Both the position numbers and the translations under genes were made by a program. Shown one piece after another: positions 1-64,000 of a stretch of DNA of 64,000 bases. Position 1 is the first letter of the stretch; every line of letters starts with the position of its first letter. The stretch comes from Branchiostoma floridae (lineage: Eukaryota > Chordata > Leptocardii > Amphioxiformes > Branchiostomatidae): contig NC_049988.1 in assembly GCF_000003815.2 (NCBI RefSeq), positions 12,008,405-12,072,404 of the forward strand, written 5' to 3'. The notes below the pieces were generated by a model, which was given only the letters and a program-made list of their open reading frames with translations, was not told the DNA's origin and made no database searches.

Positions 1-904
1 GTCCGCACCACCAGTAGTCCATACGCCATATAAAAAAAGCTTTGAAATATCTTGGACTTTGTACAAGCTTAAATGCGAAAGGCCTCTATAAAGACAAATG
101 CAGAGTGAAGCCATTTAACCAGCTTAAGGGATCGATGTCGGGTAGATGATAAACTATGTGCTGTCTTTCGTGACGCGTTTGATTCTCCTGCGGTGCCCGT
201 GACTCTTTTATCTTGGTCTGTGATTCATGTGGGCGTCACGCATGGTAAGCCGTGCACGCAGATAAGGATAACGAGATATAATGGGAAGGTAAATCTGCTT
301 TGGGGGAATGATGACAAAGACCAAAACTATGTTTTGCAGTAAGGCCGTACTAATTTGGTTACATGGATGTCTTCATCATCTTGGGCACTCCTAAACTAAT
401 GCCAGTGTGCAAAGAAAAAAAACGTTGGGCAAGAAAGGTTGCGTTTACAGATCTAGAAAGGTTGGGAATTGATGAGTGTTTCGCTTGCCCATCTATCTAG
501 CCAAAATGGTATATATAGTGATCAGTGGAGGTGGACTAAGGCTAACAAGGCTGGCATCCAGACTATATAATATCACCCTCCCTCACTCGCTCACTAGCTC
601 AGGCTATCGCTCTCTCTCTCAAAAGAACGATCATTCACACAAGGACTTGGCAATGAAATCAGCTCATAACATTTATCGCCCTGGGCCATGTATATATTTT
701 TCCTGGTCCCGTCTAATTCCTTATATCCCTTGACATATGTAGCACAATAGAAAACGACAAGACTGTGTGTGTGGTGACATTTGTCTACCCGTCAGTGTAA
801 CTTACGATAAACGCCCATCTTCATTAGTCTCTCGCGCCGTTTCATATAACCTAGGCTTACAGGTTCACATATTTTATCAGAGGGGCCAGCAACCCCGTAG
901 TGGC
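1..904. other. Non-coding stretch, nothing recognised
   Basis: No exon with convincing splice sites or protein similarity is visible on either strand. It lies downstream of the GPCR exon on the minus strand, so it is probably part of that gene's intron. Confidence 0.5.
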
Positions 905-907
905 GCA

Positions 908-1275
908 GTAATTTACGCCAAAAAGCAGTTACTCAAGCAACTGGATATGATTTTGGAAACGGCCAGACATTCCATTTCATATAGTATACACTATCTTTCG
1001 TCCGTGACACTGAAGAGATTGGAAGAAACTGTTTTTATACCATAGCATTCTCCTACGCAGAGAGTCCAACGCGCGTTTTGCGACGCTGGACTCTCTGCGA
1101 AGGAGAATATACCATAGCTATGAATGCAAAGGAGCTGAAGACAATATTGGATGCTCAATAGGAAACAAGATAAGACAGACTCAAGCTAGAGACAATTTTA
1201 GATTCCAATAAGACCGTTTCCAAAACCATATCGAGTTGCTTGAGTAGCTGCTTTTTGGCGTATCTTATTACCTGG
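908..1275. repeat. Inverted-repeat element with TTACTCAAGCAACT ends
   Basis: The left arm (about 911-960) reads through ACTCAAGCAACTGGATATG and its reverse complement recurs at about 1203-1260. This gives a roughly 365-base element with long inverted ends. A separate perfect-like hairpin (1047-1108) sits in its middle. Related hairpins occur at 29675-29790 and 43265-43362, so this is an interspersed family. No coding capacity is visible. Confidence 0.7.
1047..1108. repeat. 22-base-stem hairpin inside the element
   Basis: Positions 1047-1068 and 1087-1108 are reverse complements over 22 bases with one mismatch, separated by an 18-base loop. The stem contains GCAGAGAGTCCA. Confidence 0.8.
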
Positions 1276-2305
1276 ATGTCTAACCTTCAATTTGTTACAA
1301 ATGGCCGCCTATAACCTAGGGGGCTTGGTTATAATTGTAGCGTGCTGTGTCGCTTGGTATACAATCAAAAGTGAACAAGTGGCCACCTCTATGTAAGAAC
1401 CACCTGTCCTTGATATACAGTCAAACCTGTACAAGTGGCCACCTCTACATAAGGAACAAGTGCACCTGGCCAACGTAACCGCTTTTTGGTGGTCCCTCAA
1501 ATGATATCCCCCCTTGACACAAGCGTTAAGCACCCTGTCTATATTGATCACCTGTCCGCATAGACCTGATCTTATCTGGTTTCAGATTTAGCTGTATGTA
1601 GAAGCAACCCACCAGGGTGCGGTATATTTACTCTTAGTGCACGAGCCAAGAATGCGAATTCAAGCTGCGCGTAGCCTTACTTCCAGTGGTTTTGCACTTC
1701 ATGATATACATCCTGGCAGGTGTCCCAGAATGGGACACTGTACATGATTGCCCTGTCTGTTCTTCTACATCAAATACCGTCCTGTTAAGCTCACTATGAT
1801 AACGCCTTGTGGGCACTGTGTGATATGCGTAGTCAATCTGTATATCTCATTCAGAGCACAATCATAACAATTAAGCTGGCTCTGTGTGCAATCCGTCCAG
1901 CCCATATGCACACAATAAAACAAATTACATCCACTTGTGTGGCGTATCGGGTGGTACTTGCCGTTTTCATCCAAGCCAATACAGTCAAAACACTGCCAAA
2001 CTATCTCCATCATATAGTGCTGTAATACATTTTGAAGCTATGTATTCTGGCAAAGATCTAAAGTGGTAATTAGTATCAAATTCTTTTCGCTCACTGTTAT
2101 TGTTACCGTGCCAGTACTAGGCGTGAGTTAGCCACAAGTGTGCCATCTAATATTAGCAGTATAATTCAAACCGTCTGGTTGGCTCTATCTTTGTAACGGT
2201 TGACGGCTGCCAGACCCACAGACTAAACATTGTTGACGTTTTTTTTCATCTATGACAAATGTTCCACACAGCAGTGGTATCAAACTGCAATGTTTCAATT
2301 AGAAC

Positions 2306-2475
2306 AAGTGAGATGACCCGGTGGCCTTGTGGTTCGGGACGCTGACTCAAGACCCGGAGATCCCGAGTTCAAATCCCTAACTACGCCAGATGTTGTGCGC
2401 TTGGAAAAACACGTAACACCAAATATTTTCACTCCATTCCTGTGTAAATGGGTACCCAGCTTAGGCTAGGAGCGT
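2306..2475 (+). mobile_element. tRNA-derived SINE
   Basis: A pol III A-box-like motif (TGGCCTTGTGG) is followed about 40 bases later by a B-box-like motif (GAGTTCAAATCC). A non-tRNA body ending in GTGTAAATGGGTACC follows. The anticodon arm is not intact, so this is not a tRNA gene. A related body motif appears near 52850-52920. Confidence 0.6.
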
Positions 2476-2689
2476 CTCTTTGGACAGGACATCATACCTA
2501 TCGAGAATCTTTTTGTTCCATTCCGATGTGTGTGTATCAAATAAATCTGTCCGGATATGCAACTTGATCTGTACAGTACTGGTGTGTTTACCGGATATAC
2601 AATACAAATAAACATGTAAAAAGCGTTTGTTTTATTCCTTGACTTTAACTTGTATATTTTACTATGACAATACGCCATTTACGTCCACA

Positions 2690-2822
2690 TTCCTGTACTT
2701 TATGTTATTCATATAGTAATATGTAGTGCCATTGTATAAATTGATCTATTACTGTTGCCTTACATTGTACCATGTACAAATGTCGTCCAATAAAGTTCAT
2801 TCATTCATTCATTCATTCATTC
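2690..2822 (+). mobile_element. LINE/SINE 3' end with ATTC tail
   Basis: The segment ends in CCAATAAAGTTC followed by (ATTC)n at about 2797-2821. A polyadenylation-like hexamer running into a short tandem tail is typical of non-LTR retrotransposon 3' ends. No open reading frame remains. Confidence 0.5.
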
Positions 2823-2943
2823 TTACAATGAGTCAAGCACGCAGTCTTTCTAATCACTTTGTTGATTAACGTCTTTTAGATACTGACCTAAGTTATGACG
2901 AACAGTTTACGACAAACAAACACGATGAGAAGTAGGAACCGAC

Positions 2944-3291
2944 CTGCATGAAGTAGTTGACAAACTTGCACATGAAGAGTCCGTAGTTCCAGCTCGTCGT
3001 GGTGAAGCCAGCAGCGGTGAAGGGAACACAGCACAGCAAGAACGACACGTCTGTCACCGCCAAGTTCACGATGTAGTAGTTGGTCACTGACTTCATCTGG
3101 TCATACTTCCACACCACGTAGATGACCAGCAAGTTCCCCATCAAGCCGACCACGCAGATCAAACCGAAGACGATCGGCCCTGCAATGGCCTCGGCGCCGA
3201 GGGGAGACCCACCCGTGTCCGGTAAAGACTTAACGTCGCTGATGTCATCTTCTGGGACCGTGGAATTCTCCCACGTTGTGTTGTTAGCCAT
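2944..3291 (-). CDS. Kisspeptin receptor-like GPCR, first coding exon (partial)
   Basis: This exon encodes the first 116 residues of a rhodopsin-family (class A) neuropeptide GPCR. The start at 3291 is preferred over an in-frame ATG at 3354 because it has a strong AACCATGG context. The extracellular N-terminus carries N-glycosylation sequons at N3, N4 and N9. TM1 spans about residues 36-61 with GN at 52-53. TM2 spans about 71-96 with NLAxTD (D81 is the 2.50 position) and FLLCCVPFTA. ECL1 carries W101 and TM3 begins at C108, the disulfide cysteine. The VTNxYIxNLAxTD, LLCCVPFTA and FMCKFVNY strings match kisspeptin receptors (GPR54) better than galanin receptors as I recall them. The exon ends after Q116 at a CAG|GTCGGT donor, phase 0. 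Later exons (TM3 onward) are not in the window and should lie to the left. Amphioxus is known to have several GPR54-like genes, so the exact paralogue is open. Confidence 0.85.
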
Positions 3292-3898
3292 GGTTAGACC
3301 GTGAACACTTGCAGCACTGTACGGTAGAAACAGAATCGTGCTATCATCGATCAAGTCATAGTGTTGGCAGTCACCTAAATAGTGGGGGAATTTCGAGAGG
3401 TTTCCCAGCTGTATGGGTGAAGAAACAGCTTGTCAGCTCCGGCCAGAACCAGTACGTATACGCCCAGGAAAACATCACAAGCAAGTGGCAAGAGCTGGCG
3501 CAACGGTAGAGATTCTCTAAGGGTCACGTGACGGGGGAGCCAGCACCATCTCATCATCAATTGATTTATCATACAGGTAGTTAGGCCTAATGCCATGTCG
3601 ATTTGATTATATGGATGACATCTTCTGGGAACCCAAAAACTGATGCGAGCGTGCGAATAAAAAAATAATATGTTTGACTAAAATAGTTACCTTCACTTCA
3701 GCATGAAATCTAAGTGTTGAGAAAGGTTGAACAATGACGGAACACAACTTTTCGGTAAGAGCGACGGAATCTTTGCTTGTATTATGATTAGATTATAACA
3801 TTGGAAATGCATTTCAGTTTCACATTGTTAAACAGTTGGCTCACTTCGGCCAAAATCTAAAAAAAAACTACATTTTTCATAGGCCTTAAGTATCTCAC
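3292..3898. other. Upstream of the GPCR exon, no gene seen
   Basis: This should hold the 5' UTR and perhaps the promoter of the minus-strand GPCR. The weak in-frame ATG at 3354 lies here. I see no TATA box that I would commit to. Confidence 0.4.
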
Positions 3899-3904
3899 TG
3901 TACT

Positions 3905-4130
3905 TGGGGCACCGGTTGTGCTATTTTCGCCGATTTTTCATAATATAGGTTTTGTGTAATACGTAAAAGTATGGCTTGGAAGAAGAAAAAGAACTTTCTT
4001 GCAACGGGTACAATGTATGACAATCTGTGTATACAATACGCAAAACATTCGTTCTTTATCTTTGAAATTCGTTAAGTATCTTTCGAACCCCGCAGTGCCG
4101 CACCGGTGCCCCAAGTGCAATGAGATACTA
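3905..4130. mobile_element. Harbinger-like MITE, degraded copy
   Basis: The ends resemble the GGGGCACCGGTTGTG / CACCGGTGCCCCAAGTG pair seen in the family at 41907, 47087, 54128 and 60244. The interior shares an ACATTCGTTCTTTATCT segment with those at 41907 and 47087. It directly abuts the next element at 4131. Confidence 0.6.
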
Positions 4131-4140
4131 CCATCTTTAC

Positions 4141-4680
4141 TAGTCTCCAAGCAGACCCTACGGTGGCTTAGAGATAGTATTAAAGGTGGCCAAGGAGTAT
4201 AACCGGCTCCGGTCCGTTTAACTCCCTTTGGCCGACTATCTCCCTTTGGCCAGCTTTGATACTACTGTAAATGCAGAAATGTTCGGAGTGGATAAATGTT
4301 CGCGGTTTTCGCTGCGGACGCCTCACCGCGAATTTAAAACCACCGCGAACATTTTTCCATAACAGTAAGAGATTACAGCGCATGGTGCTACCGCGAAATT
4401 AAAACCACCGCGAAATAAAAAGTCTATTTTCCGGCTACCGCGAAATTAAATACATTTACAGTATCTCTAAGGCACCGTAGGGCTAGACTCCTGGATGGGG
4501 CAGAAACTCACTATCACGGAAAACTCGCTAGATATCACGGCAAACTCCCTTCCTCAACAAACTCCCTTTCCTGGCACAATAGTCATAGCCAACGTTGAAA
4601 ATCGGGGACCAACGCCCCCCCCCCCCCCAAAAAAAAACAAGACTGCAAGGGAGTCTACCGTAGGGTCTGCTTGGAGACTA
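4141..4680. mobile_element. Mutator-like MITE with 9-base target duplication
   Basis: The left end TAGTCTCCAAGCAGACCC and its reverse complement at 4663-4680 form inverted ends. They are flanked by a perfect 9-base direct repeat CATCTTTAC at 4132-4140 and 4681-4689. A 9-base duplication is typical of Mutator-like elements. Copies occur at 28181-28353 and 62598-62769. Another inverted-repeat element (4263-4463) is nested inside. No transposase is present. Confidence 0.75.
4263..4463. mobile_element. Nested inverted-repeat MITE with TA ends
   Basis: The ends read TACTGTAAATGC and CATTTACAGTA, and the interior repeats CCGCGAAATTAAA and CACCGCGAA motifs. A TA at each edge suggests a TA target duplication. 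It lies inside the Mutator-like element, so it inserted later. Confidence 0.6.
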
Positions 4681-4689
4681 CATCTTTAC

Positions 4690-6716
4690 CGAGATCTTCC
4701 CAGGGATCGTCAGCGGACACGTCTCTGCACTGATCTGTTCACTGTGAGGGCATGTGGGAGCGATGTGATTGACAGCTTTGTCAGGCTACACCTTCTGATT
4801 TCGGAAACTTAACCTGACCGGGTCACCGATGTGAAGTGAGGGATTTTGGAATCGTACCCATAAAAAGACGATGAAGGACGGCTCTCTCTAAATAGAGTCA
4901 ACCAAGACTGGATATCTATTTTAAGCGGATTGTGCTGCATTACGCCTGCTGTGTACACATCTCGGAACAAGAGTTCAGAGACTTCATACCTCCGCGAGAT
5001 ATAGGACCTCACTCAAGTTCTTGTAGTATGTTGTCTCATTGATTATGCAAATAAGGTGGCAATTAGCATACTTGATATTGGTTGTGGTCTTCTCTACCCA
5101 ATTTACATACGTTGTATGTGTGAAGGTCCTAACATTTGGCAGAATTCTGTTTTAATATTTCATCATTGATTATGCAAATGGTTTCTTTTTCAAAAATCTA
5201 CGCACGTCTATACACATCTATCACTAAGGAATTAACTGAAGGCATATCGATTATTCGAATTCCAAAGGGCATAGACGCTAACTGCAATTAACAAGTATAA
5301 TCATTTACGTCTCGCCTGCCATGAAAAATTCGATGTTCAAAGCATTGAAATCCTATCATGAAAAAACAACAACTGGAATTGCAGTATTTCATTACCGATT
5401 TTACAAAGGTATCCCTATCTTTTCATAATTTTTCTGTACATCTAAGTCTATAATTTTGTCTGCATCTATGTCTGAGCTACCTCCCTAAAAGCATTACAAT
5501 CTGTGTCGTTACTTTCTTCAGTTACAGAAAGACTCTGAAATATTTTAACAGAAATGTCCATATATATGAATCGTATATCCCTTTTTTCAGTCACGAATCC
5601 AAAAGATCAAAGCCACAACATTTACAGGGCATAAGGTACAAAATGCAATATGTAATAAATCACCTAGCCTGATTAAATCTCGCAGCCCGCCAAACATTCG
5701 CCGGCCAGTTACAGTACCCGAACAGCAGAGATTGTGTTACATAGACTAGCAAATCCACCAGGGGATTCATAATCGACCTTCAGTTTCGTCTTACCAAGAT
5801 CTACTCACACATCAAATATCATCACAGTGTATCCATATTATCTAAAATTATCAGAAGGCAGAACAAACAAACAAACAGACAAACAAACAAACAAACAGAA
5901 AATGCACACACAAACGGAAAAACAGATAAACTGACACAGTAACAAACAGACATATACCATCGTTATGTAATCATAGCGTGAAAGGAATAATAGATGATAT
6001 CAAGAGACAGTTTCCATTGTGTGCGTGTTTTCCCTCAACGTCAAATGAAATCTAAGTTGTCGTCCAAGGACGTTGCTGCCAAACTGGATATCTGAACCAG
6101 ATGTAACCCACTACTCTTCGCACGAGTTGGTGATAAAGTTGTCTGGTGTGGTAAATGTACGTCCGCGACCCTTTCCTCTTATAGGTAAGCCTCGTGACCT
6201 TTGCAGTTTACTTCTCCACTAAACCACTAAATCCGCCTAGCTAAGTTTCGTCCTGGCGTTTTACTTTGCAGTCCTGTTTTCTTAGACTTAAATTGAAACC
6301 ATGTTTTAGAGTGGATTTTGGCAGCAGTGTTGTCAGACACTTCAAGAAGATTTGTCTAATGGTCGTGAGAAAGTGCAGATGTGAGCGAAAAGGTATAAAG
6401 ATGTCTGCCAGTAAATTCCATAACGTGATCCTTGCGTTTGACCCACATAAACGTCGCAACAAAAATGGCACTTAGATGGGTAGTGAGGAGGAGGCTGAAC
6501 TTGCTAAGTGTCATTGAACTTCCAACGCGAAGTTGGCCGGAAGCGGAAATGAGATCAACCAATATTAGTTTCTGGTATCAATCTGGTATCCTCCTCTGAT
6601 TTCTCTCCGTTGTAGCCATTTTCGAACCAGGTATAATGGGCATGGAAACATGTTTTGTGGCTTACAGCCTTACAGGTCCAAGAAAATAACAACAGCGAAG
6701 TAGAGGAGAGTTTATT
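4690..6716. other. Intergenic stretch, no gene seen
   Basis: Both strands lack convincing exons. The only clear structure is a short (CAAA)n-rich run at about 5862-5897. Confidence 0.5.
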
Positions 6717-6724
6717 TTACCGAG

Positions 6725-6905
6725 CTTCTACAGTCAAACTTGGTCTAAAACAGAGGCAGTTGTTTACATGAAGACAGGATTTTAAAACGCCAATGGACGT
6801 CGGATACCCCACCAAACAGAATCCTTTGTTGTGAAATTGACCATTGTTTTGAGTATCATCTATACAATGTACCTGTACATCGATTTGTGTACAGGTACCC
6901 ACCCC
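6725..6905. mobile_element. hAT-like MITE, degraded copy
   Basis: The segment shares the TTTTAAAACGCCA and TTGACCATTGTTTT core and a terminal GTACAGGTACCCACCCCTA with the better copies at 45458-45910 and 57525-57957. The left end is decayed. Confidence 0.55.
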
Positions 6906-7589
6906 TATTCTCTATCGTTTTGATGGTTTCGTTCTCGCCCATAGGTAGGGTGGAGGGGGGTTCGAGCAGGTGCCATGTTGTGTTGATCAAGTGAGCCCCC
7001 AAGTCATGACTTACATCCATCACGCTATATTGCGACTGTAACTCGCTGCCTCGATTGTCTCTCTATCTAGATCTATATGCTCAAGTCATCTGCAATGACA
7101 TCTCAGCCGCGGTACAGTTCGACAGTTGGTTTATTCTATCATCCGGTGCAGCCTCTGTGTATCTTGGAGGTAAAAGGTGAAGAAAAATGGTGTCCAATAC
7201 ATATTGTGGATAGGCAATGATTGTGGAACCACAAGTATGTGCGAGCTAGGAAAAAAATACATAATTGATGAATTATTCAACGCACGTAATGCTACTCTAT
7301 CTTTGAGAATGAGCATTGCTGAGGAACAGATCCACAAGCATCAGATGGGGTGTAGTGGTATGGAACATCCCATTCGCACACAATGATCCCAAACGACTGC
7401 GTACTGTGCACCACTGAAACCCAACACACACAGACTACATGTAATGCATTAATAAGCTGCAATGTATTCCCAAAACCACTCTATTTCTTTCCTTCTATGT
7501 CCTCCTAGCTTAGGGAAATGCCACCATAGCATGATATAATGCCTATCATTCATGTAATCTTACGCTCCCTTGATAGCAAACGGTGATAC

Positions 7590-8630
7590 ACTGCGAAACC
7601 AATTAAAAGACAACCTACGGATTGGCTTACCTCCTTTTTCTGTCGGTCGTCAATCAAGTGTTGATAGCCTCGGATTAAACCTTCAAGGTAGAGGGGCCAC
7701 AGTGCCAGCAATAGTTCGGTTATAACTCAGCCATCTCTTCATCGGTAGACCGTTACTTCAATTACAGCAAAACCAATAATTAAAACTCAACCTAAGGATT
7801 TGCATATCTCTTTTTTTCTGTCTGTTTTCAATCACGTTTTGATAACCTAGGATTTCACCTACACGGTAGAAGGGCCTCAGTGCCGACAATAGTTCGGTTC
7901 TAACATAGCCATCGCTTCCGAGCGGTATACCGTTATTTCAATAACAGCAAAACCAATGATTAAAGCTCAACCTACGGATTTGCATATCTCTTTTTTCTGT
8001 CGGTCTTCAATAAAGTTTTGATAACCTAGGATTTCACCTACACGGTAGGGGGGCCTCAGTGCTGACAATAGTTCGGTTCTAACATAGCCATCGGTTCCGA
8101 GCGGTAGACCATTACTTCAATTACAGCAAAACCAATAATTAAGGCTCAACCTACGGATTTGCATACCTCCTTTCCTGTCGGCCTTCAGTCAAGTGTTGAT
8201 AGCCTCGGATTAAATCCAACACGGTAGAGGGGCGCGATGTCGACAATAGTTCGGTTCTAACTTAGCCATCTCTTCAACGGTAGACCGTTATACAGCAAAA
8301 CCAATTAAAGTTCAAACCTATGAATTTGCATAGCTCTTATTTCTCTGCGGGCTTCAATCAAGTGTTGATAGCCTCGGATTAAACATACACAGTAGAGGGG
8401 CCTCACTATCGACAGAAGTTCGGTTCTAACACAGCCATCTCTTCAACGGTAGACCGTTACAGCAAAACCAATTAAAGATCCAACCTTTGCATTTGCTTAC
8501 CTCTTTTTTCCCTTCGGTCTTCAATCAAGTGTTGATAGCCTCAGATCAAGAATCCAACATACTCGGTAGAGGGGCCTCAGTAGTTACCCAGACATCTCCT
8601 CAACCATAGACGGCTCCTTCAATCACTACA
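7590..8630. repeat. Tandem array, about six copies of a 166-178-base unit
   Basis: The landmark CAGCAAAACCAAT and its variants recur near 7590, 7768, 7946, 8123, 8292 and 8458. Each is followed by CAACCTACGGATTTGCAT-like, TCAATCAAGTGTTGATAG-like and AGTTCGGTTCTAAC-like blocks. The units have diverged and contain no open frame. Confidence 0.8.
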
Positions 8631-9299
8631 CACTGCGACCCACTTTCGGAATGACCTTGCGAGAGGTGAACGTCTGGGTCTGGCGTCCAGCACAGATAAG
8701 CAACTGTTAATGATAACCCGGTACTGCTTTATAGTTCGACCAGTGTTCAAAGTCCGTGGATGGGAGCGCACACAAGCACATGCGAGGCGTCTGGGGGATA
8801 TCCTCTGGTAACCTGGTTATGTCAGTTGAAGACGTCCATCTAGTATGATCTATAGGCAGCTTATCTAGGCGATAATCCCTCGAGGGAAAGTTAAGTTTAC
8901 TGTGTGGACCTGGGCAATCTCCCCTTGTCATTACAGAAAATGTAATGATAATGAAACACAGGAATAGGTAACTTATTGTGTGATTTGTAAGAATTCTCCA
9001 GAGTTTTGTTTCGGAGCTCAGATGTCGATGAAGAGCTCATGCATCATTCAAACCTCGTCACGACGTCAGGCAGATGTTTGACTTCGCCGCTGCGACCTAT
9101 TTTCGGCAGAAGTGTTTATTTTTCTCCAGTGGACGCGATGCGCAGTTAGGGTCGGGGAAGCACATGCTCTGTAAGATTAGTCCATCCCTTTATCCGGATT
9201 AGGGCAGATGGCTGCGCCTTTTGAAGAAGCTGCCAATGTAAAGCTGTGGTATCCATCGCTCGGGGCTACGGCATCAAAGGTGGAATCATCTTTTAAGAT

Positions 9300-9520
9300 A
9301 TAACGCAAGTTCACCTTTATTCGCGGGGTAACCTTTATCCGTTGTTTTAAGTTAAAGACTAGGGTATTTAGGCATATCAAGTCGACGGACAGTGTTTTCA
9401 AACTGCAATACCAATAAAAAAAGCAATTTGAAACCACTGTTCATCGAGGTGATATCCCTAAATTCCCTGTTTGTAAGCAGAACGGATATAGGTTACATCG
9501 CGGATAATGGTGAACTAGCG
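9300..9520. mobile_element. Palindromic MITE with CCGCGGATAA-type ends
   Basis: The left arm reads GCGGGGTAACCTTTATCC and the right end reads GGATATAGGTTACATCGCGG. They are inverted repeats around a central segment. A closely similar palindrome lies at 46446-46642. Confidence 0.6.
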
Positions 9521-9879
9521 ATACAACTTTTTCACGCGGCGGACATAACAGAACAAAAAAGAGGTCATCAAGGCAAACAAAAATAGTCATAGACTCATAT
9601 CCCATTCTATTTTGTCACAAACTATACTAATATTCTAGATATAAGATCAAATAATAAATACTATAAGTAGTGTTATGCACAAAAAAAATATAGCAATTTA
9701 GAGCAGCGCAGAGAGGCAAAATAAAACCATGATAATTCAAATAATTTGACAGACATGCAACCATTGGTCGATTTGCTAATTACCATGCTCTCATTGGTTG
9801 AACTGCTAATTATGAAAGACAGTCTTTTGTTTGAAACATTGGCCTTGTTTTCGATCTGTCAAGTTCGCTAAATGAGAAA

Positions 9880-9995
9880 GGTGTATAATCATCTTGTGCG
9901 TAGTGCAACAATTATCCCTAAGTTCAACTGGATGAAAACGGAGATTTACTTCCGGACTTTTCGAGTGACATCCATCACTCTTCTTCAACATCACT
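9880..9995 (-). repeat. Copy of the TCACTCGAAACGTCCGGAAG repeat
   Basis: On the minus strand this segment contains GAAGAGTGATGGATGTCACT and TCCGGAAGTAAAT. These also occur at 48725-48790 and 49048-49080, where they form part of a hairpin element. Confidence 0.55.
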
Positions 9996-10349
9996 AGAAT
10001 GTACATCTAACTAAAAAAAACGGTCGAACATGTAAGGGTCGTATGTAAATGTCACTCATATGTACATATTGTATTCACATTTTAGATACATGTACTTGCC
10101 ACAGCGGACGAAATAAAAAAATAGCATTCTTAGGACATGACAACTAGAGTATCTAAGAACTCAGGATCGGCGATATGTTAAGACTTGACCACGGTCCACT
10201 GCGCACGGATGTACGCATTGATGTTGAACTTCAGCAGCATGGATTACTCTGAAGAAAAGAGCGTTGAATATTGGTATTTGACCCCCTTAGTGAAGTACCT
10301 AATGAACTTCAGTAAGCTACATTGATGATTCTGTTACACAGGGCAGGAT

Positions 10350-10690
10350 AGGTAGACTCAAAAGATATTTCTCTTTCCAACGAAAGCTCAATACACCATG
10401 ATATAGAATCGTAGACTCTATTCCAATGTAGAGACATCGTAGTGAATGAGCACTTACGAATTCCCCGTACTCACTGTATAATCAGCACTTGTTGAGTTTT
10501 CCTACAATATCTTTTATGTAGACTCAAAAGAAATTCCTCCCTTTCACAAAAGCTTCATACACCATGAAATAGAATCAAAGACCCTATTCCAATGTAGAGA
10601 CATCGCGGTGAACGGGCACTTACGAATTCCCCGAACTCACTGTATATTCAGCACTTGTTGAGTTTTGCTACAATATCCTTTCCCAAAGTA
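10350..10690. repeat. Two tandem copies of a roughly 168-base unit
   Basis: TAGACTCAAAAGA-type blocks at about 10353 and 10519 are each followed by CACCATGA(T/A)ATAGAATC, CTATTCCAATGTAGAGACAT and CAGCACTTGTTGAGTTTT. Confidence 0.8.
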
Positions 10691-10929
10691 GACTTTCGCG
10701 ATTCTCTTCTGTTGCAACATTCTTTTCTGTTTACTAACAATGTTACCCCTTTTCCCCAAAAGTTTGGGTCGGTATATCGTCAAAGCATGCTAGTTCTAAG
10801 TGTTATTCATTGTGGGCATCCACTTCTGCACAACCCATATTTTAACATGCCCACAACTGTGGACCCTTTCATCCATATTTTCAACCTGGGTAACTAGGTG
10901 AGGGAAGGGCCCTTTCAGTTCTAGAAGCA

Positions 10930-11750
10930 TCTATATTTATTTCTGTAATCTTTATCCAGGGTGGTCCAAGCTCAGTGCTCTTGCACTGCTTTTCAGTGGA
11001 GCCCTGCGTGTTACATAAAAAGAAATTAAACATATTCATCACAAACATAGGCAAACATAAATAGACAGCAATAAATGAAATGATTAAATAACAATGGTAA
11101 TGAAACTGATGTAAACAATAATACTAATCATAACAATAGATGCTGCTAGTGATGATGATATCAATACAAATGATGAATAAAAATAATGGTACGAAACTAA
11201 AGAAAACAATAATGATAATAACAAAATAAATACTATCAAGTTGTCATTTTCATTGGGTGGTCAGAGGTCAGGCTAGCCAAGCCCTGCATTTGGTTTTAAA
11301 GGTAGATTTTGATGTGCAGGTCTTTACAGATGGTGGAAGACTGTTCCATGCAGTAATACCTCTATAAGAGAACTTGCGCTTTCCACATTCTAGCCGTACA
11401 AGTGGCAGTTTCAGGGATAGATTCTGACTGTGCCGGGTGGGATAGCTGTGAGAGTCAGACGTCCTTTGAAAACTATTGATGTAATCAGGAAGTTCATTGT
11501 TAACTGCCTTGTACATTGATTGTAGCAGGTGCAAGTTTCTCCTGGATGTTAAGGTTTTCCAGCCCAAGGCAGATAGCTCATCAACGCCACATATTGAATT
11601 GAAGATGACATTTTCTTTGCACTTGTTATCGTTTAGGCCGGAAGGAGGTAGGCTCTTATCTGTGACCCGGATCACTGGTGAATATTGCACGTGGCGTCTT
11701 CATGTCTGAAGTAATCGTTACATGCAGAGTGTTTTCATACATTTCACTCA
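10930..11750 (-). mobile_element. 5'-truncated CR1-like LINE
   Basis: The minus strand carries a reverse-transcriptase C-terminal region (11690-11268). A 3' UTR follows that ends with GGACCACCCTGGATAAAGAT and an A/T-rich tail near 10930. This is the usual layout of a 5'-truncated non-LTR retrotransposon. Assignment to the CR1/Jockey group rests on the C-terminal motif only. Confidence 0.75.
11268..11690 (-). pseudogene. LINE reverse transcriptase C-terminal fragment
   Basis: The frame encodes 140 residues with LGWKTLTSRRNL, a YKAVNNELPDYI segment, HSYPTRHSQN, then GKRKFSYRGITAWNSLPPSV and a final STFKTKCRAWL before the stop. This order (RR..L, YK..N, TR, F.YRG...WNSLP, FK) is the signature of the region after the polymerase domain in CR1-like LINEs. 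The catalytic polymerase and endonuclease domains are missing, so it cannot be autonomous. Confidence 0.85.
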
Positions 11751-11759
11751 AAAGTTTTC

Positions 11760-13045
11760 AAACATTTTATTTAACAACGGAAAGAATGCGTACTGGATAT
11801 GACTCGATATGGATATGAAAATTGTGAAAAATAGTCATATGAAATAGGAATGTTTTATTCTTAGATAGCCAGGAGGAATTTACCCACCGATTTCTGGAGA
11901 CTTGGAGGACTGAGACACTTAGAGGGAGTCAGGCAGTTATTTTTCCGTGGGAACCTGCTAAATCGACTCGATAAGGTAATCTGTTGAAAGGAAATAAATG
12001 CAAGTCACGGGGGGGGGGGGGGGGTGAATCAGACACAGAGGCTCTCTTTATTTGTTTTCCTATTATTGATATGTAGTTGAGAAATTTTGGTAGAAAAGTG
12101 CCCCTGGTGCTTATAATAATACGGATCTATGAGAATTGCCAGAAGCACTGAGTGAAATGTTGAAACATTCAAATCTTAACGGTCAGTGTAACCGTCTGCA
12201 CCAATCAGAAAGTGTTTCTTCCCCTGGCGTATCCCGGTTCAATATCATTCGTCCGTTCGTTCACCTTTGTGTGACGTGAACCATGTTTTAGAACGAGACA
12301 TGCAGCTTCAATTTCCGCTTTTCAAATAGAGCTTCTGCAAAGATTCATAGCGGGGGGAGAAGGTCTTTATTGGACCATTCTTCTTCATCTTGAACAGGAA
12401 AATATAGTAGATGCGAGCAGCGTCCGCCCGCTGTGAATTGGCAAGCCTCCAATCAACAATCCAAGGAAAAATATTTATCATTTTCAGACTTGCCACTTGT
12501 TTTATGTCTAGTTGAAGTTCAAGGTAATGGGAACTAGCTGTAAAAGTTGTCTTTCGTTTTTTTGGGCCAGGGCAGATTTTAGGGTAAAATTGCCGTTAAG
12601 ATTTGGAAAACAACTCGAAATAGTAACCCGACGATGAATTTAAATATCATAACACATAGAAGAGACTTGATGTTATTTTCACATGTGCAACCATTGAATT
12701 TGGGATCACTTAGCCGTGTCAACTAATTGGGCTTGTGGTATGCAGGACTGGTGTGGGTCTTTAAAATTTCACTTGTCGATTTAGGTAGGTATCAACTCTC
12801 TTTGCATAGTTCTCGAGAGACACCGCAGGGTTTGATATGTTGAAACAGATGCAATTCTGAAATGACTAATGTAGATATGTTGCAGAAGGCGAGGGGGCAT
12901 CGAACGTAATTTGCAGACCATCCTACAGCGCCACCTTGTGACACTAGTTGCAAATTCAGGAGTACGCCATCGTCAAGGTAGCCGGGCCACATGCATTTAC
13001 AGTAGCAGAACACAGTATTTAGCAGCGAACCCCGGCGGTTCATGA
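11760..13045. other. Non-coding stretch, no gene seen
   Basis: Nothing resembling an exon is visible. A run of 16 G lies at 12009-12024. Confidence 0.5.
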
Positions 13046-13049
13046 CGCG

Positions 13050-13115
13050 GGTATCTGTATCTGTATCTATATAGCCGGTATAACCGCCGTTCGGCGTAAC
13101 ACACCAGCGGGTACA
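13050..13115 (-). mobile_element. LINE 3' end with ATACAG tail
   Basis: On the minus strand GGCGGTTATACCGGCTATAT runs into (AGATAC)n. A conserved segment ending in a short tandem tail suggests a non-LTR retrotransposon 3' terminus. Confidence 0.5.
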
Positions 13116-14587
13116 TAAAGTTGTACGGATAAACTTGTTAAGGAGACACTGAGGTAAAAAGCCTTATTTGAGGGGCAGCCAGATATAACCTGTGCTGCGT
13201 GATCAAGGAAGGTGTCGACTCTGAGACTGTATGATTTGGACTGTGAAAGTTTTCTATTTCGTGTATAAATGCGCCCTATTACGCAACTGCCCTTCTAGTG
13301 TGAGCCGGCTGCAGCTATGTGACCCCGCAGAGCGGCGTTTCAGAGTTGTCGTGAGAAGGCGATGCGCCGACAGGATTTTTTTTTTGTTTTTCAATATTTT
13401 GTGGCTTGTACCCTGAAATCGAACATATCCGTTTTTTGGTATTTCTAAAGTGCACCCTACTATATTTTCCGCGTCGAAGCCAGTCACCTTGAAGCCCTTA
13501 ACTATAGAAATCCCCATAGGCCGAAAACTGTGTTCTGCTAACTTTAGGTGACTGCTATTTAGGGAAAACATTCTATAGTCTAAACAATAGGCTTTCATCG
13601 TATCATAGCGTTTTTACTTTTTCTCAATAATCTGATTGTTTCGAATTCGAAGATCGTTCCCATCAATGTAATACTCTGACCACAAATATGACCATATGAT
13701 GATTTATTTGGTATAACAGTTTTGATCATGACTTACACTAAGAATTGTTTTAAATTGCGATAACCTTCTAAGAAATGTTGAAAACTTGTGTACATACTTT
13801 AGAGGCGTGTCTATGATCTAATGTATTTGAATTGTTGCGGCATACTGGCATAGTAGTCCTGATTACGTGAATGTTGGAAGACCTATTTTTGGTCTAAATG
13901 TTTTTCTTATATCGGTTCTAAACCATCATCAGCAACAGGTTATATGTAGTTAATTCTTTTGACAATGTTACCCTATACTTTATAACAGTCAATGAAACTA
14001 TATTGAACCCATAGCTGCTGCATATACTTGCATTTCATATAGCTTTACATAGAGGGCGTCCAACTCTTGTTTCGCTGCCACACGTCTAGCACTTCTACGC
14101 ATGTGTTCACGACATATCATATCTAATAGTCTATTTCAAAAGGAGGTAGAATAGGGGTTGCTGGTACTATAGAGCAAATCTATTTAATTTACAAATATAA
14201 TTTATATTGGCCTCTCATTACGTCTATTCATGGTTATTTACAAGGACTTTGTAGACCATTTCATCAATGGATGATAAAGATTCCAGTCTTTTCGTAAGAG
14301 TTGCGTTATAAATAATAGAACCTATAGTGCATTATATTAGACACTGGATATATAGATGGTTTCGCCAACTAGAGTTAATGAAAGTTCCAGCTCATATGTA
14401 AGCTCATATCTACAAGGTATCCGATCCATCAAAGTGAAATACTATGTCCATCTAAGCAGACATTGTAGGATATTTCATTGTGAAAAGTCTACGCAGCCAG
14501 GAAGGAAAAAAGGCTTCCGAACAACGTAGTTGTTTGTGTCGAGACTTCGCCACTGTGATGCCGTGTGAACCGGATCCGGAAGTGACG
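13116..14587. other. Downstream flank of gene A, 3' UTR expected
   Basis: This follows the gene A stop on the minus strand, so it should contain the 3' UTR. No AATAAA lies close to the stop. An ATTAAA on the minus strand at 14188-14183 is the nearest candidate, about 400 bases downstream. No exon is seen. Confidence 0.35.
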
Positions 14588-14698
14588 TCACCCCGTAATG
14601 GCGTCTGGTAGGGTTGAGTCTGCGCTGTCCGGTAAGCAGACGGGACAGCACACACCTGACACGTACACGGGGTTCGCACACGACGTTGTTGGGCAGGA
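14588..14698 (-). CDS. Gene A exon 6: second half of VWC and stop
   Basis: A TGTGTTTCAG acceptor (phase 0) is followed by SCPTTSC and VSGVCCPVC, completing the VWC. A short acidic tail ends at TGA (14590-14588). The exon is 37 codons including the stop. Confidence 0.82.
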   Translation of the reverse strand, partial: SCPTTSCANPVYVSGVCCPVCLPDSADSTLPDAITG

Positions 14699-16934
14699 CT
14701 GAAACACAGTTGACACATTGAATACTTAAGTTAATTACGTACCTATAGCAACAAGAATACCTCTCATCACCTTTTCACTGCCCCAACAAATTTGACCAGC
14801 GTGTACTTCTTCTAGACAGACGAAAGTTAGAAATACTTCAGCTGGTATTGAAACTTTGCTGTCTTCCAAAAGCAATGCAACACGTATGGTTGTATTGTTG
14901 CATTGTGTTCTGTTGTATTTATTAGAAACGAAACGTTTTCATAATCAGTCGCCATTGTGATACTATGGGAATCTCTGTTGCATATTACTAAACTTTTGTT
15001 AGCATACATTTTTGCTTACATTATCTATTGTACATAGTCAAAACACGGTTACGTTCAATTCCCGTCTACATGTACATATTTGCGTTTATGTTATTGAGCT
15101 CGACAACACTGTGCATTGAATGTTCATTGTCTTTGTATATTGTGATCTAAAAACAAAAACAAATTTGTAATAGATATAAAGATGAAGCATCACACTCGCA
15201 TATATCCCTATAGTTTCAAAGTAGAACTCTTGAAATCATTTCAACCAAAAGCAAGTACTAAAGAGATGCTCCAAACAAAGAAATAAGCAAGCAAGCCGCT
15301 GAATGTCAAGGAAAGAAGCTATACATCGACATGGAGATACATGCAGAATAATGAAGTTTGGAGATAACACTTACCACCACCATGCAGGACAAGAAACCGT
15401 CGCTGCAGTAGCACTGTTCGCAGGGCCCCACCGCCACCCACATCCCTTCCGGGATCTCTCTCTCGCCGAAACGACACGACGACCGAGCAAGGCTGTTTAT
15501 TTGTCTTCTCGCTGGAAAACAAACAAACAAACATCACCAGGTCTACTTGACTACTTGTTTATCGGAAATATGGTACAGCTTTTAAGTACAGATAACATTA
15601 ACGTTACTACAAATCTCTATACGGCAGCGCTGATTACGAGTACACACTATGGAAAGTGTTAAAGGACTCTGGAGTAAATAACTTTAAACAGAATGTCAAA
15701 GACGCCACAAAGGTAGGATCTAATAGCAGACGTTGGAAGGGAAGAACGTTATGATATTTATTTGACTGTCCTGTCTTCTGACATGCTATCGGTAGCATCA
15801 GTTAGAAAAGCTGTGCGATCGTCCCTCCCAACACGTGCTTGGATACTGTCACAAATGCAGTAAATGTCATTGTGAGAAAGAAAGAAAGAGCACTAAATGT
15901 TTCTTGGACATAAGAGTTGGATTCAGCTAGATTCTTCACACACGCGATATCAACAGAGAGGCTCTGGTTTCAGAAAATTGGGTCAAATAGCTCAGAAAAC
16001 GTTTCTTCTTACCATACACTCGCTTGCTTCCCTGAAACGCATGCGCGCCCTCTTGTGGACCCTTACACGCTGCACAGCACTGCCCGGGTATTCTCTCCAC
16101 CTCAGCACAGTCCTGGGAGTAGAAACACTGCATGGAGCTGCAGTGGAGCTTGCCGTCGTTGCAGCTGCACCTGGTGCAGTCGTTGATTTTCTCATAGGAG
16201 CCGTCTGCGATGACTAAGCCTTCGAAGGAGCAGTCTCCATGCTTGAAACTGTCTGCTGAAAAATAAGATAAACGTTGTACTAAATTTAGTTACATTTGAA
16301 GACTTCCTATCAAGCAAGCAAGCAAGAAACCAAGCAAGCAACCAAGCAACCAATTATGCAACCAAAAAAACAGCAAGAAACCAAACAACCAAGCAAGCAA
16401 CCAAACAAGCAAGCAAGCAAGCAACCAAGCAAGCAAGCAAGCAAGCAAGCAACCAACCAACCAACCAACCAACCAACCAAGCAAGCAAGCAACCAGCCAG
16501 CCAGCCAGCCAACCAACCAACCAACCAACCAACAAACCAACAAACAAACAAACAAACAAACAAAAGAGCCAACCAGGCATACGAACACAATCGTACTTAC
16601 CCTTGTTTGCTTTGTCCACGTGATCCCATTTCTCTGCGCACACGTGACACCTCGAGATCATGTCGAACTGCACCCTGGGACACCAGAACGGATAGGGCCC
16701 ACACTTGGAGGCAGTTCCCGGATGATGTGACGTCAGACTATTCGCCTTCAGATTCAAGAAATCACCGCTCCCTAATTTGGAAACAAAATTCAAATGTTTC
16801 CCTTGTCGATCGGTTATCATCTGAGATGCGAAGTTTATCCTATCCCAACGTTCTACAACAAACATTTATGAAGAGTACACAAGTCACATGCCCATATATG
16901 ACAGATGAAATGGATGACACCACAAGAAAATAAA

Positions 16935-17000
<66 letters not shown>

Positions 17001-20000
17001 GTTTGTCTTCATACAGTTGTGGAATTTCTACAAAGTATGATTTAGAAAAGAAGCTTGAACAAAGATCACTGCCCTCTCATGACCCATGTATATAAACCAG
17101 TCCAAGCACATAGAGATCCTTTGTTTTGAACTGTGGTGCTGTTTTGGTTCGCTGGCAAACATATAAACGATCGGTCAAGTGCGACATGCCCCTATGAAAA
17201 ACGACAACAGTCACATCAAAGGCATGGCTACTTCCGAGTGCCCTGTCATCATGGGGGTTTGACGTCATCACGCGAGCTCTCGCTTTCTCTCGTGTACAAA
17301 ATCTCGTCTTGTCTAAACAGAAGGTATAAAGCCTCACTGTTTTCTTCGTAACATTCCCCAGACCCCCCGGCGATCACCATGTTTTCTGTAAACATTTTGG
17401 TCCTGTCGTCAAAAGCACTGAAGTGTGAAGCTGAGTACACCTTTCAGAAAGTGCTGTAAAGGGCTTTCCCAATGAAACATATACACAAGCTCGTTACTGT
17501 AACACTCACATGATTCAGTTGTCGTTGTATTCAGACAAACTGACCTTTTTGGAGCGAGGATGTTTTGCCTGGTGTTATACGATGTGTGTGTATAGGCAAG
17601 TAGAAGCCTTGAAAACTGTGCCCAAAATGAGAGAAATATTGGCTTTATCTAACGGGTTGTGCAACAACCGAAGAATCCTAAAACATCCATGAACAGTGTT
17701 GGTCAATGGACAAATAAACACGCTAGCTCCAAGCTATTCATAGCTCTTTAGATCAACAAATTGATGTAAGTCTGAAAGAAGGATGTGGAGAGATGGGTTT
17801 TGTTATTGTTATTGTCACATGATGATGAAATGAAATCGAATAAAAAGTTTTCTTCGATGAGGGGGTGGGGGTGGAATCAGTGACGGCCTTTTATTACAAG
17901 ATTAAGAATAGCCGAGGAGCTGCCCTAAGTACAAGTTTGTGGGTTCTTAACACTACGCTAAAAAGCATCGCGACAGAACTGTAAATGTTTTCAAACATTG
18001 CGTGTTTTGCGGTTTCTAACCGAATGACTGACCTTCTGGGAGACAGGTTCCGCTTTGCCCCATGGGAAGAGTGAAGCACCACGCCGGTATGATACCACCT
18101 TGAACTTGCACGAACTTCCTGCATTCTGGATGCCTGCAGACCAGACCCGAAGCGCACCTGGGAAAAACAACCACAGAAAAAAACATTTACAAAAAAAGGT
18201 AATATTTGTAAACAACGCGTTCTTGACCCGAATCGATGATTGACGTTTCGTGTAATCGCCAGGGAAAACGTGAACAGCAGATGGCGCATTTCCAGAATCC
18301 AGTCACACAGCGACAGTTGTTGTGATGACGTGATGACAGAACTACACAAGTTGTGTTTTCGCGCGAGCGCGAGTAACGTTAGCGTATATTCAATGATAGA
18401 TTTTTCGTATCTTTCACTTCTTATTTCATCCACAGAAACACTGTCTTATTGCCAACCCAAACTGGTCACATGAGATAGAATGTAGACCTCATGCTGTTGT
18501 TTTTTTCATGTTATTTTCCTCTTCATCCTGCAGGCTCCAGTCACGCGTTCAGCACGTGTCTGTCGACTGGCTAGCACGCCTCCTGCACGTGCCTTACAGC
18601 AGGACAAGACAGGAAACTTGTGACCATCTTTACACGTGGGCTATGTAAGGTAGATGTAAAGTGAGAATCATGTAGTTAAGCAATGCCGTGTGTTTAGAGT
18701 CACTGAGTCGGGCAAGGGTCACATGCTTGCTCATCGGCATGAAATCGAAGTCCAACGCAATGTCAAGGGCGAGTTCCGGGCCAAAACAAACTGGAAGAGT
18801 CATACTGAACTATTCATGCAGGCCTTCCTGCCTTCTCCTCTAACTCAAGGTAAAAAGCATAAAGATAAAGCATCTGGAATAGCAAAGCTTACTTTGTGTC
18901 ATGGATTAAAAAAAAATGTGTATATAGATTTATAAGACTCATTAGGACTTTAAATGATTCATGATATCTCTGTTATATAATTTGTCTGATCCTTGCCTCT
19001 TCCTTAGCCCTCTTGACTTCAATGAAAAGCGGCATGCAGGCCGATTTGAACTTTTCTGAATAAACAAAGTTCAAACAAACAAACAAGCGCAATGTTTTCA
19101 ATAGTTTGTTGTGCAATACGACCTTGCTGTAGTTCGTGTTTACAGCCGAACACACTCGAGAACACTCTTCTCGATATGTGTGCTGGGTTCTTGTAGGCAC
19201 AGAGGTTCCACGCTTTAGGCTATTAAACGCCTGAAGTTATCGCTTTGGGAAAACTGAGGAAAACCAGTCATCAGAAACTATGCCACTGCTGTCCTGTAGC
19301 CTTTTCTTCAAGCGCTCAGTCGAAATTAGACATGATCAGATTTATAAGTTTGTGAGGAGGCAAGAAACATTTATTTATCTTTTATGTCTTGTCATATTTG
19401 CACGTCAAGGTTGAAGGAGGTTCCCCGTTCGCAGAGTTTTGGCCCCTGCAGTGTTTTATTTAAGAATCCAGGACACTGCCTTACTACCCCGTGCCAAGTT
19501 AACGATCCGCAATTCCGAGAAGACCTCGCTGTCAGTTGGGTCCGTAAATTCCAAGCCGTAGGTCCTGTCAACACTCATTAATCAGCCGTGAGTACCGACA
19601 GTCTCTATCTGTCGTCTGTGTGCAACGCGTGGGCAATCAACAATACCCCGCTGCATCATGGGAGAAGTTCTCAGAAACGACCCCCCCCCCAACACAATCC
19701 TGTTCTGTGGACAATCCTGTACTGTGTTTGATTATGTTAAAGTCGGACGTAATCCACTTTAGCATCAGATTTGACAGTCTCCATCTGTCGTCTGCAACTT
19801 ATGGGCAATCAACATTACCCCGCTGCATCATGGGAGAATTTCTCAGAAACGACCCCCCCCCCCCCCCAACACGCTGTCATATTCGGGTGCGGCTAAGTCG
19901 AACATATAATGGTCTTTAGCATTAGTAACGACAGTCTCTATCTGTCGTCTGCAACTTACGGGCAATAAACAATACCCCGCTGCATCATGGGAGAATTTCT

Positions 20001-23000
20001 GAGAAACGATCATTCGGTTAAAGGATCAAAGTCAATTATGTCAAAGTCGAACACAATGGTCCTTATTGACTCCCAATGGGTGATTAAATGTAAGTCTTCC
20101 CACCATTTATCATTGATAATCGTATGATGTATACTTTTGGCGCCATGTCGTCTTGGCAACGGTGACGCTTGCTGTAAGTTATGATTTACTCTCAGACTGA
20201 CTTCTGGAACATTCGGACAAGGCCACATGGCTTTAAACTAATACTCTAAAATTGCACATTACGTTGAACAATGCATATATGATTGAGGCTTTGCAACGGA
20301 TAATAGCAGCGCTCTTTCATATGTCCACTGACATAGAGAAAATTCAATTACGAGCGCTGACTTCAGACATTTCACAAATAGCTCGAATTGCTGGAGAATC
20401 ACTTAAATCCGTATCGAGTTACCTTAACCACCAGGCGCCGTTATAATTGTTTAAAATTACAATCTTCGAAAGTGTTTAAACGTCTGCTCCAAATGTCACG
20501 CTTAATATGTTGATACCTTAAATGTTCTCTAAAAGCCGTAGAAGTGCCGTAGAAAGAGAGTTGTTATGGGGAGTTGTCAGGTGTATTGAAGTGACAAATA
20601 GGAGGGGGTCAACCTCTACAATCCACGGACAAAGGCGCCAAAGAGCGGGGTGGCTCCTTTCCAAATGAACGGGTTTAGGCCAGATCATGAAAACAATGGT
20701 ATCAAACGTCGCCCGGCTTTTGTAAAAGGCCGAGGTTAGAAGTTTGCTAACGACAGAGGCTCTCGCATGAAAGCGGGCACCTGTGTGGAACACCAGGCGA
20801 TATTGTAGGTTACGTAATTGAAGGGCGTTGACCCTTGTACTGCAAGAAACAAGTTTTGACATCTCAGTTCCTGTTCACTGGGCTGAATACGCTGTACAGG
20901 GAATATCTAGCAATTGCCTTGTATTTGTGAACTACTAGAATCTAAATATCGCATGTGATACCAAAGTTTTAGCTTTAAATCTTTTAAATCTTTAGTAGCC
21001 CAGTGTTGAGTTTTGCTTTGAACGTACGTTGTTCCGATGATTTTGTGATCAGCGCCTGAGACTTGAGCATAGTTACACAAGCGTCATTCTTTTCGGCTTT
21101 AATAGGTGTTCCTTTAATCGCTTATTCAAAGAGAAGCTTTTCCAAACATTCCTTAGGTACACAGCGGAAGGAAATGGCGGCTTCCAGGAAGCCATTCGGT
21201 CCCTACAAAGCCACTAGAGAGATGTAATTTCACTGTAGAAGATGATGCGACTGATTTGGGACACACTAAAAGGAAAAGACGATAAGTCAAAAGTTCCTTT
21301 TCTATACTTTTCTTACTATGACCCCAATTCCACTTAATGGCGATAGCGCTGCAACTTCACTACGACCTTGAAATTTAGATTTGTGTAAACTTTACTTTAT
21401 AATTGGAATATCATGCAAAATGAAAAGTATGACTGAAAAGGCAAAAAAAACAAACACAAAGCATAAAAAAGACTCGTTTTAATCTACGAAATTCCTTGAG
21501 CGCTCTGTGAAATTGCGCGGTCGCCGTTCTAGTTAAGTGGAGCGAAAGTGGAGCAAAAATATATGGCTGTGAATAGAATGGCTGGTGCAATGGCATTCAA
21601 GTGATCTAGATGCAAATTTTATTTTTTTAGCTAGCATGAAAGCTTATCTGTGTTGGTATAATCCATATCAAAGTTTTAAGCTGTCAATTTGTTGTGTTAA
21701 ATAACGGTTATAAACGGCAATGTCTATCTTAACTAATTGTGGATCCGAATAAAGTCAAAGCAATTGTCTAAATTAAGTCGGAAACCTGTTAATGACTCAG
21801 TGATAAACGACAGGAAAACAGTTCTCAGGTTTAAACCCCCCTCCTGGGCGTCTGTCAGCGACTTGGGCCCCACATGGAGATACGGCAACACTACAGCACA
21901 TTGTGACGTCACCACAAACACCTGGCCACATTCCTGTATACACCACACCCCCGGCACGAGGGGACCACGGTATCCTCCCGCGCCTTGTTTACCGATCAAT
22001 GCGATATCCTTCACTATGGGCCGCGCGCACTGACACGCAACAATCGCCTCTTTCATAGGGAATCTCCAGTCCGACACTCCTGACTGATTGATATGAATAC
22101 GCATACTTAAAGAGGAGAGATATCCATCTTGTATAAACATCCGCGCCAGACGATAAAGCTCGCCTTTAATATTGAAGTCTAAAAGACTTAAGTGGGCTAC
22201 TTAAGGGGTGTGTTCACCTTTTAAGATTTTAAGACTTTTTTCCCCGAAATCTTTCAGTTATTTGCTTTTTCAGAAGGTGAAGTTATCCGATACTTCGTAT
22301 GTATGAAAAATTAGTCAGAGATTGCGTTTTTCTCAATTCAATTAGCAAAACAAAATTTTGTTGTCATTATTTTGACGCGCGACGAATGCCTTCTCCGCCA
22401 TGCTTTATAAACAGGTGCGATTTATTAATCATATATCAAAACAAAGGCATACTTTCTTATTTGTATGTCTCCTAAAGCAACTAGGTCATAGGCAAACGTA
22501 CGTACGTTTGTCTGTCGTAGGATTGTCAGCAAGACCGACATTGTGCGACTCCTTCACGACAATTGTCGTAGATCCGTCGGAAGACGTATTTGACGTTTTT
22601 AACGCAACTTTTAGAAGAGCTTGGTGTGTGTTTCACATACTCGAAAAACGTAAATCATGCATTGGAATGCATGTCGTTTTCTGGATTAAAGTAGTGCAAG
22701 TAGGGATGCAACGCGTTCTGGTGACTGTAATCGGTGTAATTGAGTGCGACACCCTTGTGCACCTACAAATAGCCTTTATTCAGTAGACTGTCCTTGCCTT
22801 CGGCCTTTTTTTCTAAGCGATTAAAGACGTGCGTTCTCTGTGTGGCTTATAATACCTTAAAAGGACAAAACGCGTTCTTCTATTTGTGGGTTGTCACTGC
22901 GTAGAACGCCCCAGATTTTTGCGACTGAATCACTGTTATGATTGTGACTAAAGAAAATGCGCAGATACCACGCGCATTGATGGGTCACCGTGATGGCACT

Positions 23001-23955
23001 AGCCGAGCTAAATTTGTCGTCGCAAAACTAGAAGTGTCACACTCCACAAGCATAAATCACTATAAATATAAACCTGAGGGCCCAGGGCATCATTAGGACA
23101 TACTCTAGTGTGTTCACGCGAACATGTGACACCACAAACCATGGGTGGACCCCGTGACTCCACCATTACCACCGGCACATGTTTGCAGACATTTTACGGG
23201 AAAATGACGCAATGACAGTTGCTGCACTGTAGGATTTGATCTTGTAGCACACTTTTGCCATATTTCACATAGGCTACACTGTGTAAAGGCCATACAGCAT
23301 TTCTCCTGGACTATGGGTACAATAGCTGATACGTATACCCCTCTATGTTTACCTATCTACATCATGACTTTGAAGAACAGATTTCCAATATCTGTTGCGG
23401 TTGTAAGGACGATAGATTTAATCTCCGAGTAGAAGTCAATTTTGTCGTTTTTTACGTAGACTGTACAGTGTATGGCCATACCGTATTTCTCCTGGACTAT
23501 GGGTACAATAGCTGATACCCCTGTATCGAGACCATGACTTCAAAATGACAGGTTTCCATGATCTGTTGTAGTTCTAAGGACGATGATTATTTAGCGTTAT
23601 ACGTTACAGATGAATATTTTGTATCGTTTCTGGAGCTCACATGGAAGCACCCAGCCCGACACGTGGGGTTGTTGTTCTGTGGAGCACGCGCCGCCCGTGT
23701 CCTGTTACCCAACACACGTACACAACACGCGGGCGCAGCGTGGCCTTACCTCGGTGCCTCGGCGCCGCAAGACTCGCCCCTGTCCCGGGAACACACGTCG
23801 CAACAGTCGCACTCGTCCCTGACCATCTCGCAACCGTCCGCGGACAAAGCGGGACATTTGAATCCGGCCTCGTGTCGGCACGGACACAGGATGCTCATCG
23901 GAAGGACGGTCCCGACGACCGAAGTGACCAAGATGACCAGTGCTCTCCCCGCCAT
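14588..23955 (-). CDS. Gene A: secreted IGFBP-VWC protein, 330 residues, six exons
   Basis: Exons (minus strand): 23955-23750, 18157-18033, 16771-16601, 16255-16013, 15511-15375 and 14698-14588. They total 993 coding bases, and the phases match at every join (2, 1, 1, 1, 0). The start at 23955 has A at -3 and G at +4 and opens a hydrophobic signal peptide. Exons 1-2 form a 14-cysteine IGFBP-type domain with CPC, ECDCCDVC and CASGLVC landmarks. Exon 3 holds a short Cys segment like the second half of a VWC domain. Exon 4 encodes a full VWC domain (CTRCSC, IPGQCCAAC). Exons 5-6 encode a second VWC split after CMVV (CEQCYC, then VSGVCCPVC) and the stop. The layout resembles CRIM1-type IGFBP plus VWC proteins but lacks a membrane segment. 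Extracellular growth-factor binding (BMP or IGF class) is inferred from the domains only. It is a tandem paralogue of genes B and C. Confidence 0.82.
15375..15511 (-). CDS. Gene A exon 5: first half of second VWC
   Basis: A TTTGTTTTCCAG acceptor (phase 1) leads to a short linker, then SSCRFGEREIPEG and CEQCYCSDGFLSC. The GTG|GTAAGT donor is phase 0 and splits the VWC domain after its fifth cysteine. Confidence 0.82.
16013..16255 (-). CDS. Gene A exon 4: complete VWC domain
   Basis: The 243-base exon is phase 1 at both ends. It encodes a full VWC domain with DCTRCSCNDGKLHC and ERIPGQCCAACK, then an 18-residue basic linker. The acceptor is TTTTTCAG, with a second CAG three bases later (a NAGNAG pair). 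The chosen donor is G|GTAAGA at 16013; a competing T|GTAAGG donor at 16067 is also in phase. Confidence 0.8.
16310..16563. repeat. AAGC/AACC low-complexity tract in a gene A intron
   Basis: Runs of CAAG, CAAC and CAAA tetramers fill the intron between gene A exons 3 and 4. Long open frames here in several phases are an artefact of the tetranucleotide composition. Confidence 0.9.
16601..16771 (-). CDS. Gene A exon 3: half-VWC-like Cys segment
   Basis: The acceptor is AAATTAG after a T-rich tract and the donor is G|GTAAGT; both are phase 1, so the 171-base exon is symmetric. The C-terminal part (KCGPYPFWC and SRCHVC) resembles the second half of a VWC domain, but it has RCHVC where VWC has CCxxC. 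The N-terminal linker is Ser/Asn/His-rich. Confidence 0.72.
16936..16998. repeat. (TA)n microsatellite
   Basis: An uninterrupted TA dinucleotide run of about 63 bases lies in the gene A intron between exons 2 and 3. Confidence 0.95.
18033..18157 (-). CDS. Gene A exon 2: IGFBP second half
   Basis: A TTTTTCCCAG acceptor opens the exon in phase 2. The completed Arg codon is followed by CASGLVCRHPEC, then a WC and SGTC, giving cysteines 10-14 of the domain. The donor is G|GTCAGT, phase 1. Confidence 0.85.
18967..19086 (+). mobile_element. LINE 3' end with CAAA tail
   Basis: The segment holds TGAAAAGCGGCATGCAGGCC and ends with TTCAAACAAACAAACA. It is a copy of the LINE 3' terminus seen on the opposite strand at 26113, 40051 and 55396. 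Confidence 0.7.
19590..20010. repeat. Three tandem copies of a roughly 165-base unit
   Basis: GACAGTCTC(T/C)ATCTGTCGTC occurs near 19598, 19772 and 19931. Each is followed by AATACCCCGCTGCATCATGG, and the first two by a C run. It lies in gene A intron 1. Confidence 0.85.
20011..23270. other. Gene A intron 1, no confident exon
   Basis: A 135-residue open frame at 21733-22140 (minus) is GC-richer than its surroundings, but it has no convincing splice sites or domain. I do not call it a gene. An 18-base palindrome CAAACGTACGTACGTTTG lies at 22493-22510. Confidence 0.4.
23275..23580. repeat. Two tandem copies of a roughly 185-base unit
   Basis: ATTTCTCCTGGACTATGGGT occurs near 23300 and again near 23486 with matching flanks (GGCCATAC before, ACAATAGCTGATAC after). 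The array runs to within about 170 bases of the end of gene A exon 1. Confidence 0.8.
23750..23955 (-). CDS. Gene A exon 1: signal peptide and IGFBP first half
   Basis: The exon encodes a signal peptide of about 20-24 residues (ALVILVTSVVGTVL core), then nine cysteines including CPC and ECDCCDVC. It ends AG|GTAAGG in phase 2. Its coding length, 206 bases, equals that of gene B exon 1. Longer upstream in-frame Met codons exist but lead into low-complexity sequence without a signal peptide. Confidence 0.88.
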
Positions 23956-26112
23956 GCTGTCATCGCGGCCGTGTGCTGTCAGTTGCTGTTTTGCTCTGAG
24001 CGACAAAGGGGGGGTCGCGATGAAAAATATTTTGTGGTAGTTTTCATCCCCGCAAGGCTTTTGGGGGGGATCGCTTCCTGTCGCGGTTTGGTTCCCGGCC
24101 AAGGGGGGCAAGAATCCGGGCCCCGAGCCAACTTTTTGCAAGCAGCCGATTACGTTTGGTACCCCCCCCCCCCCCCCCCGGGGGTGTCTAATCTTCTTCT
24201 TTCTTCTGCAATGTGTTAACTGCTCATCCGACATCGTTTCGGGTGGACGGTGTGGCGTCATGATTTTGGCACGAGTTCAAGAATCGTTCAACGCTCCGAA
24301 GCTATGCCGTGACGTACCGAGGGGCGATGTTTACCATAGATAAGAAGGTTTGCAAAACGTTCTCTGTACAAGTGGTGTGTTTGTCGTCCAAGCGGCATAA
24401 AAGCTTCCGATATTTGAGAGGCAATCTCGACATGTTTGGGAATGCGTGTTGTATTGTGCATCGCCCGCTCCCTGTACACACACTACAGTGTGATCAGCGC
24501 ATTTTTGTAAACTTATTTTAACGGAAGAGGTGCGACTTCTTTCGCTGACATGAAACAAAGACTTGTTAGTATAGTGTGACAGATAGTAATGTACTGTATT
24601 ACTTCCACATTTACGTATTTAAACAGTGCATATAGCTCCCAAGTTTCTTTCAACATTTACAAGTCTCTTCCAGAGAAATGAACATGTACAGAGCTAAGGT
24701 CTAGCTAGATCTAACTCTATAAGATCCCCCACTCTAGAACGGCTCATACACATATAAACTAATGTATTACACTGATGCAGGTACTTGGTAAAGTAAGAAA
24801 TAAACGAGAACGTTCAGTGCCTATAAACACATATGCTGAGTTGGAACCATAACCTGTAACTGGTAAAGAAGAAAAGAATATCATACAAAATGAAGATTTG
24901 GATTTTGAATTCCTTCAAACGGTTCAATGAAGATTCATAGCCTAGCAGGCATCGCGGTAACTATGTACATGGGTTATGAGTGCCTACTTGTAAAACCTGA
25001 AGTGTGGCCTGTCGAGCGAGACTATGACTAAGCCATCCCTTTGTTCTATAGGGCGTTGACAGAAGTCGTAGGTTGTTACACGACGTTAATGTTGTAGAAA
25101 TTTCTAGAATCTGACAGTTTCGTTACCAATGCAATTCTATTTTGGTCAATTTGTGCGACAGTTGTACGACGAGCCCAATAATTAGTTTGTGATCGTACGA
25201 ATATCGTGCGATGGATGTGATGTGGCCCTCCCCACCTTTTGTAAGTAAAAAGAGATAAACATGAACGGAAACGTCTTCTGTTAACTGATAAACTGAAGCA
25301 AAGTCATTTGTTTTGAGAAGTTCTATTCCCACAACAAGCATTATGGATGACAGGTGTCAGAAGATAATAACATATTCTTCTACATATTACTAAAGTGGTG
25401 TCACTCTCAGCTGTCTGCATATTTCCCTAGCGGAAAGAAATCCCCCCGGAGCTGAAGTCTCATTTTACATATTTTCCAGACTTCAGAGACGGACGTTATA
25501 ATTGACTTTAAGACCCAATAATCTGCGCTATGTCGCAAAGTGTACCGCAGCTTAAGACACAGGGTGTACATAAGTACTGACCGCCGGCAGACACCGCCCA
25601 AATGACGTAATTATACATTTAGAACACTTATTCATACATTCTTAAAATGTCTGTGGTAATACAGATTTTTAGAACAGAATTTCTTAGTAAATTTCTTATC
25701 CTTCATTTGCCGAAACGTTCAGACAACGACAGGGTAATGTGGCACTAAACTGCATAAGTTAATGACTTAACAGTGTCATATACGAAGAAAAAAAATAAAC
25801 TGAACAATAATGATAACAATGATAGTGTAGAACTATATAACATATGACCAGTTTGAATTCAAAATGACCATGCAAAGACGTGAAACACTACAACACTCGA
25901 GTTCAATCAGTAATGTATGATACCAGGGCATGTCAGTTTTTGGCTGAATTCTTTGAGAAAAGTTCAATAATGCGTATTTTCTTTCTGAGAGTAAAGCAGA
26001 GGTTTAGTGATTTTTGTGCATCTCTTCTGAAGGATTTTCTTGCGCAGGTTCACCTTCAATTGCCACCAATCTGTCTTTAGTACACTGTAAATAAAGCACC
26101 GAAGGACCCGTC

Positions 26113-26225
26113 TTTGTTTGTTTGAACCTTTATCTATTTATGAGAAGCTCAAATCGGCCTGCAGGTCGCTTTTCATTGAAGTCATGAGGGAGGTAAGGGT
26201 CAGATAAAGTATAACAGAGATACAG
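26113..26225 (-). mobile_element. LINE 3' end with CAAA tail
   Basis: The minus strand carries the same CGGCCTGCAGG and TTCAAACAAAC terminus as the copies at 18967, 40051 and 55396. Confidence 0.7.
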
Positions 26226-26999
26226 GCTACCACAGGGGCAAGGCTACTTTCTGAACTGGGGCCATAAGTCAACCCCATTCCCTGCCACCTTTCTGGGACC
26301 TTTCCGGCAACTTTGACCTATTTCCTGTTAGTGCCCTCCATATGCTTAGCACTCAAGTAACTGCGGACACACACCAAAACAAACAAACACAACAACTGAT
26401 TACAGTACCTCGCCCCGTCTTCAAGGATACGTGTGATTTACCCTCAAACATAAACCAGTAACCACAACACGCTTCCTGTCGTCGACACCTTCATACTACC
26501 TCTGGGAAAAAGACATATATCAGTCACAGTGACAGTAGCTTTGTCACCGGACACAATTTTCAGAAAGGCTATGATAGGAACGACCGTCGACAATCCGTCC
26601 CAAGACTACTCAAGTTTAAATTTGTATGATACATCTACGACTGTCGTGCAACAGGAATGTCCCCCATTTGTCGGACACCTGTCGCACGACACATGTGACA
26701 GCGGACGTACGCACGAGGAGTTGGGGTGTGCTTTCGTCGTATGCCGTCACCCAGAACGCTCTTAAATCGCAGCCTTAATTGTCCGCAACACCTAGTGCAC
26801 AATAGGTGTGTTGTGTGTTAGCCCAGTGGCGAATTCCGCGCAGTTTTTCGCATGTTGACAAGTCCTGACCTGGAAGACAGTGAGGCACCTCCGAAACTAC
26901 GGGTCACCGAGATTTTGTGATCCACGCCAATGATAACGGGCTGGTTTTAGGATATTTTAATAAATCCAATAGGAGCCTGTCAACTTGATTTAAAAGCGA

Positions 27000-27490
27000 G
27001 TATATCAAAACCAGGCACGTGTCCTTAACTAGGGACACAGCTATTCTAGGCATTTGCGCACAAGGTGACACAATGTGATACGTTTTATCACTTTTAAACT
27101 CAAACCGCATTGAGTACATTAACTTTGGCCCTAGAAAGTTGTCTTAGAAATTCAGAATACTATTACTTTATTCGGTCCTTTTTATGGATAAGGCCACAGC
27201 ACGTAAAATTTATGGGTGACATCGTCGCGCGCATTAATTTTTTGCCCATTAAAAGGCTATTTTTGCCAGTCTGTAAATGCCTGCGATTATTTCAGGACCA
27301 GACATGTGTCCTTAACTAGGGGCACAGTCGTTTTTGGCATCTGCGTCCAAGCTGACACGAACCTGCGTACGTGCATACATATATCACTGTTTTATTGCTT
27401 GTTACGGACTCAAACTACCTTGAGTGCATTAGGTGTTTAACTTTACCCCTGACAATTGTCTAAGGAATTTGGAATACAATGTCTTTATAA
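27000..27490. repeat. Tandem duplication, about 290-base period
   Basis: GTGTCCTTAACTAGGGACAC near 27019 recurs as GTGTCCTTAACTAGGGGCAC near 27306. Similar ACTCAAAC...TTGAGT(A/G)CATTA segments follow each one. The copies are clearly diverged. Confidence 0.65.
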
Positions 27491-27599
27491 TGTCGTTTTT
27501 GAGATAATCTATCGATTTAGATTAGACGTTATTCCCTTAGCTTTTGATTTATCTATGAATATCATTTCCCTTCTTTGTTAAGTATGTTTATGTATACCA

Positions 27600-27665
27600 C
27601 TACTGCTTTACTTTGTATGCAATTAGCCCTCGGGCATGAATTTGCAATAAAGATTATTGTCATGG
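27600..27665 (+). mobile_element. LINE 3' end (AATAAAGATTATTGTC)
   Basis: GCCCTCGGGCATGAATTTGC leads into AATAAAGATTATTGTCATGG. A related GCCCGATAGGACATGAATGT followed by GCAATAAAAG lies at 59198-59240, suggesting one retroelement family. Confidence 0.5.
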
Positions 27666-28180
27666 TTAAAATTGGACATTCTACGTATCTGATCTCATTG
27701 ATCTATCGATTCAAATTCCAATTCCAATGATGTTAATGATGCTATGTTTAAAAAGCCCAACACACCTTTCTTTGACAATGTTATAAATGGAAATAAATAT
27801 TTGTTTATCCAAACTTCCTCTGTACCAAGCTAGGATTTTCAACCACTCACAGTGATGAAGCAAGGAGTATGCACCCTTCGTCGTAATATTCTGGCATATG
27901 TAGGTTATCAAACTAAAACGTGTTTCGGGCAGCAAGCATATATTGGGCGGGGTCGAAATAGAGTGCAACATAGTCGAAACGTAATTGTATCCGAGCGTAC
28001 ATGTTTAAACGTAAAACTATACTATACTACTCAAACTGAGTACATAGAAAGCATTGATCTGCCCGTCATGTCTTAAGGACAAGCGTAGATGTTTCCAGTG
28101 CCTACTCAAGTCAAGGCCGCCATGCCCCCAATAAGATTCTAGGACAGACCCCTCCTTCCCCCTTTGAATTAGACCGTGAC

Positions 28181-28353
28181 TAATCTCCAAGCAGGTCCTA
28201 CGATGGCGTAAGATAGTACCAAACTGACCAAGGAGTGTAATCAACCAAGAGGTATCCATTTGCCATGTAGCGAACCACACTCCTTAGCCGGCTTCACTCC
28301 TCTGCCAGCTTTTGATACTATCTTATACTATCGTAGGATCTGCTTGGAGACTA
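28181..28353. mobile_element. Mutator-like MITE copy
   Basis: Inverted ends TAATCTCCAAGCAGGTCCTA and TAGGATCTGCTTGGAGACTA enclose GATAGTACC / GATACTATC motifs. The flanks GACCGTGAC (28172-28180) and GACCGTGTA (28354-28362) match at seven of nine positions, consistent with an old 9-base target duplication. Confidence 0.72.
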
Positions 28354-28403
28354 GACCGTGTAATAGATATCATAGAGTTAGGAGTCTGGAATACATGTTA
28401 AAA

Positions 28404-28555
28404 TGGGGATTCTCTCCAAGCAGAGGTTAGGCTCTGGCTGTTTTTTAACGCTTTTTCAGGCAGCCGAGAGACATCAAGAAAACAGTACAAAATAGAAAGC
28501 CCGATAAAAACGCCTAACCTCTGCCGGAGCCTAACATCTGCTTGGAGAGTAAAGA
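28404..28555. mobile_element. Inverted-repeat MITE, CTCTCCAAGCAGA ends
   Basis: The left end CTCTCCAAGCAGAGGTTAGG pairs with the right end CCTAACATCTGCTTGGAGAG around an interior with no coding potential. The outer bases resemble the Mutator-like family, but the sub-terminal sequence differs. Confidence 0.7.
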
Positions 28556-29670
28556 AAGGACAGTCCACAAATGTCAGCCCTGACGCGCGGTGCCACCCTA
28601 GCGGGGTGTTGTGGAGTGCCAGTCATACCGGCCATTCTTGGATAATTACCGCTCCGGAAATGTATCTTTTGTGTGTTTAACATGTGACGTGTGAGTGATA
28701 CTTAGTGTGCCACAGTTGCCCTTTCGTAACGTGCGGTTACACAAATTTGCCCTGGAGGTTTTTTTCTTTGGATTGCCCGTGTGCTGCTCACTACGTGCTG
28801 CTCAGCCTGTGCTGTATTAGTGTATATGACCTTCACACTGAAACTGAATTAGCAGGAATCAAGCAGAACCAACCAGAATGAAGAATTTGAAAAAATTCGT
28901 GCCACATTTGGGTGGGAATTCCAAAAGGACCCTATTATATCCCATTCACACGAGAAGAAATGAGCCGAAATGCCGTCAGAATAACTATAACTTTGTCTAT
29001 ACCTTGGTATTTGTGGTGTATTTTAGACATTCTCACTGCATTCCAGATATTCTTTAAGTCGCATTCTGACAGGATTGTGAAATGGTTTGCCGTTTCGATT
29101 CTCCATCGAATGAGATTAGAATGTGTCGAATAATTTTGGAATGCCGTAAAATGCGGTCAAACTGTAGTTAGAATACACTTTCAATGCCGTTCGATATTTC
29201 CCACTTAAATTGTACCTCACATTTTTGAGCATGATAAAAACATTCGGGGTGTTCCCAAGAATGGGCAGAAATATCTAGAACGCAGTGAGAAATTCTATAA
29301 TGCGCTATGAATACCCAGGAATATACAAAGAATAGTCATTCCGATGGTATTCCGGCTGAATCCGCTTCTAGCTGGTGGTCGGACGGAATTCGGGTGGGAC
29401 TCATACGTCATCACAGTGACGTCGTGTCATGTGATGTTATGATCACGTTTTGTGAAGTGTCATAATCATTGAGACTGACCTACTGAAAAAAAGGAAACAT
29501 TGTATGATGGACAGACCAAAAAAGAATGATTATGTTGCCACTTCTAGTTGTGTGTGTAAGGGAGGGGGGGGGGGGGGTATTCCTGTAAAGCAGGTGAGAG
29601 AACTTAGCGATGCCTACCCAAGTGATGTCTTACCTTGATTAAGGTTAGGTACCCAGCTAATAAGATAAGC
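28556..29670. other. Intergenic stretch, no gene seen
   Basis: No exon is recognised. A G run lies at about 29565-29577. Scattered GGAATTC-like motifs between 28905 and 29395 hint at another decayed repeat that I cannot delimit. Confidence 0.4.
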
Positions 29671-29674
29671 CATA

Positions 29675-29790
29675 TAATAGTTACTCAAGCAACTGGATAC
29701 GTTTTTTGAAAATTCCAAAATCCGTTTGGAAATTCCGTTTCCAAAGTCATATCCAGTTGCTTGATTAACTTTTATCTGGGGTAATTAACA
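29675..29790. mobile_element. Hairpin MITE of the ACTCAAGCAACTGGATA family
   Basis: AGTTACTCAAGCAACTGGAT and its inverted counterpart ATATCCAGTTGCTTGATTAA flank a short centre containing its own inverted GGAAATTCC-like repeats. Same family as 908-1275. Confidence 0.75.
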
Positions 29791-30307
29791 GTTAATCATG
29801 TTTTGATTTTTCAGGACAAGGAACATCCCTCCTGATGCTGGTATTGATTGCTATCAAAAGCCCAATCCACACCCATTTCTAGAGAGGAATTCGAACCAAG
29901 GAAGACAATATGCTCATACAAGTTATATATAATTATACAGTGAAGTGAAGCAATGTCCCAAACTCAAATGCCCTTTGGAATTGTGCAGAAGCCCCACCTT
30001 GCGGAGCAACTGATTTCTGCACTGTACGGCTAAAATTAGTAGGAACCTTTGAAGAGCTATAGGTGGTTAGCAATAGTTTGTAAGATTTTGTATACCAAAA
30101 AAGTCCAGCATAGTTGCCATTGCTGTTTCCTATTTGCTTTGTTTTTAGAATTAACAAATGGCATACACTTCAAATTCAGCCATTAGAATTTCAGTATCAT
30201 AAACCATAACTACTGCTGAAAATGATCTCATCCATAGTTATACTTTGTAAAACTGCATACATCAGACTCAAAACAAGACCAAAGTCGTTCATCACTTTTT
30301 GAAAATA

Positions 30308-30313
30308 TTTATT
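30308..30313 (-). terminator. Candidate polyadenylation signal of gene B
   Basis: The minus strand reads AATAAA here, about 390 bases past the predicted gene B stop. It is the nearest AATAAA I noticed. The A/T-rich context makes chance occurrence likely. Confidence 0.3.
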
Positions 30314-30371
30314 TATCATTTCCAACTTTTCAGAAGTAGGAAGAAATGGTGTCAGGTAATTCTATGGTTCA

Positions 30372-30545
30372 CATTTCCAAAACCGGGTCCCCTACGGGAT
30401 GTTTACGGAAATGAAAAATAAAAGTGTATATCAAAAAACGTACACAAATTGTATTCACGTGTAATGTTTAGGGTTTGTGTGTTTAGTTATCATTTATATC
30501 ATTTTTTTTTGTTACGGTTAATTGCTTGACTGGGCCCCGGTTTGG
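30372..30545. mobile_element. Degraded GGGGCCCGGCCGGG-type MITE
   Basis: AAAACCGGGTCCCCTACGGG at the left and TGGGCCCCGGTTTGGAAAT at the right match the ends of the family at 47966, 54278 and 55098. It probably lies in the gene B 3' UTR or just beyond it. Confidence 0.6.
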
Positions 30546-30597
30546 AAATAGGCCTGTGGACACAATTCACGGGGAGGTCAGGGGTCAAGTTGGAGTA

Positions 30598-30732
30598 TCA
30601 AGGATCGCAATGTTTCATATGCTGCTTGCAGATTGGACAGCACTGCCCGGGGACGTCCTCCCATTCGGCGCATGTCGGGGTCCACCAGCAGTCGACACGG
30701 TTACAGTCCACCGGCGTCGGCTTGGCGTTTGG
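30598..30732 (-). pseudogene. Out-of-frame VWC C-terminal half
   Basis: Read in phase 0 the terminal exon encodes VDCNRVDCWW, then CAEWEDVPGQCCPIC and a short tail to TGA (30600-30598). This is a good VWC second half, but exon 12 ends in phase 1, so it is out of frame. Either a phase-0 exon has been missed or a deletion fused a mini-exon to a VWC half. Confidence 0.6.
30701..30732 (-). CDS. Gene B exon 13: short last coding exon
   Basis: A CTTTTTCAG acceptor joined in phase 1 gives Ser-Lys-Arg-Gln-Ala and a few more residues before TAA (30703-30701). The start resembles the KRQ mini-exons. A different frame of the same exon continues a VWC half to 30598. Confidence 0.6.
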
Positions 30733-33700
30733 CTGAAAAAGATACATTGACACAGTGGTGCTTACTCCAATTAGTGTATGAACTTCCTTGATTAAGATCA
30801 AATCTTAAAGTTCAACATTACTGAATCAAAGAGCATGCTGGGATATGATTTTGGCTGCTATCACCCCGAATGAAGTCAGAGAGCAGTTGAATATCAATTA
30901 CCAACAGTGAGTGCATTGAACAGTGTTATTTGCTGTACATGTTTTGCTCGATGGCCGGTGTCGGTTCAGGGGTACGCATGTAATTTTTCAATAAAGCTGA
31001 AGTTAAAAGGCTCCACCCCTGAGGCGTTAACAAAAACAAAAACGTTATCATTTTAAACTTACAGGCAACAGGTAGCGGTACGATCTCTGATGGAAGCTCG
31101 AGGTCCTGTTGGACACACACGGGGCAGCACTGGTCAGACGGGTACTCCCACTGGACACAGTTGGGTGGCCAGCCCCACGGACAGTCCACGTGTGTGCAGA
31201 TGGACTGACCGTTGAAACAGGTGCACGGCTTACAGGGGGTCACGTGTGCAAACTCTCCGTTCGGGATGGTCACGCCGTCCACCTGGGAGTGAATCAAAGG
31301 GTGGATGGATTGAAGGATGGCGAGATAGATGGATGGCCGGATGAATAAATTAATTACTGGGGCTGTTTTACTATTTACGTAAAATTTATATATTATATAG
31401 CTAAAACGTCGTTATATTTGGCCTCCGGGGGATGTCACAGATGACCATGTCAGGAAAAGTTTCTCTTGTTCTTTATCTTCACGCAAATTTTGAGGACTAG
31501 ACTTAATACCAAACAACCCCATTTTAAACCAATATAACAGTCTACGTAAAGACTATAATTTGTTGTAAAATGTTGTAAATTGCTCACAATGTCGTATTTG
31601 TTCATTGTGTTCCATCACAATTATTCTATGTTCACCAGAAAGTTTTTTTCTTTAATTTCGCGATTGTTTTAATTCACCACTGGCAGTTTTTTGGTCAACA
31701 TACCTCGCAAGATTCTCCCTCGAATGGAATGGCCTGTCGTTTGGCTGTAAGGGAAAATATATCATGTATTCGGACATCGACAATACAGCAGTCGAATAGT
31801 CGCTACACATACCATACTTTGACATAAAAAGATAAGCATGTTTCTGCCTAACCTTATGATAACTAGAGTTCAGGCACCACCATACCTTTCCTACTGGGAC
31901 AAATTTGGACCCGGGCCAACTCAGCTTGGGGAAAAAGTGAGTGAAGGCCAACAGTAGGCACACACCGACACATGCAGACCGAAAACAAAAACTTCACAGA
32001 GGTAACAACAAACAAAAGTGAATGTACTTACACAGGAGAAGGGGGAGGTCCTGGATGATGGGTTGTAGGTAGGTCTTACAGACAGGACAACACTGTCCTG
32101 GAACACGCTCTGTCTCCGCACAGTTAAACAGCGGAGCACAGGCGACGGCCTGACACAGCGTCATCCCGTTATCACACGTACACGTCTCACAACCATACTC
32201 GTCAGTCGGCACCCACTCCCCCTCAGGTATGGTGACTCCGTTCGCCTCACAGGTGGTGAAACTGGTACAGACCGGACAGCACTGGCCCGGGACTCGTTCG
32301 GTTTCGGCACAGTTGGCCGGCAGGGCGCAGGCGATGGCTTGGCAGATCGGTTGCCCGTTCACACACGTGCACGTCTCGCATCCGTACTGGTCGGTTGGCT
32401 TGGACTCCCCCTCTTGAATTGTGACTCCGTTAACCTCGCAGGTGGCGTAACTGGTACAAACCGGACAGCACTGGCCTGGGATTTGTTCGGTCTCGGCACA
32501 GTTGGCCGGTAAGGCGCAGCCAATGGCCATGCAGAAGGACTGACCGTTGGAACACCCGCATGTGGTGCAGCCGTTCTGGTCAATCGGTTTGAACTCGCCT
32601 TCTGCAATGGTCACTCCATCAACCTCGCAGGTCGTGGGGCGGACGGGCGAGGTGCGTTTGGCTGAAATAAACAATCAAACAAACAATCAATGAAACAAAC
32701 AAACAAACAAACAAACAAACAGAATAACTATATGAGGAAAATGTCCAAATGACATGTTAACGTTTCAGAAAATTTGAACTTGTTAGCCAGACTAGAACGA
32801 CGATGATCTATGTGTTGTCCTGTGTAGTTGTAATCATAACCAAAGGGTTTCAGTTCTCCGGATTTGACTGATTTAGATTAACTGATGGTCACTCCCTAAA
32901 GGGATGAAGAACGTTTGGCTGAGGTTAAAATAACGGATATGAAATCGTCGCAGAATAAGGCAGGTTGATAATAATGTTGCAATACTAAGTCAACACTACT
33001 AATCAGGCTCCGCCCCTGAGGCGTCCTCAAAATATCAAGTTCTTACTTGTGAATGATTTATGCATAACAAAACCACCACCGTCTAGCTTTCTGATATCAA
33101 AGCTCATTAAAGAGATATGCAGAAGTTGCTATTACTATAAAATTAAAATAGGTGCTTCGAGGTATTGGCCGAAAGACGACCCCCAAACATGCCACCATCA
33201 GTCCAGTATTATCAACGTTACAATGCAACCTGCATGCAGTGCGACAGAAATGTGCTAGGGGACAATATAATATCCTTCATTTTGGTAACATCCAACGAAA
33301 GAACGAAGGAACAAACGAACGAGCGAACGAATGAACCGACCAACCGACCGACCGACCGACCGACCGACCGACCGACCGACCGACCGACCGACCGACCAAT
33401 AAAAACTAAAAAAAAAAAAAACTCAGCTAAAGTAATCATGTAACGTTACTTACAGAGCATGGGTATGTCGACGTGGTGCTGGTGGTACGCGGTACATACG
33501 GGACAGCACCGCCCGGGAACGCGCTCCCACTCCGCACAGTTGATGTCCAGGGCACACGCCATGGACCAGCACAGCGGCTGTCCGCCGGTACAACCACACT
33601 CGGTACAGCCGTACTCGTCAGTCTGCTGATACTCTCCCTCTTCAATAGTCACACCGTCCACTACACATGCACGGGCTGGGGTCTCCCGTTTAGCTTGGGG

Positions 33701-36700
33701 AAAAGATGTGGAGTTAGAAACGGGGGTGGTGGGTGTAGGATTGCCTTGGTTGACACATTTGATGACATTCTGAGTGAAAAAAAATAAAAAAGACAATGGT
33801 ATCTAAATATCAAGCATTATTATATGACAACAATGATGGCTGGGAGCTGCCCAAGTCCTACATACTCCTACTCAGCAAGTAGGCGGGGTGAGGGGCAGAA
33901 GATCCACGCAAGTCTCGGACTTAGTCTCGCACTCTCGCGAGAGCTATGTCACTCCGTGAACTAGATGGACTGATGGCCACCGAAAATTCGGCGGTACGTG
34001 TGTTTGCCTTTCAAAATAGGTCACTTTTAGAAGAAAAATTCTATTAGCCAAAAGTAATTCGCTATCTGTGATATTTTGAGAATGCCTTACATGAAACCTG
34101 ATCATAAAACATTTGTAAAGGATACGTGTCTGAAGCCTATTGCATGAAAAAGGCAAAGGATCTAGGCAATGGCGTACTTATGTCATCATTCATCACTAAC
34201 TTTCGAAGTTGTCATAAAACAATAAGATACACCTACATGCAACAGGCGACACCCATGGGTGTCCGTCCTGCACACACACGGGACAGCACTGGTCATCGGG
34301 GTAGGCCCACTGGGCACAGTTGGGCGACCAGAAACAGTCCACGACAGCACAGATCGGCTGTCCATTGAAACAGCCACAGTGCTGACACGGGGTGACGTCG
34401 ACAAATTCTCCTTCCTGAATCGTTACACCAGAAACCTGTAGAAGTGAATGAAAAGTGACAGATATTTTCAGGACGTGCACAAGAAAAACGTGATTGTGGT
34501 GTTAGAAGACAGATAGCGTCAGTAGAGAGCAACACCTGCAAGGCAAACATAAATCGCAAGAGGTCGCGGGCGAACGTTCTTTCCCTGAAAACTTGTATGT
34601 TGGCAGTGTTGGTGATAATGACAATAAAAAAATAAAATAAAACAAAACAAAACAAGCAAAATAACTAAATTCAACGTTATTCTTACCTCACAAGAAGTTC
34701 CAGACCCGGGAAGAACCTGTCGTTTTGCTGCAGTAAAATGATAACAGACAGGGTTGTTAATGATCGCGGATTCATTCTTGTTTTGTAAGTCACAGTAACT
34801 TTAACCGTTGTCTTTAAGTGACGATTATGGAAACCAAGTAACACTCATAAGCAAAAGAAAGGTGCTTTTAATATGATTTGTCGAAATATAAGGATTAATA
34901 TTCCTTTATTTCTTTGCAAACAACATTGTGTGGATCTATAACAATGGGTCTATAGCAATGGTCAGTCTATCGACCTCACAGGTCGTGGGACGCTCGGGCG
35001 AGGTGCGTTTGGATGAAACAAACAATCAAACAATCTATCAAACAAACAAACAGGTTAATGCAAACGTTGATATCAATATTAAAAGAAACGCGTTCTAAAG
35101 ACACATGCTTTTGGCCTGCTAGTGGCGCGCGCTGGAACGACAATAAACTATATGTTGCCCCTGTGAACTTACCAAGGTTTCAGTTCTCTGTATCTGACTG
35201 TGAATTCAGAGCCAAATCTTGCTGTTACATTACTGCTACCAACGTTTAGCGCCATGGCCTTAATGGAGGCTGATAGCACTAAAGTAGCTTTGTTGAATAC
35301 TTACTCTGGTTCATGATCCCTAAGGTGTCGACAACAAACTATCTGTAACAAACTTACACAAAATAGGCAGGTCGATCGGCAAGGCCTGTTGTACACACAC
35401 GGGACAGCACTGGTCGTCATGGTGCTCCCAATGTGCGCAGGCGCCGTGCACGATGCAGTCCTGGTGCGCACAGATGGCTTCTCCGTTGGAGCAGGTGCAG
35501 TGCTTGCAGAGCGTGACGTCAGCAGACTCCCCCTCCTGGATAATGGTACCGTCCACTTCACAGCCGGTACTGACACAGATCGGACAACAATGGCCGGGGA
35601 CCTGTACAGTCTGGAGACAGTCGGCGGGTAGGGCGCAGCCAATGGCCATGCAGAACGACTGACCGTTGGTACACCCGCACGTGGTACAGCCGTACTGGTC
35701 AACCGGTTTAAACTCGCCTTCTGCAATGGTCACTCCCTGCACCACGCAGGTCCTCGAAAGGGACGAAGAGCGTTTGGCTGAGGTCAAAACAACGAAATAC
35801 CACATTTTAGGGATAATGTTTCAATACGGAGTAAATACTATTAATCAGGCTCCGCCCCTGAGGCGTCCTCAAAATATTTTTAAGTTCTTAATTGTGAACG
35901 ATTTAGCAGTTGCAAAACAACCAACCAACGTTTTCTGATATCAAAGTTCATTAAGAGATAAGCAAAAGTTATTATTACAACAAGATCCAAGCAGATGTTG
36001 GGAGGTGTTGACAGAAATAAAGACTACCCTCCCAGCACGCCATCAGCATCATTATTCCAATATTATCAACGTTTCAATGCAATCTGTATGTTACGAGTAC
36101 TACAGAAGTGCGCTAGGAGACAATATTGGACCCTGGCCTTCAACCAACCAACCAACCAAGCAAGCACCCAAGTAAGCATCCAACCGACCGACCGACCAAC
36201 CAACCAACCAGCTAACCAACCATTCCTCTGCTAAAGTAATCAAGTAATGTTACTTACAGACCATAGGTATGTCAACGTGGTGCTGGTGGTACGCGGTACA
36301 TACGGGACAGCACCGCCCGGGAACGCGCTCCCACTCCGCACAGTTGATGTCCAGGGCACACGCCATGGACCAGCACAGCGGCTGTCCGCCGGTACAGCCA
36401 CACTCGGTACAGCCGTACTCGTCAGTCTGCTGATACTCTCCCTCTTCAATAGTCACACCGTCCACTACACATGCACGGGCTGGGGTCTCCCGTTTAGCTT
36501 GGGGTGGAAGGGATCAATATAGAGTTACACATGTACACGAGTGCTTAAAGATCGTATTTTATGTAATGATGTTTTTGAGACTTCACATCCATAATGAACG
36601 TCTATACAGCCGTTTCACCAATTGCATACTTATACATAGCTGTAAACAACAAATAATGTTTATCAGTAAATAAATAAACAAAATACCTACATGCAACAGG

Positions 36701-39700
36701 CGCTACCCATGGGTGTCCGTCCTGTACACATACAGGACAGCACTGGTCAGCAGGATAGGCCCACTGGGCACAGCTGGGCGACCAGAAACAGTCCATGACA
36801 GCACAGATCGGCTGGCCATTGAAACAGCCGCAGTGCTGGCACGGGGTGACGTCGACAAATTCTCCCTCCTGAATCGTTACACCGGAAACCTGTAGATGTG
36901 AATGAAAAGTGCCAGATATTTTCAGTACGTGCTCAAGAAAAACGTGATTGCTGTGTTTAATAGAAGGCAGACAGTGTCAGTAGAGAGCAACACCTGCAAG
37001 GCAAACACAAATCGCAAGAGGTCGCGGGCGAACGGTCTTTCCCCGAAAACGTGGATGTTGGCAGTGTTCCAGTGCAAATACACAAGTGGGATGCGATGGC
37101 CAGTCTTGCCAGTTATTCTCGAAGCGGGACGTCGGGAGGGGCTAGAGTGACCCGGGGGTCACGGAAAAGCGTTTTAGAGGTCTTGGCCTCCAGTAAATGT
37201 AAGGTGATAATAACAATAGGCCTTTAAAGCAAGGCATTGATGAGTTGAATATGAACTAGAGTTCCACGAAACACATACCTTCGCCAAACAATGAAGGGTT
37301 GTTATGGAGAATGCCTTTATCAATGACTTAAAGGTTTTAAAGCTTCTCAAGTTATGTTATCCGCACACACACACACTCACACACTGAGCCCGCTGCAGTA
37401 CCGACGGAAGATACCGGGCGAACCATTTTCAAACTCAACCTTTGTTTCTGCGACCGCTACTCAATACCAAGTATCATGAAGATCCATCAATCAGTTCTCC
37501 AGTTATACTGTTGACCTACATAAAGACTCACCTAACACTATGGCTTAAGCCTTAACCAAAAGTGTAATCTTCTTGGCAAAGGTAATGAAAAGGCCACAAA
37601 CCACCAAGCTTCCACTTTTCCCTGCAACATAAGCATCACCAAAATAAGGGGGAAAACACCCCTTGACATGAAAATGGAGAAACCCCTTCCCATAGTGCAC
37701 AAACAAACAACATGGCACTTGCAAAGTGAGAACTAATAAACAATGTGTTAGCAACAATAACATCTATGTTTTGCTGACACAAATATGTCATGAACTACAC
37801 AAGTCTGCATCACAGATGTAGTTAGACACTGAGCACTGACTGTCCAGAAAAGAGGTCGATTGAAGGATTTACACATTCTTCTAATTATCATGTAAATTAA
37901 GCCCCGATTTGCATACAATACATTTCAGGATTTTAATCATTACCTAAGGTATGTACATACCAAAAATAATGCAAATCCACCGACCCCTGCTTGATTTACT
38001 CTATTTCAAAGATAACAACAAAATGGCCCACTGCAGTTCAAAACAAGCCGCCAGGGTGCCCAAACTTACACGACTTACTCCCTACCCAAAGACGTATCCA
38101 CTAGCCAAAAATCCTCAACCTGCCACTTCAGGATAACTTTAACGCCAACTTCGACGCTTCGCTGCAGTACCGCAACTTGTCGCCAGGATGCCCATAATCG
38201 AACTTGACCGTCGTTTTTCAAACCCCTAAATAATTACCAAATATAATGCAAAACGATCCACAGCGTCAAAAGTTATATTGTACGCAGATACACACACACA
38301 CACACTCACCCCGCTGCACTCAAGACAGAAAGTGCCAGAGGTACCATCTTCGTACAAAACCTTTGTATCCGCAAACGCAACTCAAATACCAAATATTGTG
38401 ACATTCCATCCACAGCTGCTCGAGTTATATGAGATTGACCTACATATTGGGACACCCGAAAATTTTCTAACCAAAATATAACCTTCTTGGCGAAGGTAAT
38501 AAGAACAACTCAATCTTAACCCGTATCTTTTTATAAAGTTTGAACTGTGGAATTTGAAGGTCGTGTAAGTTATAGATAGGGATCTGCAAGTATGTATACA
38601 GTTCATAAGCAGATAAGTATGCATATGGAATTACGTCAATAAGGGTATATCAGTGTGTTATCGTTGTGTATTCTCTCTCTCTCTCTCTCTATCTCTCTAT
38701 TTCTCTATCTCTCCCCCTTTCTTGAGTACTCTGTGCATGCATCACTTGTGACTCGACAGTGTAAATCTGCCTGTAAACAGCTGATGATTGATTCACTCTA
38801 GTCTGTACTATTTAACACCACCGTGGACCTGTACACCACTTAACTCCCATGTTGTTTTCACCGCTTAAGATTCATCCGGCCGGAAACGCGCACATTGTGA
38901 TTCGACAGTAAATAATTTAGCCTGTAAACAGCTGATGATTGATTCACTCTAGTCTGTACTATTTAACACCACCGTGGACCTGTACACCACTACTGACACG
39001 TCCAATTTAACTCCCATGTTGTTTTCACCGCTTAAGATTCATCCGGCCGGAAACGCGCACATTGTGATTCGACAGTAAATAACTTAGCCTGTAAACAGCT
39101 TATGGTTCATACACACTAGCCTGTCTTTTAACACCACCGTGGTACCTGTACACCGCTACTGACACGTCCAATTTAACTCCCATGTTGTTTTCACCGCTTA
39201 AGATTCATCCGGCCGGAAACGCGCACATTTTCAACAGCCCTTAACATTTCCCTATCAGCGGTGCTGACGTAAACGCAATTATGTTGTGGGCGGAAAAGGG
39301 CATTTTATAAACCTCCTTCCGGAACTGTTTCAATTAAGACCTTACCGCCCACTCCTCTTGAATCCCAACCAAGGCAAACTCATTCCAACGAAAGCAACAG
39401 CTGAATAAAGGACTGATCATCATGATTCCCTTTAAGGTGTTAATCCCATATGTGCGCCGATGGACAACCAAAGTCTGATTAAATTTTTCTTTCATCGGTT
39501 TTTCATAAAGTTATGAATGTATCCTTCATGATCCAATTTGGCATGATCCAATTTGTCATGTACAATCAATCAATCAGTCAATCAATCAATCAATCAATCA
39601 ACCAACCAACCAACCAACCATCCAATCAATCAATCAATAAACTAATTTGCAACTAAGGGCTGAATTGTGCCCTCTTTACATGCAACAGATTGCACTTCCT

Positions 39701-42700
39701 CATCATACTGCCATATATAACGTAAACACAATAAAGCCCTTTTTTTCAGTCCAGCGGGCGACTGAATTAAGTTCTGAATTGATCTTCATGAATCATTTTG
39801 AGGTAAGTGTAGCCCCCCCCTCTCCATACTTAATCAGCGTTTGGCCTACAAAGAAACAAACAAACTAAAACAAACACACAGACACACAAACAAACAAGAG
39901 ATTATTATTACCTCACAGGAAGTTCCAGAACTGGGAAGAGCTTGTCGTTTTGCGGCTGCAGTAAAATGATAACAGACAGGGTTGTTAACGATTGCGGATT
40001 CATTCTTGTTAAGTTACGGTAACGTTAACCGTGGTCTTTAAGCGGCGATTATTTGTTTGTTTGCATCTTTGTTTATTCATGAAAGCTCAAATCGGCCGGC
40101 AGGCCGCTTTTCATGGAGGTCATGAGGCAAGGGTCAGACAAAGTATATAACAGATCAAGGAGGTTGTATAGATACAGTTTACATCACAAGTCCTAAAGAG
40201 TCTTATAAGTCTATACACAATTTTTACATACATGGTACAAAATACATAATAGTAAGAGCTGCTACATGATTCAAATCCATTCGTTTTGGTCGTCCCCGTT
40301 ACATTAAGAGTCTCTTGAAGGAAGCCAAAGGAAACCAAGTTACACTCATAAGCAAAAGAAAGTATCTTTAATATGATTTCTGGAAATATATAAGGGTTAA
40401 TATTCCTTTTTTTCTCTTCACGACTCACGTGGACCTATAAAAGTTAGAGGTATCTGTACTAAGTTAACAAGCGTGAGAATGTACCGGCTGTGCCGCTTTC
40501 CTCACACGTCCCCCTCTGGAAGTGTGGGAGGAACAAACATGGCGGCTCTGATAACTGCTGCGTCACCGTTCCGTCGGGCAGCGTGACGTCAACAACCTGT
40601 GGGTTACATTCCTCCAACACGCACGTCAGCCCAGCGGCACAGCTGGACATTTAAAAAAGACAGAAGAGTTCAGCGATATATCTGAAGTCTAAAATATCTA
40701 CAGTTTCATGTATGCTTTGTTTACTCAACGTGTAGTTCATTCATAATGCCGGGAAAAATGTTTTCATTGATATTAAACGAGTCTATTGATCACTTCCTGT
40801 CACCTGACAATGAACGTACCTGCATAGGAAAAATATCTGGCAAAGCACACGTACATGCAGACAAATAGGCAGACCAAAAACAATACCTCCCCGTATATTA
40901 GTATAATTTTCCTCTGTCCTCATGACCTGGATTGCCGGATAAATTACTAGTTTTACCACCTTTGAACTATTTGGCACTGTCGCTAATAAGACACTCCAGT
41001 CTATCACTTCACACAGTGCCAATAAGAACCACTTAGGCTAAGGGACACAAGTCAGTAATTTATTTTTCAAAGTAAGTTGGATAAGTTTCAGCGCTTATGT
41101 CGTGAATGAATTTGGATGTCCCTGAAGCTCATCTAATAGTAGCCTCACAGTTCAGCTTCTGGTTCCAATCACAGCGAGGAGATCCCGGTTCAATCCCAGG
41201 ATAGATCTGCACCCGTCTTTTGGAAGGGACGTTAAAGGGGAATTCCGGAAGGCCCAGTAAACCCTCCTTGTAAAAACGTATATACATTGCTACAGAAACA
41301 TCACGGAAACGTGCTGGCCTATGTGTCACTAGGTACTACAAGGGACTGCACGAACGAACCAACGAGTGACGAAGTTTATGAAAGTTACTTAATAGACATT
41401 TAGGACAGAAACTCTTTACTAGGTCAACTGGATAGAATATAGACACAAAACACCAGGAGGACAGCACAGATGTATGTCCCATGCTGTCAAGTATCGCCAC
41501 AACTCCATTCATACAATATTTTGTAAAATGCATGTCATGCCTCCTGCTGTCAAATATCATCAAAACCTCATTCCTACAATATTTTCATGTTTGTCCCCTG
41601 CAGACAAGTACCGTCAGATATCAATTCATGCAATATTCTCAATCATACTGAACGAATCATCCGCAGTTTATATATCGATGTAAGTAACCAAGGAAATATG
41701 AAGTAATCTGAATGCCAGCATGACGCGTCTTGATACATGTAATTAATTGTCAATTGTTGTAAAACATAATACAGCAAAGGCAGAAGTGCCTGCTTTCCAA
41801 ACTTCACAGAATGGAGAAACTTATTGAAGGATATATTTGCTCAGTGCAAGGCCAGGACTGGGAGCCAGACTTACAATCATTGGAACAGCATCTATTCTTC
41901 CGAATGGCACACTCTCACCGGACGTGGGGGCACGCTTGCGGAATTGTTGGGTTCGGAAGATACTTAACGAATTTCAGATATAAAGAACGAATTTTCTTAC
42001 TTGCTGTGTATTTTGTCTTCTTCTATGTTATGCTTTTAGGTATTTCGCAATATCTGAATTATAAAAAATCGGAGAAAATAACAAAATATTGACGCAGTGA
42101 ACGAACGCAGCAATGCCACAAGCGTACCCCACGTCCGGTGAGAGTGCACCTTAAGTTAGAAACAGGATTATTGAGACAGGCTCAACTTACTGACCCAATA
42201 CGATAAGTAGCTGGGGGACTCGAAAGCTACTTGGGAACTTTTTCTACCTCTAACTTGCCCCTTAAGTTTCCTCACCGGACCCAGGGATCTAAGGCACTTT
42301 GGGGGTGGGTGGTTGTTTGGTCTAATCTCTTAGTGTCTGTAATTCAAATCTTTTCATTCCCAAACTCTTCATTTTCTAAAACTTTGTCGTCTTCGGGTTT
42401 CTGAACTTTAGACGGAAAAATGAGAACAAATTGGATCATCCTCATTAATTTTGGATTATTTTTTAGATATGCCATCAATGTAGAAATGTTCAAACCTTGG
42501 TATTATCACAAGTGCTTATTCTCATTTTTTTTACGACTTTCCACCCACCTGGGCAGCCCCGTACCGCACGGCTCTCCCCGCACGCCGGCGCACACATCGC
42601 AGCAGCCGCACTCGTCCTTAGTCAGCTCGCAGCCCTCGGGGACAGGCGGGCATCGGTAGCCTGGCTCCGCATAACACGGGCAGTACGGCCGGTACGCACC

Positions 42701-42754
42701 CACCACAACAACGGACACACATACCAGCAGTATGCTCAACTCTACACGTACCAT
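30701..42754 (-). CDS. Gene B: secreted IGFBP plus about ten VWC domains
   Basis: Exons (minus strand): 42754-42549, 40642-40485, 39955-39912, 36889-36691, 36497-36258, 35777-35358, 34727-34687, 34435-34237, 33693-33454, 32661-32032, 31744-31704, 31282-31063 and 30732-30701. They total 2670 bases including TAA. Reading phase is kept at every join, giving 889 residues. Exon 1 starts with a signal peptide, and exons 1-2 form the same 14-Cys IGFBP-type domain as genes A and C. The rest is VWC domains: C..CxC centres and a closing CCPVC, joined by KR-containing linkers beginning Ser-Lys-Arg. Most junctions are T|GTAAGT in phase 1, and alpha-type VWCs are split after the first Cys by a phase-0 intron. 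Chordin, kielin and CRIM1-type VWC proteins bind BMPs outside cells; that role here is inference. The 3' end is odd: the last exon reads only ten residues before TAA, with an out-of-frame VWC half beyond it. Confidence 0.8.
31063..31282 (-). CDS. Gene B exon 12: alpha VWC, unit 3
   Basis: The 220-base exon (phase 0 in, phase 1 out) encodes VDGVTIPNGEF, CKPCTCFNGQSIC and SDQCCPVCVQ, then a longer linker. It is more diverged from exons 4 and 8 than they are from each other. The donor is T|GTAAGT. Confidence 0.86.
31704..31744 (-). CDS. Gene B exon 11: KRQ mini-exon, unit 3
   Basis: The 41-base exon encodes KRQAIPFEGESCE between TTCCCTTACAG and GAG|GTATGT. Its length and phases equal those of exon 7. 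Confidence 0.82.
31886..31924 (-). pseudogene. Possible mini-exon or beta-exon acceptor relic
   Basis: CTTTTTCCCCAAG|CTGAG resembles the acceptor region of the beta exons (CTTTTCCCCAAG|CTAAA). A 39-base phase-1 stretch ending G|GTATGG could be spliced in frame, but the protein has only one Cys and no VWC features. It is left out of the gene B model. Confidence 0.5.
32032..32661 (-). CDS. Gene B exon 10: triple VWC, unit 2
   Basis: The 630-base phase-1 exon encodes the linker KRTSPVRP and three consecutive VWC domains, closing with IPGQCCPVC, VPGQCCPVC and VPGQCCPVC. The second and third domains are similar to each other (CETCTC centre), suggesting duplication within the exon. The donor is T|GTAAGT. 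Confidence 0.9.
32696..32722. repeat. (CAAA)n microsatellite
   Basis: A CAAA run lies just upstream of exon 10 on the minus strand. A matching run at 35036-35052 lies upstream of the dead copy of that exon. Confidence 0.85.
32884..32918 (-). pseudogene. Relic of a KRSSS-type VWC exon, unit 2
   Basis: After an intact CCTCAG acceptor the minus strand reads KRSSSL and then hits TAG. Compared with exon 6, about 18 bases are missing where the first Cys would be. Similarity ends just after GGGAGTGACCAT. Confidence 0.8.
33334..33398. repeat. (GACC)n microsatellite after exon 9
   Basis: The tetranucleotide run lies in the intron following exon 9. Its open frames in several phases are compositional. 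Confidence 0.9.
33454..33693 (-). CDS. Gene B exon 9: beta VWC, unit 2
   Basis: The 240-base copy of exon 5 shares the KRETPARA linker and VPGRCCPVC. The only protein change I find is Leu for Val near the donor. Confidence 0.88.
34237..34435 (-). CDS. Gene B exon 8: alpha VWC, unit 2
   Basis: The 199-base copy of exon 4 has acceptor TTCTACAG, CQHCGCFNGQPIC, DDQCCPVCVQ and a T|GTAGGT donor. The intron on its 5' side is also alignable with that of exon 4. Confidence 0.88.
34687..34727 (-). CDS. Gene B exon 7: KRQ mini-exon, unit 2
   Basis: The 41-base exon (phase 1 in, phase 0 out) encodes KRQVLPGSGTSCE. Its acceptor is TTTTACTGCAG and its donor GAG|GTAAGA. It donates the first Cys to exon 8. 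Confidence 0.82.
34955..35012 (-). pseudogene. Relic of a KRTSP-type VWC exon, unit 1
   Basis: The minus strand matches the start of exon 10 (KRTSP linker, PTTCEVD) for about 58 bases, including the upstream intron with CAAA repeats. Its acceptor reads TTTCAT instead of TTTCAG, and similarity stops just after GACCATTGC. It cannot be spliced as the intact copy is. Confidence 0.82.
35358..35777 (-). CDS. Gene B exon 6: double VWC, unit 1
   Basis: The 420-base phase-1 exon encodes the linker KRSSSLSR and two VWC domains. The first is VPGHCCPIC type and the second DDQCCPVC type. No intron separates the two domains. A dead copy of its beginning lies at 32884-32918. Confidence 0.88.
36140..36220. 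repeat. CAAC/GACC microsatellite after exon 5
   Basis: The run lies at the same place relative to exon 5 as the GACC run does to exon 9. It has a different repeat mix, so it has evolved since block duplication. Confidence 0.85.
36258..36497 (-). CDS. Gene B exon 5: beta VWC, unit 1
   Basis: The 240-base symmetric phase-1 exon encodes a linker KRETPARA and one VWC (CTECGCTGGQPLC, VPGRCCPVC). Its acceptor is CCCCAAG and its donor is T|GTAAGT. It is about 98 percent identical by eye to exon 9 (33454-33693). Confidence 0.88.
36691..36889 (-). CDS. Gene B exon 4: alpha VWC, unit 1
   Basis: The 199-base exon is phase 0 in and phase 1 out. It encodes VSGVTIQEGEF, CQHCGCFNGQPIC and DQCCPVCVQ. It is a close duplicate of exon 8 (34237-34435), which has the same length and phases. 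Confidence 0.88.
37074..39880. other. Insertion in the unit 1 intron, no exon
   Basis: Unit 2 has about 80 bases between the shared GTTGGCAGTGTT sequence (near 34605) and the KRQ exon. Unit 1 has about 2.8 kb here. It holds CA-rich, CT-rich and CAAT microsatellites (38668-38720, 39563-39640) and a tandem repeat (38758-39235). No VWC exon is visible inside. Confidence 0.65.
38758..39235. repeat. Three tandem copies, about 155-175-base unit
   Basis: CCTGTAAACAGCT(G/T)ATG, ACACCACCGTGG, ACTCCCATGTTGTTTTCACC and CATCCGGCCGGAAACGCGCA recur in order three times. The first copy is shorter and lacks the ACTGACACGTCC segment. Confidence 0.9.
39912..39955 (-). CDS. Gene B exon 3: KRQ mini-exon, unit 1
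   Basis: This 44-base exon (phase 1 in, phase 0 out) encodes AKRQALPSSGTSCE between a TTTTACTGCAG acceptor and a GAG|GTAATA donor. It supplies the first Cys of the next VWC. It is three bases longer than its copies at 34687 and 31704. Confidence 0.8.
40051..40331 (-). mobile_element. LINE 3' end inserted in the gene B intron
   Basis: It carries the CGGCC(G/T)GCAGG and CAAACAAA terminus of the family at 55396. The duplicated intron of unit 2 (near 34830) runs from CGATTAT straight into GGAAACCAAGT without it, so its boundaries can be read from the alignment. Confidence 0.85.
40485..40642 (-). CDS. Gene B exon 2: IGFBP second half
   Basis: A TGTCCAG acceptor (phase 2) completes a Ser codon, followed by CAAGLTCVLEEC, then PPC and RGTCEE. 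These align with cysteines 10-14 of genes A and C, with a longer insert between cysteines 12 and 13. The donor G|GTACAT is phase 1 and the weakest splice site of the model. Confidence 0.78.
41120..41330 (+). mobile_element. SINE-like repeat with pol III B box
   Basis: A B-box-like GGTTCAATCCC lies at 41187-41197, followed by CCGTCTTTTGGAAGGGACGT. The A box is weak. Probably a tRNA-derived SINE fragment. Confidence 0.45.
41907..42153. mobile_element. Harbinger-like MITE copy
   Basis: Ends CTCTCACCGGACGTGGGG and CCCCACGTCCGGTGAGAG are inverted repeats. The interior shares TTCAGATATAAAGAACGAAT with the element at 47087-47333. Confidence 0.8.
42549..42754 (-). CDS. Gene B exon 1: signal peptide and IGFBP first half
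   Basis: ATG opens a strong signal peptide (ELSILLVCVSVVVVGA), then CPC, ECGCCDVC and PCG. The donor AG|GTGGGT is phase 2. The exon is 206 bases, identical in length and phase to gene A exon 1. Confidence 0.9.
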
Positions 42755-43264
42755 GCTTGAAGACTTACCCTCTACAAGTAGTGGGATCTGGCAAAGTTTT
42801 TGTTGCTACTAGAAGTGGCAACCTCTTTCATTAGACTAGGACAGGTTGACCCATTATAGGGTGTGAAAAACTCCACCTGGTTGATTAGAGAAGTTTTTTT
42901 GTTGGTTTAACTAAAAAGGTTCCGGAAAAATTGTGCAAATGGCCATGGATGGATGATTGTGTCCCCTATCTGCTATAGATAGGGAACTTATGATCAAATA
43001 GTTGCGAAACTCGTCATGCAAGTTGGTATCTTTATATATATATATATATATATATTTGTCTGTTCTATGACTGATAGTATTTATCTCTTTCCACACATGA
43101 TATACATAAACGGAAAGACAACAACTTCTTGGCACAATTGACAGGATGCTTGTCAATATGAGTTTTCTGGTATTATTAACATTATCGATAAAAGGATGTT
43201 ACTGTCCATAAGATATCTTTGGCATAACAATGACAAGACATGTCGACGAAGATTAGACAGCCAG

Positions 43265-43362
43265 GTAATAACAAACGGCAAAAAGTAGTTACTCAAGCAA
43301 CTTTTGGGAAATCCAAAACCATATCCATTTGCTTGACTAACTGTTTTTTTTTTGTAATTGAC
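43265..43362. mobile_element. Hairpin MITE of the ACTCAAGCAACT family
   Basis: AAAGTAGTTACTCAAGCAAC and the inverted CCATTTGCTTGACTAACTG flank a very short centre. Related to 908-1275 and 29675-29790. Confidence 0.7.
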
Positions 43363-43513
43363 AGGATGGTGATTGTAAAATTACACCTTGTGATTCCGTC
43401 AAACCTAACCTTAACCTTGAGGATAATCTTGTAGAATTGCGGAAAAGAATTTTCTTTACTTTCCTGAGCAAGAATAATTGACTGGAATATCTAAAAAATG
43501 GATATCAATATTA

Positions 43514-43756
43514 AAACCCTTAAACTGCCTAGCCCGGATATATCCGGCACACATATACATGCCCTGTGTGCTGCGCCCGGATATATCCGGGATAGCGTAT
43601 TCCACCGAAGTAGCAGCTTTGCGCGCGTGTAGCGCACGAACCCCAGAAGTTAGGGACTTCAGCCTTGTTCGGAGGTTTCTTTTTGGAGGTCAGCGGCCAA
43701 CCCTGGCACTGGTAGCATTTTATAGGGCTGAAACTCTGTCAGTTAAAGGGTTAACT
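43514..43756. mobile_element. piggyBac-like MITE
   Basis: The ends CCCTTAAACTGCC and GTCAGTTAAAGGG are inverted and abut TTAA or a near match, as in piggyBac elements. The interior holds two copies of the palindrome CCGGATATATCCGG (about 43538 and 43580). Confidence 0.6.
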
Positions 43757-43977
43757 TTATAAAAACACACCCATCCCGGATCGAATACGCCGATTGTTTC
43801 TAACTCTGCCACTAAGCAATTGCCTCGATTTTGCAGATTGTTCTTCTCAATCTTCTGTGATTCCTGTCAAAAGGACTTTTTGTCACGGTCGACAGAAACA
43901 ACCAGTCAATAGACATGTCTTCATAGTATAGAAGATACGAACACACTGAATTGCAAACACACATTCATGTTATATAT

Positions 43978-43983
43978 TTTATT
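43978..43983 (-). terminator. Polyadenylation signal of gene C
   Basis: A minus-strand AATAAA lies about 70 bases past the gene C stop codon, at the end of a short 3' UTR. Confidence 0.6.
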
Positions 43984-44054
43984 TCCTTCAAAGTAGCTAT
44001 AGTTGCCACCACCGGTCCTCGCTGTCGGCAATATTCCTCTGATACCTAGCCTGC

Positions 44055-44062
44055 TCACAAAG
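44055..44062 (-). CDS. Gene C last exon: two codons and stop
   Basis: A strong TTTTTTCTCTTTCAG acceptor joined in phase 1 gives Thr-Leu-TGA. The exon continues as a 3' UTR to the AATAAA at 43983. In phase 0 the exon would instead read 21 residues, but no upstream exon ends in that phase. Confidence 0.6.
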
Positions 44063-47000
44063 CTGAAAGAGAAAAAATTGTCAATTTCTTTTGATGGTCC
44101 TTTGATTGCTGTGGGTGCAGCCAGTTACGCTTAATCGCTATTAAACTACAAAGTTGTTTTCTCCTGAGCCATCCCTCCTTAGCTAATTGCTAGTAAAATC
44201 TACCAAATCTTTCCCATTATCAATGGTTCTTCAGCTGCAATAAGTTCATTAACGGTTAAAATTATCATCATTAATCATAATACAGTTGCTCGACATAATA
44301 ATTGCCACGTGAAGCACAGCTGTTGCTAGAGCAAGTTATTGTGGAGCAGAAAAATACGCCAACGTTCGTCTTTTGATATTTCCATATTAGGGCTGAATGT
44401 GACTTCCCGTAGTCGCAAGTTGGGTGGAGGCGGACATACGTGTTAAAGATCAAGGAAATAGTAGAAAGTCGGCCTTTTCTAACTCAATAAACAATGATCA
44501 TGTTACTGTTTGATCAATTAAAGACTGGCTATTCGCATTTTCTTTGATCTTTCCCTGGAGCCTCCACTTCTGACAGCTTTCCGCCATAAAATCACATCTG
44601 TGATGATAACTATATATCACAGCTGCTGGGGGTTAAAAAAAAGTGATGAATTCTCCGGGACAAGCTTCTTCGCTATCTAGATTGCAACATGTCAGCACAT
44701 AGTTTCAGTTGCTGCACGACTTTTCTGTTTTACGTGAGTTTTAGCAAGCCTAGCCTAGGACAAAACCAACCGTCGAAGTAGCCTGGAATGCCGAAGTAGT
44801 AAATCTGTTTCTAACAGTCGCTACCGCGCCGACAATTGTAGCAACCGTTAGAAGAGAACCAAAGCTAAAAAGACAGGACTGATATTCCATGCGACTGCAA
44901 CAAGGATCCACCGTAAGCTTTTCTGTCACAAGGCGGCCACACTCACACAACTCGCACTGTAGAACGTTTCTTCGTCCTTGTTCCAACATACTATCGTGAC
45001 CTTTCTAAACGTGGTGTAATGGACGTATCAGTTTAAAACTTTGACACTTTTCTTTCAGGGCGCAACTCATTAGAACCTGACAGAAAATCCAGCATAGCTG
45101 ACTCATATCCGGCTCTCCTAGACACAGATATCATCATCGCTCTCAGATTAAAGTTGGTGTGAGGGGGCGTCTGGTTCTGAGAAATAGGGCGACATCCCTT
45201 TTGTAATCCCATATTAGGAGATGCTATTGCCTTTTTATGTCCTACTTACCTCAGTGTTTGGGTGGAAAAGAAGGGGGCGGGGTTAAAACGCATCGAAGAA
45301 TCAAGGGAAATAAGTGACGAGAAGCCGAAGGGCAATGCCTTCAATGAACTCATATTTGGAATGAAAGGCAACGGTGGGATCTAAAGTTCAGTCTTGAACA
45401 AAGTGCGCGCGACCCCACTTTCTTACTCTAAAGATCAAAAGCGATAAGAGTACTAGTAGGGCTGGGTACCGGTACGGTGTACCGGTACAAAACCGGTTTT
45501 TCTCATTGGACCGGACCTGAAAAAATTCGATAGACCGGATGTTGGACCGATTGGAAAATGAACTGATTATATGATCAGGCATTCACACTTTTTCGGGGTT
45601 ATCGGTCTAGGCAAATAACAAGAGAGAAGCAGAGTCAGAGACTCTATAGTCATTGTTACTAACTTTTACAGTCAATCGTACAGAGGTAGTTAGCCTTGTG
45701 GGATTTTTAAACCGCCAGTGGCAGTCAAATACTACACAATATAGATTGCTTTGTAGCAAAATGGACCATTGTTTTCAGTATCGTCCATCCACAAGTTTTC
45801 ACATAAATTCATAATGAATCAGGTCCAGGTTCAGGTCCGGACCTGGACCTGATCCTCTGGACTTGAACCGGACCTGGACCTGCATTTTCTGTACCAGTAC
45901 CCACCCTTAAGTACTAGTATTTCAAAATAAATTGGATGGTGATCTAGATTTGACGAATCGATTAAAGTTTGTCTTGAAAGGGAACTTAAACATGCACGGC
46001 AATCAAACCCACTCGAAGCAACATCAGACATCGTGCAACACAATCTGCACAATTAATTCTATTTGTAAAAAAACATATGTTTTTGGCTTAAGCTCTTACG
46101 TTTTCAAGAAGGTACATCATGTAGTTACTTTTACCTGAGGTAAAATATGGAAATTATCATTCAAAAAGGTAAAGAGATTTATTCAATACCTATAACTGAG
46201 CTTTATTATCAGAATGTGATAACACGATGTCCGTTCACATGAAATACAATGCAATGTAAGCCAGAACATGTTTTGTGGTTACTATGGAAACCATAAGACA
46301 TTAAGTGGTACGTACTGCGTGCAGGTTCGCATGTCCCGGATGGAGGTGGACCACCAATGAAAATGTTGCAGAAGTCCCCAGTGCATGGTGGGATAACACA
46401 CGTCAGGCCACTCCTACAGCTGTGGAAATAATATTCGTATTAACGCTAGTTCACATTTATCAATGGGGTAACCTATATCCGTTGTATCTAAAAACACGGA
46501 CATCAAGTCAGAGGACGGTGGTTTCAAACTGCGATGTTTTTAAAATGTTGAGTTGAAACCACCATCCGTCAATGTGATAAACTGATAGCCCCGCTTTTAA
46601 AAGCAACGGATATAGGTTACCCCGCGGATAAAGTTTAACTAGATTTACATACGTTGAACGTATGTAAGCAGATGTAAGGATTATCGGAATTTTACGCCTG
46701 TTTTTGCAACATTTGTTCTCTTTCCTTGTATTGTATCTAACGATTCGGCTCCTCCTATATTCAAATAAAAAGATGTGGAGAAAATCCAGAATGTTAAATA
46801 TTAAATGGAGCGCATGGCTTTTAAAAGTTTTGCTGCTATAATCACGGAAAGGCTATGCCCTCTATCAGCTGTGTCTGTTGGCATTTGTAGTCTGGACAAC
46901 TGTCAGAGGTCAGATCGTTACACAGATAGTCCTGTGACTTAGAGAAAAACCACCACTTGATCCCATTCTAATTGGTTCGTTAGATTAGCGTCTGTGATAT

Positions 47001-50000
47001 GATAGAAGCAAAGATCCAGTCTGATAGTCCGGGTTTACGAAACGAGTATAGGGCCTTCATGGTGTTGGCGTTATCGCTTTAGCTTAAGGCCCCCTCTCAC
47101 TTGACGTGCGGCACGCTTGCGGCATTGCTGCGCTCGTTCACTGCGGTACTGTTTTGTTATTTTCTCCGATTTGTTTTAATTCAGATATTGGCGCAATACG
47201 TAAAAGTGTGACATAGAAGACCACAAAATACACATCAAGTAAGAAAATTCGTTCTTTATCTCTGAAATTCGTTGAGCATCTTCCGAACGCAGCAATGCCG
47301 CAAGCGTGCCGCACGTCAAGTGAGAGGGGGCCTTTACGCACGCCTACTGTACAAAACTGGTGTATTATGCCGAAAGCTTAGGTCCCAATTGGGAAAACCT
47401 GGCAGTTCACTGGCTGTTTTTTTTTTGGCTTCGTTGGGGCACCTTGCGGCTTCGTGGGTATTTTTAGGCCCGGCTGGGCACTAGGTTGAATTTAAGTCGG
47501 ACGGAATTAAAGTTAACCCGGGACCCGGTAAGAAATTTAGACGGCGTGACCTACCCGTGGGTAACACTTACCTGGAATCCAGTCTACCGTGGATTGGCCA
47601 GGCTACCTGCGGGACAGGAGGGTCTTTCCACCGCCTGGGTAATCTTTCACACCCGGTAGGAATTTTGCACGGTGGGAGTTAAATTTGCCACTGCTGACCG
47701 GCTAATTATCCCACTGGGCTAAAGTCTAACCGCGTGAAAATCCTACCGGGTGTGACCGATTACCCCTACGGCTGGGAGCTACACTGGCCCCGTACAAAGC
47801 CTGCACTAACTACGGTAGGCCGAGCCAGTAGTAGACTGGATTCCAGGTTAGGGTAACACCGGTAGTCCACCGGGACAAATTTGCGGCTTCGGAACCTGGC
47901 CAGGGCTACATCCCTGACGGGCACCCGTGCAATTGGAACCTGAGCCTAAAGGCGGCATACCGATTAGGCTTAGGTCACATTTCCAAGTCGGGGCCCGGGC
48001 GGGATGTTTTAAGAAACGAAAAATTAAGATGTATACACAGAAATATACATACTCATGCCCGTGAATCTTATACAGTAGAAGCCAGTTAATTGCACAACGG
48101 ATTAACGCACACTTCTGTTAACTGCACGTTATCCCAAAATCCCAAATCAGTGCGGTCCAGCTAGATAGCTTCGCATACTTGCACCAACCGGATAATTGCA
48201 CGAAATTCACTGGCAAATAGGCCGTGCAATTAAGCGGCTTCTACTGTATTGACATTTTGTGCACTTTTGATGTCTTTTGTGTCATTCATTTCGCTCCCGA
48301 AAGCTGCCCGGCCGGGCCCCGGTTTGGAAATGTGACTTAAGCCTTACGAGGAACTAAAAAGCAACATGACATTGTATGATATTTCAACTGTAATATTTCA
48401 ACATCAGAATATCATCCATGTGAAGTTCTAGTCTTGACGTACCCGGCACTAAACAAACCGCATGTCTGTCCTTCTTGACGCGCGCACACGGGGCAGCAGC
48501 CGCAGTAGTCGTCGGTGAGCTCACAGTCGGTGGGCGGGGGAGGGCAGGTGAAGTCCGCCTGGTACATGCACGGGCAGTACGGAGGAGACAGGCGGGGCGC
48601 TGCGGTTGGGAAGTTGATTTGATTTATTTGGCTATATAGAGAGAATACGTTTATGAAGGTTAGACATCCAGGTAAACAATATTCAAATACAATTCAATCT
48701 CTACAACTGGATAGTGACGCTGAAGAAGAGTGATGGATGTCACTCGAAACGTCCGGAAGTAAATATCCCGTTTTTTATCCAGTTGTAGAGATTGAATTGT
48801 ATTTGAATATATAGAGAGAAATACAGCCATGGCTACCCAACTAGCCGGAGGCTATTCAGGATTAGCTCTGGTAACTGTACAATATTCAATAACAATATTA
48901 CGTTTATCTATACACGAGGTTTGTCTGTCGAACAAGGTTATGCAGATAACGCAAGATACGGATAATTTGAGATACAGAGACGACCTGTGTTTACTAGCTA
49001 GGCTAGCAGACGTACTACCTGCGAAACTCTATCTATTATACGTTGATGTCTCTCGAAACGTCCGGAAGTAAATATCCGTTTTTATCCAGTTGTAGAGATT
49101 GAATTGTATTTGAATCTATCTATTATAGTGTTCGTACTTTCTGCGATATTCTATCTATGGTACAAGTAGCATTACGAGGCTATCTATATTAGGCTGAAAC
49201 GTTATCGCAGTTATGAACAGAATAGAATCATATAATCATCTCATCATATGATATCATAACTGAAATGTACATAAAAACACAAAGGGTGTGACTCACTAAT
49301 GAACATGTTCGTCAAGCAGATATAGAAGTAAATCATTTCACTACATGACTTATAGGAAAAAATGTTAACAAAATACTATACTACCATTCCATATTATCAT
49401 AGCTAAGTTTATTTTGTGGAATTTTATTAATGTTTAAGGTAAGTTACTAACTTGCAATTGAGTGCAGTGTCATTGTCCCTGACTTTCTCTTAAATGAAAT
49501 TTAACCAAATCATGTCAAGTTGATTTTGTCCTTTCTACGCATTGAGTGTTGGGTAAAGATATTTCTCAAAATCTTACAATATTCATACAGTTTGGTTTAT
49601 ATTGTTAGAGTGAACGAGCAATATTAATCTTATTCATTTATTACAGAATTACTACCCATTTTAAAGAATAGATAAATAGATTTCCCCGATCACACACCAC
49701 TAGTGTTGCGGAAGCAAACAAGCTCTGTTTTGATGTGAAAGTTTACCAATTTTGATTACCGACTTGTAAAGAAGCGTGGGAGTCAAGGAACTTTCCACGA
49801 GTAACGTTTTCAATGTCTTCATCCACATCTGCGCTATAGCGCTACGCGTCAACAAATCCGTTTCTACTCATAGTCAGAGAGCATGTCATATATTCTGAAG
49901 TGTTGTCACGGTCCAGTGGTGGTCTTCTCGATCTAGTTTCACCCTTTACAAGATGAGGTCAACGACAGAATGTTATATAATATTTCTCTCGGGTTCCAAA

Positions 50001-50273
50001 TAACAACACATTCATCTTAACTTGTCACGAAGATGTACAATGCGCTTCATCGAGCCGACCTGATAGTTCCGGACTATACATAATCATGAATAATACAAAG
50101 GATGTTGTTCCTAATAACGTGATTGTTCGGGCTTTGTTTGACAGGTTATTATCCCTGAGGGACGTAGTGAGACGCCAGAATGGCACCAGACATACAGGGG
50201 TTCACCCACCTTTGATGGAAGCGAAGTCTGCAATGCTGACGCCCACGACGAGCAACAAGACGACGAACTTCAT
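44055..50273 (-). CDS. Gene C: short secreted single-IGFBP-domain protein, 110 residues
   Basis: Exons (minus strand): 50273-50210, 48599-48443, 46419-46316 and 44062-44055. They total 333 coding bases including TGA, with phases 1, 2 and 1 kept at the joins. Exon 1 encodes a signal peptide (MKFVVLLLVVGVSIA). Exons 2-3 encode a 14-cysteine IGFBP-type domain with CPC, YCGCCPVC, QTCG, GCRSGLTCVIPPC and SGTCEPA. The last exon adds only Thr-Leu and the stop, followed by a polyadenylation signal. Genes A and B carry the same domain and the same phase-2 intron inside it, but gene C has an extra intron after the signal peptide and no VWC. Stand-alone IGFBP-domain secreted proteins are known in invertebrates. 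Binding of insulin-like peptides is a family-level guess. The weak point is the last exon, which rests on splice sites only. Confidence 0.78.
44750..44989 (-). other. Unassigned Cys-rich open frame in gene C intron
   Basis: An 80-residue frame with QCELCEC and DPCCSR followed by a hydrophobic stretch. It lacks matching splice phases for gene C, although T|GTGAGT near 44945 is a good donor. I do not recognise it and would not call it a gene without transcripts. Confidence 0.25.
45458..45910. mobile_element. hAT-like MITE with 8-base target duplication
   Basis: The ends GGGCTGGGTACCGGTAC and GTACCAGTACCCACCC are inverted and flanked by GTACTAGT on both sides (45450-45457, 45911-45918). The interior contains GGTCC/CCTGGACC sub-repeats. 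A second copy is 57525-57957. Confidence 0.78.
46316..46419 (-). CDS. Gene C exon 3: IGFBP second half
   Basis: An ATTTCCACAG acceptor (phase 2) completes a Gly codon, then CRSGLTCVIPPC, FC and SGTCEPA. The donor is A|GTACGT, phase 1. At 104 bases it is the shortest of the three homologous exons. Confidence 0.85.
46446..46642. mobile_element. Palindromic MITE, copy of 9300-9520
   Basis: GGGGTAACCTATATCCGTTG and CAACGGATATAGGTTACCCC are perfect inverted repeats. A second inverted pair (GACGGTGGTTTCAA and TTGAAACCACCATCCGTC) lies nearer the centre. Confidence 0.8.
47087..47333. mobile_element. Harbinger-like MITE with TTA duplication
   Basis: AGGCCCCCTCTCACTTGACG and its exact reverse complement bound the element, with TTA on each side (47084-47086, 47334-47336). 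A 3-base TWA duplication is typical of PIF/Harbinger elements. Confidence 0.85.
47966..48352. mobile_element. GGCTTAGGTCACATTT-type MITE
   Basis: AGGCTTAGGTCACATTTCC at the left pairs with GGAAATGTGACTTAAGCCT at the right. The sub-terminal GGGGCCCGG and CCCGGCCGGGCCCC are also inverted. It is interrupted by another element at 48073-48246. Confidence 0.8.
48073..48246. mobile_element. Nested pogo-like MITE
   Basis: CAGTAGAAGCC-AGTTAATTGC and GCAATTAAGCGGCTTCTACTG are inverted ends flanked by TA on both sides. The related host copy at 55098 reads through this point without it, giving an empty site. The terminal CAGTAGAA...TTAATTGCA resembles pogo/Tigger-type ends. Confidence 0.78.
48443..48599 (-). 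CDS. Gene C exon 2: IGFBP first half
   Basis: A CCCAACCGCAG acceptor (phase 1) opens the exon. It encodes PYCPCMYQADFTC, DCELTDDYCGCCPVC and QTCG. The donor is GG|GTACGT, phase 2, as in genes A and B. Confidence 0.88.
48681..48808. mobile_element. Hairpin MITE, TACAATTCAATCTCTACAAC arms
   Basis: ATTCAAATACAATTCAATCT at the left and its reverse complement ending at 48808 form about 30-base arms. The centre contains GATGTCACTCGAAACGTCCG. A right-half copy lies at 49048-49112. Confidence 0.8.
49048..49112. repeat. Partial copy of the 48681 hairpin element
   Basis: CTCGAAACGTCCGGAAGTAA and AGTTGTAGAGATTGAATTGT match the right half of the preceding element. Confidence 0.8.
49113..50209. other. 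Gene C intron 1, nothing recognised
   Basis: No exon or clear repeat is visible between the hairpin copy and the signal-peptide exon. Confidence 0.5.
50210..50273 (-). CDS. Gene C exon 1: signal peptide
   Basis: ATG is followed by a hydrophobic core typical of a signal peptide, with likely cleavage after Ser-Ile-Ala. The donor is G|GTGGGT, phase 1. Confidence 0.82.
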
Positions 50274-50418
50274 CTTGGATTGGTTTTCACCGAATGGACG
50301 AGCCAGGTTAAAACAGTCGTGAGAAAGCGCAGATGTGTTTTTCAGTACATTTGCCGTCTGATAAGATCGTTTGTTTTACCAGCGCGACATGGTGTAACTA
50401 CACACATCCGCGCGTAAG

Positions 50419-50424
50419 CTTATA
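50419..50424 (-). promoter_or_regulatory. Candidate TATA box of gene C
   Basis: The minus strand reads CTATAAGC about 145 bases upstream of the gene C start codon. The distance is plausible for a TATA box plus 5' UTR, but the motif is short. Confidence 0.3.
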
Positions 50425-50429
50425 GTGTG

Positions 50430-52190
50430 CGCGTCCTGACATGTTGATACAAGTCAAATTTGGAATGATTCCAGTACTCAAAGAAAAACCATGGCAAACG
50501 ACATGACACATTCTCGCCTGATAATGGATGACAGCTATATTCTTGCAGTTCCTGTTCTCTGAATCCATTCAGTATCTAGCATCTACTTTACAGTAGACTG
50601 ATCGTGTGTGAAATAGTTTTGGATGGTTTGTCTGTCTGGCAGACATAACCTTCACATCTTTGCTTGGAAGTTATAACCACTCATGTCATTCTCTAAGACA
50701 TTTAGTTTTCTTATAATAAAAAGTACCTCATGTACCTTTAATTGGACCAGTAGACAGTCCCATTTATCAGCTAAGTTTTGACAATGCTGCCTGGCTTACT
50801 TCAAGCTTCCCCGAGTTTGTAACTAACCCGTACGGATATTTACATTTGGCCACCTTCACACTTGGTGAAGGTCTTACTCTAAACGCTGTGTACTAACAAC
50901 AAACGATTGCGACCTTTTAAACCATCTCTGACCCTTGCATGATAATGAATCTTTTAAGCCAAAGGATTCGGCATCAGCAGCTTGTCCAGGATTAACGCTC
51001 ATAATCCTGCGGACAAGGCGTATCCAGTTAATCCCCCGCTTTGTAGTGGTTATGCAAAATGTATGGCACGATTTCAGCACATTCTTCACAGTCTGACAGC
51101 GATGTTTCAGAAGTCTAGATGAGGTAATTGAGGTGTCTTAAAAATGCTATCTGTCAGTTTCTTCAAAGACGTAATGAGATGGTTTGAAGTGTGTCTGTTG
51201 TGTAGGCGAAATGATCGATGGACCGTCACACAACTCTCAAACAATTCAGAAAACAATTGCAGAATGGAAGAAAGTCCTCTAGGTCACATAAGGTTAGATA
51301 GTTAAAAGTGGACAAAAGTGCCAATGGCATCTCCTGCCTTGATCAAAACTTCATCGGTGGGACCCAGGCGTGTATCATTGGTATCTGCTTGGGGGAGAAC
51401 TCTTCAAGCTTGTTACCATTGGTATGTGGGCTTCACAGAAGGAAAACTTTCTCTTATTAGACGAAGGCAAGTGAATTTTATGGATGGCGTCAGCGTGCCT
51501 ATTACATTTGGCCTTATTAAATTTTTCTCCTTCCGGAGATGAATATATGACGAGAAAGTACCAATTTGGGAAAAGATATGCGTGGTAGCCTTGATTGTAG
51601 TTGTAGAACTGACACTTGTAAGGTACATGATTGTAGTTGTAGTGAAACTAGTTCGGAACTAAAAGTGGCACCAATATGGTAGACTGTAGTTGTCAACTTG
51701 GTAGATGAAACCAATCGAAAACACTGCTTTGTGCACCGCTTGCATACAGAAATAAGACTTGTCGTAATACCATCTTTTGTTGCCTCAATTCTTCTTTGCA
51801 ACGCTTATGATGTTTATTTAGAAAATCTAACCATCTTAGTCTTTTTTACCCGTCTTGCTTTTGTCGCCCTCTCTCATTTGAGACGGTCTGTAGATGATGT
51901 CATCTATAAAATTTACTTGCTGTGGCCTTAGGGAACTTTACCAAGGAAGCCACAGAAGATCGAGAAAAGGTATATCAAAAACTTATAGATCGACATGAAC
52001 AAGTGCAGAAATGCCCTGGGTACAAGTTGAGAGGAACATTCATGTAATTGGTCCTGTGTGGCACCGGGCTACCTTGACGGGGTGAAGTGAGCTCCTTTTA
52101 CCAGAGACGGCACTTCCTAGTCAGGCAGAAGAAAGATGTTTTTCAACAAGGCTGGCTGGATGGTCGACAAAGAAAAAGACGAGAAAGAGA
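50430..52190. other. Intergenic stretch, no gene seen
   Basis: No exon with supporting splice sites or known motif on either strand. Confidence 0.45.
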
Positions 52191-52197
52191 TCTTAAA

Positions 52198-52540
52198 TCA
52201 GCTCAAATGAACTCGATGAAGAGATCTAGATTAGCTAATTTTCCATTGGTAGCGACAGAGAAGACAGACGCTATGTACTGTATTTTCTGCTTTACTGTAG
52301 AAGGGGCATTCACCTAGCATATGCAGTGAATGAACAAAAGACCACAGCTTAACTTACCGTATCAGGGACCCCAAAGCTTGCCGTTATCAGCCCAAATGAT
52401 CTCAATGAACAGATTTAGATGAGCTAATCGTCCACTGGTCGTGACAGAATGACATACGCTATGTACAGTACAGGTTTGCTGTGCAAGGGCATTCCCCTAG
52501 CATATGCAGTAAATGACTGAAAGACCACAGCTTAAGAACT
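52198..52540. repeat. Two tandem copies of a roughly 195-base unit
   Basis: TCAATGAA and CTCGATGAA variants of AGA(T)CTAGATTAGCTAAT recur at about 52205 and 52400. Each is followed by ACGCTATGTACTGTA-like and CACCTAGCATATGCAGTGAA-like blocks. Confidence 0.75.
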
Positions 52541-52814
52541 ACCGATAGCGCGCATGCATCGTGGGTGATAAGAGATAACGACGATACCACTAAACCAGTA
52601 GATTACGCTTGCTTCTGTACGCTAAAAAGTAAAGTTTGTTCGAAGCATGGTTCATCTGGGAAAGTAACGAAACCGCATTTTCTTGATACTATTGCTAATA
52701 CTAGGCCAAAACATTGGTGATAAATCAATGAAATCAGAGACCAGTCAGATCTCATATGCTGCAGAATTATAGCTATCCCGGGGGTGTTCGCCAGTAATGC
52801 ATTATGTGTCGAAA

Positions 52815-53010
52815 TGATAAGAGTTTTAGCCCATAATTAATACATGGTGCGCCCCTGGGAAAGGCGCACTACACAATGTTCCTCACTTCAACCAGGAGAA
52901 TATGGGTATACAGTGAATAGGGGAGTCACTCGGATAGTACATTAAATGGAGGTCGTGATTTTGAGAAGAGCCACGCCTCGTGCACGTTAAAGAACATACC
53001 ACACATATCA
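52815..53010 (+). mobile_element. SINE-like fragment
   Basis: CTGGGAAAGGCGCACTACAC, CCTCACTTCAACCAGG and GCACGTTAAAGAACATACCA are motifs of a SINE body related to that at 2306-2475. No promoter half is evident. Confidence 0.45.
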
Positions 53011-54127
53011 AAAAAGAGGTATGGATAATTTATGGCTTACAGTCCTACGGCCGCACCTGGGGCAAAAACTGACAGTCGCATTGAGGTCACATATGAGTTA
53101 TCACCGAAAGGCAGCGGCTCCAGACCCTTGCGATTTTAACCCATCAACTTTTAGCTCCTGGACATTCAGTGCGGAGGAAGTTGTCGACCCATTAAAATAT
53201 AGTCTACCCAATAAATAATGTGTACTGTACAGCTGAGACCAACAGGGTACTCTCCATCTTTGTCTTTAAAGAATTCAGGACTGTGTTTGCTCTATTAGTG
53301 TCAAACTCCATCAATGCAACCTAATCCATCAAAAGTCAAAAGTTCGATTGATCTTTAATGAGAAAATATGTAAATTTCTTTCTGTGAATTAGCTGCTAAG
53401 TGCCCCCACGACGTCAAGGGACCGTTAAGCGATAAGCGGTAAGACAGAGCTATGGCGTAGTGTGGGTGGTCTACAAACAAAATGGCACAAAGATCCAACA
53501 ATGTATATCACCGGAGAAGAAGATCCCACCTGAATTATACACGTCGATAAAACATCATCAGTTTGTCACTTGCCTTTAGTCGTGCAATGTAAATGTACTT
53601 TCGACACTAACGAGTTCCAAATAATACTCAAATATTTCTTTGCCAAGGATCGAAGTAACCAAACCTGTACAGTACTTGGGATTGTCGGGCTGAAAAGTTG
53701 CAAATTGGTCAAGCTATCTCAACTTTGTACCGTATAAATCGTTAATCTCACAGTGAAGTAGGGTAGCTTTTATGATGGGGTTTTAAATACCAATCCACCA
53801 TACCGCTCACGGTAATCCATGACAAGTCGCTTGATGTAAAAGAAACATTAACGACAGCCTCCTGGCCTTAAATTGTGATCCAGAACGAAGTGATTTGACC
53901 CAATTGGAGGTGACGAAATACATTTGTATTAGACCAACTATTGAATAGTAATTTGATATTCATGTGTCACGCAGTAGCACACGGTGCTTGATCAAAACAG
54001 GAAATCTCAGGAAATCCGGGATGGCTCTCATCAAGGAAGTGACTTATGTACGAAGGTATCATGTTGTTCCAGCTGTGATATTAGGTATCTTTTGCGTTAA
54101 ATTTAGTGAAGCCAATTCACGCCAACA
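53011..54127. other. Intergenic stretch, no gene seen
   Basis: Nothing recognised on either strand. Confidence 0.45.
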
Positions 54128-54262
54128 TCAAGGTGGACTCTCACTGCCCTTGGGGCACCCGTGCGACACTGGGTTCGTTCGCTGCGGCACACACATTCGT
54201 TGAGTCATCTACGAACCCCACAATGCCACACCGGTGCCCCAAGTGCAGTGAGAGTTCACCTT
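54128..54262. mobile_element. Short Harbinger-like MITE copy
   Basis: GGACTCTCACTGCCCTTGGG and CCCCAAGTGCAGTGAGAG are inverted ends, with CGTTCGCTGCGGCAC inside. It is a short relative of the copy at 3905-4130. Confidence 0.7.
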
Positions 54263-54277
54263 TAATATTTACTACTA

Positions 54278-54486
54278 AGGCTTAGGTCACATTTTATAAA
54301 AGGGGCCCGGCCGGGCAGCTTTCGGGAGCGAAAAAAATGATATGAAAGAGTCAGAAAGACAACAAAATACACAAAATGTCGAAATAAGATTCAGGGGCAT
54401 AATTTGTGTATTTTTCTCGGTATAAATCTTGATTTTTCGTTTCCTAAAACATCCCGGCCGGGCCCCGGTTTGGAAATGTGACCTAA
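54278..54486. mobile_element. GGCTTAGGTCACATTT-type MITE copy
   Basis: GGCTTAGGTCACATTTTA and GGAAATGTGACCTAATG bound the element, with GGGGCCCGGCCGGG inverted inside each end. Confidence 0.8.
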
Positions 54487-54499
54487 TGTGTGATCATAT

Positions 54500-55070
54500 A
54501 ATGGTAAGGTATGACAGTAAGTGAAACATTGAGAAGAACAGAGAACAGTAGAGAAAACTGGCCAGATGTTCTGTAGTTATCCAAGGGAGTAGATAAGATG
54601 ATGAGAAACATGCATCCGTACCCTGGCATCTAGGGACGACTTTGAAAGTCAAAACAATTTCGACACAGTCACAGAAACCCTGTTATCTCTATGTAAATTG
54701 CTGTATGGTGCACATTGCTGGAATATCAGAGTTTTCAATTCATCGTATGTCATGCGCGCACCGTCACCCCTTTTCGTCCTTATCAACTGCCCGCAAAGGT
54801 AGCATTACGTATACGAGTGTGAGTTTGCTAAGTGCTTCTTACAAGTTTCAAGATGTTGAGATTACTTGAACGAGTGTGCTATGAACATGCATATGGCTGA
54901 TGTTCGTCTATCGTTCAAGCAATCACAACATCGATCTTGAAACTTGTAAGAAGCACTTAGCAAACTCACACTCATGTGCGCATTATAGAACATCTGGCCA
55001 GTTTTCTAAACTGCTCTCTATTCTTCTCAATGTTTCACTTAGTGTCATACTTTACCATTATCTGATAATG
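54500..55070. repeat. Long inverted repeat, about 570 bases
   Basis: GACAGTAAGTGAAACATTGA near 54512 and AACTGGCCAGATGTTCTG near 54556 recur inverted at 54990-55060. GTGTGAGTTTGCTAAGTGCT near 54819 is inverted near 54965. The arms close on a centre near 54890. A third, direct partial copy lies at 55255-55385. Confidence 0.82.
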
Positions 55071-55097
55071 CACATGTTAAGGCAAACCAAGTTTGCC

Positions 55098-55240
55098 TTA
55101 GGCTTAGGTCACATTTTTAAACCGGGGCCCGGCCGGGATGTTTTAGGAAACGAAAAATCAAAATTTATACCCAGCAAAATACACAAATTATGCCTCTGAA
55201 TCTTATTTTGACATTTTGTGTATTTTGATGTCTTTCATAT
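55098..55240. mobile_element. GGCTTAGGTCACATTT-type MITE, left part
   Basis: The left end and GGGGCCCGGCCGGG are intact, but the right end is missing. It preserves the site that is filled by the nested element at 48073 in another copy. Confidence 0.72.
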
Positions 55241-55395
55241 AATTTTTAAAACCACTTTCCGTCCTTATCAACTGCCCTCAGAGGTAGTAATACGCATATG
55301 AGTGTGAGTTTGCTAAGTGCTTTTCACAAGTTTCAAGATGCTGAGATTACTTGAACGAGTGTGCTATGAACATGGCTGATGTTCGTCCATCGGAT

Positions 55396-55790
55396 GTTTG
55401 TTTGTTTGAACCTTTATCTATTCATGAAAGCTCAATTCGGCCTACAGGCCGCTTTTCACTGAAGTCATGAGGGAAGAGGCAAGGGCCAGGCAAAGTACAT
55501 AACAGAGATACAGTTACATCGTTTAGAGTCCTTATAATCCTGTAAATCTATATACACAATTTTTACACATACAAAGAAAGAAACTGCTACATTATTCATA
55601 TCCGGATATCCGTTCATTTGGCCGTTCCCATTACTTCTCTTAAAGGAAGCCAGAGTTGGGGCCGTGCGTATGTCCGGTGGTAGACTGTTCCAGATGGTGG
55701 GTCCACGGTAGGCGATGGCTCTTCTGAAGGTTTCTCGGTGGGGTCAGACCTGATGTCGATGAAGACCTTGACTTCGGAATCTTCGGAATC
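55396..55790 (-). mobile_element. LINE 3' end with RT C-terminal remnant
   Basis: The minus strand encodes FRRAIAYRGPTIWNSLPPDI, then RTAPTLASFKR, the CR1-like C-terminal motif. It continues through CGGCCTGTAGG to a TTCAAACAAACAAAC tail at 55396. It is the longest of four copies in the window. Confidence 0.8.
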
Positions 55791-56540
55791 AGTCGCCCTT
55801 GTGAGTCCGGGCGTGGCTAATCAGTCCAATCCGTGCTCGAAAACATCTGCCGCAAACGTTGCACTTGACAATAGCTGATGGCTGTGTGGGTGGGTCTGCC
55901 TTCATGGCTACACTTGCACTATTAACATGGAGTGCCCCTCATAGACGTAATGACAGTGGGAACTGGAAGAAAGAATGATCAATTTGAAACTCTTCCAAAC
56001 CTTCACTTTCGTCGATAGAGCTTGAGTTTGCCGTCGGCGTTAATAAGTTTCAAGATGTTGCGAGATGATCTGCAGCTTCTGTTGCTCGAGCTATCACCGC
56101 TAAGTCAATCTCACAAGGTGTGGTTTCGTGCCAAGATCGCTCAAATGATCGGTGCCACCTGTACTGTAGATACGGCACTGGCGTGCTGTATATAGGTTGC
56201 CCGCATAGACTACATGGCAATGGAAGGATTACCTGTTTGAAACTCTTGTACACTTTTACTTTCATCGATGGAAATTTGGTATCACCATCTTCAAGTTCGA
56301 AAATGTGTGACGGAGTGCATGTCAGGTTGCTTCAGCTGTCTGTTTTGCCGAAGATAACGTGTTTATATCGTAATTTGAATAAAGTGTACTTGATTCGTAC
56401 TGCCAGATGATTTAGACATTGATTATTTGGGAAAATTACTTTATAGTTATTTACGTAGCTGCAACGTGTCCTCTCACTGTAATACTTATAGGCTTGTTAA
56501 CACAGCCACTTTATGAATAGTCATATATTACACGGCTTGA
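55791..56540. other. Intergenic stretch, no gene seen
   Basis: Nothing recognised. Some sequence near 56040 (AAGTTTCAAGATGTTG) echoes the inverted repeat at 54500. Confidence 0.4.
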
Positions 56541-56559
56541 ATCTCACGATTATGAAGTG

Positions 56560-56855
56560 AAAACCTGAGACGATGTTACCTCCGATAAAATTCATTCCGT
56601 AACAACGTACCGAAGCAGCATGGAAGGTGCATTTACTTGGAATGTGCCTTCTTCTTACCTGTTTTATTGAATATGAGCAAGGAAAAGTACAAGACACTGA
56701 GGTGAAAGCACTCTTGTATCAGCTAATATCAACAACACCTCTGGAAAACAGGTTAGATATCGAAGATCTAAGAGCATATTGGTTGGGCAGTCCAAGTTGA
56801 AGTAGGATAAACACTCGTGAATTGAATATCAAAGGTTTTAGTAGAAAATAATTCT
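56560..56855. repeat. Dispersed repeat, copy 1
   Basis: About 290 bases from GAGACGATGTTACCTCCGAT to TATCAAAGGTTTTAGTAGAA recur at 62105-62395 with few differences and in the same orientation. No inverted ends or coding frame identify the type. Confidence 0.85.
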
Positions 56856-57516
56856 TTGACGTGCGCCTATAATGTATATAAGAGAGCAGACGAACAGTTT
56901 TCCATAGTGCATCATCATCATTCCATAGTACAACCATGTTTCATTAGAAAAAAGGCCAAGCTCAAGAGATCAAAGAAGAAATTGAATCTGAATCGCTCCC
57001 TCTGGTATAGAATACAAGAGAAGAGTGTGATTCCCCGAATCCCATCTAAATGTAAATAGACGAAGAAATGTACTCTCTGGACTCTGCACCAGAAGCGTGG
57101 GCATTCGCTGATGTTCGTATTCATGACGCAACACCATATGCGATGGTTATCTTCGTCCTATCCTCCTCTCCTATCTCAGTCTCTACAGGAGAGATGTCTG
57201 TGCCTAGTGAAGCACTTACAACATCCTTTGGCTGCAGACGTTATATACATTGGTTTCACCAGCAAGTGCACTCTGTGAATGGAATGTTCTCTCAGCCATA
57301 CAACAAATCACCAATGTAGAATCGACCATTTTTCTTGCAGCAATCACACCACGAAAGTTCTGTACCTGGTAATATTTGACGAATTGAACGTTGTAACATG
57401 GGTCTCCTCAGCAAATGTTGATGTAATGATTGCATGTGTCAAAATGCACGATTTCAGCATTAACCATTTGTCTTGAAGCACGAAGTTCCTGTATGGCAAT
57501 TGGCAAGTAGTCAATG
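56856..57516. other. Intergenic stretch, no gene seen
   Basis: Short open frames overlap on both strands without recognisable motifs. Confidence 0.45.
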
Positions 57517-57524
57517 TTCACACT

Positions 57525-57957
57525 AGAGGTGGGTACCGGTACAGAAAATTCAGGTCAAGGTCCGGTTCAGGTCCAGAGGATCAGGTCCAGGTCCGGACCT
57601 AGGCCTGAACCTGGACCTGATGCAGTATGACTCATACCAATGGTCCATTTCACTACAAAGAAATTTGTTTGGTGGAGACTTACACTGGCGTTTTAAAATC
57701 CTACAACGCTAACTGCACCTGTACGATTGGCTGTAAAACTTGGTAGCAATTACTATAAACTCTACTCTACTTTTACTCTTGTTATTTTCTTCCACCTGCA
57801 AGCGTCAAAACGTGTGAATGCCTGATAGAATAATCTGTTAACTTTCTAATCGGTCCAACATCCGGTCCACTTAATTTTTTCAGGTCCGGTTTTTCTGGAC
57901 CGGTCCAATAAGAAAAACCGGTTTTGTACCGGTACGCTGTACCGATACCCAGTCCTA
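57525..57957. mobile_element. hAT-like MITE copy with 8-base duplication
   Basis: GAGGTGGGTACCGGTAC and GTACCGATACCCAGTCC ends are flanked by TTCACACT (57517-57524) and TTCACACC (57958-57965). It shares GGTCCAGGTCCGGACCT-like sub-repeats with 45458-45910 in the opposite orientation. Confidence 0.78.
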
Positions 57958-57965
57958 TTCACACC

Positions 57966-59145
57966 TTATCAACAAAGCTGCAGACAGCTTAATAGGTGGT
58001 TCGTCTGCTACGTGATGTATTGGCACTTACGCCGTCAAAGCCTGGCCTAAACATGCAAGTCTTAGACATGCGTTATTAACCACACGAAAACTTGCGCATT
58101 GAGACTCGCTTCTAAATGGGTCAACTGGTATGTAACACGTTCACATGATGGCATTTCGTAGTTAATCAAACCACGTACTGGGAACCAAATGTATACAGTA
58201 TCTTCACATCAGTAAATATCAAAGTGTCACGACGTTGATATATCTATAGCCTGACGGAGCTTGGTGACTTACATGATTAGATGAGAATCATATTAACTAC
58301 ATGTAGCCATCTACCTAAACTTAGCCAAAAATTGTATTTTTGAACGTTTAACGATTTTCGTAATAGGGGTTACGCGAACGGTGACATTGGTCTAGGATAT
58401 AAGCCACATCACCGACCAAGCCAAATGTTGTGATCAGCTGACGGCACTTGATCCACCACTTAAAACCTCTCTTTGACATTCAGGACTGTACACTGCCCTT
58501 GGACGCTAGCCAACCAAGGCTGGCGCTAGTGTAGTGAAGTGGAAGAGAGGTAGTGGTTGTAGCACTTCGGTGGACAATGGCAACAGACGCTCAAGGGTTA
58601 CCATGGCCAAGAAAGAAACAATTTATTCCACACTCTCACACTCACATCCTCACATCCTTACATCTTTGTGTTTCAACTCAACTAAACTGGTCCTCTCTGG
58701 TCTGACTTGGGCCCCGTTCATACTAAGCTTGCCAAATCGGATTTCGAGCTGAAACCACCGAAGCAGAACTGATGTGTATCAGTATGAACTTTAGAACATC
58801 ATATCTTGGTAGGGTGCTGATACATCCAGACCAGATGTCATTGACAGGCCATTGATTATGTCACAAGCTTATTCAGTGATCTTCCCTTTGTTCATTCTTT
58901 TTTTTTTATTAGATTGTAGTTTATATAGGTACGATCCAAATTTTCCTTTTAGCTATATTATAGTAAAGTTCTCTGGCTTTGAATCTTTGTCTAGTGTTGC
59001 GAAATTCATTTTTCTTATGGGTTTTGATCAAACGACATCATACAAACACATCTTAACACATATTTAACATGACTAAGAAACGAGAAGAAGCAGCAAACGT
59101 ATCAGAATAGTTTTAGAACCCATGTTTTAGATTTGCCTTAGAAAC
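57966..59145. other. Intergenic stretch, no gene seen
   Basis: No exon recognised on either strand. Confidence 0.45.
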
Positions 59146-59149
59146 TATG

Positions 59150-59240
59150 TGTACTGTATGTCTAATTACATTTTGTATCTATATGCATATGCCTGTATGT
59201 AGCCCGATAGGACATGAATGTGCAATAAAAGCTCTTTCAC
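59150..59240 (+). mobile_element. LINE 3' end (GCAATAAAAG)
   Basis: GCCCGATAGGACATGAATGT followed by GCAATAAAAG resembles the terminus at 27600-27665. Confidence 0.45.
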
Positions 59241-59996
59241 TTTCTCTTATCTCTGGGGCATTTGCGCATCAAAATACAGAATGTTTTCAGTTTCTGAAGA
59301 TTTCTAAGAAAGATCTGTCAAAGTCAATATGTGGTCAACATACGCTCTGTTACACTAGGTTGAGCACATTTGGACTAGTTACATAATACGACTTTTTACA
59401 CAAGGAGGTTAAGTTCATTTATTGTAGATGATTGCACTCTAATGATAAGATAGCTGCATATTGTAGATGATTGCACTCTAATGATAAGATGAAACATTTG
59501 GAATTCGCCAACTTCTCCAAACTTATCTCTTGAACTCAATTAAGTGTTCCACGAAGTTTTCATGGGTTCCTCGAACGTTTGTTTATTCATTATTTACCAA
59601 GAAGGAGATGAGAAAGGTGGAGATCTCATTATTCTAGGAACAATTCCAATTACTAAAAGTTAAGCTTAAGTCCTTCCCGCACCAGATGGTGCATAGGGCG
59701 GTGCCCATGTCCGTTTCAGTAGCCCTTAGCCACACAACTTTGTGCAATCAGTACAGCAGATGGCTAGTCCAAAGGTAGAGGTATGTTCAACTTCCATTCT
59801 CTTTCCTAAATGCTTAGTGATAAGTAGATCGGACTAGATAATATAAGATAGGATGAGAGCTTTATTTTGTTTTCGGCAGTTTGAAAACAACTGAATTGCA
59901 AACCAAATTAAAACAATCGACAGAAACATTGGCATCATCTAGAATCATTTACATACGATACATGTGCATAGAAAGCAGTACGCCTTTGGTATGACT

Positions 59997-60087
59997 CGGC
60001 CGGTGTGCGTGTGTGTGCGCGCGTACGCGTGTGTGTTTGTGCGTGCGTGTGTGTGTCTATGAGTGATTACGTGTGTAATGTGTGTGT

Positions 60088-60126
<39 letters not shown>
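59997..60126. repeat. (GT)n microsatellite
   Basis: Interrupted GT/GC dinucleotides end in a pure GT run at about 60087-60125. His/Thr-rich frames on the minus strand are an artefact of it. Confidence 0.95.
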
Positions 60127-60243
60127 ATGCATGTGGTGTAAGCATTAGATTTTACCAAACGCAAGGACCTCCTCACATCCAATATGTTTTTCAAGGAAGT
60201 TCTGATTGCAGAACATAGGCCAGTATTTGGTGCCATTAACTAA

Positions 60244-61459
60244 AGGTCCCCTCTCACTGGACGTGGGGCACCCTTGCGGCATTGCTGCGTTCGTTCACTG
60301 CGGCACTGTTGTGTTAATTTCTCCGATTTTGTCTTGCACTCACACTGACGTGCGGCACTGTTGCGTTTCTAGACTAAATGAACATGTTATTGACAATTGC
60401 AGCGTTGTCAATTTATCAAAAATCACTGTAAAATGATGAGAATGCCTCAAAATGAGATTTATAATGAAAAGATTTCCCTTATGATAATGAATTATATGAT
60501 ACATATGCTATAAATAACCTTGAAAGACTTTTACTGTAAATGAAATGACCCAAATGAACGGACACGAACCATATACCAGATTTGAATCGATGTGTACGTT
60601 TTGCACCATGTAACGTTATTTGTAATTATGTATGTTTAACGTTATATGTTTATTCACCAATTTTGCAAATTTTTAACATGAAAATTCTTGATATTTCATA
60701 CTTTGTTTGTATGACGCGGAGTATTTTCATTGTCGGCGGATGGCTTGCCAGCCTATTGATGTCTAAGTCTATCATATTTGTAAAAAGTGAGAAAAAATAT
60801 GGCCCATCGGTCCGAATGACTGTAATTTTGTATTTTATCGGCGGCAGGCTACCAGCAATGATTGTAACGCAAACGCAAACTCGTTATCATCCAACATGAA
60901 TAATTTCTTTTTGAACGTTGTACGATAATCTTTTTCCCTACATCCGTAGGTTAATCGATAAACTAGTTACTTATTTTTTGTTTTCAAGTATAAAATACTA
61001 ACCTACTTTCCATTAGATAAATCAAAAGATGTATTTTTAAGTTAACTCTGAATACGGATGCAAGGTAAGTTTTGTGGAATTCGCAGTGTTTTTACTGGAT
61101 CGAAAACCGCTTTTTAAAAAAACGTAAAATTATTAGAAATGCATCTCAAATAGTTTTTAGGTAATAAAAGGATGATTACTTTTGATTCTTGGTGTAAAAT
61201 AGGCAAAACATATCCTTGATACTGTTTGGGGCATGGTGGCGGCACTGTGGGGGCATTGTTGGGGCACTGTTGGGGCATCTTGCCACTTGCGTTATTTTTA
61301 AACTTTCCAAAAAACGTCGCGCTTGCAACCGGCACCTCTAGGTTTGCTTGCGGCACCTCTAGGTTTCGTGGGGGCACTTGTAGGTTCCGTGGGGGTACAT
61401 CTGCGTTTTCGAACGCAGCAATGCCGCAAGCGTGCCCCACGTCCAGTGAGAGGGGACCT
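60244..61459. mobile_element. 1.2-kb Harbinger-like element with TAA duplication
   Basis: The left end AGGTCCCCTCTCACTGGACG continues inverted-complementary for about 49 bases with the right end at 61411-61459. TAA flanks both sides (60241-60243, 61460-61462). It is the longest member of the family at 41907 and 47087. The only sizeable frame (60582-60899, plus) has no transposase motif, so it is probably non-autonomous. Confidence 0.82.
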
Positions 61460-61462
61460 TAA

Positions 61463-62104
61463 CCTTTACATCAGTTGGCGCCGCAAGTCAGGCTACGTAA
61501 AATTTTGCCGGCGACGTGCGACATTAGATCGCATCTTTGTCCGTCTAAACGTCTTAATGAAATATATTTGTACAGATCTATTATGATCAAGGAACAGGAA
61601 AGCAATGCAGCAGAAGAGTAGTCGTTTATACCCATCTTTGTGATAGCTAAAATGTGGCAAGCATTCGACAGATTCCATTAACTAGTACGTCCTTGAGCTG
61701 CGCCCTTGTTATTGAGGAAAGACATTTCTAGGAGTCACTAAGTTCAAGCTGGAGAGAATCCTAGGTATTTACAACAAACACTGTAGAAAGCCACTAATGT
61801 TTATTACATAAACATTAAGTCTGGATTCTTTGCGGCAGCCAGTCTTTGGCTTTACGTCAAGGTGACACGCGCTTCCCTAGCGTCACTTTGCGTTTGTGAT
61901 AAAGGCTTCATATAAGTAAACAAATACACCAAGGATTACTTCTGGCGTCGACATAGATAAAAGTCTAACCAAAGAGATATCTGTCAACCCAGGGGTCCAT
62001 TATTGCTCTACCTTCATTTCCCAAGGGCAGGGAAATGGACTTGAGCACTTAAAGTAATTCTCTCCCACTTAAAGAAACTCGCTGTGACCACAAGTGCCGG
62101 TAGA
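61463..62104. other. Intergenic stretch, no gene seen
   Basis: Nothing recognised on either strand. Confidence 0.45.
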
Positions 62105-62395
62105 CCTGAGACGATGTTACCTCCGATAAAACGCATTACGTAACAACGTACCAAAGCAGCACTGAAGGTGCAGCTACTTGGAATGTGCCTTCTTCTTATC
62201 TGTTTTATTGAATATGAGCAAGGAAAAGTACAAGACACTGAGGTGAAAGCACTCTAGTATCGGCTAATATCAACAACACCTCTGGAAAACAGGTTAGATA
62301 TCGAAGATCTAAGAGCATATTGGTTGGGCAGTCCAAGATGAAGTAGGATGCACAATCGTGAATTGAATATCAAAGGTTTTAGTAGAAAAAAATCA
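62105..62395. repeat. Dispersed repeat, copy 2
   Basis: Near-identical to 56560-56855 by eye, in direct orientation, 5.5 kb away. Confidence 0.85.
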
Positions 62396-62597
62396 GTAAA
62401 AGTTAAAGATCTTTGGTGTCTACACTGAATCTTTAAAATCAAAACATTTCTTGAATATTTTGCGACAAGATAGGTGAAGTTAATGAGTAGGAGGATGATT
62501 CGAGCTTGTTAAGTAGATAGTTTAGATCGAGAATAAAGCCTACTAGGATCTATAGATTGCTGAGAAGGTTTTCGTTTTGTAGTTAGGACAGTTTGAT

Positions 62598-62769
62598 TAA
62601 TCTCCAAGCAGATCCTGAGGTAACATATGATAGTATTAAAACCTGGCAGAGGAGTAAAGCCGGCCTTGGAGTGTGTATGCTCCTGTGACCGTCTGACCCT
62701 TTGGCCGGCTATGCGTCTTTGCCAGCTTTGATACTATCTTATGGCACTGCAGGATCTTGTTGAAGATTA
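62598..62769. mobile_element. Mutator-like MITE copy
   Basis: Ends TAATCTCCAAGCAGATCCTG and AGGATCTTGTTGAAGATTA match the family at 4141 and 28181. The flanks CAGTTTGAT and CAGTGAGAT agree at seven of nine positions. Confidence 0.68.
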
Positions 62770-62934
62770 CAGTGAGATAGGACTTGCCTTTATATCCGCC
62801 CACACAATGTGTTGTTCCATGATTAAGCGATCACTTCACCCACCACATCACCGTAATTACCGTTTCCCTTGGTGACAGTTTGTCTCCCGCAAATCGACTA
62901 AACGTCTTGTTATGGCATTCGTAATCACCCCAAA

Positions 62935-64000
62935 TGGGACTTCAAACATCACACAGGTAAGTGTTTGTCATGAAACTGAGACAAGTAACCACAGTGTCAC
63001 CACAGAGAGTAGACCTATGGGACTCACAAGGCAAATGAAACGCCAGCCGTATTTCATCCGTTAGTTATCGTATATTTGTAGCTACTGTAGAGTACAAACC
63101 CATCCATCTATCCAGTTTATAAATTTCTCCGGTAGTTTGTATTCATCAAGTTCAATGTCAGATGCCGTGAAGCACTTTGATAGTAGCTAAACTTCCAAAG
63201 TACAAACCTTGCAAGAATCAACACTAAATGGGGACTTCAATCATCAAACTGGCAACGCAACAGCTTTTTTTGTCACAAAGGTGAAACAAATTACTGCGTA
63301 GCTACCACAGAGAATAGACCTATGGGACTCAAGATGTACATCAAACATCAGCTGTGTTTCGTCTTGTAGTTATCGTATATTTGTATTTACTGTTCAGTAC
63401 AAACCCATTCGTCTATTCAGTTTAGAAACTCTAGTAGTTTGTATTCATTACGTTCAATGTTAGATGCCGTGAAGAACTTTGATAGTAACTAAACTTCAAA
63501 AGTCTTCAACATGCAAGAAGAATCTACGACTTAGAATCAGCACTAACTGGGTACTACAAAGCTCAAACTGGCAACGCTAACGCAACAGCTTCAACTCTTT
63601 GTCCCAAAAATTGAAACAAATCAATGCATAGCTAAAGTAACCACAGAGAGTAGACATATGGGACTCAAGATGTATATTAAACATTTCTTCCTTTAGTCAT
63701 CGTATAGTTGCAGTTACTGTTCAGTACAAACCCACCAGGATCCATCTATGCAGTTTATAAATTTCTCCAGTAGTTTATAAATTTCTCCAGTAGTTTGTAT
63801 TCATCAAGTTCAATGCCAGATGTTGTGAAGCACTTTGATAGTAGCTAAACATCAAACGTCTGAAGCTGCAAGAACATGCAAGAAGAATCTACGACTCTGA
63901 ATCAACAGTACCTAGGTCTTAGTACTTCAAACATCACACTCGCAACGCAAAAGCTTCAGTTGTTTGTCAAATAAATTGAAACTACCTAGGTCTTAGTACT
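62935..64000. repeat. Tandem array of roughly 280-330-base units, runs off the window
   Basis: CACAGAGA(G/A)TAGAC(C/A)TATGGGACTCA recurs at about 63002, 63308 and 63641. Between them ATCGTATATTTGTA, CAGTACAAACCCA, TAGTTTGTATTCAT and GTGAAG(C/A)ACTTTGATAGTA recur in order. A further unit begins near 63900. Confidence 0.85.

Follow-up and report, generated by a model that had tools for sequence, protein, structure and literature searches.

Intragenic block duplication is already known from nebulin and titin. The triplicate region of nebulin (NEB) is described, in passages of PMC9109913, as eight exons repeated three times, and in titin (TTN), according to passages of PMC9142044, a 9-exon block occurs three times and its first two exons once more. 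Gene B of the lancelet Branchiostoma floridae, analysed here, is similar in that a multi-exon block is tandemly repeated within one gene, and its third, partial unit resembles the two extra exons of titin (passages of PMC9142044). It differs in that its introns have diverged by up to ~20% and each copy lacks one exon; the nebulin and titin passages of PMC9142044 and PMC9109913 contain neither exon relics nor a breakpoint within an exon. Gene B is a clear, broadly ordinary example of modular growth. It can also be compared with divergent resolution (reciprocal loss) of duplicated genes, whose copies come to lack different parts. Gene B shows the same outcome within a single gene, where one of the two losses most likely corresponds to the breakpoint of the duplication.

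At the protein level, gene B shares tandem VWC modules with chordin, NEL/NELL2, kielin/chordin-like protein and CRIM1. An IGFBP domain precedes the VWC modules in CRIM1 and in the CCN proteins; CRIM1 consists of IGFBP, VWC and antistasin modules plus a transmembrane segment, and the domain order of the CCN family is IGFBP-VWC-TSP1-CT. Identity with CRIM1 was rejected: IGFBP and VWC domains are present, but Pfam reports no antistasin domain in the gene B model, and no C-terminal hydrophobic stretch is seen by eye. Identity with the CCN family was rejected as well, Pfam finding no TSP1 or CT domain in the model; no EGF domain is reported there either. The initial annotation knew of no comparable case in the VWC family, and this is not contradicted within the open-licence PMC literature, where we found no described VWC block duplication (the passages of PMC6071037 concern chordin).

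The window, 64,000 nucleotides long (contig C10:12008405-12072404), contains gene B entirely on its minus strand. Splice sites and phases yield a predicted model of 13 exons with consistent phases that would encode 848 amino acids (coordinates are those of the window):

42549-42754, minus strand: exon 1, with the start codon, a signal peptide (by eye) and the first part of the IGFBP domain
40608-40642, minus strand: exon 2, end of the IGFBP domain, with a donor GTAACC picked by phase
39912-39955, minus strand: unit 1 KRQ exon (KRQ1), a linker and the first Cys of a VWC
36691-36889, minus strand: unit 1 alpha exon, remainder of the VWC begun in KRQ1
36258-36497, minus strand: unit 1 beta exon, one VWC
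35358-35777, minus strand: unit 1 KRSSS exon, live, two VWC
34687-34727, minus strand: unit 2 KRQ exon (KRQ2)
34237-34435, minus strand: unit 2 alpha exon
33454-33693, minus strand: unit 2 beta exon
32032-32661, minus strand: unit 2 KRTSP exon, live, three VWC
31704-31744, minus strand: third KRQ exon (KRQ3)
31063-31282, minus strand: third alpha exon (alpha3)
30599-30732, minus strand: terminal exon, reading SKRQADAGGL and then a stop in the frame set by phase

The exon order is therefore exons 1 and 2, KRQ1-alpha1-beta1-KRSSS, KRQ2-alpha2-beta2-KRTSP, KRQ3-alpha3 and the terminal exon. The GTAACC donor of exon 2 was chosen since it keeps phase 1; GTACAT at 40484 is an alternative. Three Pfam families were found in the model at an E-value of 0.01 or better: VWC (PF00093; 164.4 bits against a cut-off of 27.6, in 10 stretches), IGFBP (residues 27-76, 30.0 bits against a cut-off of 28, one stretch) and FnI_RECK (33.7 bits, cut-off 30), the last overlapping a VWC, with no single stretch passing alone. 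By the curated cut-off of PF00093, gene B encodes a VWC-domain protein, and the predicted product is secreted, bears a signal peptide and combines an IGFBP domain with ten VWC modules. In a tree of the ten modules, the division into alpha-like (a1, a2, a3, krsss2) and beta-like (b1, b2, krsss1, krtsp1-3) modules is the only supported separation, the inner forks being without support. The beta, KRSSS and KRTSP exons are in phase 1 at both entry and exit, the KRQ/alpha join is in phase 0, and in the model KRQ and alpha together behave as one phase-1 module. Because the boundaries between blocks and modules are all in phase 1, loss of KRSSS or KRTSP keeps the reading frame open.

Within this model, a five-exon block occurs twice on the minus strand, its two copies colinear and arranged head to tail, at ~40440-34955 (unit 1) and 34941-32604 (unit 2). 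Gapped alignment of exons and introns recovers five colinear segments in the same order in both units (unit 1 / unit 2, ungapped columns):

40440-40275 / 34941-34770, minus strand: segment 1, 132 of 164 columns identical
40052-39851 / 34828-34623, minus strand: segment 2, exon 37 of 42 and intron 134 of 154 identical
37068-36670 / 34610-34214, minus strand: segment 3, exon 184 of 199 and intron 178 of 196 identical
36504-35726 / 33700-32885, minus strand: segment 4, exon letters (beta and the start of KRSSS) 268 of 274, intron 377 of 461 identical
35210-34955 / 32877-32604, minus strand: segment 5, 196 of 237 identical, relic 1 included

The copies are thus colinear together with their introns, lie within one gene in which the frame of the predicted model is kept, and meet at a novel end-to-start junction. 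These alignments give good support to KRQ-alpha-beta-KRSSS-KRTSP as an ancestral block that was tandemly duplicated, its order being reconstructed from one genome. All ten donor-side exon and relic ends of the initial annotation were found here to within one base (relic 2 ends at 32885 rather than 32884), and the block order that it described as common to both units agrees with the five aligned segments. Its statement that intron sequence is shared holds only in part: between the units, the cores of the alpha-beta introns do not align (score 11, equalled or exceeded in 180 of 500 shuffles), and the KRQ1-alpha1 intron exceeds its unit 2 counterpart by ~2.8 kb. Likewise, microsatellites occupy shared positions after beta (36129-36241 and 33297-33413), but the one at 39555-39655 has no counterpart in the 251-bp KRQ-alpha intron of unit 2. 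In the KRQ1 intron, a 9-base match, GCCAAACGC, near 39840, after a GTTT run, resembles an exon start and is too short to call.

The best explanation of the locus, to which we assign a probability of about 0.78, is a single intragenic tandem duplication with a breakpoint inside the KRTSP exon, plus a separate deletion of KRSSS in unit 2. The features that bear most directly on it are two exon relics and the junction beside the first of them:

34955-35012, minus strand: relic 1 ('dead KRTSP'), the first 58 nt of the KRTSP exon, with the acceptor CAG changed to CAT
34942-34954, minus strand: duplication junction, a 13-nt filler TATAGACCCATTG separating relic 1 from the copied pre-KRQ1 sequence
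32885-32918, minus strand: relic 2 ('dead KRSSS'), the start of the KRSSS exon, with the AG acceptor intact and the body deleted

Relic 1 is identical to the live KRTSP exon at 51 of 58 positions and scores 81 against it, compared with a maximum of 28 among 1000 dinucleotide-preserving shuffles of its intron. Relic 2, 34 nt long, matches the KRSSS exon in 32 of 34 ungapped columns, with an 18-nt gap, and scores 35 (shuffle maximum 27). None of the 1000 shuffles reached either score, and background windows outside the gene, on both strands (322 and 254 windows), scored 28 at most, so the relics do not align merely at background level, the outcome that the initial annotation had named as fatal to its reading; its observation that each unit retains the exon missing from the other is borne out. 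Each relic prefers its named parent to the other live exon (81 against 32 and 35 against 22). The KRSSS exon also matches the unit 1 intron that holds relic 1 (score 32, 0 of 1000 shuffles), which is to be expected, the first VWCs of the KRSSS and KRTSP exons being closely related; the KRTSP exon scores 22 in the unit 2 intron (17 of 1000 shuffles). The two relics end, at 34955 and 32885, within 3 bases of a homologous VWC position (...GACCATTGC and ...GACCAT, respectively), a coincidence that the breakpoint account leaves unexplained beyond chance.

That either relic works as a small exon, or as a poison exon under regulation, seems very improbable. Relic 2 does retain an AG acceptor and AGCNAAACG, the motif found at exon starts, and, read by eye in the live exon's frame, it meets a TAG, as a poison exon might. 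However, relic 1 has no AG acceptor, no good donor is seen by eye close to either relic, and most of the parent exon of relic 2 is gone.

At the junction, relic 1 stops at 34955, and 13 bp away, at 34941, begins the copy of the pre-KRQ1 sequence (corresponding to 40440). Because the end of relic 1 lies this close to the copied upstream sequence of unit 2, a whole KRTSP exon in unit 1 probably never existed, and relic 1 is most simply read as an exon cut at birth by the duplication breakpoint. The filler TATAGACCCATTG resembles the sequence on each side, as end-joining fillers can. Five control searches for matches beyond the breakpoints (300 shuffles each) revealed no homology continuing past them, although three scored above the bulk of the shuffles. 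Exon 2 plus intron 2, upstream of 40440, scored 18 against the boundary region (98 of 300 shuffles as good) and, weakly, 26 against unit 2 (8 of 300), the latter including an 18-base match, 16 bases identical, to the KRTSP exon. The body of KRTSP scored 23 (1 of 300), which reflects 14 bases of relic 1 matching the start of a later VWC, and between relic 1 and KRQ2 nothing of KRTSP past base 58 was found beyond a 9-base word. Sequence downstream of KRTSP did not match the boundary region (score 21; 172 of 300 shuffles).

In unit 2, the alignment jumps from a match at 35726, within KRSSS, to 35210, in the next intron, over 7 bp, so that ~515 bp of unit 1, including bases 53-420 of the KRSSS exon, are absent. 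Because of this jump across 7 bases, relic 2 is read as a deletion. The remaining control, the deleted part of KRSSS against the rest of the unit 2 intron, scored 27 (0 of 300 shuffles) and represents a GTTT-type simple repeat. The alignments point to the loss of KRSSS in unit 2 as a separate, later deletion and the sole later exon loss.

The initial annotation proposed instead that the whole five-exon block was duplicated and that decay or deletion then independently deprived each copy of a different multi-VWC exon. The presence of both relics, with each unit keeping the exon absent from the other, is compatible with this history, and the broken acceptor and amino acid changes of relic 1 (by eye, 4 of the 7 differing bases alter amino acids, at 3 codons) fit decay. 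It would require, however, a separate deletion that stops exactly at the unit boundary, where one breakpoint explains both the truncation and the junction, and we consider it unlikely. A whole duplication followed by a deletion from KRTSP to near 40440 is possible and gives the same DNA, but needs two events. Hence the duplication part of the proposal stands, the two independent losses are better replaced by a breakpoint truncation and one deletion, and the statement that each copy lost a different exon is partly supported, as a description of the outcome only.

Under the single-duplication explanation, one intragenic tandem duplication of KRQ-alpha-beta-KRSSS-KRTSP would have enlarged gene B, with one breakpoint near 40440, in the intron preceding KRQ, and the other within the KRTSP exon after base 58. 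The breakpoint inside KRTSP would leave a stump in the first copy and a whole KRTSP exon in the second, and the acceptor of the stump would have been lost afterwards. Separately, unit 2 would have lost ~515 bp, comprising the greater part of KRSSS and some of the intron that follows. Mobile elements would subsequently have lengthened different introns in the two units, with gene conversion and purifying selection keeping alpha, and above all beta, alike.

Divergence varies along the units: it is 9% in the introns flanking alpha and 13% in those flanking KRQ, and reaches 17% in the last segment (counting relic 1), 18% after beta and 19.5% upstream of KRQ. For alpha1/alpha2, dN is 0.026 and dS 0.321; for beta1/beta2, which differ at 4 of 237 coding bases, dN is 0.005 and dS 0.059. 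In either pair dN is much smaller than dS, so that both units appear to be under protein constraint. With sites taken as independent, beta differs less than alpha (4 of 240 compared to 15 of 199, P 0.004), and the alpha-flanking introns differ less than the beta-KRSSS intron (18 of 196 compared to 84 of 461, P 0.003). That dS is so low in beta, 0.059 compared to 0.321 in alpha, suggests that beta1 and beta2 were kept alike by later gene conversion. The KRQ1-alpha1 intron spans 3,022 bp against 251 bp in unit 2, and two interspersed repeats are private to one unit each:

37254-38503, no strand assigned: interspersed repeat of ~1.25 kb in the KRQ1-alpha1 intron, absent from the 251-bp partner in unit 2
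33831-34046, no strand assigned: interspersed repeat in the alpha2-beta2 intron, whose 193-bp unit 1 partner does not align

The first is up to 97% identical to other copies and has at least 52 matches, its own included (40 scored of 2,498 candidates); the second has at least 49, its own included (40 scored of 476 candidates). Near its ends, the 1.25-kb repeat carries a ACCTTCGCCAA-like inverted sequence; a comparison of two 55-base stretches at these ends for target-site duplications found no common word of 6-12 bases.

These differences bear on whether the two units could be an assembly fault, with two haplotypes placed end to end. Lancelet genomes are highly polymorphic, which makes such a fault conceivable. 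However, most introns of the block differ by 13-20%, each unit has its own interspersed repeats, and the junction falls inside an exon, all of which renders this explanation very improbable.

The array extends beyond the two blocks. KRQ3 (31744-31704), absent from the exon list of the initial annotation, and alpha3 form a third, more diverged KRQ-alpha pair; alpha3 is 70-72% identical in DNA to alpha1 and alpha2. The terminal exon contains the C-terminal half of a VWC most like beta (39 of 50 columns), in a frame other than that set by the exon phase, and may be a decayed beta. With KRQ3, alpha3 and this beta-like exon, the array comprises two blocks and the first part of a third.

A close copy of the block was sought as an outgroup elsewhere in the genome (513,431,437 bases, 431 contigs), by protein and DNA searches, and none was found. 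The protein of the KRTSP exon has 16 matches, 7 within gene B and 9 outside it (48% identity or less), and the DNA of positions 36000-37000 matches outside gene B over a microsatellite only. Three VWC-like matches to the KRTSP exon (48%, 46% and 37% identity) lie within ~8 kb on contig C1 (12320169-12328443); these matches near 12.32 Mb are perhaps another VWC gene, with a similar layout possible.

All dibasic pairs of the 848-aa model are Lys-Arg; there are eight, at residues 83, 163, 243, 383, 463, 543, 753 and 840, compared with ~0.4 Lys-Arg pairs predicted from its composition. Downstream of exon 2 the model has eight phase-1 exons, and each opens with the codons of one such pair; the third base of the Arg codon varies (CGA, CGC, CGG) while the amino acid is constant. 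On the minus strand, the one scanned, the window contains AGCNAAACG eight times: one copy lies at relic 2 and the other seven at acceptors of live gene B exons. The protein could conceivably be a polyprotein of VWC modules that a prohormone convertase cuts at each block, with a parallel in progranulin, which is cleaved into granulins (passages of PMC4527844), but this is doubtful; the likelier reading is that the Lys-Arg linker was merely inherited by every duplicated exon. If the polyprotein reading were true, block duplication would multiply the released VWC products. Among proteins of known structure, those that match the KRTSP exon at the sequence level are chains of NEL, chordin, NELL2 and collagen II, representing 6 distinct sequences. 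VWC arrays of this kind bind BMP/TGF-beta ligands or related partners. By analogy, the secreted product of gene B probably binds BMP/TGF-beta-type ligands.

In the surroundings of gene B, three IGFBP-like exons occur within 25 kb, all on the minus strand: 42551-42754 (gene B), 23752-23934 and 48457-48585. Gene B and its two neighbours may form a tandem cluster of genes headed by IGFBP. Also on the minus strand, at 15939-16289, lies a VWC exon (Pfam 28.9 bits, cut-off 27.6) that may belong with the IGFBP-like exon at 23.9 kb. Three more IGFBP matches are located on contig C1, at 2.19-2.21 Mb. The window also contains an open frame at 2896-3432, minus strand, that by eye looks like part of a seven-transmembrane receptor, and a tandem array with a period of ~175-180 bp at 7580-8582.

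Gene B cleanly captures a modular extracellular gene in the course of its growth. A single within-exon breakpoint would have added four VWC modules to the predicted protein with the frame intact, leaving a stump where the copies meet, and a deletion in the other copy would have followed. Specific predictions for other lancelet species can be drawn from the junction and the relics, which makes the order of events testable.
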